Source of the DNA: Hydractinia symbiolongicarpus
Lineage: Eukaryota > Cnidaria > Hydrozoa > Anthoathecata > Hydractiniidae
Direction: 5' to 3'
DNA: 64,000 nt
Assembly: GCF_029227915.1 (NCBI RefSeq)
Contig: NC_079878.1
Location: 20,301,501 to 20,365,500, forward strand
The notes below the pieces were generated by a model that was not told where the DNA came from, searched no databases, and worked only from the letters and a program-made list of their open reading frames with translations. A program made the translations under genes and the position numbers. How positions within the stretch are numbered: the first letter of the stretch is position 1; every line of letters begins with the position of its first letter. Shown one piece after another: positions 1 through 64,000 of the stretch.

Positions 1-396
1 GCGAATGAAAAGCCCTAATTAAAAATAATTTATTCAATTACTCTAGGCAGACATTTCAAAATATGTTTACCATTGCTCTTGTACCTCTTCTAATATTTAT
101 TTACGTATTCAACACAAATTTGTAGCTACTGTTAGCCTTTATGGAATCAAGGCATGTAAATTTTATCTCCGCGTCCGCGAGTTACTTTTTGTGTGCTGTC
201 GGAATCTAATCTTTTTTCTGTTTTCATTTTTTGTTTACTATTTTAATAATGGATTCAAAAATCAGTTATTATAGCTCCATACAAATCCTTGTTAAAAATA
301 GATATAAACCAATTAGATTATCAAATTTCCTTATACTAGGCATTATTTTGCATCAGTGAGGTAACAACAAGGACAAGTTAGTTATACTTAACCCAC
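1..396. other. No gene seen; downstream intron of the NIDO gene
   Basis: AT-rich sequence below the donor site of the last visible NIDO exon. Because that exon ends in phase 1 with a splice donor and not a stop codon, this stretch is most likely intron, and the gene continues outside the window. I found no NIDO-type exon here on the minus strand. Confidence 0.5.
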
Positions 397-1089
397 CAGC
401 TTTACGACATTTTGTAGTTAATTTAAATATATGTTGACCAGGTTTTCCAGTGTTGCTGTCTTTTAAAAGATTCTTGCTCCTCTCTGGTTCAATAATGGAT
501 AATTGAGAGCAATATGGTTCACGATAACCAACAATTCCTCCAGAATTCCCAAGCTGTATATAATTCAATATAACATAAGTTACAAAGTCGTCGGTCACAA
601 GAGCAACTTGGAAGGTGTAATAGGCTGGTGGAGTTTCTGTGTCATTTAAATTGTAATACGTCACGATAACGGCCTGTGTTGCTGCATAGTTTGTTTTTGT
701 GTGAGCTTCAATGTCCCTAGATAACATGGCTAGTTCACTCTCCTTAAATGTTTCACGACAGTATACTCTTCCACCGCCGGAAGTTGACAGCTTTTTGTGA
801 TATACTTCTAAGAAAACATGCAGATGTCGGTAATCCTCCCCTAATTCATGTCCGTTATATGTAGATATGAATCCGTTAACATCTACCTGAAATATAGTTT
901 ATATAATTCCTTAATCGGCTTTAAAATAACGCTACGTATGTCAACTAGAAGCTGATTTTAAAACACCCACGTATAAGAGCCAAACTTTACTGGAGAAAAA
1001 CAGCATCTGGCGACTTAATGGAAAGTCATTCAATCTGCCCTCACTCGTTATCGCAAAATCACCTAGAGCTTCTCCATATGGATAAAAGA
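397..1089 (-). CDS. NIDO module 9 (exons 971-1089 and 397-886)
   Basis: The short exon encodes FYPYGEALGD and ends at TAC before a GTGGGT donor. The long exon opens after a TTTCAG acceptor with VDVNGFIS, the classic NIDO strand. It carries VYCRETF (an extra Cys where the other modules have Y), ATQAVIVTY, FQVALVTDD, YREPYC and a terminal TTKC-RKAG. It ends in phase 1 before GTGGGT. Exon lengths of 119 and 490 nt keep the 1-1 module phase. Confidence 0.8.
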
Positions 1090-4000
1090 CTAAAAAAAAG
1101 TAATAGTGAAGGCAAAACAATTGAATGTTACGAATACACGTCTTCTTTAAATGAAGGCTCATGCCCAAATAAACGCTTATTCATCTTTAAATACCACCAG
1201 GGCGACTAGACGGCTAATTATGTTAATAATTATGGTAAATACTTGGAAAATACACATCATGATGCAGAATGTTTTGGATGTATTAATTTAGAAATTTATT
1301 TTACTACCTAGATCATTTCCAACTATTATCTCGCCTCAGCCATATAAGCAGAACAAGTATGCAACACTCCAAAAATTTTTCCAGAATCCATTTCTACAGA
1401 TTTTTTTATTATGAGAGTAAAAAAATCCTAACAGAATACTGATTCTAAGCGAATGTGATGGTGTACAAGTACTGAAAACTTAAGTACAAATGTGCAACAA
1501 TGGTAAAATGTAGATTTTAAGGAATTGCAAACACCAGTTTAATTTAATCTCCACAGAAAATCTTCTTAGATATATTAACTTCCTCTCCAAACTATGTTGC
1601 CAACATATTCGGTACACATTATCACAGAACCAAGTAACAGAAAGAATAGAGAAAAGCATAGCTAGCACTAAAACTTTTTATGAGAAAGGGCGTGGTAATA
1701 TAAAAGGGGTCTTACTTGGTACCCTCTTAGCAGAACAGTAAGGCGAAGATAACTGATAAATAACCCTTCCTCCAATTCCCACATTAGAAAATCTTGTGAA
1801 TTTGCGAATTCTTGATAGTTCTGTGTTCTGGTTACATATTCCTTCTTTATATCCACTGAAATGTTTAGATTCATCCATATTTATATAATTCAGCACGACA
1901 TAACTTACAGTACCATTATTTACCAACACTATCTGAAATGTAAACTTCCTTAAAGGATTACCGTAAGCAGCTACATTTATATAACTGACAACAAATGAAT
2001 ATGTAGCTGCGAAATCATCATTTGTAAGTAACTGTACGTCTTTACTTATCGTGTTAAGAAAAGTCGTGCTGTTCTCCTCCCGGTAGAAAACGTTTCCTGA
2101 AACTGTGTGATCCAAATCTGCATGGTATGGCGCCAGAATAACTACATCTGTTTCAAAAGCAATTCCACGTGTATTATTAAGAAAATCAGTCGATATATAG
2201 CCGTTCGAACTTATCTAGTGAGAAACGCATGGATTTAAATTGATGCTAGTACCATTTTTAAAGGCATTAGGTCGCATCAATACGTGTCAATTACATTCGC
2301 GTAATTTCATCTTTTTTTCATAAAAATAATACTTACATATAAAAAAGATACTTTGGTCGAAAACAATAAAGTTGCACTACTCAAATTAAATCTCATGAGT
2401 GTATTGCGTTGCTTGCTTAAAAAATTGTCACCCATGTCTGTTCCGTAAGGATAAAGGTCTAAATAAAAGAATGCGTATGAAGCTACTTGCAAAGTGTCAC
2501 AAGGAAACCACCCCCCTCCTCCCCCCTTTCCTATTGAAATGATAACGCATTGATAAAACAGCGAACTTCTATAAAAAAAATGTTGTACCTGCCATCTTAC
2601 AGTTCGCCGTTAGTAAGAATATGTGACGGCCACGTCTTCCAATATTAGAAGTTTTTCTTAAATACTTTGTATATGATTGCAAATATTTCTTTGCACAAAA
2701 TGGCTCTGAGTATCCACTCCTTGCGTAGCGAGATGGTACGTAAAGGTATGTCAACACAGCATATGTTTTTTCGCCATCGCTTATCAGGACTAATTGATAT
2801 GTCCTAAACTTTGTAACCTCTCCTTCCCTAGCCATATACGTTACTACAATGGCTTGTGTGGCATTAAAGTCTGTCTTTGTAAACAGTTGGACATCTTTGG
2901 CTACCAATTTTAAAAATCTTTGATCGAAGGTTTCTCTGAAGTAAATATTAAAATAAAAGATTGACGGCACTCTGGTTTGATACGGTATTACCATTACATC
3001 CGAATCAGTCAGTTTAGTTTCTCCCATAATACGAAAATCTGAACGTGGTACATCATACTTCTTATCAATTCCAATTGCGTATCTACCGATCTAAATAAAA
3101 TTAGAATTCGCCCAACCTAAGAGTATGTAATAATTATAGTACGACTTATGTCCCTTCAATTCTTACAACAAGTAATAATTTAAACGATAGCGTAGTCAAT
3201 GTAGACTGTCCCCCTCCTACCCCCCAGAAAAAATCATATAAAACATATATGTCTACTTTAGAAAAACATAGTTGTTTTTCGTACCCAATTTATTGGTATT
3301 CTTTTTTTTGATATGATTTGATATCATGGTCCTAAAATTATCGTCCTAAGTGTGTTTAAGACAATCCAAGGAAATGCAATTTGGTGAGATCTCTTGAGTC
3401 ACTTTCGAAAAAAAGTTTGTAAATTTACGATTTTGCTTAAAGCCTTTGTCAACAACAAAAAGAGAGCTAACCAACATTAATAGACATACTACTTCTAAAA
3501 CTTACCCAACGCACAATTAACGTTGTATACAAAAAAAAAATTGATGCTAATTAAAACTTTCGAAAATGCTTTTTGCATATCCATAAAATAAACATAGACG
3601 GACAATGAATAGGTTCTAGTTAAAAACACTATAAGTTTCAGACATTATTGTTTTTTGCATTGCCTACAATAAAATGTTGAAGTATTGTTTTCATAATATT
3701 TGTTTCGTTTATAAATCACGTTTGGCCCATCGTTTTCGTCATGTTTTGGTATTTATGCCTTAATTATCTGCTTTGTGGTCACATCTTCCTAAATTAAAAA
3801 GCTACTTTACACTTTATCTTCAATATCGGATAATCATCACAAATAAAAGGCAAGTAAGAATTAACTGCTTAAAATAAACACTTTTATTTTGCTTCGCGGT
3901 ACGAACGAACGAACAAAAACAACAACAACAACAACAACAACAGCAGCAGCAGAAACAAGAACAAAATTAAAAACAAAGTGGCACTTACATGAACGTAGCT

Positions 4001-7000
4001 GGCTCTCCTTGAAAACAGCAGCATTGGCTTACTTAATATCAACTCACCTTGAGGACGAGTTGAAAATTTATCACCGACAGTTATTCCCCAAGGATATAAA
4101 TCTATCATAAAAAGTAAATTTTTCTTTTAAATGACTTTCGAAACAATTGGTTTTATTGCTCTTTTTATACTTCGTGCTGTTGCCTGACACAATTATTTTT
4201 CATATTCATCATCTATGTCCCAAAAGCTGCTTGTTATTACGACAGCCATCTGGGTGTTGCAATAAAGCCTAGTCAATCTTAAAATAAAAAGAAAAACGAA
4301 ATACATAACTTACCTGTCAGTGTGGCACAAAATGTCGTTGTAAGTTTATATATGTACTTTCCTCGATGTGCAACATTTGACGTTTTCACTAACTCGTTGC
4401 TAAATTCAGCAGAAACAAATGATATTGTTTTGCATGAGTTTATGGAATAGCCGGCAAAGGTACCCTTTGAATCAAGTCTTATATAGTTTGCTATTGCAAT
4501 GCTAGTCTTGCCATTATATGCAATGATAATTTGAAAGGTATGTTTTAATGATTCGTGTTTGACAGTGGATAGGTTCATATAAGTGACAATAATAGCTGAA
4601 GTAGCGAGGTAAGAAGAATCAAGAAGATACGATTGTATTTCTTGTGTTATTTTGGAAAGTGTTCTGACATCCTCCGTTTCTCTATAGTAAACGCTCCCAC
4701 TTTTTTCGTTACTGAATCTTTGGTAATATCCCACCAATACTTCATGCTCAGATGGAACTTTTATACTTGGGGACACTAACGACGAATACGTCGTTACAAA
4801 ACCGTCAACACTTATCTAAATGAAAAACAGCAAAATCAAAATAATGAAATAACCAGACAAACATGGACAAAGAAAGGGGTTTGGATAGGGCTACAAGAGA
4901 TTAACAAATTGATAATATTTCTTCCCGGTCAAAAGAAGTAAACAATCTTTGAGGATAAATAAATAATTTTATTTCACCTTAACAACAGGTGGCTTTTCCC
5001 ACGGGCCATACAATTAGATTTATATACTAGTTAATTTACTTCCGTTTGCTTGTCTGATTTTTGCAAAGTTGATTATTTTCACACCTTTCTTAAAAAAGGC
5101 CCGTCAATATCCATTTAAAATGGTCTGGTCTCACAATATTTTAGAATTATATACACTTTAGAACCATATAGACAATCAATTTGTGAATATACATTTTTGT
5201 ATGACGAATTTGCTATTTTTAAATTTATGTACACCGAAAAAATAAGAAAAACTGAAATTTTGTTTTGATCAGGAAGCAAAAATCAACACAAAAGGCTGGC
5301 TTGCTAATAAAATGTTTTATGAACTAACTTCTAAAAAGTAATAAATATCTTTTAATCGATTTCAAAGTTATTGTTAATGTCTTGACTTCCTTTGTATGCA
5401 ATGTTTTGCATGTTTCTATGCAAAAATTAAAAGAACTTAGCTTGGTGGTCATAGTTCGGTCAAGAGAATTGATCAGTGTGTGTGAAAGAACAGGCTGTAT
5501 GATTTTCTAACATTTCGAATCGTTTGTTTTCACCCAAAAGACAATGTATTACTATTATCTCATTATGTTAAAAAAGTTCTAGCGAGATCCCAATTTGACA
5601 CGATTTGGCCAACCTGTTTGCAAACAGGATATACCGTTTGTAAGCAGGTCAGTAAACCAAAACTTACGGTGAGCCGTGCGACCCGTTTGTAAACAGGACT
5701 ACACCATCCTGGTTTTAACGCTTCAAACTTGTTATAGGGGAAAAAAGATTTTCGCATTAAAAAAATTATATAATTACCCTTTTTCAAGTCTTTGTTCGTA
5801 TTTAGCCTTTTCTTATTTTTTGGATTGGGAGCACACGTTTCTAAAATTGTATGTCTTTTGAAAATTTCAAATTTTGATATTTTGACTTGATTGTGCGTAA
5901 TTAAATTTTTAACTTAATCCGACATGGGAAAGTGCTGTTTTGGTGGTATGAATGTACTAATACAACTTGTTCTAATTAATAAGCCTCGGTTGCAAGCAGA
6001 GATCAATTAGCACAAAATCAAAAAGCCTGTTGTAAGTTTTAGGTGAGGATTTTAAAAATCGCATTCATTTTGTTTGAAAAAGTTTAGAAATAGCAGCGGT
6101 CCATCAAAGAAAACTAATTCGGGAAAGGTGTACTATGATATGATATGAAATGATATGATACGATATGATATGATATGATATGATAGGATACGAGTTTATC
6201 AGCTTTTAAATCAGAATAAAGAAATCAGAACTGTCTACAAGAATTCCATAATAAGTCAACATCTTTCCATTCTTCTGCTCACAGATTTATTTCTCAACTT
6301 CAGACAAACAGACAAAATATTGATATCGAGGTGTATGGGTGTGTAACTCTTTTGTCTTTTTGTCACATTTTTAAGGCAGCAAATAAAAGGAAAAAGGTCC
6401 TAAGGTTGTCGCCTAAGTAGCGCACACAAACTAAATAGGTGGTTATTAAACTTACCGATAAATTATAAACAAGCTCTTCAGCTCTAAATAAGTTGATAGG
6501 GCGTCTTAATTTTAACATCTCCATGTGGCGCTGACCTGGAAGCATTTTAACGTCTTTGTGCGCTTCTCCGTAAGGATACAGTTCTAAAATATTTGAAATT
6601 CGTATGCGTAATTGATAACACGCGATATTGAAATAAGGATACAATCTTTAATTGTCATCACTGTGGGTCAAGTTTACATTTGGGCATTAGCATGAAGTTT
6701 TGGACCTGTATTTTGTTATAATTCGCGAATTTTAGAATCGCTTTGGATTTGACATTTGAACTTGCTACAAAACAACTCATGAGAGACTTAAAATATGTTG
6801 TTGACGCATCAGCATGAGCAAAACCTTTTCACGAAAACCTGCAAATCTCTCAAAAAAGCCTCTACATTACTGTATGGTTTGTAGGGTTCGCTACTAAAAG
6901 GCGGGGTTCAAAGTCAAATTTGTCCCACCGCAATAAAAAATTAAAAATATTAATTTTATTCCGAAATCGCGTATTAGGTTTTTTGTAATAAAAAAAGACA

Positions 7001-10000
7001 AAAAAACAGTGCATTACATCAGCAAAAACAAATTAGCAGACCGAAAGGGAAAAAATGTTAAGATTAATTAAAATTGCAAAACAAATTTTGATCTCCCCCA
7101 AAACAGTTATCTCTAAAAATACAATACATTCGGACGAAACAAATTAACGTTTACCTGCTTGGTGACACTTTGATGTGACTTTTACGATATGCCTTCCTGG
7201 TACGCCAATGTTGGAGGTGTCCAAAAGTCTATTACAATCACTATTTGCAAGTGTTACTGATCCACAAAAATCTTCTTCAAAACCAACTCTAGTGCAAGTA
7301 TCATCCAGTCGCATGAAATTATATATGGCATATGTTACACTGCCGTTTGACGCAAGCACTAATTGGAAGGTGTTAAGGTAACTCTCCTCAATAGAGCTAG
7401 GCGTGTCAAAAAAAGTTATGATCAATGCTATTGTAGCCTTAAATGCAATATCGCCGTATAAGTGGATGTCTGCATTCGCTTTTTTCAGCGTTTCTTGATC
7501 GAACGATAATTCGTGATAGAAATCATGGGGTTTTATGTCGCCGTAATACAGGTAAATAGAAGCCGTTCGAGGGTAAAGAATCCCAAATCTACTATCACTT
7601 CTTTCCTCTCTATTTACTTCAACCATTCCTAAAATAGATATCTAGAAAAAAAAAGGAATGCTGTAAAAGGATTAAAGATAATAATGAAGAATGAAAAGTG
7701 AATGGAAAGGACTTTAACACGTTGATTGCTGATGACGAATTAACTCATCATGCCTTGGCGCTTATTGTTTGGCTGTGAAACTGGTGCAGTTTTCCAGTGT
7801 GCTGCGATATTTATGTGTTTTAATCCTGGTTGACAGATCATGTTTTTCTATATTTACCTATTTTTTAGCATAAAAGACAGCTTGGAATTATGATTCTTAT
7901 TGTTATGTAAAATTGCAGCGAAAAAAAAAATGACGGGATAATCGGATTATTGATTTGAAATTAGCAGTGTGGAAGTGATTTACGAAATAACTTAAATAAA
8001 CGAGTTCTGGCTTGAAATGAAGCTTTTGAAATAAATCTTTCAAAGATAAACTTTTCAAGGATTTGCCTTCCGTTGTCGTAAACAAGCAATGCCACCATAA
8101 TTGGTAAGACTATGCTTCACCTGAAGGTAAGGGCTTCGAAACATCTTGGAGTTTTGTACCTTACTGGTAAAAGGGTTGCTATTTGTCATAACAGTACAGT
8201 TTGGGTTCATTTGGTTCTGAGTTCTTGCACCTGACCTGTTAACTACATTTTGGAGATTAATGAAAGTATTTTTATAAATAAAGAGAAAGCGAGTCTCAAT
8301 AGAAATATAACCTTTGCATTTATTCAGTTCATTAATTTGTTCTCTTAGAATTCGCTGAAAGTATATTTTAAAAATTTTTTCTGTATGCAAAATATAAGAA
8401 TGTTATGATGGCTCTGGTCAGAGCACAAAGCTTATTTATATTATCTGACAATCAGTCTGGCATGTATAGTTTTTATATGCATCGGTTTATTAAAAATATA
8501 TGATTTGTGATCCATTTCTTATGTTCTAGATGAAATTTGAATATATTAGTCAGCTAAAAAGCTCAAACACAACAATAACTGGAGATAAATAAAAGACAAT
8601 TGAACTCGTCATCGGTATTTTGGCGACAAACCGTGAGACGGCCCACGATTTATATCCGGAAGTCAACATACTAAATTTGTCTGTTTACATTCCAAAACAA
8701 CAAAGACAGCAAGCGCACAATTAGCCAAATCTCTAGATTGTTAGAGTTAAAAGTTTGTGAGTTTGGGCAAAATTAGGAGTGGCTCTCGAGGTGATTTATC
8801 AACAACAAAAAACTCCGGGTTTAGATCAAAATAGAATCTCCTGTCCCTTAAAGGCTTTGCATGACTGAAATAAAAACCAACTAAAATAAAACAGAGAAAA
8901 GATTGTGAGTAAATAGAAGTCTATGACTACGCAGTCTTGATGTTAAATGTCATGCAATGTCATGCATTGAGCATCTTTTACCAATTCAAAATATAAACTG
9001 ACGACGTTAACCTTCTTTCGCCCGTTTTTGTATTTAGTTGCAGCTAAATATGCTTTAAATAAACTTAGTGATGGTAAGTAAAGAATAACAAGAAAAAAGA
9101 GATATAAAAACAAAATAAATCTTACAAATATGTTTCTGGTTTTGTATGAAAAAAGTAGCATCGGAACTGGTAAAATGATTGTTTTATCAACATTCGATTC
9201 ATGGTAAGTTTTGTGCATATACAGATCTACAAATAGACAATTAATAAACACATTAATTTTTTGTAAAAATTGAGCTCTACGACAGTGTAGGAATTATAAA
9301 AATTAGTCTATTTGTCGCAAACATGTTGTTAACAGCTTTTTGCTCTTGGCTGCCGCTTAAACATACTATCTAAAGTGATATTTTTCCCCGAGGTAATAAA
9401 AAAATATGTCATTATTGAATTACATATTTTTTTTCTTATAAGCATGACATTTATAAGCATCTGTAGGCTTAAATTTGGTCATTTTTTAAGCATATGTTAA
9501 GCATTATGTGAAGCCTAAAAATTTTTTTATGTATTTTGTTTAGTGAACAGTTTTTCTTTTTATTCTTTATGTGTCAACTAACCAGTATGTAGTGACATTT
9601 GAGTTGTAATTACCGATAATTAAGGTTAAAATGCAATATTTTTTTTTAAATACGCATATTTTGAGTGTGTTCATTTGTTTTTCATAAGCATGTTCCAACC
9701 ATTAGCATAACCTAAGCATATTTTGAGACTGTAAAAGCACTTTTCATAAGCATTCTTAAGCCTCAATTTGGAGTTCCAATTGCTTATAAAAACCATGTAC
9801 CGTATCATTTCTAGAACAAAAGAGAAGCTTTCATCTGGTCACCATCTGCTTGGAGTGGCTGTTTTATTTGAAACTAATTTGAAGTTATAGCTAGGATCGA
9901 CAGTACACAATAAATTAACCGGTCAAATAAAAACAAAATGAAAACATTGCTGACCTGCTTTGTTTCCCCGACATTGAGACGATGTTAAAAGATAAACGTG

Positions 10001-13000
10001 TTTGCCTGGAAACTGTACATTAGATGTAAAGCTGACTTTTCTACTATCTCCAGATATCTCGAATTGTTGAGTAAAACAGAAACCATCGGTGAATTCTGTT
10101 TTTGCGTTAACTGATGTTACATTTGTGTATGTCATGACAGCATAGGAAATGTTGCCATTTGAGGCGATTACCAGTTGAAAAGTGTTTAAATCTTGTGGAT
10201 GGTCATATGCAGACACATTAATATACGTAACGATAACTGCTTGCTTGGAGACATAATCAGATGCATTTCTGTATGCATTAATGTCTTTGTTAGCCAATGC
10301 TAAAACGACTGGATTGAATGTTTCACGGTAATAAATCTTTCCTCCTTGTGTCAAATCAAATTGCTTTCCATATATCATTATCACAGGATATCGGTTAAAA
10401 AAGGTATATTCATTTTTACTCATATTTAGGGATGAAATTCGCCCTTGATCATTAATCTAAAAACAGGATAGAATTTCAAAGCAACTTCACAAATGAATAT
10501 TCATGATGGACTCTAACTTAGTAACTCAGTTTGAACAAAGGTCCCAGTCATTTGAAATAATAATGTCTCATTCAGAATCAAACTTCTGTTTATTCAAACA
10601 ATTTTTTCTCAAAACCAACTAGAATTTGTATATAATAGTTAAGAAAAACCCAAAAACTTTCTAAAATAGGCTAAAACACATACTTACGTATAGTTCGGAT
10701 GCATTATTGGATAGAAACAAAATTGGCTTCTCTAGAACCAGTTTTCCTATTGCATTTTTCGTTGCATTCATGCTCACATCTCCATACTTTGAACCATATG
10801 GAAATAGTTCTAAAACAGTAAAACGCAACAGTTAGGACATGTGTACTAAAACTAAGATTTGGCCCCTGTGAAAAAAAGTTTTTTTTTAGCCAATCTAACG
10901 CAAAATATTAGGGTGTTTTAGAACAAAAGAATGAGAAAACATAAAATAGTTCGTAATGATTGTTTCCAAAGTTCGATTTAGGGTACGGAAATGAAAGCAA
11001 GACAACCATTGTATACCTTAAGGGAAGAAAAGTTTGCGCAAGAAAAGATTGCTGTATTACAGATTGCGACTTTATGGTAGAAAAAAAAACATCGTAAATT
11101 GCGGAACAAAAGATTGCAAATTGGTAATGCAACCATAAAATTGCGGAATTAAAGAATTTGGTATAATGTCAAGATATTGCAAAACTTAAAGTTGCGAATC
11201 AAAGCAATGGCCCATGAAATCTCTTGATATTTTTTTTCATCTTTTTCATATTTTTTTTTTTGAAAATTTCCTTCGATGCAAATAATTGAAGGGTTTTCCC
11301 TGTAAACCATCATATAGCAAAACAATGACAGAAAAAGTTGTCTTTTTCTTAGAAAACAGCAAAACTAGATGGCGATTTTTTTGTTTGGACTTGCGAAAGC
11401 AAATATTGCGAATTTTGATTAATTTTTTAATCTTTAGTTCCGCAATCTTTTCTTACGTTATAATTTCTTCCATTTAGGTAATCTGCTAAAATTTACTTTA
11501 AAGAAATTATGTCTTAGATATGCCTTCTAAAACATCCTTTTTTTAAATAAATGTAGGAAAAGTACCTGGAGCTAAATGTGTAGCAACATATTTATACACG
11601 TTAAAACCTTTATTGTCATATAAAAGTTCCAAATTACGACCTGAAGCAACCAGCGCCTTCAAATGTGAGCACCATTCGTATCTGCAGGTGTGCTTTGTAC
11701 GGTTGACAACAACGTAAATCGAATAATTATCCGTAGCAACTAAAACTTGCATCTCGAACCATGCATGAAATTGGGTTTCATCGGATCCAGCAATATATGT
11801 CAACAAAAACGCTTTAGATGCAGTGAAGTTGGCCTGGATGTGTTTGTAAATTTCCTCATTAGCACCGAGCAATTCATTATTTGTTCTTATTTCTCGAAAG
11901 TAAATGCGATTTTGTTTTAAGTAAGAAGGGTAAGTACACAAACGAATAAAGCTGTCACTTGCAATTGACATAGGCAAATACAATGTCAGTATATCTAATA
12001 AGCCAACCTAAAAATGGGAACGATTGGAGCGATGAGATTTTTATAAACACCAAAACAGACTCTAACGGACAGAAAATTAAGTGTTACGTACATATGTGTG
12101 TCCAAAATTCTTCCATCCATTAGAAATATTAACAAAGAAATTAGCGCACTCAATGTGTGGTGATTTGGTGAATATTACGTCCCCGTGAAGCAAACCAAAA
12201 GAGTACAAACCTATAAAAAAAATTCGCTTAAGTTCTGTTAAATGCAATGGTCTTGAAGGTTCATTGTTGCTTTGCACGGTATTTCCTTTCACGGGATTGT
12301 TTTGTCTTATATGTAACAATTTTTACGTCTGCGCTTTATGGTGTTCACACACACACACACAAACACGCGTAAGAAATTTGACGGATGCAACCACGAATGC
12401 AGTTGTTTAGGATAAACTCACAACATAACGCACTGTCATGACGATTGGCGACAACGACGTACGGGTACCGTCTTGACGAACGAGACACCGTCGTACGCAC
12501 ATTTCGATAATAGAAAATAACGGTTCAACATTTTTTTACGAAATCTATTTTTTTTTTCGTTTGTTTTTAATCGATAAAGGGGTTAATAAAAAGTAATTAT
12601 ATCATTACTAATTGCAATATGTATAGTCAATGTTTGCGGAACAAATAATCAGAAAGGAACTGTGTCATTCAATGTTGGGTGCAGAGGTGATCATAGCAAT
12701 GTGTCTATCGTCAAATAAAGCAACAGGTCTAAAAAATCTGACTGGGAAAATTAGGAGTATCGCTTTAGGGAATAATACAATAAATGTATTTCTACCTGGG
12801 ACCACACAATGGCCAGAAGACAAAAGCAGGACACTTCGGCCCCTTGTGCGAACATTATTGTCAATATGAAATCCAGATTGGACGTCTTTTTTCCAGTATT
12901 TTTCCCCATTGTCATGGTAAAAATACTTATGATGGCAAAACCATTCTGTAAATCCAATATAAGGAGCACGCAAAGACACAAAGTTGCCAACGTAATAAGT

Positions 13001-16000
13001 TAACACGCTATCAGAAATGAAAATTATTTGTGCAGTTACAGTAAAGTTTTCATTCAGGTTCCATTCCAAATCAGTGTAAGTTACGATAACGGCTTGCGAC
13101 GCAGTGAAATTTATGTTGCCAATGTATCTGTGTACAACAGCAGTAAGATTTCCGAGAAGAGCTTGATTAAAGCTTTCTCTGTAGTATATCTTTTCAGATT
13201 TGCCTAGGCTTGCCGATTGCATAGATAAAGTAAACATAAATGCAATATATGGTGCTGGTAATTTCAAAGGTGCATCATCAATTATTGGTTCTTCAGCAGA
13301 AATGATACCGTTTGGATATATCTATAACAATAATCAAACTTTCTTTAAAGCGCGACTTTTCATCAATAGACAAACTAGAACTAACTACTCTCAATTTTTA
13401 ACTATCCACATATGAAGGCCAACCAACCTCTTCACTCATATTTCTTTTTGCAGATTTTGCCAATTAGTTAGTATTTTAGGTAGTATATTTAGCTTTAGTA
13501 ATTGTACATAATTGACGTAGGTAGGGACGCCATAAGTCGCGTCTCCTGCTATTTATCCTCCTAGGTAACTACCTCTAAATATCATTATGAAATTTAAGAC
13601 TTCCTTTGCATTAGGATAGTCTGCAGAGTTAAGGTTATTGCGCATCATCAAATCTCTTCTGTCCGTTTCTCGTGGTGGTCACGACGGCAAAGCATTTTAA
13701 CTCCTACTATATTTGTCCAAAAGAAGAAATGTTCCAACTAGAAAGTTCGTACGAAATCGGTGCTATGCTCTCGCTTATTACTCAGACGAAGAAAGCTGTT
13801 TATCTTTATTTATACTGCATTTAAACTTAAAAATATTTTTACAAGTGTTTACCGGATTCACGAATGAACTTCCGAAAAATGGACATCTATACAAACTGTG
13901 TTTACGCTGATTTTGTAGCTTTTGCAGATTCAGCAAAAAAAAAGATAAAAATTAAAAACAAAGAGCTTCCGAAAAAGTTTTTTTGCACTCATTTGAACCC
14001 GTAATAGTTGCTGGAATACGTATCGATTTTTTAATGTAGCCTGAGAATAACGCATTTCTCTGAATATATACAATAAGAAATATAGATAATTCGTTTTGGT
14101 GTACGATTAAAAATATTTCTGTTTTCAAACTATTAAATTTCCTTTTAAGCATACTTTATTTAAATTTTGTATAAGTGCAAGCACAGTAAGAGGTAACCGA
14201 ACTAAGAGCGGTTGCAATGTTTTACACTTGTACCAGTCACGCAATAGAAAACTCTTTCTTTTAACTTACATAAAGGTTTTGGACTGTCTGCGAGAAAAAT
14301 AAAAATGGCTTAGATAACGTCAGAATTTCGTATCTTTTATTAGAACTGATTCTTCTGTCTCCGTTTTCGTAGCCATATGGATAAAGTTCTAAAAAATAAA
14401 GTTTAAGGATACAAAACACGTGCTGGAAGAATGCTTCAAAAGATATGTCCTTCATAGGGAAGATAACTCAAATAACAAGACGCAATATGTCTTATCATTA
14501 GCACGAGAATTATCTTCAATGTGATTGGCTGAGAGGGGAAAACAATATCTCATATTGTACAGGTTAAATATTACCGAGCAAAGTATTTGGTGTATGGGTA
14601 GTAAGGGAAAAGCTAAAAATGATTAACTAAAAATATTTGAATTTTGAAAATGATTTTGAATGTTATGAAAACAGAACTTTTGAAGATATCGTATGTGTAA
14701 ACAAATATTTTTATTTTAATGCAGTCTGCTTGTCTGTGACATTAAATGTAATTTATTGTTCTTAATTTTTTACGACGGCTAATAAACATCTCCATAAAAT
14801 GTTCCATATTTTATAAAACTGAATTTATTAAAGAATTAACTTACGTGAACTAAATTAATTACGTAATATTCACAGTATATTATTGTTTGTTCCTGTCTTT
14901 TTCGTATTTCGCTTCATTTTGGGATCACATTGTAGTAAGATTTTCCAAATTAATGATAAACTAGTTATCGCACTAAAGCATCGTACAATGTCATAATGTA
15001 CTCTGTACCGTACGTACATATCGGTAATAACTATTTTTTTCTTGTTTGCTCTTGTTTTATAGAAAATATAAAATTTCTAGTTTGTATAATATCTTTTTAT
15101 ATATACAAGACTACTGATTCAAGTTTAGGCATAAGTATTCCTATCAGGAATTACTCTTAAAAAAAATTGAAGTTAAAAAATTTGACCTTGAGATGGAAAG
15201 TATTGAAAGAAATAGACTGCTCTAAGTTTTGCAATTTTGTCGTCCAACAGTTCTGACCAACAGATAAATATATCAGATTTTATAAATACAAAATTAATTT
15301 TGATATCAGAAAAGAGTTGCAAAATATTTTGCATAGGCGTTCCTGTGTTAGGAATTACTCGTGGTATAAATTAAAAGTTCAAAAATTTGTCTAAAAGTTT
15401 GATTTTGAGATAGAAAGTATAAAAGATGCAAAAACAACAACAATTGATACTCTCTGTCCAAGAGAGTTTAATTGTTGAGAAGTGAATCAAATAGCAATGT
15501 ATATACTATACGATTATTGAAAATTTAAAAAAGATTTATGAACATTTTAATGCAAATATTTTCATGTTCCGCTAAAGTATCAAATTCCTACTAGTCTTTA
15601 GCGTGCCGCATTTTTAACGTTAAGGAAGTGCAATACAGATTATATTACACTCAATAACATTAAATTTAAAATAATTCTGCTACATTAAGAAGAATATTCT
15701 TGCAGTCACAAAAAGAGCCTGGATACTTTTCCACGTACATACAAAGCACACAACAGTTTCTTTAGAGTTTATACACATTTAATTTTGCATAAAAATCATT
15801 TAATGATTTTGGTCTTGACGATGTTCGACAAGTGTGTATTTAGTGTGTTATAGCAGCTGCTGAACAAGCCGTTAACTACACCAAATGATGCAAAACAGTG
15901 CATTATATAGAGTTTAGAAATATAAAAAAATGAAATTAATCATGTTTGGGGCGCCATACTTTTCTAAATATTGATATTAAAGTATTTCCCATGCGAGGGT

Positions 16001-19000
16001 TTATCGCGTTAGCATATTAGCTGATTAAGACTATTACCGCATCAGGTAAACAATTTTAACTAAAAAAAAGCTCCGTTCTTCGACCAGTGTGATAAATGTA
16101 CATCTTTGTTTGAGCATCTTACCTGGTTGTTCACAGCGAAAATTAAATTCAAAAACATGTCGACCTCTTATGCCAATGTTGGATGTGGCAAGTACTCTTT
16201 TGCTTGTCTTGGGAGTATATATAGGCTTCCATACACAAAATGACTCATAAAAGCCAATTTCGGCGCCGTTCAAATCCAAACGGTAATAATTTAAAATTAT
16301 AAACGTTGAAGAGTTGTTAGAAACAATCACAGCCTGAAAAGTTTCTTTTCGGGTGTTGTGCAAATAAATAGTCATATTGATAAATGTAGCTACAACACCT
16401 TGTGTTGCAGCGAATTCTTTTTTAGCGTGCTTTTTTACGTCAATGTTCGCTTTTGATAGGAAATGCTGATCATAGGTCTCTCGGTAATAAACATGACCCG
16501 AACTGTAATCACGACTGGTTTTCTGGTATATTTTTATTGAGCCTCTATTCCTATAGCCGTAACTGAGCAAGCCACCTTTATCAATCTAAAAAACATCATA
16601 TTTAAGATACATATGTAAATGTAAAAGTGAATTTCCACTCAAAAACTAAATAGAACGGATTGGTACGGAAAATTGTGATTTATCGAATTGGATTGGTTGA
16701 TGAACTTTCCCGTTAAAATCAAAACTGAAAGTTCAAATAATTTCAACTTTTCTTGATGACTGGAACGGAAAACACTATAAAAACAAAGAAATGATTCGCA
16801 GATAGCTAATCAAATTTAAGTTTTGTTTTGCTGTTGAGTGGAAATTCAGATTGAGTTCGTTACATAATTACCGTTATCATTTTAAATTAAATTAATTATA
16901 TTTTCTAAACTACGATTACATGCTTCTTAGCAAGTATTAACCTGCAAAAGCCAAACTCAAGATAATCATGTTATGAAATTCACATTACCTTTGGGGTACT
17001 TTAAAAACTATTGTTATTTTTTTCCTTTTTCTTAATTTACCTGTTTCAGGCTAGGTTGTTGTTAACAAATTGACTCTTTTTTACAAGATTAAACCGCATG
17101 TTAAATATGAACCGTTTCTAAAAAAGGCGTTAAATAATCCGTGATAAATTGGGAATGTAATTTAGGACATATAGGCCCGGTGTAACAGGAAATTAGGACT
17201 TCTGGGAATTAAGAACCATGAGTCGTAAATCCATTAAGGAATTAGGAATCTACCATAAATACGACTCGTTGTAATAATGAAGTCATATTTTACTAGTGAA
17301 TTAGGACTTGTTTTAAAATAGATTATTCGAGCTCCAAACTCAAGTTATACGGATTTATATTGTGAAATTTAATTTACGTGGTTATAAAACCAGAACAAAA
17401 CAATGCCATCTCAACGAAAACATCATGAATTTTCAACAATTGAAGATTTTATTAGAGATAGAGGCTATCCTGAAAATATCGGCAAAGGAGAAAAGTCTAA
17501 CTTCGGGAAAGGTACGTATTTACAAACATATTTTTTTATATATTTTTTGGTGTATTCTTTTCGTAATTATTTTTATATAAAACGACGGTCTCCCTTGAGT
17601 TGACATTTATTCATGATTGTAGTTGCATGGACCTGCGAAAACAAATTTTTCAAGCAAAAATACTTCGTTAAATTTGTCTGTATCTGAAATAACTTCGCGT
17701 TTGAACAATATTTGGAAATTTCACGCAAATTAACCTTTGCATTGGACTTGAAAAGAAATTTGAAGATGAAGCGAAAATTTTCTGCCATTTAAATATACAT
17801 AACTAAAAATATTCAATTCCATTTAGCTTATAAAAGATTTAGCCTGGTAAACGGACAGCTCATGTACAAAAAAGATCGCAGGTTTATTGTCGAGAAAAAG
17901 GGTCAGTTGGCAATTATAAAAGACATTCATAAAGGTAGAGCAATTATTACAATAAAATTATATAAATCGGCCATTTGTAAGCAGTGTTTATTTTTGCGTG
18001 TTTTTTATTTGTATGTATACACAAATACGGGTTTGGCTATTTTCATTTTACTTTTCCAGTATCGGAGAAAACTCGCACGCCAAAGCCCAGTCAGTGCTCA
18101 TTTCACAAAAGAAAACAAATTATTCATTCAGAGCAGTTAGTCACGAACTCATACAGTTACTACATGACGGAAACCAACTACTACTCCTTTTGTTCTTGTG
18201 ACCGTGATCAAATTTGTGACAGCTTAAAAAAACAAAGCTGATCCGTATTCACTGAGGAATTTAAACGCTCTCTATCGAAAATCCAACTGGAAAACTTACA
18301 ATGTCATTTCTTCATGTTCAAGAGCAAGAAGACGGTTTCAACTGTGGCGTATTTGCCATTGCTTACGCAGCCGAAATTCTGGACGGGAAATCGCCCATTG
18401 AAGCTCGATTTGATGTGCAGCAGATAAGAAGCCATCTCGTTTTGTGTTTAGTGGAGAAAGAATAGCTATTCTTTCCAAAAGTACAACGAAATAATGTACC
18501 TTGAGCGAAATAAATTTCAATGGAATTATTTTTGGAATTGTTGAAATATTATCGTTTTCATTGTTAATATTATTTTTAAAGCACATTTTTAAATTTTTAT
18601 ACTTCTGCATGTATGTATACATACACCCAATAATAACATTGTATGAACATACACAATTTATTTGCAATTCACCGATGCATTCCTAAATCACTAGGGAATT
18701 AGAACTGCCTAAAAAAACACTAAGAAAAAATGACTGCAAATCCTAATTCACGAGGGAATTATGACTCTGGAGTCTTAATTCCCTGCTTCCTAATTCCCAT
18801 GACATCGGACATAAATTAGCGTTAAGGAAAATATAAATATCTTTAACAGATAGTTTACTATCAAAATATTGGGATAAACCATTAAACAACCGTGCAGGTG
18901 TAACAATAGGTGGATTTTAAAAGATAAAAAATGAAAATAAGGTATTTTCACAATTTAAAAAGTCCAATATGAGAAGATTCAGCGGCTTCAATACAAAAAG

Positions 19001-20106
19001 TAATAGCTTTTGAAGAAACAGGTTCAAGCAAAAAATAGTCTTCTAGTTATAAAAAATATAATATTGAAGCCTTGTTTTTATATACTCTTGAAACAGTTTG
19101 ATGCTGTTTTAATTTTAGTTGACTATTGTATTATTAAAAACTACCTTTACTTTAATAACACATTTTTTGACAAGCTTTAAACTGGGATGGCATTAACCCA
19201 ACATATCATTTCAATTCACCTTTATTTCGTTGTAACGCTCAGTAAGAAGAATCGGTTTTGATAGCTTCAATATTTCATAATCTGATTTCATCACATTGTC
19301 TCCATGCTCTAAGCCATATGGGTATAGGTCTAAATAATTATTTCAGAAATATATAAAGCATTGACAGTATAGGTATTTAAGTTACTTATGCTAATAATTC
19401 TTATACCCACACCTCTAAAAAAGAGGTTCTTGTCTAAAATAGGCTTCTGTAAGAATATTAAGATAGATTTACGTTAGGGTACATTGCAAAAGTCAAAATT
19501 TTGAAAATTAAAGAAGCCTAAACGTGTTTACGAAATGAAAAATTCACGATCTATGATCGATATTTCAACAATACAAAAACTGCTGTGATAAACGCTAAAA
19601 GTGTTTGATATGACGGAGAATCCAAATATGTCAAAGTCGTAAGTAATAACATATTTAAAAGTTTTAAAAATGAATCGATATAAAATATAAATAAACCGTA
19701 AAACTTCATCCTTACTAATAATGTGGTAACTAGTTAAACAAATCACATAAAGTCACTCGAGCTAAAGGAAATTGAATTTTAGGCTCACCAACAGCTGACT
19801 TCCTTTTAACAATAAAAAATAATTATTACTTTTGTTGTTAAAATATTAAAAAAAATTAAAATGTTAAAAACAGTTAAAATTGTCAGTTTTAAAATAGAAC
19901 AGAAGTTCAACTATTTGGGATTAAAGTTCAATGAAAAGAAGGTTAATGAAAGTTCATAACCAGGACATTACAGACGTACTAAGAATTTCAAGAAAAATGA
20001 TTAAAAATACGTCAATAAATACCATTGTGCAGGTATACTTACCGGAAGCGCCTGCAGACTGAATATCAAAATAGGTTAAAAAAATCCAGATTAAAGCAAA
20101 CATCAT
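397..20106 (-). CDS. Multi-NIDO secreted protein, 19 exons, 3' end missing
   Basis: The gene model was built by hand from splice sites. A signal-peptide exon (20043-20106) is followed by nine exon pairs. The short exon of each pair carries an LYPYG-x(4)-GD-like motif and the long exon carries the rest of a NIDO domain (NG-[FIY]-I, YYRE, ATQAV-[IV]-[VA]-TY, FQ-hydrophobic, a first Cys, SN-x-G, a last Cys). Every short exon begins in phase 1 and ends in phase 0. Every long exon begins in phase 0 and ends in phase 1. All junctions therefore stay open, giving 5530 nt or about 1843 residues. NIDO domains occur in nidogen, alpha-tectorin, SNED1 and mucin-4, which are extracellular matrix or surface proteins, so a secreted adhesive role is inferred. 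No transmembrane segment, EGF or Sushi domain is visible in this part. The alternative, nine separate genes, is unlikely because only one signal-peptide exon is seen. Confidence 0.8.
1716..2458 (-). CDS. NIDO module 8 (exons 2337-2458 and 1716-2214)
   Basis: The short exon encodes DLYPYGTDMGD and ends at TAT before GTAAGT. The long exon starts ISSNGYIST and includes VFYREEN, a conserved FQIVLVNNG-type core, KEGIC and a final SPYC. Its donor is GTAAGA. The phase-1 base is A here, whereas the other modules have G, so the first residue of the next module becomes Ile. Lengths are 122 and 499 nt. Confidence 0.8.
2589..4101 (-). CDS. NIDO module 7 (exons 3989-4101 and 2589-3090)
   Basis: The short exon encodes DLYPWGITVGD, with Trp replacing the usual Tyr, and ends CAT before GTAAGT. 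An (AAC)n microsatellite lies just inside the following intron. The long exon starts IGRYAIG, so it lacks the usual NG, and carries IYFRETF, ATQAIVVTY, FRTYQLVLIS, SEPFC and TANCKMAG. Lengths are 113 and 502 nt. Confidence 0.78.
3900..3960. repeat. ACGA and (AAC)n/(CAG)n microsatellite
   Basis: Direct reading shows ACGAACGAACGAAC followed by ACAACAACAACAACAACAAC and CAGCAGCAGCAG. It lies in the intron after the short exon of module 7, about 30 bases past the splice donor. The open frames across it on either strand are simple-sequence artefacts. Confidence 0.9.
4314..6583 (-). CDS. NIDO module 6 (exons 6456-6583 and 4314-4815)
   Basis: The short exon encodes ELYPYGEAHKD and is the longest of the nine (128 nt), ending TCG before GTAAGT. 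The long exon starts ISVDGFVTTY and carries VYYRETE, ATSAIIVTYMN, TFQIIIAYNG, GYSINSC and a phase-1 end at LTG. Lengths of 128 and 502 nt keep frame. The roughly 1.6-kb intron between them holds a cluster of palindromes and a GATAT microsatellite. Confidence 0.78.
5613..5697. repeat. Cluster of CCTGTTTGCAAACAGG-type palindromes
   Basis: A perfect 16-bp palindrome CCTGTTTGCAAACAGG lies at 5613-5628. Two close variants follow at 5634-5648 (CCGTTTGTAAGCAGG) and 5682-5697 (CCCGTTTGTAAACAGG). All lie in an intron of the NIDO gene. No protein-coding meaning is evident. Confidence 0.75.
6132..6195. repeat. (GATAT)n microsatellite
   Basis: About eleven imperfect copies of the pentamer GATAT, some mutated to GAAAT, GATAC or GATAG. 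It lies within an intron of the NIDO gene. Confidence 0.9.
7155..9226 (-). CDS. NIDO module 5 (exons 9126-9226 and 7155-7641), degenerate first exon
   Basis: The short exon is the smallest (101 nt). It encodes DLYMHKTYHES where the others have LYPYG-x(4)-GD, so the signature is lost while frame and splice sites remain (TTGTAG acceptor, TTT before GTAAGA). The long exon (487 nt) is well conserved: ISILGM, FDQETL, ATIALIITF, FQLVLASNG, GFEEDFC, TSNIGVPGRH and TSKC-HQAG. The module is probably translated but structurally altered. Confidence 0.7.
9400..9790. repeat. TAAGCAT-rich intronic sequence
   Basis: About 390 AT-rich bases with many scattered copies of TAAGCAT/ATAAGCAT and CTTAAGC, on one strand, in the intron between modules 4 and 5. 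There are no clear terminal repeats. It may be a decayed non-autonomous element or simple drift. Confidence 0.35.
9955..10809 (-). CDS. NIDO module 4 (exons 10688-10809 and 9955-10456)
   Basis: The short exon encodes ELFPYGSKYGD and ends TAC before GTAAGT. The long exon starts INDQGRISS and carries IYYRETFN, KQAVIVTYINVS, FQLVIASNG, FTDGFC, TSNVQFPGKH and SSQC-RGNKAG, with a GTCAGC donor. Lengths of 122 and 502 nt keep the 1-1 phase. Confidence 0.8.
10911..11537. mobile_element. MITE-like repeat in a NIDO intron
   Basis: Terminal inverted repeats GGGTGTTTTAGAA (10911-10923) and TTCTAAAACATCC (11525-11537) differ at one position. Inside, AAGAAAAGATTGC near 11040 and GCAATCTTTTCTTA near 11440 form a second inverted pair. 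No transposase is encoded and no target duplication can be assigned with confidence. The layout fits a 627-bp non-autonomous DNA transposon. Confidence 0.5.
11566..12210 (-). CDS. NIDO module 3 (exons 12092-12210 and 11566-12007), most divergent
   Basis: The short exon encodes GLYSFGLLHGD. The long exon is the shortest (442 nt). It keeps IYFREIRT, ASKAFLLTY and FEMQVLVATDN, then diverges: it has CRYEWC in place of the usual GYxExFC, lacks the SNIG-x-GRH block, and ends ATHLAPG without the final Cys. Splice phases are preserved, so the divergence does not break the chain. Confidence 0.75.
12346..12372. repeat. (CA)n microsatellite
   Basis: A short CACACA tract in the intron between NIDO modules 2 and 3. 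Confidence 0.85.
12796..14388 (-). CDS. NIDO module 2 (exons 14270-14388 and 12796-13321)
   Basis: The short exon encodes ELYPYGYENGD and ends TAT before GTAAGT. The long exon is the longest of the set (526 nt). It starts IYPNGIISAEE and has IYYRESFN, ASQAVIVTYTD, AQIIFISD, GFTEWFC and a final SSGHC-VVPG before GTAGAA. Extra residues near the first Cys (HHKYFYHDNGEKY) account for the added length. Confidence 0.8.
16123..19329 (-). CDS. NIDO module 1 (exons 19220-19329 and 16123-16585)
   Basis: The short exon encodes DLYPYGLEHGD and ends AAG before GTGAAT. The long exon starts IDKGGLLSYG and carries VYYRETYD, ATQGVVATFINM, FQAVIVSNN, GFYESFC, TSNIGIRGRH and a final RCEQPG before GTAAGA. The intron between them (16586-19219) hosts the small Ginger element at 17181-18804. 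This module directly follows the signal-peptide exon. Confidence 0.8.
17181..18804 (+). mobile_element. Short internally deleted Ginger element (1624 bp)
   Basis: Termini TGTAACAGGAAATTAGGAC and, read inward from the other end, TGTCATGGGAATTAGGAAG form inverted repeats. The flanks are CCGG (17177-17180) and TCGG (18805-18808), which fits a CCGG target duplication with one CpG decay. Sub-terminal GAATTAGGA motifs recur at both ends. The coding remnants match the start and end of the full Ginger protein at 41.3-43.9 kb. The integrase core is absent, so this is a non-autonomous deletion derivative. It sits in the first NIDO intron. Confidence 0.85.
17403..18466 (+). pseudogene. Ginger protein remnant: N-terminal piece plus Ulp1 C-terminal piece
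   Basis: The first piece, from the ATG at 17403, reads MPSQRKHHEFSTIEDFIRDR and parallels MSTNKHVKLQDIENYIRN of the full element. It ends at a GTACGT donor near 17513, and a matching TTTAG acceptor near 17824 restores the next block (FSLVNGQ, FIVEKKGQLAIIKDIH). The integrase is missing. The rest is broken Ulp1 peptidase: HELIQLLHDGN, CDSL, then EDGFNCGVFAIAYAAEILDG with the catalytic Cys near 18343. Stops and frame changes separate the blocks. Confidence 0.75.
20043..20106 (-). CDS. Signal-peptide exon of the NIDO gene
   Basis: From ATG at 20106 the exon encodes 21 residues beginning MMFALIWIFLTYF and ending QSAGAS, then one base (G) before a GTAAGT donor. A hydrophobic core followed by small residues is a typical secretion signal, with cleavage likely near SAGAS. 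The phase-1 end matches the phase-1 start of the first NIDO exon at 19329, forming an Asp codon. A second in-frame ATG follows the first. I prefer the upstream one, but the difference is a single residue. Confidence 0.75.
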
Positions 20107-21591
20107 ATGAGAACTTCACAAAACAATTCTGCCAATGAAGTAATAAAGGTCAGGGTTGAGCTTCTAACAACTTCTGTCAATGTTTACAATATTTTATACA
20201 TAAATTCAAACAATGTTAAATAAAATTACCTTTACATTTAATTGAAAATTAATATCTAAGAGAAAAAAAGATAAATTAATAAACAATTAAAAAATTACAA
20301 TTAAAAACGCTCACCTTTCCAAATTTTTACGTTTACTTCTCTTTAGGACAGAACGCACCTGCTTATATTTTTTACAAAAATGTTAGAAAACTAATAAATT
20401 AATTAAATTAACAAATTTAAAAAATGAACAAAAGAACAATCTCCCTTATTGCAAGGATTTCCATTGAAGGTTTTTCAACACAGCAAAATCTGTCTTATGC
20501 GTATTAAAGGATAAACATACAAATGTTTCGGATGTAACGTTTGTCATAAATAATATATAATATATAAACATGAACTCTATCTCTTACAACAATACACCAA
20601 GTTTTTCTGTGTATATGTTACTTTCACAAACGTTATGTTTCTTTACAATACACATTCTGCAAACACCTATTTACAAAGGAACTTCTCTCATGCGGAAAGA
20701 TATCACAGACAAAAAGCTTCTTTGGAAAGGATGGGTGAAAAAGCTATCCATAAAATACATTGAGAAAAGACAAATTTCGTACCTCCAAATAATCATGTAG
20801 GTAATTTCTATACAAGGTCTACGCCATTTAAACTTGTCAATGTTTACAGCTGACTTAAGAGCTTAAGTTATTTGGTTAGATCCCCAACTCTTAAAATTGC
20901 TAATTGTTGCTGACGTCAGCATGGTCATTTTCTCCAATCTCGGGCCTTTTGAGAAGAAGTAGGGAGTCACTCAAAGTAGAGTTACGATTTTAACGGTCGT
21001 TATATATTTGAATATCTGCGCAGATACTTAATATCTAACGATCAACCCTGGCTTCAGAGTATCAACCTTCGCTTCAGAGTATCTGCGCAGATACTCCTTA
21101 AGGCTAAAATACACGGCAAGTTTAAACGGATGTTTAGTTGCAGGTAATACACCTGTGTACACGTTAAGATAAAATGTATAAGTTTTGTTAAATTAGCACT
21201 GGTTTTGATTAGAAACCGAAAAAATATGCTCAAATCTTTAGTTTAAACAATAGCTCATTAATCATTCTGTAAATTTTAATTGAAAAAACTTAGCAAAAGT
21301 TTAACATGTCCAAAGTTTTTATGATACATTTTAACAGATCGTTTAAACTTACCGAGTGTTTTAGCTTTTAGACGCTCCTGAAAATGAAAATATATTATAC
21401 ACAATTTCTGAAAAGAAAAATTCCCTAAAAACTGCTGACAGGCAAAGCAGAGCGCGTAGCTCAGCATGAATTATCATAAATTACCCGCAGCGGCATCCTA
21501 CAGTATCATGCTAAAGTTGAGTAGAGAGAAAAAATTCCCTACTCAATCTACAACCGCTTGTTCGGGGCTGGTCTACTTATAATAAAGAGAA
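20107..21591. other. Intergenic sequence; possible 25-nt exon at 21353-21377 (minus)
   Basis: AT-rich sequence upstream of the signal-peptide exon, where the NIDO promoter and any 5' UTR exons should lie. On the minus strand a TTTTCAG acceptor and a GTAAGT donor bracket 25 bases (21353-21377), which could be a non-coding 5' exon. This is weak evidence. Repeated ATCTGCGCAGATACT and CTTCAGAGTATC strings near 21010-21095 form a small imperfect repeat. Confidence 0.3.
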
Positions 21592-22167
21592 ATGAGTTGT
21601 TTTATAAATGCAATGAGCAAAATTTATAGCAAAGATGTTGATAATGACCCCTGGATGCTCCATTATGTCCCGAAGCAGTTCAAGACCGTGGACATGCGTA
21701 CCAAAGCCGTTGAAGAGACCCCCTTAACGTCCATGTATGACCCAAATCATCTTACGCCTGAGGACATGTGCATTAGAGCCAATATAGAGGAACCTTGTAG
21801 GCTCGAGTATGTCCTAGATCAGTTCAAGACTGAAGAAATATGTGTAAAAGCTGTTGAACTAGAACCATCAGTGCTGGAGTATGTCCCAGACCAGTTCAAG
21901 ACTCAGGACATGTGTAGTATAGCTGTTGGAGTAGAACCGTGCATGCTTGAGCATGTTCCGGATCAGTTCAAGACCCAGGACATGTGTAGCATAGCTGTTG
22001 GAGCAGAACCCTGTATGCTCAAGTATGTCCCGGATCAGTTCATGACTGAAGACATATGTAGCATAGCTGTTAAAGATAACCCATGGATGCTTAAGCATGT
22101 CACCGAATTTAAATTAAACAATGTGGCTAATCGCCTTGGAGGCTATTTTAATTTATCTGTAAGTTAG
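21592..22167 (+). CDS. Protein of 24-residue repeats, DUF4116-like
   Basis: 191 residues from ATG. After about 15 residues it is a run of 24-residue repeats of the form NPWMLKHVPDQFKTQDMCSIAV. About six copies are visible, the central ones nearly identical, and the C-terminus GGYFNLSVS is non-repetitive. The pattern resembles DUF4116-type repeats known from amoebae and large DNA viruses, but I cannot confirm the family by reading alone. The high similarity between units suggests recent expansion. No signal peptide or membrane segment is seen. It could be an exon of a larger gene. Function is unknown. Confidence 0.5.
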   Translation: MSCFINAMSKIYSKDVDNDPWMLHYVPKQFKTVDMRTKAVEETPLTSMYDPNHLTPEDMCIRANIEEPCRLEYVLDQFKTEEICVKAVELEPSVLEYVPDQFKTQDMCSIAVGVEPCMLEHVPDQFKTQDMCSIAVGAEPCMLKYVPDQFMTEDICSIAVKDNPWMLKHVTEFKLNNVANRLGGYFNLSVS

Positions 22168-22795
22168 CCTGGCCACATTTTTCTCCTGTAAAAACTTTAG
22201 ATTTAATGTTTGTTAGAGTGAGTGAAACTCGCCCGAATATTCGGGACAAAAAGGGCTTTTCCCGATACGTGAGTAAAGACTAATAGAATTGCCCAATGAA
22301 AAATCGCGGTCAGTTTCTGGACCCAGAATTATGCTGGGTCTCCTGGCTATGAATCAGTATAAAAAAGATGTTGGTGAGATACTTATGTATCAAGGCAAAG
22401 ATTTTTATATTGAAATCTGCTTAAAAGAATTTCTTGCCAGAATGATCTTTAACCGAAGCTCAGAGTAAGGCCATTTTATACAAGGTTTTGTGGTATGAAT
22501 ATGAAAAAGAATTCAATAGCAACAAAAATGTTATATACAGCTACTCGAAAATATACAAATATAGGATCCAAATATCTCAACTACCCCAGAACAAAATTTA
22601 AGATACTGTGTTGGTTAAAACAAGTTTACAGTAGACAAGACCAGCTTGACCACTATTTCTTATCGGCGCAGGAAAAGGAAAAAAAACAAACTATAAAACA
22701 AAAAACTAATCATAAAACAAAAAAAACAAAAAACCAACAAAATTGCTGAAGAAAGGCAAAAAAGATTATCAGTTCATTACACGACTAAAAAATGT
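22168..22795. other. No supported gene
   Basis: This stretch contains a short open stretch (about 22330-22460) of unknown nature and an A-rich tract near 22680-22740 that creates a lysine-rich spurious frame. I see nothing else to annotate. Confidence 0.4.
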
Positions 22796-23415
22796 TTATT
22801 CTTTGTCAGTTGATATTGCTGTTACTTCTTGCTCCAAAGTGTTGATTGTTATACAGAATGTCAATGACAAAAGCTGCTTTAGAAATTTTAATTTCTGATC
22901 TAATGGTATTTCTATAACTTTTTGGAGCAGGTTATGATGGACAGTCAAATCGTATTTTTCTCTTGATTCGTTATCCATAATGGTATACGATGCTCTTGAA
23001 TTGCTGAGGCACTGATCTATGGGTGTGACTGACATACATTTTCATAGATAGCAACCGTTTCTTCAACTTTAACATTAATGTTACATTTGGGACAAAGATA
23101 ATAGATGTCCATACCAGCAAAGTTAATACATGTGAACCTACCAGTAAAGGATTTTATATGCAAGTCAACGTTGTGTTCTTTTACATCTACGGACAAATCT
23201 TCTATATTACTTATAGATGTTATGTCAGTTGTTTTCAGAACACGTTGACGCTTGTACACATCAATGGTAAGGTTTGTGAAACATTAAGAATGATTTTCTT
23301 GTACCTTGTCTGTCAAATCCTCAAATATAGAAATTTGACCAATTCCAGTATTGTCATGAAGTATACCAGTTCGAACTTTTACCTTCCTTCCGTCACGTTC
23401 ATGTTCCATAACATC
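22796..23415 (-). pseudogene. RPA-like single-strand DNA-binding protein, broken
   Basis: Minus-strand frames give VRTGILHDNTGIGQISIFED (OB-fold strand), then SFTGRFTCINF and YYLCPKCNINV...ENVCQ, a C-x2-C plus further Cys resembling the RPA70 zinc ribbon. The pieces lie in two or more frames separated by stops. RPA-like genes are carried by many Helitrons and Helentrons, and its place downstream of the helicase and nuclease fits that. Confidence 0.5.
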
Positions 23416-24360
23416 CGATGAGTTATAACAGCTTCTATGTGTAAGCGGTCATACTTTGCTTATTCGGATAATGCATTTGAAATGCCGGTTACAGTTATTT
23501 TAGCAGGAATAGCAGGTGTCAATGGTAAAGTGTTGATTTTTGAGAAGTCTGTTATTAAAATATCATCATTTTGTAAACGCTGTTTTTTTATAATCACAAC
23601 CTTCAGTTTCACTATCATTTATTTTTTTAAATACCTCATATCTTTGCTTGTTAAAGCAAACAACTCGTTTTGTATCGCCTGATGACGTGTGCAACTCCAT
23701 GTCGAAATAATTGGAGTTACGCTTTGATGTCTTGATGGGAGATAGACGTGATATATGACCAGAAATACTGTGTTCTAAAAAACAATGCTATATCTAGTAA
23801 ATAACTTATTGGGGGAAAAAGGAAAAATTTTAAACTAAGTTATTTTTGAAAAATAAAGCACTTTTCCCTCACACAATTTTTCAAATAAGTCACTTTTCCC
23901 TGACTAATTTTTAATATTTCTGTAGATAATCCCACAAGGGAATTAATTCAATTTTTGTAATTATCTAGGTATATTTTTCATGCAAAAACAACTGCGAGAA
24001 AAGTACAAAAATTCTTAGTCGGGTATAAAAAGTTAGGTAAAAGTACTAGACGGAAAAAATAATTGAGTGAAATTTCGGTCTGGATAAAATTAAGTCACTT
24101 TCCCTAACTTTTTTTTAATTGTTGCAAAAATTAGTTCGCAACATTGTAGAATTGTAAGAAAGATCAATTCCAAGATTTTTTTGGACCACAAACTTTATCA
24201 AAATTTGAAATACAAGCAGTGAAAGTGGTTACAATATTTAGGGTAACTGCATTTAGTCTGTCAATGGAGTAGTTAAGGGGCCAATGAACACAAAAAAGTT
24301 ACTCACATTTTTATGTGTTTGGCTTGCTCATCATGATTCAAAATTCAGTTTTCTATGAAA
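23416..24360. other. Non-coding spacer inside the Helentron-like element
   Basis: AT-rich sequence between the RPA-like and EEP pieces. The string AAGTCACTTTTCCCT and close variants recur around 23865-24110. No gene is seen. Confidence 0.4.
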
Positions 24361-24361
24361 A

Positions 24362-25011
24362 TAATAATTGCATCATGGTCACTGAAAGATATGGGCAGAA
24401 TTTTGTAACTGACACACATCATAGCATTAAAACTTTGAGAAATTTAAGCATGATCGAGCAACGATCCAAGGGTATGTGGGGATTGAGAAACTAATTGAAC
24501 TAATTGAAGCTTTATTTCTCATAAAATCAATAAAATTTTGTTTCCTATTTGATAGTAGATTAATATTAAAATCTCCAATAATTAAACCTGGCAAATATGC
24601 ATTAATAAGATAAGAAATAATGTCAATAAACGCTTGCAAAGGTTCAGAATTCTTTTTATTCATGGACTGATTTAAACAAGGGACATGCACACTGCTCACT
24701 TGGATCCCATTTAGTTGAAAAATTGTTTGTACTGAAAACGAATTATGGTGTATCATTGCTATGCTGCAAAACTTAACCTCTACATTGTGGAACAACATTT
24801 TGTGCTCCTGAAAAAAATCACAAACGTCATGAGCAGTGTCATTAGGCATCGACTCAGTCTCAACGGCACAAATTAAATCACAAGACATTAATTCTTGAAA
24901 ATTAATTATATCAGTTGTGTGCTTTCTTAAAGATCGACAATTAAGAACACTTATTTTTATTTTTGGTTTGGCTAATTCAACATTGCAAATTTTAAAAAAA
25001 ATCTGCTTCAT
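24362..25011 (-). pseudogene. EEP (APE-like) endonuclease domain of the Helentron
   Basis: The open part (25011-24427) reads ISVLNCRSLRKHTTDI near its start, then DLICAVETE and GLIIGDFNINLL. These supply the Asn, Glu and Asp/Asn motifs of endonuclease/exonuclease/phosphatase enzymes. After a frameshift the sequence continues with PHTLGSLLDH and ends with SDHDAI (SDH at 24375-24383), the family's terminal catalytic motif. One in-frame TAA precedes SDH. The ATG at 25011 overlaps the stop of the helicase frame by four bases; the two may originally have been one polyprotein. Confidence 0.65.
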
Positions 25012-26460
25012 GTCTTCATACTATATTCATGAATTGTATCATGGTCAATTTTGATTGCTGAAGAGCGCACTTTACCAAGAATAAACAAGTTATTCAGTGT
25101 ACGAACACGAATAAGGCCAACATAAACTTGCCCTTTGTTAAAGGACTTTTGACGTGCCAGTTCAAATGAGAAAACTGCATTAGATAAAGTAAGTCCTTGT
25201 ACTTTATGCACTGTATAGGCATACGATAAGGCAAGTGGAAACTGAGTGCGTTGAATTGTTGATGAATTATTACCAATTGATATATGACTTTCAATTTTAA
25301 ATATAGGTACAACATGATGTTGCATGGCATAATTACATTTTTGCATACGATTTAAGCCTGCACTATTGTCATCCAATTTAACATAAATGATATTCACTTT
25401 ATTGTTCACATATTTGAAATCAAACACTGCACCCATTTGACCATTAATAAGACGATCATTCAAATCAATATTGCTAGTTATTATTCGCACTCCTTTCTTC
25501 AGTTCTAAAGTCTAGAGAGTACACCAGCTTCAGAAACAGAACAATTTAAACGCTTTGTTTATTTTCGATTTAGGAACATTAGGTCTTATCAATAGCATAG
25601 ACTGTAACTGATGGATAAGGCAATGCATTCATTTTCTTAATGTTAAGGGCACCCTATAAAACATTTTCTGCAACTATAAAAACCACAACTTCAGATTTTC
25701 CTCCACAACTTTACGAGTATTAAGTAAATTGATATTATCAGCATTAAGTTTTCCTACTCTGACAGAATTCAGCAAATCAATGAAATCATTATCATCTTGC
25801 TGACGCATGCATTGTGTTAGTTCACCACATACAACTTTGCCTTTGATTTTGCCTAATTGGTGGCAACTGAAGAAGATCTCCAACAACAATGACACTAAGA
25901 TTAGCAAATTTAACATGAGAGCTACAACCAAATATTTCACAGAGCCGCTGGTGTATTTGCAATAGGCAATGAAGTTGGAAATTATTGAAACTTCGTCAAT
26001 TATGACAGTCTGCAATTATGCATACTGAGATCGTAATAAACACTTCTTCTCACAGCTAAGTTTTGGCAAATTGTTGCTATTAATTGGTGGAATAGCAAGA
26101 GCTGAATTCACAGTAATTCCTTGTATATTAATAGCCGCTACTCCTATTGGAGATATAAGTAGTACTTTAACTTTATCTGGCGTGCAAGATGTGATACTAA
26201 GAGTTTTAGTCCAAGCATGATAAATTGTTTTAACCAGATGTGATTTTCCTCAACCAGCACCTCCTGTTATGAATAGCCTGATAGGATCAACCTTAAGATT
26301 ACTTTTAGCTAATTTAAACTTATCTTTGTTGCGAGCCCATAAAAAAACATAATCAAAAATTTCGTGTTGTGCAACATTAGGGGATTTTATCATAGTGCCT
26401 ATTTGATCATCTGAAAGGAAGATTCCTTGTAAAAGGATAGAAGATGGTGGCTGATGACCA
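25008..26460 (-). pseudogene. Pif1-family helicase, broken
   Basis: Reading down the minus strand: LSDDQIGTMIKSPN, FDYVFMWA, then Walker A as ITGGAG-stop-GKSHLVKTI with TGA at 26250-26252 in the P-loop. Next come SPIGVAAINIQG, VIIDEVSII (Walker B, near 25990), LTQCMRQQDD, and the C-terminal motifs NGQMGAVFDF and ALSYAYTVHKVQGLTL. These are diagnostic of Pif1/Helitron helicases. At least two stops and several frame changes make this copy inactive. The C-terminal 160 residues (25490-25008) are intact. Confidence 0.75.
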
Positions 26461-26499
26461 AAAAGAACTTCTGGATCTATATCTTCTTCTTCTTCATTT

Positions 26500-27269
26500 T
26501 TAGTAGGTTCTGTTGGTTGTGAAACATTTTGTTCCTTGTTCTGCTTTAATTAATGGAAGAGTAAAACTTTCGGAGTCAGGTTGTCTGAACTGATCTAAAG
26601 GGTTTGGTTGTGCCTGTTGTTCAACATTTGTATCCACTTCAAGTTCAACATCCATTTCTTCCTCGAAATTTAAACAGAGCAGCTCAAGAGGAATTTGATC
26701 CACTTGTATACTAATATCACTATAAAGCCTGTTGTTAAGTTTCAAATAATACAAAGCTTCTTGGACTTTTGCAGGTGAAACAGCTTGAAAATATACATAT
26801 AAACTGTAGACGTTTATTTATTTTTAAAAATGATTCCATTAGAACCTGCAGACCTTGGTAAAATATTGGTAGAAAATTCATTAATATTAATTGGCACATC
26901 ACATATTGCTCCATGAATTTTTGGCATTTGACCTTTCGGCATAATTACTATCTTCTTAAATAACAATCGTTTTGAAATAAGGACTTTTTCGAGCCGATTA
27001 AGACTTTTAAGACAGTCGGGGGGTCATCTAAAGTCAGTTTATTATGAACAGCTTGACAAGGAATCAGATTTTTTTTTCACTTTGGATGAGCATGTGAAGC
27101 AGATATAAAGTTGACCCTCAGTACTATATACATGGGTATTGAGTAGATCAACTACTTTTGGAAAATGCTCAAATTTAAATTTCTGAACTGATCTTTCATA
27201 CAAGGAACGGTTACATATCACACAAACCAGTGTCCCAAAAATACTTTCGATCTTTTTTCTATGCAACAA
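26500..27269 (-). pseudogene. Helitron-type N-terminal region (Cys-rich, DUF6570-like)
   Basis: The minus strand gives CVICNRSLYERSV and YICFTCSSKVKK (two Cys pairs), then LNRLEKVLISKRLLFKK and MPKGQMPKIHGAICDVPININ, matching the region that precedes the Rep domain in Helitron proteins as I know them. A further frame (26754-26500) has LKLNNRLYSDI and NPLDQFRQPDSESF, also typical of this region. It stops shortly after, where the HUH nuclease should begin, and helicase sequence follows within about 100 bases. A deletion of the nuclease is inferred. Confidence 0.5.
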
Positions 27270-27313
27270 CTTTTGTGAGTTTCACGATACTTCCTTTTTC
27301 TGGACGTGCTAGG

Positions 27314-27870
27314 TTACTTACTAATTTCTTTATGTTTACTTGATTTATGATTTATAAGCACAACTCTTTTGCTTTCTCCAGAAATATCATTTGTGATGTT
27401 GATATACTGAACTTCATATGTTACAATAGTCTTATTTAAACCTAAGTAGGTATGCCTGATATAAGATGCGACTGAAGGATAGTTACTGAATTTTAGAATG
27501 ACAGCAGTACCATCGTATCGTATAGGCACATCAGTATGACTACGGCTGTGTGAATCAACAATGTTAACAAAACGTTGCAATTTAAAATTGAAAAACAATA
27601 GCCTTCACAAATAAAAATTTTCCCAATGTGAGGGGAATTAAGCATTAAATTATCAATTAAGTGGGGTAGGCAATTTGAACCTGTGTGCAGAAATTCGAAA
27701 ACATTGTCAGTGAAAAGAAAATTGACGCTTATATGCTCTACTGTTAATTGACGTGGTAGTTCAGGGCAAGATAAAAATCCTGTGCTACCAGTGCTTCTAT
27801 TAAGTATGTCACCTTCCTCAATTACGCCCTTACTACGTTTATTGGCAAGCAAAATTTTTGACGTTGGACA
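27314..27870 (-). pseudogene. Unassigned frames upstream of the Helentron region
   Basis: Minus-strand frames (27852-27493, 27598-27314) contain LANKRSKGVIEEGDILNR and LPHLIDNLMLNSPHIGKIF. I do not recognise a domain. Their position directly upstream of the Helitron-type N-terminus suggests they belong to the same element, possibly an accessory domain. Confidence 0.3.
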
Positions 27871-28439
27871 GTTGTTGATGTCATAAGTTTAAAAAGCACC
27901 TGCGTCAAAAAAGTTTGTAAATTGCAATGTAAGTGGGCAATGTGAATGTTGGCTAGAACAAAAACATTGCAATAACAAAATAATAAACAACAAAAACATT
28001 GTACCTAGCTTTAGTTAGCAGCGATTTCATGGAGAAATAGAAGAAACAAACTAGAGCAGTCCAAAAAAATTAACACAGCTAGCTAGTTACCTGATTTTTT
28101 ATTACTTTATTTGAACTCTCCACGTGATTGCTTTGCTTGACGTGATAATTTGCATGTTTGCGTGGCTTGTCTACTCTTTCCAAAGAAAAGAATTGATCTA
28201 CTTATTAAAAAGTTAGTAGGGTTAGTGTGTCCAGAAGTTTTCGCTGATGCGATGGGGCAAAACATTTTAACCGACTCCATTCTGATGAAGGTATTTGCAC
28301 GCAATAGATTAGGAAATAGCTTGTGCATAACGGGACATGGTGAATTCAAGAACTGGGTTTCTCTCAGTTAATAATACTGAACCACACAATTTAACTTAAC
28401 ACTGAACAGTGTGAAAAATTTCCTAATTATTTTTTGTCT

Positions 28440-29140
28440 AGATGAGGCTTCAGCTTACGTACATGCCACCAGTCCAAAAAAAGTGTCAAGAAGTTGAATA
28501 TTTTAACTGCGAGCTGCAAACCAAATTCACAAATCATAAAGCTGTGTCATATAAATGGGATCTGCATACAGCTTTCCAAAATGCAAAAAGAAAAAAAAAT
28601 CTCCGATCAAGCTGAGTAATGTAAAACCTAAAGCCAATTTTAAAAATAATAACTTGCAAGACATAAAAATCAACGAAAAGACACGGTTAGATATTTTATG
28701 AAAAGCTGATTTCAATCACAAAGAAGCACATTACAATGTGGCTGAGATGTTAACACTAGACCCGATAAAAAAGAATGGATACGAAAACAAAATAATCCGT
28801 GTTGCCAGCTTTGTATCCATTGACGGTTACCCAACAACTACTACTGATACAACCAGCAAAGTTTCTGGAATTAAAAAATTGATGATGTCAAAATCAGTGG
28901 TTCGTAAAAGTTTCTGAACATATCAATCAAAGAATACGATTCTTTGTTCAATAAGCTTCATAGTTGTTGGTTCAGGTGCAACAAAATTAACCCCTGGTGT
29001 TTTGCAAAATTGCACTGTTTCACAAAATACAACAACAAGCTCCGCGGCTTTAAGATTTCCGTCATTAGCCTAAAAGATTTTGAAATTTAAAGTAGACCTT
29101 GAAAAAGAAGAATTATGGGGTAAACAAATCATTGAGTATC
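28440..29140 (+). pseudogene. OB-fold/RPA-like transposon-associated protein remnant
   Basis: Plus-strand pieces in two frames: YFNCELQTKFTNHKAVSYKW, SPIKLSNVKPKANFKNN, TRLDIL, HYNVAEMLTLDP and NKIIRVASFVSIDGYPTTTT. The layout (short strand-rich blocks, a KL-x(5)-N segment, then a resistance-like RVASFVSIDG strand) resembles transposon-linked OB-fold proteins of cnidarians as I remember them. Several stops interrupt it. It lies beside the Helentron but on the opposite strand, so it may be a separate insertion. Confidence 0.35.
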
Positions 29141-29824
29141 ACGATTCTTAACTATTTTTTTAACTAACCTGCAATGTTAAAATACAACTCAATAAATAAA
29201 AAATAAAAATTTAGATAGCTATATGAAGTATTCTAAAATAACAGTTAAAACTTTAACTGGATATTTTTAAAAGTGCTCAGGAAAATTCTGGAAATTCCAG
29301 AATACAAATCTTGCTATGTAAAAACTTGACGATTCGAAAATAATAACTTCTGAACGAGCTCAATTTGAATGATGAAGTAGTTCATTGTTTATTAATTCAG
29401 CAATAAATACATATTAGCATTTCAGTATTTAGGCCTTCAAAATTTACTCTCTTGTTAAAAATTTTTTGAAAATGGTGATGGTGCATGGTTTGATAACAGC
29501 TGATCTGAAAAAGAAAGTACGTTTTCAAAATAAGAAACATGAATACAATTTAACCATAAACTGCATCTAAACCAGGTTGTTTAAATATTGTATCTTTTTT
29601 TACCTTTCTTTGCCTCTTTGATTTAAAAGGGGAATTTAATACAAAGATACAAATCCATGCGATGTGATGCACAGGTATATTTCGTGAGAATCAAGTCATT
29701 TCTAAGAAATCTTAGAAAAATATTTTGTGATACTTTGGGTTAATCTTAAAAAGGATTTTCAAGCAAATTAGGCACAAGGAGAACTGATAATTAGCCAGTA
29801 ACAGAATAGTTAGCCGTTTTCAAT

Positions 29825-29995
29825 GGCGCCATAGCTTGGTGGTTATAACTCTGGAACTTTGTGCGGGAGAATGGGGTTCGATTCCCCTTGGCGGTAATTC
29901 AATATTATGCTACCATATCCCCGGACTAGGACTCCCTATCTAAGCTATGAGCTTTCCTGGAAATAATAGACAGGATTTGCAAGGCTAGCCATATA
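29825..29995 (+). mobile_element. tRNA-derived SINE
   Basis: A pol III A box (TAGCTTGGTGG, 29832-29842) and B box (GGTTCGATTCC, 29875-29885) are spaced as in a tRNA, with a recognisable acceptor pairing (GGCGCCA with TGGCGGT). The pairing has one mismatch and one wobble, the D arm pairs poorly, and sequence unrelated to tRNA follows. A SINE head therefore fits better than a working tRNA gene. The 3' limit is uncertain. Confidence 0.6.
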
Positions 29996-29999
29996 AAAT

Positions 30000-32626
30000 A
30001 TACAGACATTCTATTTATCTATGTAGAATAATTATATATACGGTGCGCACAGTAAAATTAGCCGCTTATACAGCTACTTATACGATATATACCTTTTTAC
30101 TTAGATTTTCAAACCAAGAAAAAGAACAAGAAACGATTTTGCAAAAAATATATAATTTTACTGTAGCTAGCAGTACATATGTCGTCTATATTATTAAACA
30201 ACAAAACTATTCTAATTTCAATAAAAAACATGGAAAAGACGCAGTTAGCTGTAAAGAAAACAAAGAAGCTTTTAACAGCTGATTATACTAGGCGTAGCAT
30301 CTAATTATCCTGCATCGACTAACTATATATTGTTACAGGTTAATTATCAGTTCACCGACTGCTCAGTGCAAGCAACAATAAACTTTTGTCACGTTTCAAC
30401 GAATCTTCTGCAAAAAATATAAAAAAATCCTGTGCGAATATATCTATCTTTTTATCCAATTGAAGTAGTCCTACAAAGTGTCATTTGGAAGTTATTTTTA
30501 GCGCCCCTTTTTTCCCATAAGAACAGGATTTGAGTGTCCAGTCATGAAAGACCTACGCAAGACAGGATAAAGGTTTTTTGTTGCTTGCTCTTTAAGAAAA
30601 AAAGGCACTCTAATCAAAGCACTATTTTGTGTAGCTAGCTCCATAGCTAGCTAGCAAGTAAGTAATTTCATGAAAGGGTATGTCAGCACCAATCAAAATG
30701 AGATCAAGTCAGCACAAAAAATTGAGATAGCTAGCTAGCTAGCACACCTTTCTCACTTAGCTATATATAAAATAATTCTTACCTGATAAAATAAATTTAA
30801 AAAAAAGTGCTTAGCTCCCCATCAATAAAGCTACTACGACCAAACCAAAAAGACCAGCAAGGGACGATCAACAAAATGTAAGCACTTTTAGACATGGCCG
30901 CGCACGGAATGTTCTAGCCACACGAAGAGTACACTCTCTGTTCAGATTGGTCATTTAATTGACAGAGATTAAAATAAAGCATCTTCGTTGGCTTTCGCAA
31001 AAATGGAATTTTCCGAACGTTTAGCCTGGACAAAAACTTAACACCGCCCGGGCTTTGTGCTGTCTCTTTTTCTCTCTATCTCCCATCAGGCGATTTTAAA
31101 GATTCCACCCCGCATAGCGGCGACGGAAATCAAAATACCGTAAAGAAATAAAAATAAAATGTTCAATAAATTCAGGAAATGCATATATTTCAATAATATT
31201 TACAATAACTAAACAAGAAAAACAAGAGACATTGTATGTGGAATAATAACAAAAACATCTAAAAGTTGATATTACGAGTCAGAAAACATCACACATCAGT
31301 CTTAGTCAAAAACCTTGCGGCGTCAATTACATAAAAGGCATAAATTAGATACGTAATATCATGATTCAACTTAAAGGTAGATAACAGACATTGGGCATGG
31401 GCAATTTTGAAAAAACATTAAATGAAATATAAAGTTAAAGGGGAACTCCAGTAAGAATCACTTTTTTCTTTTTTGTTTTATACGTACTCAGAAAAGCATA
31501 AGAAATCAAAAAAAAACTTTCAGTTGTTTTCCTCATTTAAAATTGTTGTACTAGCCTTCGCATATTCAATTTTTTTGTCATAAAAAAAACAGACAGGCGC
31601 GATTTTATTTAGGCCTGGACCCGATTATTAATAATGACATCACATCTTAAGCGAGAGCAGACAACGTTAAGACCTACAGCTTACATTTAATTCGCTTTTT
31701 GTATGTAATTTACGTTTAAATCTTTCTCGTTTGAAGCTCTGCTTTTCGATATATCAATCATCGGAGAAGTGAAAAAAAGTCAGTTTTCACAGAATCCCGA
31801 ATGTTAAAAAGAAAGAACTCAGACAAAAATAGCTAGTTAAACAAAATACGTCGTGCATGTGATCTATCAAGCGATCAAAGTTTTTATATTTATTTGTCGC
31901 ACTTTTCGGATAGTTCTTTTAGAAGAGATCTCTACGATAATAAGATATTAAATACTGGGCCTTTGGCGGCTCATTCAACCCCCCTGCCATAACTTTTGAT
32001 TATAATTTTCTTTCCAGAAAGCTACGCGTATATAAGACATTTTATTTTGATTCCATCATATGTTTTTCAAGGTAAAATAATTTTTTTACAAATTTATTTA
32101 TTTCTGCATATACCTAATTTAATCCATATTTTGAAGTTTTGATGACAAATATAGATGAACCATGTGAAACATACACGTATATAATCACACATAATAACAC
32201 GTTTTTTGTGATTGCTTGTATAACTATGTATGAACTGTGTCATGGTCTTTCTAACTTAATCTTTTTTTTTTCTATTTAAAATTTTTAATTCAGATGTCAC
32301 TGCAGACACTATGTCAGAGATATTTGCAGAAGATGATTCCCAATAATTGTATTCTGAATGTGGCATGACACAAGTCCACAAAGACACAAATGCAATCCTA
32401 TTGTCTTATGAGATGATTGATTAAATTAATTTCAATCTGCCAGACCTTGTGGCTATCCAGTTCACACACAATATTTCAGCACAATTTTATATATAATAAT
32501 TTCCGCATACATTTCGTGTAACAAATTGTGCAAATTTTTTTTGGACAATTTTATAGATAATTTTAGTCTGGTATTTAGTTCCAAAATTTCGAATTTAGTC
32601 TTTTCAAAACATTAACATTTTTTCAG
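30000..32626. other. Long stretch without a supported gene
   Basis: AT-rich sequence with AGCTAGCT-type simple repeats near 30640-30660 and 30726-30742. A short frame at 30043-30282 shows no domain. A possible exon (DVTADTMSEIFAEDD, about 32293-32340) follows a TTCAG acceptor just upstream of the HECT-like exon. Nothing else is recognised. Confidence 0.4.
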
Positions 32627-33022
32627 ATGAACACTAGAGATGTTATTATGCAAGGAATCATTTTTCATGACGTAATGGCAAAACGTACTGTAGCTCTTGA
32701 CCAGCTGCGGAAGGGTTTATGTATGCTTTGTGTTTTAAACTTAATAGAAAATAATAGTGGTTTGTTTGAGCCTTTATTTGTCTACCATCCAGAATTAATA
32801 ACAGTTGATACTGTCTTGGATATCATACAGATTCAGGAAGATTCAAAACAAAATCATCCAGTTATTGATACTTTTTTCAGAACATTCGTAAGAACTAATA
32901 ACCAGGAGCAGTTAGAACGATTATTAATGTATTGTACCGAGTGTCGGTTTGTTCCAATGCGTCCGATTAATGTTAAATATGAAGAAGATGAGGGATTTTT
33001 TGTATCTGTTTATTTTGTCTAA
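32627..33022 (+). CDS. HECT C-terminal-like protein (G2E3-like)
   Basis: 131 residues. A TTTTTTCAG acceptor lies immediately before the ATG, so this may be an internal or last exon. It contains AKRTVALDQLRKGLCMLCVL, LFEPLFVYHPELIT and, near the end, QLERLLMYCTECRFVP. This layout matches the C-terminal HECT region of G2E3-like ubiquitin ligase relatives that are abundant in cnidarian genomes. The catalytic Cys cannot be assigned with confidence. No intact full-length gene is visible upstream, so it may be a decayed or transposon-borne copy. Confidence 0.5.
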   Translation: MNTRDVIMQGIIFHDVMAKRTVALDQLRKGLCMLCVLNLIENNSGLFEPLFVYHPELITVDTVLDIIQIQEDSKQNHPVIDTFFRTFVRTNNQEQLERLLMYCTECRFVPMRPINVKYEEDEGFFVSVYFV

Positions 33023-35048
33023 CAATCCCCACGGTCTACACATCACAAGAAGAATTTAACACAAGTTTTAACTCAATATCACACCTAGTGGTAAAGCTGT
33101 CAGTAGTGTATAATTTTAAAGAGTTGGCCTGTATTTTTATCAGGCATTTCTGTGCTCAAAATAAGAGTTTTTATTCTGAATATTTTATGAAAATAAAGCA
33201 GTAAAAAAAACTTTAAAAATAATGCAAACTTATTTTTAGTACAATTTTAGACCCAAAACTTATTTTGTTTTTTCAGAAAATTTGCTTCTGTCTAGGCTGA
33301 GTTATTTCGAATGTTGTAGCGATTATTCAAAACTCAATTCTAAAAATTGATTATTAATTCCTAGTTTTTTCATGTTTTTTTACTGTGTTCACAATAAGAG
33401 AAATAATCACTGCTGCAGTGGTATTTTTAAACATCGCTTCAAACTAATGTTTAAGTGCTAATTTGCTCTTATTCCATATACCTTGTTATTTTGTTACCAT
33501 TATGTTGTTTTGATTTTTCATTTTTCGACCGACGGTCTTTTGACCAACACCGTTTTTTTGGTATCAGATTTTCAGTGCTCCTTTTGTGTTATTTTGAGAG
33601 TTGCCTTGTACATATATAATAGTTGCACATATTTTTGCCTTAAAAGCTATTACGAGTCTTGTTCAATTAGTTTTATGACAAAGGTTGTTTTATATTCCTA
33701 TAGGCTATAGGTTAATGCATATTATCACGTTTTTAGTTTCGCTTGGTGCTTTTATATTCATTAGCACTAATAGTTACGAATGTACTTTTATATCCATCAA
33801 AATAGTTCTTTTATTGTGTTAGCGTCCTGAGTGATATTATTTGTGTTAAATAACGTGTTCTACACTTCGTTTAGAGTGACAAACTATTAAAATTCTACAA
33901 AACTGCATTGAAAAAATATTTTTGCATGCCAAATGTTTTTCACACATCATTTGCATCTAATATTTAAGTAAATTTGTATGGTGCGAAAATTATTAAGGAA
34001 TGAGATTTTGCCTTTAGTAGATTCTTTGCAGCCATGTTTGTAAAGAAGGATACAAAGAGGAAAGATGCTTATCATGTAATAATTCCCTTACATCTACAAT
34101 GACATGTATTAAATGGCAAGATTATTTTAAATGGCAAGGTTTATTTATTAGAAAGTTTTCTCTGAAAATGAAGTAAATTTTCCCGCCTTTATAATCGATG
34201 GTTAAAGGTATACCCCCTTTAAGTCAACCAAGAATAAAAAAATTGCTCAGCACCTGTGTATGGAGGCATAAGATATTGTTAATCTATATAAAATTATTTT
34301 TCAGTGATACAAAATATGCTTTAAAACTGGAATTAATTCCGGGTAACACCGTTTTTAAGCCTAATTCGCCCATACTACATTGCTTACTCGCAAAAATTAA
34401 TGTTGTGAAGTTTCTTAACAAAACGTGTAGATCATGGACGTATGTAAAAAAAGTTAGATAGATCGGAAAATATGATGTTAGTTTTATTCTATCCTTCCAT
34501 CGAAAAAGACAAGGAATTTTCGTAACCTGTAATTTAGCACTGATGGATTATACTACATATAAATTGGTTTCAGATGACCTTCCAGTTGAAAACTCCAGAA
34601 TATGATTACCCCGTTGAAATCTATATACAGTTTATGACGTCATGTGTGAGGAATAAAATTTTAAACTATACCTGAATGATTCTATATAACCACAACTAGT
34701 AAAACGAACACTTTCCACCACGGATACCTTATAACTCAGAATAATATTAGCCAACAAAATGCAAACACACTTATTGTTCCAAGGCTTATCTTACATCATC
34801 CGATTTCGATCTAGCAAGAGTTTTTTCAAAAAAAAATAATTTTTTTGTGTCCTGGAATGAAGTAGACGCGAAAGTTTGAGTCGCAAAAATATGCACACAA
34901 AAAAGTTATAATGCGAAAATTTGCGATTTTTTTCTGCTTGTAATGAAATTTGTTGGTACATTGTATTGACCAATGAATAAAATTAACAGACCAGATTTGA
35001 GACACCATATTTGTTTTACAGATGAATAAATTTAAATTTTGCATATGA
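33023..35048. other. No supported gene
   Basis: AT-rich sequence. Short open frames (33483-33710 plus, 34198-34461 plus, 34826-35146 minus) show no domain, compositional bias or splice context that would support translation. Confidence 0.45.
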
Positions 35049-35168
35049 ACAAACGTTCCTTGAATATGCATGATAATTCTTGAATATGAACCATAATTCC
35101 TTACATATAATAAATGTTCCTTGAATATGAATAAAATTCCTTGCATATGAATGAATGTTCCTTGAATA
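35049..35168. repeat. Minisatellite of about 30-bp units
   Basis: Four to five imperfect units built around TTCCTTGAATATGAA with spacers such as TAAATG and TAAAATTCC. Units alternate between CTTGAATATGAA and CTTGCATATGAA. There is no coding support. Confidence 0.7.
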
Positions 35169-35875
35169 TGAACCTTATTGAATTTTGTACCATTTGAACA
35201 ACCATAACTGTCTTGTTTTGTAGGTAGCTAGCTAATATGGCTAATATGTAGTGGTAAGCTGAAACTAATAACCGAAATTAAATAGTTGAAATACTGGTAC
35301 TAGACTATTGCAAAGGCAATGTTTATTTGAATCATGTAAAATGATTAGGATGCCCTTTTGTGCACAAACTTACTGCCTAATATGATCTTTGATGTTCCCG
35401 ACAAATGGAAATTGAAAAATAAACTAAATCTATTTTTTATACAATTCTGTTTACATTTTCTTTCAAAAAGCACAAAGTCAGTGATAAATTTATACTTTTT
35501 TGAATAATAAAAGCCAAATTACCAATTGCTATATTTTTGTATAGAATTGATTTTTCCTTTTCGTTTACATCAGTCATTAGTAAATATATTACTTTTATTC
35601 CTTCAGTTAAAGTATCTAAAACAAAACTTAATTAAAAAATAATTATTTGAGGAAAACATCTTTTGGCAAGCATAAATATAAAACAATAAAGTAATTTTTA
35701 GTTTTCAGTCATCAAGCTAACCAAGAGCCACCAAAAATAATTAAGGGAAACTAATTTAAGTGATAATCGTTTAAAGGTATGTTTCGATTGCTACCAATAA
35801 TGTATTTTTTGCAATTTATACTTAGTTCTTGTTTTTTGTTTAAATGTGTGGTGTCATATAACTTTTATTCTGTAG

Positions 35876-36322
35876 ATATGTGTACATTGCGGGGAAAAAA
35901 GTGGCAACAGAAAAAGAGTTTGTCCTTGTGGAAATATATTTGATATACGCAAAAAGACGCTGCAAGAGCGCATTCATTCAGGCCAAACAAGTCTATGCAC
36001 AGAGAGATATTTTTCATTCCAAAGTAAGTATATCAAGTTTATTACGGTTATCAGTTGGCTTTAAATTCTTTGTTTTAAGTACGTATTGTTTAAGAACGGG
36101 TCTAACTTAGTGTGCTCCTTTACCAGTTTGTCTTGTTCTGTAGTTAGAACAAGAATTTTGTATGCTGACAGAAACTTCTTTGATGATTGGCATGAAAGAA
36201 AAGCATTACTGGGACAGCTTTGTAATTTATGCTAAAAAAAGGGAACGAAATATGATGTTGGACACACTTGCAACACCTGGGTTTTCGGCTGAATTTTTTG
36301 GAGAAAAAGGAAATCGCACTTA
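35876..36322 (+). CDS. Candidate two-exon gene with zinc-binding start
   Basis: Exon 1 (about 35876-36023) reads ICVHCGEKSGNRKRVCPCG, a CxxCG...CxCG zinc-binding pattern, and ends before GTAAGT. Exon 2, after a TGTAG acceptor at 36143, is open as LEQEFCMLTETSLMIGMKEK through FSAEFFGEKGNRT to a TAA at 36320-36322. The phases do not match for that longer exon-2 frame, so either an indel or a different donor is needed. I do not recognise the family. Confidence 0.3.
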
Positions 36323-37204
36323 AGCAGGAGAAATGATTTTGCGTGTTATGCAAGATGGGTTTGAAGGTAAACAACTGTTTCACAATTCTATGTATATAAT
36401 GCTCGTGCTGATGTTGGGAAATCAATTGTGCAAGCATTATCTTTTAGTTCATTATATAACACCGGATATTTCTCCGTGTGTGATAGTTTGTGGTTATAAT
36501 GAGGTTTTACGCCCATAAAAAAATAACAGAAGCACTTTTTTAGGATATTGTTTGTAAAAAAATACATTTGTTCATTCATGGAACACTTGGTAAATGAAAC
36601 AAACTGTAAGGACGGTTTCTAAAAAAATGTGTAACCTGCAACGCTAGTTTGGATGTCAACTTTCCATTGTTCAATTTGTTTTGGATTATAAGTAATTTTT
36701 AGAGGTTTTAGAGTATTTTGTAGATTATTTCACATTGTTGCTATTTCTGTTTCAGTCTAAAAAATTAAAATAAAAGCAAAATAGTAAACATTTTCAATTA
36801 TAAATGACAACACAAATGAGGCATGATAAATATATATAACATCAAGATTATCACCTTCAGGTACCGCTTTTTAAGGTCATGAGTCCACGTTGAAATTTTT
36901 CTTTTGTTCCACGCCATTGTCATTTCTGTGATTGTTTCCTCCCGATCTTCAAATATAACAAACATCTTCTGGTCAAACGTATTGTGAATTAAATATATTC
37001 ACTTAATAAAATGAAACCTACGTTCAGGAGTTTGGGATTTTGTTGTGTTTCCACAATTTGACAAAATATTAAAAATTTGCTTAGTGTCTTCACCAGTTGA
37101 CTTTTTAGCTCCCTTTATACACTCTCCACCCTAGAGCACCTACAAATATATTAAAGTCTATTTATATTTATACAACAACTGAGAGAATTTCACGACTTAG
37201 ACTA

Positions 37205-37990
37205 TTAGTTTGTATAAGGTAATTTTGGTAATATTCTTCTTACAAAATTTAAAAAGTTATTTGAACCTGACAGTCCGATGCAAGCTGGAGTCACTTTTGA
37301 AGCAATAGCGTGTTCACGAGATGTAACAAACTTCCAAAATTTGCACATGACATCAGTGAAACAATACTGCAATGAATTGTAATTCTTTAATAAGTACATT
37401 GGATAGCCAAAGAGCTTTCCTTGAAATATATTTAAAACTTTTTGCCAATCCTGTGTCGACATGTACTGAGCACAATTCCAGTTTCTTCTACAGAGTTCGT
37501 TTTGAGTTGCTTGCTGCAGACCATATTCCACCACACCTTTTATCCACTTCAACCTAGAAATGTTAATTTTTCCATTTTAAGCTACTTTCTGAGACCAAAA
37601 TAGTAAAAAAAAACATTTGTTTTACAACTAAGCTATTGGGTTGTGTATATTCAGAAAATAAATAAAATTAAACATGGCGAAACGTGCCTTACCTTTATCA
37701 TACATCTTTCGGTACCATATACTTGTTGGAATTATTGATCAACTTCACTATTTGTCTTGAAAAATGTTCCATTGTAATACGTTGAGCGCTTGAGCCTAAA
37801 TATATTTACATAGAAGTTTTAAAGATATTTCCAATGGAATTTTTATTAAATGACAAGTGCCAATATAGCATTTTAAGGAACGTACCTTCCTGAGAATTTA
37901 AATCGATATAATTTAATGTTTCCATCAATATGGCAGCTATGCTGGAAAGCTTCACATGATGGACATTCAAATGGATTTTGCATCTGGCAA
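37205..37990 (-). CDS. Candidate exons of an unrecognised gene
   Basis: A minus-strand frame (37552-37205) follows a TTTCTAG acceptor and encodes about 115 residues with several Cys (NELCRRNWNC, YCFTDVMCKFW, CIGLSGSNNF), ending in a stop. Upstream stretches at 37870-37990 (LARCKIHLNVHHVKLSSIAA) and 37690-37795 (LKRSTYYNGTFFKTNSEVDQ, one internal stop) are flanked by splice-like signals. No domain is recognised. It could be a decayed gene or part of a transposon. Confidence 0.3.
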
Positions 37991-38590
37991 GAACTATGTT
38001 CAAACATCCAGTAATTCCACTCTTTGAAGACTGAGAAAAGAAATTGTGATGTATCTTACCATTCTAAATAATTAAGCATAAAAAGAAGTTTTTTATTTAA
38101 ATTTTATAGCTTTATCTGTTGTTTTTTTGTTTTTTGTATTTTTTTGCCATTGATTAACCAATTCTGAACGAAGGTTTTGTCATGTTTAACCTTTATGTGC
38201 AACCTGTTTTTTTTAAAAAAAACAACAACAACAAGATGATTAAAAAAACAAATCAGTAGATAGCAATGCAACTGTTTCAGGTCATTATATTAATATTGCA
38301 CTGGATACCCAGCAGGAGTAGCTAACGTCCACCGTCATAGGTGTGTTTGTGGTTGGTAAGATTGAGGATAACTTTCACAAGTTAAAAAGGATTTGACGGA
38401 GATCATATATCAAGGTCATTATATAGAAAGATCAACTTACTCTACCATTTTTGTTAGATATATGCGACAATGACAAAAGAAATTATTTAGTAAGCTTCCA
38501 GGCATTATTTCTCTAAATGCATTCCATGTTTGAAAACATATTCCGAAATAAGAATGTTAATGTTTACTGCACTTTCTGGCCAGTAATTAG
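37991..38590. other. No supported gene
   Basis: AT-rich sequence including an AAC/poly-A tract near 38212-38235. I see no exon or element boundary here. Confidence 0.4.
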
Positions 38591-39616
38591 ATTTGGGCCT
38601 CGTTGGATCTATTTTGGTAAACAATTTCACCAATACTTGTACTGAAAATTGGAACGTCTGATGACACAGTCACTTCCTTACTGTACATATTCATTGGTGC
38701 AGGTAAATAGGATTAGGTCATGCCACTGAATTTGTTCTGTTCGCCATCAAAAATCGTTCAAGAGAATTATATCGGCTTCATTGGCACCAAGCCATGCAAA
38801 TTTTGTTGACGAAGGATTACATTTCGTACGAAAAAACAACTTCTTTAATGGCTCCAGCAGGAACGTTTTCCCAGTGTCAGCTGGTCCACTAAGAAGGATG
38901 TTTCTGTGCTTGCCTCTACCATGTTCCAGTAGATGTCGTACTGCAACTACAAAGACGCACGAATGTACGTTGTTGTTTCTCAAGACATCGAGGGGTTATT
39001 CTTTTTTGCTTTGCTTTATTTGCATTCGAATTATCGTCTCTCTGCGAAGAAAAAGAAGAAAAAGAAAAAGAAGAAACGTCTTCATTGTTGCTTCTTTTTT
39101 TGTTGGCGTCGATACATTTCTTGGTTTTTTGTTGGTCCCACCATGTCCAGCGGTGGGTGTTCTGCGATATGGTGCACGTCTGTGTCTTCTTTGGTGATAT
39201 ATCTGTAAGCTGCGAGATAGTAGTTGTGACTATCCTGAAAATGTATGACCGAGCCATATTTGTTCTCTATGATTTCCTTTGTAGGTTTCCATCGTTGCGG
39301 TGCTTTTAGTTTTACGCTCGCATGGTAATGACAACCGTCCTCTTCGTGCATTTCGTTGCAACAGACATAGTAATCGACAATCAAAATGCTCTTCCCAATT
39401 TGAAACGCTTTCGCGCAGGCGGATCCAAATGATTCCGGGGTAAGGAATTTGGCCACATCGGCTTGACTGTAGGTGATTAGGTATGTGCGACGAGGATTGT
39501 TTAAATTATGCATTTTTGACAATTACCTACGGAAGGTACAAACTGCTTATTTAGAATAATCTTGAGTCTATCAGATAGGTGGAAGAACGAGCCGCCAAGA
39601 CCTTTATTTGGCCACT
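38590..39616 (-). pseudogene. Rep (HUH nuclease) plus SF3 helicase element, copy A
   Basis: The minus-strand HUH part (from the ATG at 39513) has RTYLITYSQAD (motif I), CHYHASVKL (motif II, HxH) and YLAAYRYITKED (motif III with the catalytic Tyr region). The helicase part has GPADTGKTF (Walker A) and ADIILLNDFRW (Walker B), then DVPIFSTS. This is the CRESS-type Rep architecture. Compared with copy B, about 290 bases between the nuclease and helicase are missing, and the C-terminus is lost after QNRSNE near 38600. The upstream end (AGTGGC..., 39616) abuts LINE sequence. The origin could be viral or a Rep-type transposon. Confidence 0.75.
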
Positions 39617-40950
39617 GAGTGACACTTTGCTTGATGCGATAAACCTAGGAGCGGAAGCCAGTAATGCATACTCAAGAATATTATTGATGCCTGCTAAAAA
39701 AAGGATAATGGATAGTGTACAGCCCGCAAAAACTCCCTGCGAATGTATATGCCAATTACTTGGTGCAAGCGTAGAGAATGATTTGCTGTAGACGCCAATG
39801 TAATAATTTCGATAAAAGAAATCCACTGTGGAGGGACACCATGGCGCTTCAGGGCAAAAAAGATAAGTCGATGGGGAATTGAAGGGTAAGCACTTGATAT
39901 ATCTAGCCAGATGATAGCTAGATCCGACTTAGAAGGACGGGTATCTTTAAGTGCTGACCAAATCATTGTGTTTCCAGCAGCCTGGAACCTTTTCCATACA
40001 TCCCTTCTGAACAGGTTGCTAAAAGAGTTAAAAAGTCTTTGTATTTAAAAGAATAAGGGAGAAATTTTCGTAACAGTAGGGGCAGCAGGAAGATCTTCTA
40101 GATTACATAGGGAACGTCATAAAATTCATCCTTGACAACCAAAGATTTATAATTGTCTGAGGTCTGTTGATGGACACGCAGTGTGGCTGCACACTTAGGA
40201 TCAAGAAAGGCTTTACCAGCTGCAAACGGATTTGTCCTGAAAGCAGACTGTGCCTTCATTAACCTACCTTCTTCTTTACACGCGTCTCTGCCCGACGCAC
40301 TACCTTGATTTTTTCCCTTGTTTCGGCAAGGAGCTGCTGCAGTGCTAACTATTGAGCAACCTCTACAGCAAATAAAATTTGAGTCACAAAAGAGTTTTTT
40401 AAATTTATTAAATTAATAGTGTAAGGTTCTCCTATTTTTCCCAGAAAGTTTTTTAACCTTCTTAGCTGCTGAATGGTTAAAGAATTGTGCAGCTTCCTCA
40501 TAAACAGTGTCTTCCATCAGTTTGACTTTAGTTGAAAAAGAGTCACATAGACTTAGACTGTTGAATAACTTGGTAGCAACAGCCTTGTTCAGGGTCAAGC
40601 AAAGAGGATCATTCATCTCAGAGATTTCTCATCAATGTGACAGGAGTAATTCGTGTGGTTCTTGTCTGGAAATACACTTGCTGTCTGAAACTTTTCAGCA
40701 CCACGTTCAGATTTTTTACACATTTTTAGGGGAGGAAACTGATCTGAGTGACAAAGATAAGTTGTCTGGCTTACCTCAAAATCAACATCTTTGTCACTGT
40801 AGTAGTTTTGAGGGTTTGGGTTATTGGAATTCAGTACTACACTGAAGGAATATGCACAGAACAAAAGGCCACCCTGCGTTGCCTGGCACACAGGGTAAGG
40901 CTATAATTTCCACAGCTTCGCCACGACTGTGAGGATTCGCTAGTGATTAA
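39617..40950 (-). pseudogene. RLE-type LINE, copy A: N-terminal region and start of RT
   Basis: Minus-strand pieces: an N-terminal block (40616-40413, with YEEAAQFFNHSAAKKVKKL), FRTNPFAAGKAFLDPKCAAT (about 40230-40180), then RT motifs WLDISSAYPSIPHRLIFFAL (first catalytic Asp, about 39900) and, in another frame, GVFAGCTLSIILFLAGINNI. It breaks off at the start of the next RT block (SKVSL), where the Rep copy A terminus begins. The sequence is closely parallel to the RT of copy B at 51.7 kb. Several frame changes mean it is inactive. Confidence 0.65.
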
Positions 40951-41080
40951 TTAACCCATTAGCCATTCATCTACTGGCACGTACCGTAGATTAGGGTTCT
41001 GAGTAGTAAAAACAAAATCGTATCATAAAGAGTTGTCAAAAACGGTCAGGACAGATACCAAGTCGTATAGAACTACAATC

Positions 41081-41084
41081 CCGG
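41081..41084. other. Target-site duplication CCGG (left)
   Basis: CCGG directly precedes the Ginger left terminus TGTAGCAGAAAATAAG. An identical CCGG (45638-45641) directly follows the right terminus. Confidence 0.9.
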
Positions 41085-41097
41085 TGTAGCAGAAAAT

Positions 41098-41270
41098 AAG
41101 TACTCCCTGAAAAAAAGTACTCCCGGAGTACTTATTTCCCGGAAATAAATACTCCCGGAGTACTTTTATCCTGGGAAAAAAGTACTCCCTCTAGGAAATA
41201 AGTACTCCCCCGATTAAAGCTACGGAGTACTTTTTTCCTAGGAAAAAAGCACTCCCAGAAGAAGACTCTC
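41098..41270. repeat. Left sub-terminal palindromic repeats of the Ginger element
   Basis: At least six copies of AGTACTCCC or its complement, often as back-to-back palindromes (CCCGGAGTACTT, GGAAATAAGTACTCCC). The same units recur at 45450-45630 at the other end. The symmetry at both ends supports a role in transposase binding, which is inferred. Confidence 0.85.
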
Positions 41271-41330
41271 CATTGCATGTGTATGAAAAAATTCAAATGT
41301 TTATGTTATTCAAGCTTAATTTTAATCAAC

Positions 41331-43912
41331 ATGTCGACGAATAAGCATGTGAAATTGCAAGATATTGAGAATTATATTAGAAATGGGCAGTACCCTGCTC
41401 ATATAAAAAAAAGGAGACAAAAGTAACTTTAGGAAATCGAGTAAAAACTTTTCAATTGTTGATGGTCATCTGACGTTTAAAGGGACCAGAAGAGTTATTT
41501 TTGAAAATCAAAGAAAGAATGCCATCATTCACGACATACACGAGGGCATCAATGAAACTGTCGAGTCAGTGGCAATGAGTGGTCATAGAGGACGCGACTC
41601 GACCTACCAAAAAGTATCCGAGAGATTTTATTGGCATGGTATGGTCGATGATGTTAAAAACTATATTCGAACTTGTCAAAAATGCCAAAAACAAGGGAAA
41701 ATAGTCAAGAAGATCTCACCTGAACTTCAAAGTATCCATGTCGATTCAAATGTTATGCAACAAGTTGGGGTGGATATACGCAATCTACCCGAAATGAATG
41801 GCTACAAACACTTGATTGTATTGATTGACTATTTTTCAAAATGGTCAGAAGCCAAACCTGTTCAAGACAAAACTGCCCCAACTGTAGCAAGATTTTTGTA
41901 CGAAATGATCTGTCGTCATGGCTGTTTTAAGACACAAATTAACGACCAAGGGAGAGAATTTGTGAACCAAGTATCTGATGCCTTGCTTAAACTGACAGGG
42001 ACAGACCAAAGGGTGACCTCAGCTTACCACCCTCAGGCCAATGGATTGTGCGAACGGCAGAATCGGACTATTAAAGATACGTTAATTAAAGTGTTGGAAG
42101 AAAATCCAGCAAAATGGGTAGATGTTATCGATGGTGTTCTTTTTGCACACCGCGCAAGTATTCACTTTTCGACAAAATTTTCGCCTTTCTTTTTACTGTA
42201 TAATCGACACCCTACTTTACCCATTGACGTAAAGTACGACTTGATCAAGGAACCTGCAGAACTTGGCAAATGTGATGATCCTTTCGACATTGAGTCATTC
42301 AAAGATATCCTAAATTCGAGCTTGAAGCTACGAGAAGTATCACACTGTATTGCAGGGGAAAACATCGAAAAGGCCCAGAAGAAGCAACAAAGAGATTACA
42401 ATAGACGCCACAGTCAGCCTGAATCAACCATACCCATTGGCTCACAAGTACTCCTTCAAGATCTGAAACGACAAGATCGAAAGGGTGGGAAATTCAAATT
42501 CAAATGGGTTGGTCCATACACTCTAACATCGATATCAAAAAGAGGCTTATGTGAACTCAGTAATGCAAAAGGGGTTACATTGAAAAAAAAGTATAATGTT
42601 TCCCTCGTAAAACCTTTTTATGCAAGTGAACCGCAAGAGTTTGAAGATACCAGTAAACCGCAAGAGTCTGGAGACGAAGGTCAACCGCAAGAGTCTGGAG
42701 ACGAAGGTGAACCGCAAGAGTCTGGAGACGAGGGTGAACCGCACGAAGGTGGACCGCAAGAGTTTGGAGACGAAGGTGAACCGCAAGAGTCTGGAGACGA
42801 GGGTGAACCGCACGAAGGTGGACCGCAAGAGTTTGGAGACGAAGGTAAACCGCAAGAGTCTGGAGACGAAGGTAAATCGTTCGGAGGTGAACCAGAAGCT
42901 GAAACAACCCACACCAATCTCAGTTCACGTAAAAAACAGAAAAATTATTTTGATCTTCTTCCCACTGAGATCGTCGTCTTGATTTTAGAATATTCAATTA
43001 AACATGATTTTGGTGCTTTCAAATCCATTGCAAATACTTGTTCCAGATTTCGAACAATCATCCAACCAAGAAGAAGTAGCCTCTTGCCATCCGTCTATCT
43101 GGATTTCTACAGTGATTTTCTGGAAAAGCTACCATTCTATGGAAACAAAGTGAAAGTGAGTGTAATCAAACTTTCTCGACATTTTGGTTCAGGAAGTGGC
43201 ACGATCGATGATGTCTGTAAAGCAATCTCACACAAAAATTGGAAATCGGCTTGGTTGATTCTTGAAAAGCAAAAGCACAGCTGGTTTCTAATTGATCGTG
43301 TCTTTTGGAGAAAATCGTTTCCCAAAACAAGCCAGTTACCCGAAACCGAATCAAACGAGTGGCTTCGTAACCGTCTCTATATCTTGAAACAAAAAGATAA
43401 GGATATCTTGATCTCTAAAGATAGTTGGTTGAACGACAACCTAATGGATGCGGCTCAAAAGCTGATTTGTCAAGAAATCGGAACCCCTCTGACGTTCCAG
43501 ACAGTCCTGAATTCCCAAAAGAAAGATGTTGAGCCATATGAAGCCGTTAACCAAGAGCACATCCAACTACTTCATGATGGTCGCAATCACTGGATCCTCA
43601 GCTTTTGCTCTAATGGTCGCGTTCAAGTTTGCGACAGCTTGAATCAATTTCTAACGCGCTCCTCGAAAAAATCAATCAAATCCTTATACAAAAATTACTT
43701 CACTGGAAAAGAGATTATTTCTTTTTGTTGAAGTACAAAAGCAACCTGATGCCTATAATTGTGGCCTTTTCGCCATAGCGTTTGCAGCTGAACTTCTGGA
43801 CGGAAAGTCACCCTCTGACGCTGTATTTGTTGTTGATAGAATGCGAGCACATTTGATATCATGTCTGGAAGAACAAAAACTGAGACCCTTCCCTAAGGTG
43901 TCCGAAATTTGA
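41331..43912 (+). CDS. Ginger transposase: integrase, acidic repeat, F-box, Ulp1 protease (frameshifted)
   Basis: Starts at MSTNKHVKLQDIENYIRN; a frameshift near 41408 leads into the main frame. From the Met at 41569, residues 1-45 are an HHCC zinc region (HRGRDSTYQKV, FYWHG, CQKCQ). The DDE core has Asp69 (GVDI), Asp126 (NDQGREF) and Glu162 (LCERQ), i.e. D-x35-E. A GPY/F-like block (FKWVGPYTL) follows. Residues about 354-445 are an acidic 9-residue repeat (PQESGDEGE). About 457-500 (DLLPTEIVVLILEYS) reads as an F-box. From about 607 a C48/Ulp1 peptidase has His674 (NHW) and Asp689 (CDSL). After a one-base frameshift near 43727 the catalytic Cys follows in YNCGLFAIAFAAELLDG (43760-43762). Stop at 43910-43912. 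Confidence 0.85.
42631..42895 (+). repeat. Coding acidic repeat in the Ginger protein
   Basis: Ten tandem units of about 27 bases encode PQESGDEGE or PQEFGDEGE, with two short PHEGG insertions that define a higher-order unit of about 69 bases. The high DNA identity indicates recent unequal exchange or slippage. All three frames stay open across it, producing several spurious frames on both strands. Confidence 0.9.
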
Positions 43913-44687
43913 TTTACTTTTGAATGACATTAGTTTTATCTTTGATAATTTTTTATATTTGTTGATTATTTTTCTTGATTGAATTTTTTCTTTTCTTCAT
44001 TACCTTTTATAGTTTTATAGTTTTATAGCTAGAGAGACTTTTATTTGGTTTTGGTTTATTGCAAGTCTTTGAGAACAGGAACTACACATTTTCGAATTGA
44101 TTAACAAAACAAAAAATAATTTCTATTTCGTTTTTCTATTTTAAACGATAAGGCTAATCATATATAAATTACGGTACGTTTCATTCGCTAGATTTGTTGT
44201 ATTATTTTATATGTTTTTTACTTACCTTAACTTACCATTTTTTGATTGAAATGAAGGCTAAAATGCCAAAATTTACTTACGCTTTTAGATACCGAAAAAC
44301 ACCCCTTTTTGAGCTAAAGAGCAACAATTGAAAAAGAGTAAGATTTGATTGTAAATTTCCCTTTTTTATCTGACTTTAGTTTTGATTTTTTTCGCAACTT
44401 GTTTGATTTTTACACTGCGAAATTTTAACAATTATTATGCATTAAAGTAGTTTTTATTTCGTTTTTCTTTTATTCTTTATCTTTATTATGTTGAGTTTTT
44501 GTGATGTCGGATAACACTAATCATTCTTCACAGAAAACATTTTTCTCTTTTTTCATTCTTTCATTTCCCATAATGATTTTGCCATCAATTAAATACTTTC
44601 GTCACAAACAAGTTTATGGCAACAAAAAACAAGACGACTGAAAAGTCGAAAATTTCGCTAGAAATTAATAATGACGGCTTATATTCG
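43913..44687. other. 3' non-coding region of the Ginger element
   Basis: AT-rich sequence between the Ginger stop codon and the internal tandem repeat. A short direct repeat TTTTATAG occurs near 44009-44030. No gene is seen. Confidence 0.5.
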
Positions 44688-45085
44688 ATCAAAAGTTATC
44701 GCAAATTGTTCTCCCAGTACCAAAAATTCCCCAAATCGTGACGTCATCAAAAAAATTTCGAATTTTTTTTACATCACGTGTTACCTTTCATAACAAAGAT
44801 CCTTTGTGCAAAATTTCATGCAAATCGGTTCATCCAATCAAAAGTTATCGCGAATTGTTCTCCCAGTACCAAAAATTCCCCAAATCGTGACGTCATCAAA
44901 AAAATTTCGAATTTTTTTTACATCACGTGTTCATAACAAGGATCCTTTGTGCAAAATTTCATGCGAATTGCTTCATCCGATCAAAAGTTATCGCGAATTG
45001 TTCTCCCAGTACCAAAAATTCCCCAAATCGCGACGTCATCAAAAAAATTTCGAAATATTTTTACATCACGTGATAGCTTTCATAA
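44688..45085. repeat. Three-copy tandem repeat (149 and 143 bp) with CRE and E-box strings
   Basis: Units begin ATCAAAAGTTATCGC at 44688, 44837 and 44980. Each unit contains CCAAAAATTCCCCAAATCG, GACGTCATC (the first two with TGACGTCA, the third CGACGTCA) and ACATCACGTG. It lies inside the Ginger element between its gene and its right end. TGACGTCA is the CREB/ATF site and CACGTG an E-box. Regulatory use is only a possibility. Confidence 0.85.
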
Positions 45086-45449
45086 CAATTCATAATTATT
45101 GTCAAAACTATACTTCAAGGCTCAGTTTACCCTCGTACTTAGGGATCGTTCACATATGACGGCAGCCTTCATAGGGGAGGGGGGTCTAAAAGTCTGACAA
45201 AATCTGACTTAAGAGGGGGAATCCATTTTCGCGGTCAAAAAATAAAATCAGAAAAATTGCATTTTGCGTGAGCTAATTTTCCTGGTTTTGACCTATTGGG
45301 GACGAGTTTCTTTTATTTTCCTAGGGGTTTGTGAAGAATTTTATTTTCAAGAACTTTTCGAAATAATATACTTCGCTGGTTCAAATCTTGGCAAAGAAAA
45401 CCCGCAAATAAGCGAAAATTAATTCCCTCAATTTCTATTTCATGTCTTA

Positions 45450-45630
45450 AGCGTGCTTATTTCCTAGGAAATTTATACTCCCGGAAGTACTTATTTCCCG
45501 AAGGAGCCTTTATTTCCTAGGATAAGAGTACTCCCGGGAGTATCAATTTCCTGGGAAATATATACTTGGGAGTACCTTTTTCCCGGAAATAAATACTGGG
45601 GAGTACTTTTTTAGAGGAGTACTTATTTTC
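45450..45630. repeat. Right sub-terminal palindromic repeats of the Ginger element
   Basis: Mirror of the left sub-terminal block. It has multiple AGTACTCCCGGGAGT, TTTCCTAGGA and TTCCCGGAAATAAATACT units before the right inverted repeat. Confidence 0.85.
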
Positions 45631-45850
45631 CGCGACACCGGCCAAAATATTATTAGAAAAACTGATTTTTCTGTCTTTCTGCAAAGAAATGTCAAAACCC
45701 CAAGCTATTTCGCATATGTGTCCGCGACAGCTTGGGGAGGAAATTAGCACTAATCAACACTGAAAATGGGGGCAGGGGCAAAAAAATGTCAAAGTGGTGG
45801 TACATTTTTCGTTTTTCCGATAATTTTTGCCCGGGATTGTCTGAATTTGA

Positions 45851-46640
45851 GAGAGAAGAAAATAAGTTACAAAGAGGTGGCTAACCATCGCAATGATGAA
45901 CTCAATATGTTAGGTCTTTGGAAATAAGCTAGAGGTTGTACTCCTCTACAGAAAATGCTTCTAAAAGCACAATTCTCCCTTTTTTTCAAGGAATTAATTA
46001 AAAAATATAAAAAAATAAAAAGGACACAACACATTTGAAAAGATGAACAGAACTTTAACCAAGGGCAGGTAGGTTTCGAGCCATATTTCTGAACCTAAGT
46101 ACCCTGAAATTTTGACTGGTGTAATAAGTGGAATCGTCACTCTCCAAAGAAAAGACTGAGTGTAGTCAAGCCCCCTTGCTGACTCATTATGAGCGGTTAA
46201 AATATTCTTACCTCAGCTCTTCTAAAAAGAAAACATATGACTTGTGACTGTTAAAAAGACGGTCATCACAGAAAATTACTGCTCTATACACCTTTGAACC
46301 TTTTGGTCGAAGGCTATGGTTGTGTAGTGATCATTATTTAAGTTGCCGCAATGGTTGATAATAGCCCTTAATTGAAAATGTTCACGAAATTTCACTTCTC
46401 CATCTACGGTAAAAGGTATGGAAATGGTACCAGGGTAAGTAGTAATACGAGAGGCAATTTTTGACACAAAGCCGTTCGCACTGGCAAAATGTTTTAGCTG
46501 TAAAATGAGAAGGGAAGTGCACGACACAACCTCTTTTCAACTAGAGCAGTTGACAACTCCTCGCTTTCAAATAAATTATCTAAGGAAGATTGTAACGTAG
46601 GGTGCAGAGAAAGTTGGACGCATGGTTCTATAACTTCTGA
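45851..46640 (-). pseudogene. LINE copy C: C-terminal USP piece and 3' UTR
   Basis: The minus strand gives LQLKHFASANGFVSK and INHCGNLNNDHYTTIAFDQK (USP His box; the Gly before His is Asp here), then the LINE 3' UTR. It matches copy D (54083-55250) closely across coding and UTR. It lacks about 50 bases present in D near 46545. It ends at about 46640, near the start of Rep copy B. It is a severely 5'-truncated copy, as is usual for LINEs. Confidence 0.75.
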
Positions 46641-46752
46641 GGAGCTTATCGTTTGAAAAGGATTAGGTTGATCGACCGAAATAATTTTTTTCTGAAACAG
46701 GTGTGCGTTTATATGCTACTGACACAATCTAGGAAGTTGAATACCACACACA

Positions 46753-48030
46753 AGTGGCTAAATAAATGTCTTGGCGGCTCGTTCTTCCACCTATCTGACC
46801 GCCTCAAGATTATTCTAAATAAGCAGTTTGTACCTTCCGTAGGTAATTGTCAAACATGCATAATTCAAACAATCCTCGTCGCACATACCTAATCACCCAC
46901 GGTCAAGCCGATTTGGCCAAATTCCCTACCCCGGAATCATTTTTATCCACCTGCGCGAAAGCGTTTCAAATTGGTAAGGGCATTTTGATTGTCGATTACT
47001 ATGCCTGTTGCAAGGAAATGCACGAAGTGGACGGTCGTCATTACCATGCGAGCATAAAACTAAAAGCACCGCAACGATGGAAACGTACAAAGGAAATCAT
47101 AGAGAACAAATATGGCTCGGTCTTACATTTTCAGGATAGTCACAACTACTATCTCGCAGCTTACAGATATATCATTAAAGAAGACACAAACGTGCACCAT
47201 AGCGCAGAACACCCACCGCTGGACATGGTGGGATCACCGAAAATCAAGAAATGTATCGACGCCAACAGAAAAAGAAGCAACAATGAAGATGTTTCTTCTT
47301 CTTCTTTTTCTTCTTTTTCTTTTCGCAGAGGGACGGCAATTCGAACGCAAATAGAGCAAAGCAAAAAAGAATAACCAACCTCGAAGTAGCGGATTTTCTT
47401 GTAAAACATAAAATCAAAACAGAGAATTAACTTTTCCGATTACATAGGAACGACGCAAGGCTTAAGGCAATGATCTCGCCAACTTTGTCACTGCGAAAAA
47501 TAGGGAACAGTTAGGCGAAGTCATCGATCTGGCTTGGCAGTTAGAACAATCAACCAAGACGCAGAAGACATTAAGCTCACACGGATGGAACGGGTACATC
47601 GCTGCAATGATTCGGAATGTGCCAATGCTTGCGATGCCCGCTGGATCAAGTGTGCGACAGATGTCTTGAGAAACAACAACGTACATTCGTACGTCTTTGT
47701 GGCTGCAGTACGAGATCTACTGGAACATTTCAGAGGCAAGCACAGAAACATCCTTCTTAGTGGACCAGCAGACACTGGGAAAACGTTCCTGCTGGAGCCA
47801 TTAAAGAAGTCGTTTTCTCGTACGAAATGTAATCCTTCGTCAACAAAATTTGCTGCCTTGGTGCCAATGAAGCCGATATAATTCTCTTGAACGATTTTCG
47901 ATGGCGAACAGAACAAATTCAGTGGCATGACCTAATCCTAAATACCTGCACCAATGAATATGTACAGTAAGGAAGTGACTGTGTCATAAGACGTTCCAAT
48001 TTATTGGTACAAGTATTGTTGAATTAGTTG
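46753..48030 (+). pseudogene. Rep (HUH nuclease) plus SF3 helicase element, copy B, first part
   Basis: From ATG at 46856: RTYLITHGQAD, RHYHASIKL (HxH) and YLAAYRYIIKED for the nuclease, then a Ser-rich linker and a stop at 47372. Broken frames follow, then CNDSECANACDARW, KHRNILLSGPADTGKTFLL (Walker A) and, after a frameshift, ANEADIILLNDFRW (Walker B). The upstream leader (46753-46855) is almost identical to that of copy A, including the small inverted repeat TACCTTCCGTAGGTA (46831-46845). The reading breaks at about 48030, where a LINE is inserted, and resumes at 51758. Confidence 0.8.
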
Positions 48031-48034
48031 ATGA

Positions 48035-48781
48035 AAAAGGTTTACAATACAGCAAGCTGCACTGAAGTATCTTGTCTACAGGGACGGTGGATGTAAATAA
48101 AATTGGGATTAGGCTCCCAGAAGAAGGTGCTGAATACACTTTCTTGCTTATTACAAGCATGAGTACTGTCCAACTTGGACCTATAACTATTCACTGAGAA
48201 AATCTTAAAGAGAAAAAACAATCCTTCAATCACAAACAATACGACACAAGACAGATCTAACAACATAAACGGACTGGTTACAGAACAAACACAAATGGAA
48301 AAAATGTATATGTCAAAAATATATAATATAAAAAAAGAATTATATAAAACCCTCCTGTGCGCCAGAACTTGTGACTCTGGCTGTAGCTTTCCACATGTGT
48401 TACAGGGCCCCAACACTCAGCCTTACAAAGGAGGTTGTCATGACAGGACCAGCCTGTACATATTTTGACTAAGGACAGCAGGGTTGTCAAGCCTGAAGAC
48501 CAAGTTAGTAAACTTGGGCACCTTACTGAACTGGGGTAAAAAGTGGGGTCGTTACACCCAAAGACAAGCTGAAAGCAAACCCCCTTGCTAAGCTTCTTTT
48601 AAGTTACCAGAGAAGAGTGAGCTGAACTCTTTACCCTCTGGGTATTGACGGCAAACTGGTTCGAATGAACTAGCTGGGGTAATATAAAACCGCTCGGATT
48701 TACATTTTCCTCCCCATGACCCTGGAAGTACAGGTTTTATAAACGTAATGATAACTGTATAAGAAAGAAAGAAAAAGCGGA
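48035..48781 (-). other. 3' UTR of LINE copy B
   Basis: Non-coding sequence between the stop of the USP frame and the 3' insertion boundary. It contains one copy (about 48530-48590) of the motif CTGGGGTAA...GGG...CAAAGACAAG...CCCCCTTGCTAA, which is present three times in copy D and once in copy C. Confidence 0.6.
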
Positions 48782-50404
48782 TCAACAGCGAACGTAACAA
48801 AGAATATAACATGAATTGTTGTTGAGAATAGGTGGAGAGCATTTGCAAACCGCTCTATCATTGCAGTGGTACCAAGAATTTGTGGCAGGATCCTTAACAT
48901 AAGCCCAATAATGACCTGCGGTTAATGTACCGGAGTGATTAATTGTTGCTAACAATGAGTAGTTCTGATTAAACATTGTGTCCGTATCACTGACGAGAGG
49001 TAGTTGCAGGAGAGAGTCACGTAAAGAAACACATTCAACAACTCTGTTGTCTTTTACCAGATGTTCACCATGTTTTAAAAACCTTTTAAGATGCAGGAAT
49101 AAGATTTCACTACTCCTGCTGATTTGCGTTTCTCTAGTACTCTCTCTATGTGCAAAGCATTGCGGACAAAACCACTTGTTTCCATCAGTTAGAATTTCCG
49201 GTTCTAAAAATTTGCTGACACAAGATTGGATTTTAGATGTCATTGGCAGTGTTAAAATGTCCTGCATTTCGACATTTACCGAGGTGCACAGGCAGGTGTT
49301 ACAGCTTACGGACATTGAGATTTCAGTTGAGATTTTATCTGCAGCAATCGGGGAAAATCCCTTAAGGGCGTCCAAAACCACAAACAAAATCTCTGCTACA
49401 TCTTGCTGAGTATTAAATTGGAAGTCCAGTTTCCCATCACAGTGCATTTGACGTTCAAGGGCCCAGAGAAAATTCGAAGGGTCAACAGGTGACAATGATT
49501 GCTTCAGCTTCGCCATGTTAAGCGAAATAGACCTCGCAATAGGTGATAAATGAAACGATTCTGACCCACTCTGGCACCAGAGTGTTGGAATGGTACTTAA
49601 TACTTGCAAAATGGCGTTGGCGTAACAAGAGTTGCCTTTGTTTAAAAAACCGATGTTTTTATAGACACTAATTGGTTGAGTGTCATTTTTATTTTGGCTA
49701 ACCTTTTTAGATGGCCCCTTTCGGCGAGATGAAACACCCTTGGTCTCCACAATGGGCAAAGCCTGCTTGGATTTGGGTAATTGCATTAAGGAGTCAGTTG
49801 ACCAAACATTGGATTCACGTGCCAGCCAGATACAAAAAGAAGACCTCATACTGATTTTACCGAGATCATTTGCAGTGGAATAAGCAAGTTTGTTGGTGAA
49901 ACCCATTCTTTTTAAACAGGCAGTGGTGGTTCTTGCACAATATCCTCTTGCTCCTACTTCCACTGCGAAGAAATCAACTTGCCAGCCATTAACCATAATC
50001 ACATTCATTAAACAGGAATATTTGGCAACTTTTGTGGAGTGCCAAGCATTCATGTTTTCCTCACATGGGCAAGTGAGTTCTACAATAATAACGCGCTTAA
50101 GGTCATTTGAATATAACACAAGGTCCGGTTTAAGCTCAGAAATGGCAATATGGCTAGGAAACACATAGTTCGAGTGTGTGTCAGCAACAATCTTCCAATC
50201 TTTGGTAAGGTGCAGTATACCTGACACTTTAGATTTTGTATGTGCCTTTGACCCAGCTCTCAGAAAGGTTATTTTTTGGCAATTTTTAGGAGGTTCAGAA
50301 GGAAGCTCAAAAATGAACTTTTTCAAAGTTTCTACCAAATGGGTAAGTACAGAATCGTGTCTAAAGGTATATCTACCCTGAAAGAGCAGTTTTACAAGCA
50401 CCAA
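48782..50404 (-). CDS. LINE endonuclease (RLE) fused to a ubiquitin-specific protease
   Basis: 540 codons without a stop. The true reading enters from the RT frame near 50385, so the first ATG is not a real start. Residues 10-160 form the restriction-like endonuclease: RHD (15-17), KPDLVLYS (PD at 93-94), VELTCPCEE (Glu109) and KVAKY (125-129), the PD-(D/E)XK layout of R2-group LINEs. After an 85-residue Lys/Ser-rich linker comes a full USP (peptidase C19) domain, residues 250-540. Its Cys box is IGFLNKGNSCYANAILQVL (Cys260), its zinc pairs are CNTC (368-371) and CPQC (413-416), its His box is INHSGTLTAGHYWAY (His498), and CNDRAV supplies Asn/Asp (515-516). All catalytic residues are present. 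A deubiquitinase at this position in a LINE is unusual. Confidence 0.85.
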   Translation of the reverse strand: MVLVKLLFQGRYTFRHDSVLTHLVETLKKFIFELPSEPPKNCQKITFLRAGSKAHTKSKVSGILHLTKDWKIVADTHSNYVFPSHIAISELKPDLVLYSNDLKRVIIVELTCPCEENMNAWHSTKVAKYSCLMNVIMVNGWQVDFFAVEVGARGYCARTTTACLKRMGFTNKLAYSTANDLGKISMRSSFCIWLARESNVWSTDSLMQLPKSKQALPIVETKGVSSRRKGPSKKVSQNKNDTQPISVYKNIGFLNKGNSCYANAILQVLSTIPTLWCQSGSESFHLSPIARSISLNMAKLKQSLSPVDPSNFLWALERQMHCDGKLDFQFNTQQDVAEILFVVLDALKGFSPIAADKISTEISMSVSCNTCLCTSVNVEMQDILTLPMTSKIQSCVSKFLEPEILTDGNKWFCPQCFAHRESTRETQISRSSEILFLHLKRFLKHGEHLVKDNRVVECVSLRDSLLQLPLVSDTDTMFNQNYSLLATINHSGTLTAGHYWAYVKDPATNSWYHCNDRAVCKCSPPILNNNSCYILCYVRC

Positions 50405-51757
50405 GAATGTGAGCAGAAGTGCAAATTTCTTTGTGACATAGGAAACATGATGGTTCTGTATTTATCTTCCACCTCCTTAGGTTACTTGGTGATGGCAGAA
50501 CATCGTAAGTGGATTGCAGGCAGAAAGATAAGAGATTAGGAGGAGTTGCTAGGATGTTCTTCCATGAAAGATCAAACTTTACGTAGTTCTCCCATCTTGT
50601 CCATTGGCCCTGCACCTGAAGTTGCAGTGCCTTAGATAGATAGCTTTCCTCGTCAATCTCAGCCGATGTTTTTGCGATTAACTTTCTGTACTTGTGAGTG
50701 GTTTTTGGTGGTATTACTTCCACTTTACAAATGCCAAGACCGGTTCGTCCACGCTGTACAGGACCCCTTATGGTCTTGTACTTTAATTCACCCTCAGCTA
50801 TGTTAACTGCATCGCTCACCTTCCAAGAACCTGCTTTTAAAGATGGATCGAGTGTTGACAGAATCGGATCTTTGGAGTGACGCAAAAGTAGGTGGCCGCT
50901 AATCTTTGCGGATTTTAAAATAGAAGTGAGGCTCTTAATGGGCAGAGGGCAAGGAGAGGAGTCAGCATATAGGGAAATGTTTGTGATGGAACGGTGTAAG
51001 TTCAGCCATTTTCGTATGAACACTGAAACCTTTTGCTCTAGGCGCCCAGCAACAGACATCGAGACCTCGTATATTAACAGTGGCCACTGAATTCGCGGGA
51101 TCAAAAGATGTTGCAAGATCCAAAGTTTTTGCGCTCCAGTGTATAAGGACCTATTAATGACACCAAGCCCTTCTATCAGCTTTTCCTCCAATTCGTTGAT
51201 GGACTTCCTGTCTGAGATAGAGCAATCAATAATCCGGCCTAAAAATCGCACTGGCGAGGCATGAATAGATGGGATATACTGTGAGAAATCAATGTCGTTT
51301 TCAGGGCTACTTACACTAAAAGGGGTGCTATTGATAGATCTTCCCTTGATGATCACAAAACTACGGGATTTTTCAGCGCGAAATGTCATATTGGCCCAAC
51401 TTAGAGCTGTGGTGCACCTGTTAAGGAGTACTTGTGTTCCAGCAACAGAAGAAGACATGATGTTTATGTCGTCCATAAAAGCCCTTATTAAAGGTAAGGA
51501 TACTCTGTTAGAGGTGATGTAGCATGACACAGATGTTGCCAGCGTATACTCCAAAATAACATTTATGCCTGATAAAAACAAGACGATAGACAGGGTGCAG
51601 CCAGCGAAGATGCCCCTGAAGTGCTGGTGCCAATTGCTTGGAGCAGATTTGGAGAATGATTTGCTGTACAGCCCAGAATAGTAACCCTTTACAATGGCAA
51701 TCCAACTAGGAGATATACCATACCTTTCCAAAGCAAAAAAGATTAATCTGTGCGGTA
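50373..51757 (-). pseudogene. LINE reverse transcriptase, copy B, frameshifted before the endonuclease
   Basis: Open from the truncated 5' end to a stop at 50373. It carries GIFAGCTLSIVLFLSGIN and the RT catalytic AFMDDINIM (DD at residues 87-88 of the frame that starts at 51731), then a thumb-like region and a C-terminal CCHC knuckle (CFLC...HILGAC). It ends LSG-stop. In copy D the same place is open and continues into the endonuclease; the alignment implies a two-base deletion here. The product would have been one polyprotein: RT, knuckle, RLE, USP. Confidence 0.8.
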
Positions 51758-51936
51758 TTGTTTATCAAAATAGATCCAACGAGGTTGATCAAGGAGAGAC
51801 CGAGATGATGTCGGTTAGATGGAAGACAGTCAAATTTCACAAGCGAATTAACAAACACGACCAAATAAGTTGGGAGCCTTGTTGTCGTTTCTTCTCAAAA
51901 TTGATTTTATTTGGTGAAGATGTAGAAAATTTTTGA
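51758..51936 (+). pseudogene. Rep element copy B, C-terminal part after the LINE insertion
   Basis: Plus-strand IVYQNRSNE continues the block that ends at 48030, then ETEMMSVRWKTVKFHKRI and a C-terminal CCRFFSKLILFGED before a stop at 51934-51936. This is the tail of the SF3 helicase module. The copy-A counterpart ends after QNRSNE, so the tail is visible only here. Confidence 0.75.
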
Positions 51937-52229
51937 CTTTGACTTTGACTTGTTCTGTTGGTTGGGATATCTTTAACTTGTTATGTTATTGAGGCCCTTT
52001 ATTCTTGACATTTTGTTATGACTTTCTTTCATACATTTACGATATCTTTTCAAAATAAAATGACAAGTTACATTTCAATTCTCTCCCAATCTTGCTTTTA
52101 AAACATATCTAACATTAAGAAATTAGCATATCATTTATTATTACGCTTCTTTTTTTATCTTTGGAGCTTCCAAAACATATAAAAGAAAAAACTGATTTGG
52201 AAATTGGGATAGACGTTAAGTGGTCCAAA

Positions 52230-52848
52230 ATATTGCGAATTAATAAGAGAGGCGAACCAGGTCGCTAGACTAGAGTTTTCTTTGGAGTTACAACGATACA
52301 ACGAAACGCTTGACAACATCATATTCACCGAAATCTAAAGACTGCTTGCCACACATCAAACCTATTCCAAAGAACATCAGTATAAAGTACATGTGTGGGC
52401 TGGTATAACAAAGCACGGTCCCACGAAAATAGCAATATTTTCAGGGATCATGAAAAAAGAATTTTATGTAGACATATTGAAAAATACTTTGCTTCCATTT
52501 ATTAACGAGGTTAACCCTGACGGACATAGATTCCAACAAGACAACGATCTTAAGCATAAAATAGGTATACTTAAAACGAGAATGTACGTTTTTATAAGAA
52601 CCTGTTATAGTTTTTAACACAGCCTTTTTTTATAACATATTCTCTTTTTTAACTTAGGTAAATTAGCAATAAAGTTTATTCAGCACAACAACATAAACTA
52701 TTGGCCAACCCCACCTGAGAGTCCTAATCTTAATCCTATCGAAGCGTTATGGCATGAATTGAAACATCATATACGTAAAAAAATTAAACCATGTGTAAAA
52801 GATGAGTTAGTAAATGGCATATGTGATTTTTGGAAAATCGTCGATTAG
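52230..52848 (+). pseudogene. Tc1/mariner transposase relic with an intron
   Basis: VARLEFSLELQRYNETLDNI followed by FTE-Ile-stop, where the family has FTDE, so the first catalytic Asp is lost. Then VHVWAGITKHG, FQQDNDLKHK (second Asp), a GTATAC...TTAG intron (52565-52657), and WPTPPESPNLNPIEALWHEL (final Glu) to a TAG at 52846-52848. The C-terminal half is clean and the N-terminal half is degraded. Splicing restores the frame exactly, which suggests a genuine intron. Terminal repeats were not located. Confidence 0.8.
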
Positions 52849-54082
52849 GAAAAGTGTCAGCGATACATCAATCATATCAGTACAATTTACTAAAACAAAA
52901 CCTATCAACTCTTGAGGTTTCATAGTGTTTCCTGCGGCTATTAAATCTAAGGGAGAAAAAAGTAGATGGTTTAACCCGTACCCGTTCTCAATTATAGAAC
53001 CGCTGGCAAAGCTGCTCAAGAGAAAAAAACCTGGGAAGGAGGTTTTTTCGTAGCAAAATGAATAATTGGTGGCAATTTGAATAAAATACTTTTTGCAGCT
53101 GTAACAAAGCTCTCATGTTTCAATTCGTCATATAATACAGAACGCATCAGTTATAATTCATAGTTGTTTAAAGTTAAGATACAATCCCGACTTTCATCGA
53201 AAGAGTAAAGATGTCTGCACAAAAATTGTTGAAAGTTTACAAAAATGGCTTATTTTATTTTAATTCAGATAAAACATTAATGGTCTTACCAACAAAATAC
53301 ATAAAAATGAGACCTAACAAGTTGGTATGACGGTGGATATTCAGCTGCAAAGACAAATAGAGCAAGCAGAAATCATTGATTTAAAGGGTAATTTATGACT
53401 CCTAATTTTATACTATATTTGATGATGAGGTGACAAAACAGCTAGCTGTAATATTTCTTATCTAATGAGGTTGCAACCCTTTAAAGATTTTTCAAAAAAG
53501 CAAAATCCTCTTTTTTGCAAGGATTTCCTAAAAACATTGACCGTAATGAGGCAGAAGTTTAAAGTGCATAGACTAAAATTATTTTATACTTATATTATAC
53601 ATTTTTACACAGATGACAAGACTAATTTAGAAATAAAGCTTTTGGAATATTATAATGACCCTGGAAATAGGCAAATTTGAAAGCAGCGAACAGACGGATG
53701 AAAGAAATGACGAGGCAGAAATGGCACTGCAGATGGTTTTAAAGTGTGGAAGTAAGAGAAAGAACAAAAAAGGTAAAAAGTAGCGTTAAAAAAGAAAGGA
53801 AGAGAAAAGAAAAGGAAAACAAGAAAAAGAAAAGAAAGAAAGGGGAAAGGAAAATAAAGAAAAAGAAAAGCCAATCCAAAAGAAAGCCTTCGTAAAAAAA
53901 TAACTGGTTTTTAGGGCTCTTTAAAAATCTGATATAAAAGAGAAATGTTAAATTTTTAAGAAGTTATCAGAAAATTACTGACCTAGAAATTTAACATTTT
54001 TGCATATAGCTAGTAATAATAATTATCTCTTAGGCTACGATGATAACATTTGGAGATACTAGAGCAGGCGCGAATAAAAATG
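52849..54082. other. No supported gene; purine-rich tract at 53690-53880
   Basis: AT-rich sequence. From about 53690 to 53880 the plus strand is almost pure A and G (AAGAAAAGAAAAGG-type), which creates a long spurious frame on the other strand. Nothing else is recognised. Confidence 0.45.
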
Positions 54083-54459
54083 ACTGAAAGAGAAAATGAT
54101 TTACAAAGAGGTGGCTAGCCACCGCAATGATGAACTCAACTTGTTAGGTCTTTGGAAATAAGCTAGAGGTTGTACTCCTCTAGAGAAAATGCCTCTAAAA
54201 GCACAATTCTCCCTTTTTTCAAGAAATTAATTAAAAATATATATAAAAATAAAAAGGACACAACACATTTGAAAAGATGAACAGAACTTTACCCAAAGGC
54301 AGGTAGGTTTCGACCCATATTTCTGAACCTAAGTACCCTGGATGTCTAGCTGGGTCACCACAAAGAGGTCCGCGGACGGTCATCAGCAGAAACTAAACAT
54401 CCCTATCTTCCTAAAGCAAACTTTGACGACTTTCTGTTCAACTGTGCTATTCTTTGTTT

Positions 54460-54720
54460 TTAGCTCAGGTAATAAGTAGAATCGTTACTCTCCAAAGACA
54501 AGATCATGTGTGATCAAACCCGCCCTGCTAATATATATTTTTTCTAACTGGGGTAACAAGTGAAGTCTCACTCTCCAAAGACAAGACCTAGTATGATCAA
54601 ACCCCCTTGCTAACTTAATTTTTATTTAATTTTGTTTTATTTTTGACTGGGGTAATAAGTGGAGTGGTCACTCTCCAAAGACAAGACTGAGTGTAGGCAA
54701 GCCCCCTTGCTGACTCATTC
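54460..54720 (-). repeat. Three tandem copies of a LINE 3' UTR motif
   Basis: Units of about 65 bases at about 54467-54530, 54548-54615 and 54648-54715 follow the plan GGGGTAATAAGTGGAGT...CACTCTCCAAAGACAAGA...CAAACCCCCTTGCTAAC. Copies B and C carry one unit each at the matching place. Conservation between diverged LINE lineages suggests a functional RNA element, for example an RT-recognition site, which is inferred. Confidence 0.7.
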
Positions 54721-54734
54721 TGGTTAAAATATTC

Positions 54735-55740
54735 TTAACTCAGCTCTTCTAAAAAGAAAACATATGACTCATGACTGTTAATAAGGCGGTCATCACAGAA
54801 AATTACTGCTCTATCGTTGCAATGTATCCACCTATGAACCATTTGGTCGAAGGCTATGGTTGTATAGTGACCATTATTTAAGTTGCCGCAATGGTTGATA
54901 ATAGCCCTTAATTGAAAAATTTTAACAAATTTCACTTCTTCATCTACGGTAAAAGGTATGGAAAGGGTACCAGGGTAAGCAGTAATACGAGAGGCAATTT
55001 TTGACACAAGGCCGTTGGCACTGGCAAAACGTTTTAGCTGTAAAATGAGATGGGAACCGCACGACACTACCTCTTTTTCAACTAGAGCAGTTTGATAAGC
55101 GTTGCAAACATGTCAGGAGTAGGCATTAGTGTCTGAAAACTCCTCGCTTTCATAAAAATTATCTAAGGAAGATTGTAACGTAGGGTGCAGAGAAAGTTGG
55201 AGGCATGGTGCTATAACTTCTGAGGAGCTGGTAATATGACATGAATTGCAAGTGATTTATGTCTGGATGCCAATACTAAAAACACTTCCAAGGAATGGAA
55301 AGTCTAATGACAGACCAGGTAGGGCATATTCAAGAACCTCGGGGACGTCGTGCTGAGCAAAGATATTAAACGCACTTCCCTTCGCAGCTGAGATATGATG
55401 TTTCATAGCACGCAAAAAATGGGAGGGATCAACTGGACTTCTAGAAACAGCCAAACTTTGAAGAACACCTACAAATGCTTCGCCTAACTTTGAGGTTGTT
55501 TTGCTGACAGAAATGGCTTCTTTAACTTTTGGAAGGTTATAAAAACATTGTAAGATTGAGTTTCATAACATGTGTTTCCCAAGTTTTTTGGACCGCTTTT
55601 CTAAAATCAGTGTTAGATGGCAATGCGACTGTTGTTTTAAAAGACCTTGCAGCAAGTTTTTCGGGTGTTTTGATTTTACAAGATTTTGTGTGACTTGCGG
55701 AAGATTTCTCAGGAGCTTTTGGTTTCTTACATTCCATATT
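54735..55740 (-). pseudogene. USP domain of LINE copy D, broken
   Basis: The minus strand gives a linker (KAPEKSSASHTKSCKIKTPE), then a Cys box LGNTCY with the catalytic Cys codon at 55568-55570. After a one-base shift it continues NSILQCFYNLPKVKEAIS, then SPVDPSHFLRAMKHHIS and, from 55067, ILQLKRFASANG, INHCGNLNNGHYTTIAFD (His box) and WIHCNDRAVIF. The Cys box is closer to the canonical USP sequence than that of copy B. Frames are broken in at least three places, but Cys, His and Asn/Asp all persist. Confidence 0.75.
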
Positions 55741-55908
55741 TGTAACAGAAAAAACTTCAGGAATGATTGGGGCCTTTCAGGCACAACCAAGTGGTAGAGT
55801 TTCGAGACATCCAGATGTAAAAAGAAGCAATCATGGAGGTAAAAGTTAGGGATTTTAATAGGAAACGTAAAGGCTTGTTAGGGAAACCAAGGGGACGAAA
55901 ACAGTTCC

Positions 55909-56550
55909 TTACTGATTCTGAACAAAACCCCTTGCACCCACCTCAATGGCAAAGAAATGCACTATCCATCCATTGTTTTTTATAGCATAACAAAGTGAAG
56001 AATATTTGTAAAGTTTTCGTTTGTGCCAATATTCCGTGTTCTCTTCACATGGACAAGTCAGTTCTACCATAATTACAGTTTTGGAAGAACTGGATATTAA
56101 TAACACGTCTGGGCGTAGTTGTGTTATTGCAATGCATGGTGGAACAACTAAAACGGAATCTAAATCTGACAGTATTTTCCAATCGGAAGCAAGGTGAAGA
56201 AGGCCTGGACACTTTGTATGCCTCTTCTTAGATGGTGATTGACCGGCTGGAATGAAATTAATTTTGTTGCACTTGAAAACCTTAAGAGGTTCATATGATA
56301 CCAAAAACTCTTTTAATGCCTTCACCAAAACTATTAAAACTGAGTCATGACGGTATGTGTATCTACCCTGCGTAAGGGAGGTCCTACAGGCACCCAATAT
56401 GTGAGAGACATTTGAGGATGGTTTTTTGCACAGAATGAAACTTTTGTCTTTCTCAATTCCCCATCTCACGAGATTGGTTAGAGAAGGAAGGGTGTCGTTG
56501 GTTGCCCCTATACAAAAGTAAGTTAGACATTGTGGCAGTGAAAGAAGCAA
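55909..56550 (-). pseudogene. Knuckle and RLE endonuclease of LINE copy D
   Basis: 213 residues. The CCHC knuckle (ILCKKP...HILGACRTSL) runs directly in frame into QGRYTYRHDS, RPDVLLISSSSK and MVELTCPCEEN, the endonuclease motifs. KRKLYKYS provides the downstream Lys/Tyr. It ends GARGFVQNQ-stop where copy B continues GARGYCART. This copy proves the knuckle-to-endonuclease continuity that copy B has lost through a small deletion. Confidence 0.8.
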
Positions 56551-56848
56551 GCTTTCGGTAAGCGTAAGTGCCTTTTGGTGGTATATTTTTGTGGTCTAGG
56601 AGCCCTAAGCCAGCTCGACCAATCTGATGCAACCCTAAAATCCTTTTAAAAATGAGCTGACTATCCGCCGAAAGAACTGCCTCACTAACTTTTCAATTTC
56701 CAGCTTTTAAATCTGGTATGCACTTAGACACACAAGGTGTTAATTATTTATGTATTTTTAACACGTGACTCTTAAAGCCACGTGTGACGAATGTGATGTA
56801 GATGTATACTTTTTAGATGCTTCGGCAGTACAGAAAATATTTTGTTGA

Positions 56849-58561
56849 TATAAGACACGTTTTCATGAGTTGCCTTTGGAAAAGAAGTTAAGAATAAGAA
56901 ACACGTTAGTAAAAGTTATCGAAAATTACTTACGAGAAGAAATAAAACCTTGTTATGAACATTATCAAGAAGAAAAACTTACGTTATTGCAAACGTTGAA
57001 CACTACCATAGAGAGCAAACTTGGAAAATTTTTAAGTATTACGGAAGAGATTTCCGAAATTATTGAAGAGGAAGATCAATTAATAAAAGATGCTCAAGAA
57101 AGTAGTGACTTTGAAGTACGGGTAAGAAATGAACTGCTAATACTTGATCGTTTCCTAAAATCAAAACAAGATAGAAGTGACACAGTCAGTACGAGGTCAG
57201 TTAGTGCTTCAAGCTCTATTAAGCTGCCAAAAATTGAAATAAAAAAATTTGATGGCGATCCAACTAATTGGTTTTCATTTATTGATTCTTTTGAAGCAGC
57301 AGTTGACAAAAACGATCACTTGTCTAATGTTGAAAAAATGAATTATTTGTTAGGATTTGTTGTTAAAGACGCTGCATCTACGATAAGCGGTTTTAAACTG
57401 AGTAATGATAATTATGAGATTGCTTTAAATTTGTTAAAAGATCGCTTCGGAGATCCGCAAATGATAATTTCAGGACATATGAATAAACTATTAAACTTGG
57501 AGCCTGTCATGGCTATTTCTGACGTTCGTAATTTACGCCAATTGTTCGATATAACTGAGGCGCAAGTGCGTAGTTTACAATCTTTAGGAGTTGAATCTCA
57601 AAACTTTGGCTCAATGCTTATACCTGTGTTATTGCAAAAACTGCCAGGAGAATTGCGTCTGATTATTATTCGCCAACTTGGAAAAAACGCATGGAAAGTA
57701 AGCGAGGTTATGCAAGCTTTTAAAACTGAATTAGAAGCGCGAGAAAAAGTTTCAACCGGTCAGGAGGAAAGCCCTTGTTTTTCTGGTGCTTCCCTTTATG
57801 TTGGAAATCGACGGAATTTCGATGCGAAAGAAAGAAAATGTGCTTTTTGTGAAAACCCAGGGCACAAACCGCAATTTTGCTCTATTGTTTCCAAACCGAC
57901 TGCGCGCTCTTCCATTTTAAAAAGGAAAGGATTATGCTTTTTATGTCTACAGTCAGGTCATGTAGCAAGACACTGCACAGTTAGATGGAAATGTTTTAAA
58001 TGTAAGGGACGTCATCATGTGTCTATTTGCAATAAGGGTAATCGAGACCAGGATAGCAATGATCAGAATGAAGGTGAGGGAACTTCAAATAACGTGGCGA
58101 ATACTGAATGTGATTTTAACGCAGTTTTGTTACAAACTGCGTCTGCGGAAATTTTTTCTGATGATAAAAACTGTCACAGGTTTAGAATTTTGTTTGATAG
58201 TGGCAGTCAAATGTCATACATTTCTCTGCAAGCGGCGGAAAAATTGAAATTGAAAACAATCGACAAAAAACAAATGTGTCTTAAAACGTTTGGAGGAGCT
58301 AAACAAAACAAAACTTTGGACATGGTTAGATTTACCGTTAAAACGAAAAATGACGAAGAAAATATTACGGTAAACGCGTTCGTATCCGAAATATGCTATC
58401 CTTTGACAAACCAAAACATCGAGGGTGCAAAATCTAACTACCCTTTTCTGTGTCGTCTCGATTTAGCAGACAGTAATCCAAAAAATCAACCATTAAGTTG
58501 TGGATATTTTGATTGGCGGGGATTATTATTGGTCCTTTATGAAAAACGACATGAAACGTAG
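56849..58561 (+). CDS. BEL/Pao Gag and protease
   Basis: Open from 56849. No in-frame ATG lies near the start, so the N-terminus is either truncated by the neighbouring LINE or begins elsewhere. Counting from 56870, residues about 20-110 are a coiled-coil-like Gag start (LTLLQTLNTTIESK). About 120-290 is the DUF1759-type Gag core (KLPKIEIKKFDGDPTNWFSF). Three CCHC-type knuckles follow at about 323-337, 355-368 and 374-386 (CAFCENPGH, CFLCLQSGH, CFKCKGRHH). At about 441 is the protease motif LFDSGSQMSYIS. A one-base shift near 58490 ends this frame at 58561, and the polyprotein continues in the frame below. Confidence 0.8.
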   Translation, partial: YKTRFHELPLEKKLRIRNTLVKVIENYLREEIKPCYEHYQEEKLTLLQTLNTTIESKLGKFLSITEEISEIIEEEDQLIKDAQESSDFEVRVRNELLILDRFLKSKQDRSDTVSTRSVSASSSIKLPKIEIKKFDGDPTNWFSFIDSFEAAVDKNDHLSNVEKMNYLLGFVVKDAASTISGFKLSNDNYEIALNLLKDRFGDPQMIISGHMNKLLNLEPVMAISDVRNLRQLFDITEAQVRSLQSLGVESQNFGSMLIPVLLQKLPGELRLIIIRQLGKNAWKVSEVMQAFKTELEAREKVSTGQEESPCFSGASLYVGNRRNFDAKERKCAFCENPGHKPQFCSIVSKPTARSSILKRKGLCFLCLQSGHVARHCTVRWKCFKCKGRHHVSICNKGNRDQDSNDQNEGEGTSNNVANTECDFNAVLLQTASAEIFSDDKNCHRFRILFDSGSQMSYISLQAAEKLKLKTIDKKQMCLKTFGGAKQNKTLDMVRFTVKTKNDEENITVNAFVSEICYPLTNQNIEGAKSNYPFLCRLDLADSNPKNQPLSCGYFDWRGLLLVLYEKRHET

Positions 58562-58780
58562 CACCAAACGTGAGCCCACAGCAATTTCATCAAAACTGGG
58601 ATATATTTTAAGTGGCGGAGTCATGGGTACTAAATTGGATACTTCAGTGAACATTGTTAATACTCATGTTTTAAAAGTGCAAAATGAGTTGAGTGAAAAT
58701 AAAACACTTGAAGACTTGGTTCAGGGATTTTGGAACATCGAGACTATGGGAATTAAAAAATCAGAAGAAAACGAGATTTC
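58500..58780 (+). pseudogene. BEL/Pao polyprotein between protease and RT
   Basis: VDILIGGDYYWSFM, TAISSKLGYILSGGV and LVQGFWNIETMGI are the conserved linker between protease and RT in BEL/Pao elements. The frame differs by one base from Gag-protease. It is cut at 58780 by the DIRS insertion, and the matching continuation begins at 63329. Confidence 0.75.
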
Positions 58781-58799
58781 ATTGAATAAAATCTTCGCC

Positions 58800-58862
58800 C
58801 AATCTAATACTGGATAAACGCCCTTTCAGGCCTTGAAGCTGAAAGTCATTACTCAGGACCTC
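58800..58862. repeat. DIRS left terminal inverted repeat
   Basis: CTAATACTGGATAAACGCC onward matches the complement of 63203-63256 with a few changes, and matches the complement of 62754-62816 in the internal region almost perfectly. Confidence 0.85.
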
Positions 58863-58886
58863 TTTCGCCAATTCACGCTAATTAAG

Positions 58887-59116
58887 ATGGACGCTTCGTA
58901 AGTTTCTTTCATATTTTAAATTTTAAATCCACAAATATCTCTTCATTCATTCCGTGTTTGGTAAGAGATAGTACTATTTTGTTATCCTCGGCTATAAGAG
59001 GAATGCATATCGTCATAATTTCCGATTTTGATGATGTTTAAACGTTTGTATCATAGAATTGATCACGACAACAGCTCGACGATGATTCCCATGATTCATG
59101 GGAGTTACCAGCTGCT
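58887..59116 (+). other. Possible DIRS leader exon and intron
   Basis: An ATG at 58887 (ATG GAC GCT TC) is followed at once by a strong GTAAGT donor, and TCATAG at 59051-59056 is a possible acceptor. The frame after that acceptor hits a stop before joining Gag, so one base seems to be lost downstream in this copy. This may be the real Gag start. Confidence 0.35.
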
Positions 59117-61099
59117 TTGTGCGACTACGTCCACAAATACATGAAATCCCACATACCAGACAAGGATGTGAAGGAAAAAGTTCTTGCTCAAAACCCAGTG
59201 CCTTCAAATATACGGAAGGTACCAGAATTGGATTCCTACATAAAGATACTATTACAGGACAATTCTAAGTATTCCACATTAAAGATGGAAAAATCATTCA
59301 AAAATGTCCACGACAAATTGCATTTGGTTTTTGGACCGCTGTCCAAAATTTGGGCCATGATGGATTCAGAAAAAGAGCAGAATCCCAAAGACGAGGCTCT
59401 GAAAGAAGTGTCGAACTTATTTGAACAAACGATTCTTCTATTGGCTCAAACCCACAATTCTATGGCTTACCACAGAAGGGAGAATGTGTTATCGACTTTG
59501 ATTGATTCAACTACTAAAGTGAAGGATATCTTGAAAAACCAATCTAAAGAATTAGATGCGGCAGACAATGATTGTTTGTTCGGTGACGCTTTTGAATCAA
59601 AAATGATCAAAGATAGCAAAGCCTTAAAAAAATCTGAAGGCATTTTCACCGGATTGAAATCACCACGGACATCAACTTCTTCCTCCAGAGGAGCTTCATC
59701 ATCATCAGGTTTCTCAGGCAATCGGCCCTTTCGGAAAGGCCCCCTGTTTCAAGGGCGAGGCAGGGGGAACAACCTGTGGAAAGGAAGCAACCAAAACAGA
59801 GGTAAAACTACTTCCTTCAATTTCAGTACCTGTTGTGTGTTCAAAGGTCGAGGAGCCTCTTTCCTTGACAAAGGTTCATCCTTTAGTAAGAGACTTGTTC
59901 CACAAGTACTGCAACCGAATTTATCTCAGGCAGGGAGGCTAAGCTTTTATATTCAGAATTGGGAGGTTCTGACTCAGGATCCAGAGATTCTTCAATGGGT
60001 CCAAGGGTACCAAGTGCCTTTTCTGTCAGTTCCTCAACAAACTCATCCTCCTCGTCCTCCCAAGTTAACAACAGAGGAGGAGACTCTAGTAGAAAAAGAG
60101 GTTCAGGAAATGTTAGCCAAAGGGGCCATAAAGAGGGTTGCTTCCCCAGGTCGGAACCAGTTTCTAAGCTCGATATTTCTGGTTCCCAAGAAGGATGGGG
60201 GGTACAGACCGGTCATAAATCTAAAAAAATTGAATCAGAACATTCCATACGAGCACTTCAAGATGGAAACCTTGGGTCTGTTGAAGGAGCTCTTGAAGAA
60301 AGGGGACTACATGTGCAAAATAGACCTGAAAGATGCTTATTTTTCAGTTCCTCTTCACCAACGCTCTCAGAAATATGTAAGGTTTCAATGGAGACAAAAG
60401 ATTTACCAGTTTGTGTGCCTCTGTTTCGGCCTAGGACCTGCTCCAAGAATTTTTTCAAAATTGATGAAGGTTCCAATAGCAATGTTGAGACGACTAAATG
60501 TCCGCCTCATCATTTATCTAGACGATTGTTTAATCCTGGCCGAGACAGCCCAAAATGCAGAGATGGCACGCGACACTTTGATTTTCATTCTTCAACATCT
60601 AGGATTCTCAATAAATCTGAAAAAATCCGTGTTACAACCAACACATTTAATTCAATTTCTGGGAGTAGAGGTGGATTCCGACAATTTGAAACTGGGTTTA
60701 CCTCGGGAGAAGATGAAAAAAATATTGTCCCAGTGCAAAGGTCTATTGTCTGCATCAAAGGTCTCAGTAAGGGATCTGATGAAGGTGATAGGTCTTCTTT
60801 CTTCATCAGCAGTGGCGGTACTTCCAGCACCCCTGCAATACAGAGCTATGCAAAGACAACAAATTTTAGAGCTGTCTGCCAAGGGAAGTTACGACTCTTT
60901 GATAACACTGACACAGGACGTGAAAGGGGAGCTCAATTGGTGGTGCCAGAACCTACAGTTGTCAAATGGGCGGTGTCTGGTGTCATGTCCTCCTCAACTA
61001 GTAATATCATCGGATGCATCCCTTCAGGGGTGGGGGCCTACTGCAATGGCAAGAAAACAGGAGGTCAATGGTCCGCTTCGGAGAAAAACCTGCATATAA
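59117..61099 (+). CDS. DIRS Gag-like protein and reverse transcriptase
   Basis: Open frame of 660 codons. It begins inside Gag (the first codon is TTG, and the frame is open from about 59063). Residues 1-190 are helical Gag-like sequence. About 190-245 is rich in Gly/Arg/Ser (GNRPFRKG, GRGRGNN). From about 310 the RT shows TTEEETLVEKEVQEML, FLVPKKDGGYRPVIN, KIDLKDAYFSVPLH and YLDDCLIL (467-474). Near the end is the RNase H start (VISSDASLQGWG). One G is missing in a G-run near 61032, so RNase H continues in another frame from about 61035. Confidence 0.85.
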   Translation: MCDYVHKYMKSHIPDKDVKEKVLAQNPVPSNIRKVPELDSYIKILLQDNSKYSTLKMEKSFKNVHDKLHLVFGPLSKIWAMMDSEKEQNPKDEALKEVSNLFEQTILLLAQTHNSMAYHRRENVLSTLIDSTTKVKDILKNQSKELDAADNDCLFGDAFESKMIKDSKALKKSEGIFTGLKSPRTSTSSSRGASSSSGFSGNRPFRKGPLFQGRGRGNNLWKGSNQNRGKTTSFNFSTCCVFKGRGASFLDKGSSFSKRLVPQVLQPNLSQAGRLSFYIQNWEVLTQDPEILQWVQGYQVPFLSVPQQTHPPRPPKLTTEEETLVEKEVQEMLAKGAIKRVASPGRNQFLSSIFLVPKKDGGYRPVINLKKLNQNIPYEHFKMETLGLLKELLKKGDYMCKIDLKDAYFSVPLHQRSQKYVRFQWRQKIYQFVCLCFGLGPAPRIFSKLMKVPIAMLRRLNVRLIIYLDDCLILAETAQNAEMARDTLIFILQHLGFSINLKKSVLQPTHLIQFLGVEVDSDNLKLGLPREKMKKILSQCKGLLSASKVSVRDLMKVIGLLSSSAVAVLPAPLQYRAMQRQQILELSAKGSYDSLITLTQDVKGELNWWCQNLQLSNGRCLVSCPPQLVISSDASLQGWGPTAMARKQEVNGPLRRKTCI

Positions 61100-61947
61100 A
61101 TGTTCTAGAATTGAAAGCGGCAAAACTAGCAATACTTTCATTTCATCGGTTACACCCAGAAGCTCTGTCCATTCACATTCAGATGGACAACATTGTGGCA
61201 CTAACCTATCTCAAGAAGATGGGTGGCACTCGAAGCGAACCATTGAACAAAGTGACTCGGGAGATCTGGAGGTATCTTCTGGACCACCAGATCACGATTA
61301 CTGTGGAGTACCTCCCAGGAAAGCTCAATGTGGAAGCAGATTTAATGTCACGGAATGTGAGAGACTCAAGCGAATGGATGTTGAATCGGAATGTGTTTCT
61401 GGCGCTGTGCAAAGCAAGGGGAACTCCGTGCATAGACCTGTTTGCTTCAAGATTGACTCATCAAGTGCCCCTGTATTATGCCTGGAAAATAGACCCATAC
61501 AGCAAGGGACAGGATGCATTTCAGGCATGTTGGAAACATATCCGAGGTTACGCCTTCCCTCCATTTTGCCTAATAGGAAAAGTGTTATGGAAGGTCCAGT
61601 ACGACTGTGCGACATTTATTGTTATTGCTCCAGCCTGGCAAACACAAACCTGGTATCCTCAGTTACTCCACTTATCTGTACAAAAGCCGATACTTTTACC
61701 TCTGAAAAAGGATTTATTGTCAAACCCACAGGGACAAAACCACCCGCTTCTTCAAAATCGAACTCTTCAGTTAGTGGCTTGGACAGTTTCAGGGGAAGTC
61801 TCGAAACAATTGGAATTTCGCAGAAAGCTTCCAATCTTATCACAGCATCCAGAAGGTCTGGAACAATCTCCCATTACCAGTCGGCCTGGAATAAGTGGAG
61901 TAGCTGGTGTCGTAGACAACAAGTTGATCCCGTTCGATGTGCTATAA
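61035..61947 (+). CDS. DIRS RNase H and methyltransferase-like region
   Basis: Continues the RT in the next frame: GVGAYCNGKKTGGQWS, LNVLELKAAKLAILSF (shown as INVLELKAAKLAIL), HIQMDNIVALTYLKKMGG and EYLPGKLNVEADLMSRN are RNase H signatures. CIDLFASRLTHQVPLYYAW and DAFQACWKH belong to the DAM-methyltransferase-like region of DIRS. It overlaps the recombinase frame at its 3' end. Confidence 0.8.
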
Positions 61948-62750
61948 ATTTTGTAATCGAATTTTTATCTGACTCTTTTCACGAGGGATTAGAACATAGC
62001 ACAATTGCTGGGTATAGATCAGCTATTTCTGCTTACCATGAGCCCATAGATGGGGTTGCTGTGGGTAAACATCCTTTGGTATCTTCTCTTTTGGCAGGTG
62101 TTCACAATCAGCGGTTTCCTCAACCTAAATATACTTTCATTTGGGATGTGGAAAGAGTAGAGACATTTTTGTCATCAATTAGTCTGCAGAACATTTCTGA
62201 CAAAATGTTAACTTTGAAATTGACAATGCTATTAGCTTTGACTTCCGCTGCTAGGGCTCATGAAGTGGCCTATTTGGACGTCAGATATTTAGTTAAACAC
62301 CATTCTGGTTATTCATTTCATTTTGGCAAGCCTACTAAAACAGCCAAGCAACGTAAGCCTCGTCCTCCCTTGAAGTTTATGCATTTCAAAGAGGATCTTA
62401 ATTTATGTGTTTGCAATCACATTGATGTTTATCTAGAGAGGAGCTCTCCCTGGAGAGGTAAAAATTTTCAACTCCTTTTGAGCTTTGTGAAACCTCATAA
62501 AGCGGTTAAACCTTGTACAATTTCAAGGTGGATTTTAGAAGTCCTCACTCTATCTGGCATAGATACCAGTACGTTCAAGGGGCATTCCACTAGATCTGCT
62601 TCCTCCTCCAAGGCAGTAGTACAGGGCGTACCTATGACCGAAATATTGAAAAAAGGTCACTGGACTACTTCTACAACTTTTGAAAGAACCTATAGAAAGG
62701 AGATCCTAGTTGAACCTGAAATATTCGAGTCTGCTGTCTTGACGCTTTGA
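61740..62750 (+). CDS. DIRS tyrosine recombinase
   Basis: The frame is open from 61014, but recognisable recombinase sequence starts near 61780 (SLETIGISQKASNLI, HYQSAWNKWSSWCRRQQVDP). The catalytic set is intact: Arg in SAARAHEVAYLD (62253), HxxR in GHSTRSAS (62583-62594), and Tyr in TTFERTYRK (62691). It ends with ESAVLTL and TGA at 62748-62750. It integrates the circular DNA intermediate of DIRS elements. It overlaps the RT-RNase H-methyltransferase frame by about 200 bases, as is common in DIRS. Confidence 0.85.
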   Translation, partial: PPASSKSNSSVSGLDSFRGSLETIGISQKASNLITASRRSGTISHYQSAWNKWSSWCRRQQVDPVRCAINFVIEFLSDSFHEGLEHSTIAGYRSAISAYHEPIDGVAVGKHPLVSSLLAGVHNQRFPQPKYTFIWDVERVETFLSSISLQNISDKMLTLKLTMLLALTSAARAHEVAYLDVRYLVKHHSGYSFHFGKPTKTAKQRKPRPPLKFMHFKEDLNLCVCNHIDVYLERSSPWRGKNFQLLLSFVKPHKAVKPCTISRWILEVLTLSGIDTSTFKGHSTRSASSSKAVVQGVPMTEILKKGHWTTSTTFERTYRKEILVEPEIFESAVLTL

Positions 62751-62753
62751 ACA

Positions 62754-62921
62754 GAGGTCCTGAGTAATGACTTTCAGCCTCAAGGCCTGAAAGGGCGTTT
62801 ATCCAGTATTAGATCGGGCGGAGATTTTATGCAATGAAATTGAGGATTGTGCAAGGGCGCGAAGCGCCCGCAGTGCAATCCCGATTTTATAAATAAAATC
62901 GAAGCCAACGATCTAATACTG
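62754..62921. repeat. DIRS internal complementary region
   Basis: 62754-62840 is the complement of the left end (58776-58862). 62836-62921 is the complement of the right end (63248-63333), apparently identical over 86 bases. The two halves overlap in GAAAT. This is the structure thought to template joining of the ends into a circle. Confidence 0.9.
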
Positions 62922-62984
62922 CCCACCCACCCAGGCTTCACAGCCACCTCGTCATTTATTTATTTACTTTTATTTATATTTCAG

Positions 62985-63040
62985 GCAGAGGTTCTTTTCG
63001 TGGTGCATACCGTGGAAATCGTGGTCGCGGCAGTACATAA
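62985..63040 (+). CDS. Putative 3' exon of a spliced DIRS Gag
   Basis: A long pyrimidine-rich stretch and TTTCAG (to 62984) precede a short frame GRGSFRGAYRGNRGRGST ending in TAA (63038-63040). In Gag, a good donor AGAG-GTAAAA lies at 59801/59802 inside its own Gly/Arg-rich tail (SNQNRG). Joining these two sites keeps phase (G plus GC) and extends the Gly/Arg tail. The intron would remove RT, RNase H and recombinase. This is inferred from splice sites and composition only. Confidence 0.5.
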
Positions 63041-63202
63041 TCTGTATACTTTATTTGTGAAAATATAAACAAACTTTCTTTCATTATGTTCTTTTGCATT
63101 CCCATGCCAAAATCAAGTTTCTGAATTGGCTCATATGCGATTTTATGTTTGTAGTATCAAGTCAACTCTGATATAAAGTAAAATCGAAGGTCCTGCAGTA
63201 TG

Positions 63203-63333
63203 TATTCATAATGACTTTCTTACTCAAGGCGTGAAAGGGCGTTTATCCAGTATTAGATCGTTGGCTTCGATTTTATTTATAAAATCGGGATTGCACTGCG
63301 GGCGCTTCGCGCCCTTGCACAATCCTCAATTTC
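63203..63333. repeat. DIRS right terminal region
   Basis: 63203-63256 is the inverted counterpart of the left terminus. 63248-63333 repeats the complement of the internal region's right half and includes the GC-rich hairpin GGGCGCTTCGCGCCC (63300-63314). Confidence 0.85.
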
Positions 63334-64000
63334 GGATCATGGTATTGAAGCAGGTGTGACATTTAAAAAAGATCGTTATGAGGTCAAGCTACCCATAAAA
63401 GATCACGATCTGCTTGAAGATAACTATGATCTTTCAAAACAAAGATTAAAAAACATGATTAAAATTTTCAAAAATAAAAGCGAATTGTGGAAACAATACG
63501 ATAACATTATTCGAGAACAAGAAAGTTGTCAAATAATTGAAAAGGCACCAGATGAACACGTTGTAGGACACACCCATTTTTTGCCGCATAAGCCAGTGAT
63601 ACGGGAAGAAAAAACAACTACGAAGGTGCGCATGGTTTTTGATGGGAGTGCAAAAAAAAATGGTCCTTCTTTAAACGATTGTATGGAACCTGGCCCCTCC
63701 ATAGCCACGCCTTTGTTCGATGTTTTAGCCAGATTTCGAGCCAATAACATAGCTTTTATTGCTGATATAGAAAAAGCTTTTCTACAAATATCCTTGTTTC
63801 CAGGCCATCGAGACTATGTAAGATTTTTGTGGTTTAAGAACATTGATACTATAGACTTTGACAATTTTGATAATAACGTTTTAGAGGAATGGCGAATTTG
63901 TAGAGTTTTATTTGGTTTAACAGCCTCGCCATTTTTGCTGAACGCAACGCTTTCGAAACATATTAAAAATTATGATGACATTGATCCTAAATTTACCGAA
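63334..64000 (+). CDS. BEL/Pao reverse transcriptase, 5' part
   Basis: Open to the window edge in one frame (codons from 63335). It contains FKKDRYEVKLPIKDH, VVGHTHFLPHKPVIREEK, KVRMVFDGSAKKNGPSLND and FIADIEKAFLQISLFPGHRD, with the first RT Asp in ADIEKAF, then LFGLTASPFLLNATL. These are BEL/Pao RT signatures. It is the continuation of the frame cut at 58780. Confidence 0.85.

Follow-up and report, generated by a model that had tools for sequence, protein, structure and literature searches.

The window, the whole stretch of 64,000 nucleotides from Hydractinia symbiolongicarpus analysed here, contains four truncated or decayed copies of related LINEs (copies 1 to 4, Table 1). In copy 1, 559 open codons on the minus strand at 50461-48782 contain a restriction-like endonuclease (RLE) followed by a ubiquitin-specific protease (USP). 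Both the endonuclease and the full USP lie within the 540-codon part that an earlier note on this DNA had described as a single frame joining a PD-(D/E)XK endonuclease to a USP, and that description is borne out: the Pfam UCH profile aligns over its whole length (1-254 of 254) to residues 270-556 of the 559 aa with E=8.4e-32. The catalytic residues named at the time are also where they were placed, in the numbering of the 540 codons, with Cys260 in its box, His498 in the GHYW that starts at 497, and Asn515 and Asp516 in the CNDR that starts at 514. The joining of an endonuclease to a complete USP in copy 1 is thus confirmed as real. The 5' end of this copy falls inside the reverse transcriptase (RT) and its upstream part is not intact; a small private indel where the zinc knuckle meets the endonuclease puts the RT in a separate frame. 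In the PDB, the RT matches proteins of R2 retrotransposons at E=2.5e-4 and 4e-4. A low-confidence model of the 540-aa protein, made from three sequences (pLDDT 34.6), has an order of helices and strands compatible with an endonuclease; we judged this model poor and kept it out of the fold search.

The other copies are more decayed or less complete. Copy 2, taken in the earlier note for a diverged second copy with the same order, does keep that order. It has several stops and frame changes, and its endonuclease and USP are 53.6% and 29.7% identical to those of copy 1. The USP changes frame past the Cys box and has two stops, and each of its two pieces matches UCH on its own. Copy 2 clusters with locus L028 in the endonuclease and USP trees alike. 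Copy 3 likewise retains the USP end that had been ascribed to it, followed by the 3'UTR, and its protein matches copy 1 at E=0.001. The RT of copy 4 was matched at 60-65% identity, and the similarity ends at 39617 beside a Rep-like element recognised by eye.

Table 1 Features of the 64-kb window, with positions counted from its first letter.
Feature	Position	Strand	Evidence
Copy 1, 5'-truncated family A LINE	48030..51760	-	99.5% identity over 3736 bp to positions 1634-5369 of the L017 element
Copy 1 RT, C-terminal part, with CCHC zinc knuckle	50376..51761	-	RVT_1 E=3.4e-7; zf-RVT 4.8e-6, just above cut-off
Copy 1 restriction-like endonuclease, RHD and PD-x14-E(LT) motifs	49805..50386	-	Extent from tblastn of locus L009
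Copy 1 USP (peptidase C19)	48785..49654	-	UCH E=8.4e-32; PDB USP8, USP15, USP2, best E ~1e-22
Copy 1 3'UTR motif	48525..48596	-	Smith-Waterman score of 64 with copy 2; at most 32 in 200 shuffles
Copy 1 3'UTR and family A 3' end	48030..48784	-	
Copy 2, family C, decayed; has the end of the RT, the endonuclease, the USP and the 3'UTR	54091..56737	-	tblastn and DNA repeats
Copy 2 endonuclease, split over two frames	55787..56376	-	53.6% and 35.3% identical with copy 1
Copy 2 USP (boxes present: Cys, Q-H-D, His, Asn/Asp)	54738..55600	-	UCH 4.2e-6 and 1.5e-13, two pieces
3'UTR motif of copy 2, present three times in tandem	54453..54722	-	
Copy 3, 5'-truncated family C (USP end and 3'UTR)	45857..46664	-	DNA 89-95% identical to copy 2
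Copy 4, related element represented by its 5' end and part of the RT	39617..41048	-	81% and 69% DNA matches to L017
Second Rep-like copy, beginning near the point at which RT similarity in copy 4 ends	~39600..38700	-	By eye
Small Rep-like element	46847..47374	+	Weak REP_ORF2-G2P, E=0.043, below cut-off
Probable Ginger1-like element	41407..43731	+	Integrase (H2C2 and rve); C-terminal part Ulp1-type protease by eye, no Pfam Ulp1 match
BEL/Pao-like frame with another reverse transcriptase	56849..61099	+	DUF1759 3e-33; RVT_1 1e-22
DUF4116 repeat protein	21586..22167	+	
Probable tandem gene array: nine look-alike open frames, each 154-218 aa long	353..16585	-	Frame 7144..7641, one of the nine, scanned: nidogen-like NIDO domain, E=1.4e-10

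Intact elements and families across the genome

We searched the 480.9-Mb assembly of 76 contigs, including the window's own contig (C4). The endonuclease-USP protein gives at least 86 matches among the matches listed (80 of 1590 candidates scored); these include the window's own copy, and some are pieces of a single copy. Thirty-six of the 86 extend from query residue 60 or lower to 515 or higher and so contain the endonuclease and all USP boxes, which rules out a chance junction, and 51 extend from residue 110 or lower to 420 or higher. Twenty loci of 10 kb were then compared, picked mainly for long frames and not as a random sample. At six of them (L017-L022), on four contigs, a single unbroken frame of 1426 aa encodes RT, zinc knuckle, endonuclease and USP, and the frame at L023 is 1423 aa long. 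L018-L023 are 99.3-99.75% identical to L017 at the DNA level, so these elements, about 5.37 kb in length and assigned to family A, have been recently mobile. Pfam recognises in the L017 protein RVT_1 (339-609, 8e-16), zf-RVT (828-892, 5e-5, below the cut-off) and UCH (1137-1423, 5e-32).

At least three further families have the same layout. In family B, L024 has a frame of 1422 aa with RVT_1 at 5e-17 and UCH at 4e-31, and its USP is 46% identical to that of family A; L024 may be slightly 5'-truncated, because its first codons fall outside the part common with its relative L027. RT, endonuclease and USP follow in that order in family C (L028, L043) and in family D (L042), and endonuclease and USP are also seen in the family D locus L034. 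Across families A-D the USPs are 32-55% identical and a common 3'UTR motif is present. The proposal that the fusion is a property of the family is thus strongly supported by six intact copies, by the same order in four families, and by the congruent trees and the low between-family dN/dS (where computable) described below.

The reverse question, whether every member carries the USP, was approached through the endonuclease motif ELTCPCEE, which as a DNA pattern has 220 exact places in the genome (reversed-pattern control, 0). A listed USP lies downstream of 40 of the first 100 places, two of them only through the list of endonuclease-USP matches, a count that leans on the USPs listed (149 of 1015 UCH candidates and 80 of 1590 endonuclease-USP candidates scored). 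Among the 60 without a listed USP, five endonuclease loci were examined (L047-L050 and one in L036). USP sequence is present in all five, split by an insertion in L050, so that no USP-less member was found among these five of the 60. Viewed from the other side, 32 of the 65 listed USPs on contigs C1-C4 have the exact endonuclease motif upstream. At L039 and L046 the USP occurs without an endonuclease in the stretch examined, as might be the case in 5'-truncated copies.

The USP domain: predicted fold, descent and selection

In 11 aligned USPs, Cys10, Gln84, His248, Asp266 and the zinc cysteines Cys163 and Cys166 (domain numbering) are invariant, and position 265, the third catalytic position, is Asn or Asp. 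The QQD box and the finger cysteines are retained too, except that L043 deviates in the box and L035 in one cysteine. L028, an old decayed copy outside this alignment, has an altered His box and a stop. AlphaFold, given the 290-aa USP domain of L017 and an alignment of 11 sequences, produced a best model with a mean pLDDT of 78.5 and a pTM of 0.80 (range of the five models, 41 to 78.5). Its best Foldseek matches are USPs, among them USP2 (TM 0.80), USP36 (0.81) and USP21 (0.82), several of them in ubiquitin complexes; the values for USP2 and USP21 are those for USP2-ubiquitin and USP21-ubiquitin. The domain is therefore predicted to be a peptidase C19 with a USP fold in which the catalytic Cys, His and Asn/Asp boxes are kept. 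Cellular USPs such as USP2, USP8, USP15 and USP21 have the same fold and catalytic boxes, whereas the 290-aa domain seen here is fused to RT-RLE, is intronless and lies inside a mobile element.

Trees of the endonuclease and of the USP both set (B,D) apart from (A,C), with support of 0.98 and 0.87. This agreement implies one acquisition followed by joint descent. Between families, dN/dS gave values for the USP of 0.14 (A-B) and of 0.29 and 0.37 (A-C), well below 1 in the 3 of 9 pairs where a ratio was computable, and for the endonuclease of 0.10, 0.15 and 0.21 (3 of 6 pairs); with synonymous sites close to saturation or beyond it, the values are rough and the remaining pairs gave no ratio. These ratios indicate purifying selection on the USP between families. 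The USP diverges faster than the endonuclease in all six between-family pairs that have both (pN 0.377 versus 0.298 for A-B). Within families, USP ratios of 0.41-1.18 (16 computable pairs) fit decaying copies, as expected, and lend no support for selection.

Class, ends and relatives of the element

The RHD and PD-x14-E motifs of the endonuclease are invariant across the four families, and we take them to be those of an RLE on the basis of general knowledge of that family; the endonuclease has no RLE match in Pfam and nothing meaningful in the PDB. The ELTVPWE-type motif is known from other RLE elements and has no place in this genome. With its LINE-type RT, its CCHC knuckle and endonuclease, and the 5'-truncated copies, scattered through the genome, that share its 3' end, the element is an RLE-type non-LTR retrotransposon. 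By Pfam, the 1426-aa protein lacks an integrase, and neither L017 nor L024 has an N-terminal protease, or an N-terminal zinc finger or Myb domain above the cut-off, although short fingers can escape detection. A weak match of the RT to APG12, a ubiquitin-like family, is below the cut-off and was dismissed.

A motif of ~66 nt lies within ~200 nt 3' of the USP at all six loci tested in families A-D, and also in window copies 1-3. Truncated copies retain the USP and the 3'UTR. RNA structure in the motif is unsupported by folding z-scores of -0.36 to 0.91 (five sequences) and by an alignment fold with 14 pairs, four of which have two-sided changes in some sequence, and a covariation term of -0.48; Rfam has no family at the motif and one chance-level match elsewhere. 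The nine family A loci examined that reach the 5' end (L017-L023, L031, L032) have the 3' end of another copy, a piece of 111 to >2400 bp, directly upstream at the same junction base, and no such piece precedes L030, which is truncated inside the element. Such base-exact head-to-tail junctions suggest template jumping, in which an RT that has reached the 5' end of one RNA continues at the 3' end of another, as the R2 RT does in vitro; read-through of a tandem array also fits. The family B locus L027 appears to have a similar upstream junction, seen at less than base resolution. No target-site duplication was recognised in five of five copies, in which the longest stretches in common measure 5-7 nt and sit at offsets that do not match. 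By eye, the sequences flanking nine loci on the 3' side have nothing in common.

The order RT, CCHC knuckle, PD-(D/E)XK endonuclease is that of the R2-group RLE LINEs (R2, R4, HERO and CRE clades), whose proteins end at the RLE. Members of the R2 clade have N-terminal zinc finger and Myb domains; Pfam finds no R2-type N-terminal zinc finger or Myb domain here above its cut-off, which short fingers can miss. NeSL/Utopia elements insert in spliced-leader or U2 genes. In the parts of PMC4640811 consulted, from which the RLE clades above are also taken, these nematode elements are RLE-type LINEs that likewise encode one protein with a protease domain for ubiquitin-like proteins. That domain is Ulp1-like and N-terminal, and Utopia has its RLE at the C terminus (PMC4640811, same parts); here the protease is a USP (C19) that follows the RLE at the C terminus, and Pfam finds no N-terminal protease. 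Outside the LINEs, Ginger1 DNA transposons, with 12 families from Hydra, have an OTU or Ulp1 domain added to the C terminus of the mobility protein, and their authors suggest a role for ubiquitin in transposition (excerpts of PMC2836005). Ginger1 thus resembles the present element in its C-terminal protease domain and differs in having a DDE integrase instead of an RT and OTU or Ulp1 instead of a USP. Helitrons are rolling-circle elements, a class of DNA element different from that described here. Helitrons with OTU domains are mentioned in the same excerpts of PMC2836005, and deubiquitinase-like domains, e.g. in Helinoto, in the title of a reference in PMC7599744. The nearest C19 precedent found in these sources is a Trichomonas transposase with a peptidase C19 (PMC2836005, passing mention).

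In a search confined to an open-access library, which takes in neither Repbase nor subscription papers nor eukaryotic protein databases, no LINE with a USP was recognised, and the novelty of this one is provisional. We know of no earlier USP in a LINE. Relatives beyond this genome were not confirmed in IMG/VR, genome_contigs, phages or plasmids; three of eight loci from pattern matches yielded short weak matches (E 0.24-0.94) that we judged to be chance. With the USP, a further type of protease for ubiquitin or ubiquitin-like proteins joins Ulp1 and OTU among those carried by retrotransposons and DNA transposons.

A putative role for the USP and its alternatives

Architecture, recent mobility, retention, selection and predicted fold are established at the level of sequence, and they suggest that these elements may use the cell's ubiquitin system while spreading. 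On balance we favour the reading that an RLE-type LINE acquired a cellular USP once and kept it at the C terminus as a putative cis-acting deubiquitinase that spares the element's own protein. By analogy with known LINE biology, the endonuclease would nick the target, and the RT would prime on the nick and copy the element RNA from its 3' end, which would leave 5'-truncated copies. The USP would act in cis to strip ubiquitin from the element's own protein or RNP, and the de-ubiquitinated protein could then escape proteasomal removal for long enough to insert. Self-protection is favoured on grounds of proximity, the first chain that a fused enzyme encounters being its own.

The main and serious rival is action in trans at the insertion site, where the USP would deubiquitinate histones, repair factors or replication factors after the nick and so open chromatin or blunt the damage response. 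We regard it as possible, with distinctly less confidence. The architecture speaks for it, as the USP rides on the endonuclease/RT protein and would reach the nick, and the Ginger1 authors proposed that the Ulp1 and OTU domains of transposases act via the ubiquitin and SUMO pathways of DNA repair (PMC2836005, in excerpt). USP1 with ubiquitin-conjugated FANCD2 is among the Foldseek matches, as are many other USPs, and the match is not specific. The solved sequences closest to copy 1, however, are USP8, USP15 and USP2, and PDB chains that we take to be those of yeast Ubp8, a histone deubiquitinase, come out on top only with the decayed copy 2; both points count against action in trans. A stronger version, in which deubiquitination is obligatory for target-primed reverse transcription in the whole LINE lineage and the USP, arriving together with the nickase, strips ubiquitin at the nick from a nucleosome or a repair factor, seems unlikely to us; if it were true, loss of the USP cysteine would stop insertion. 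With intact copies so nearly identical, the part that ubiquitin removal plays in retrotransposition can be tested directly.

Some USPs elsewhere are non-catalytic, and the domain could be a binding module and not an enzyme, tethering the element through its grip on ubiquitin or on a host protein that carries ubiquitin; this is improbable, as the catalytic Cys, His and Asn/Asp third position are kept in the aligned USPs of families A-D. Still less probable is a neutral passenger, a USP captured by read-through and useless to the element. Mobile elements do pick up host sequence, and within-family USP ratios reach 1, but protein similarity persists across families despite near-saturated synonymous sites, dN/dS is 0.14-0.37 where computable, and the USP is kept in all four families examined. 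A host USP gene or pseudogene adjoining LINE remnants at each locus is a reading that nothing beyond the three copies in one window would favour, and it is refuted by intact dispersed copies: one 1426-aa frame recurs in six copies on four contigs, the USP sits between the endonuclease and the 3'UTR motif at six of six loci, and the non-LINE USPs L037 and L038, with no RT or endonuclease in the stretch examined, are 24-36% identical to the LINE USPs outside the 22-23-residue Cys box (57-68% within it).

The whole-genome UCH search gave at least 150 matches among those listed (149 of 1015 candidates scored). Eighteen of the first 20 listed are single-exon and 840-864 bp long. LINE-type USPs account for eight of the first ten UCH loci, six of these eight with an endonuclease or RT in the stretch examined. 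In a genome of this kind, many of the USP-coding stretches with one exon may belong to LINEs and not be host genes, and gene prediction may list LINE USPs among the genes of the host.
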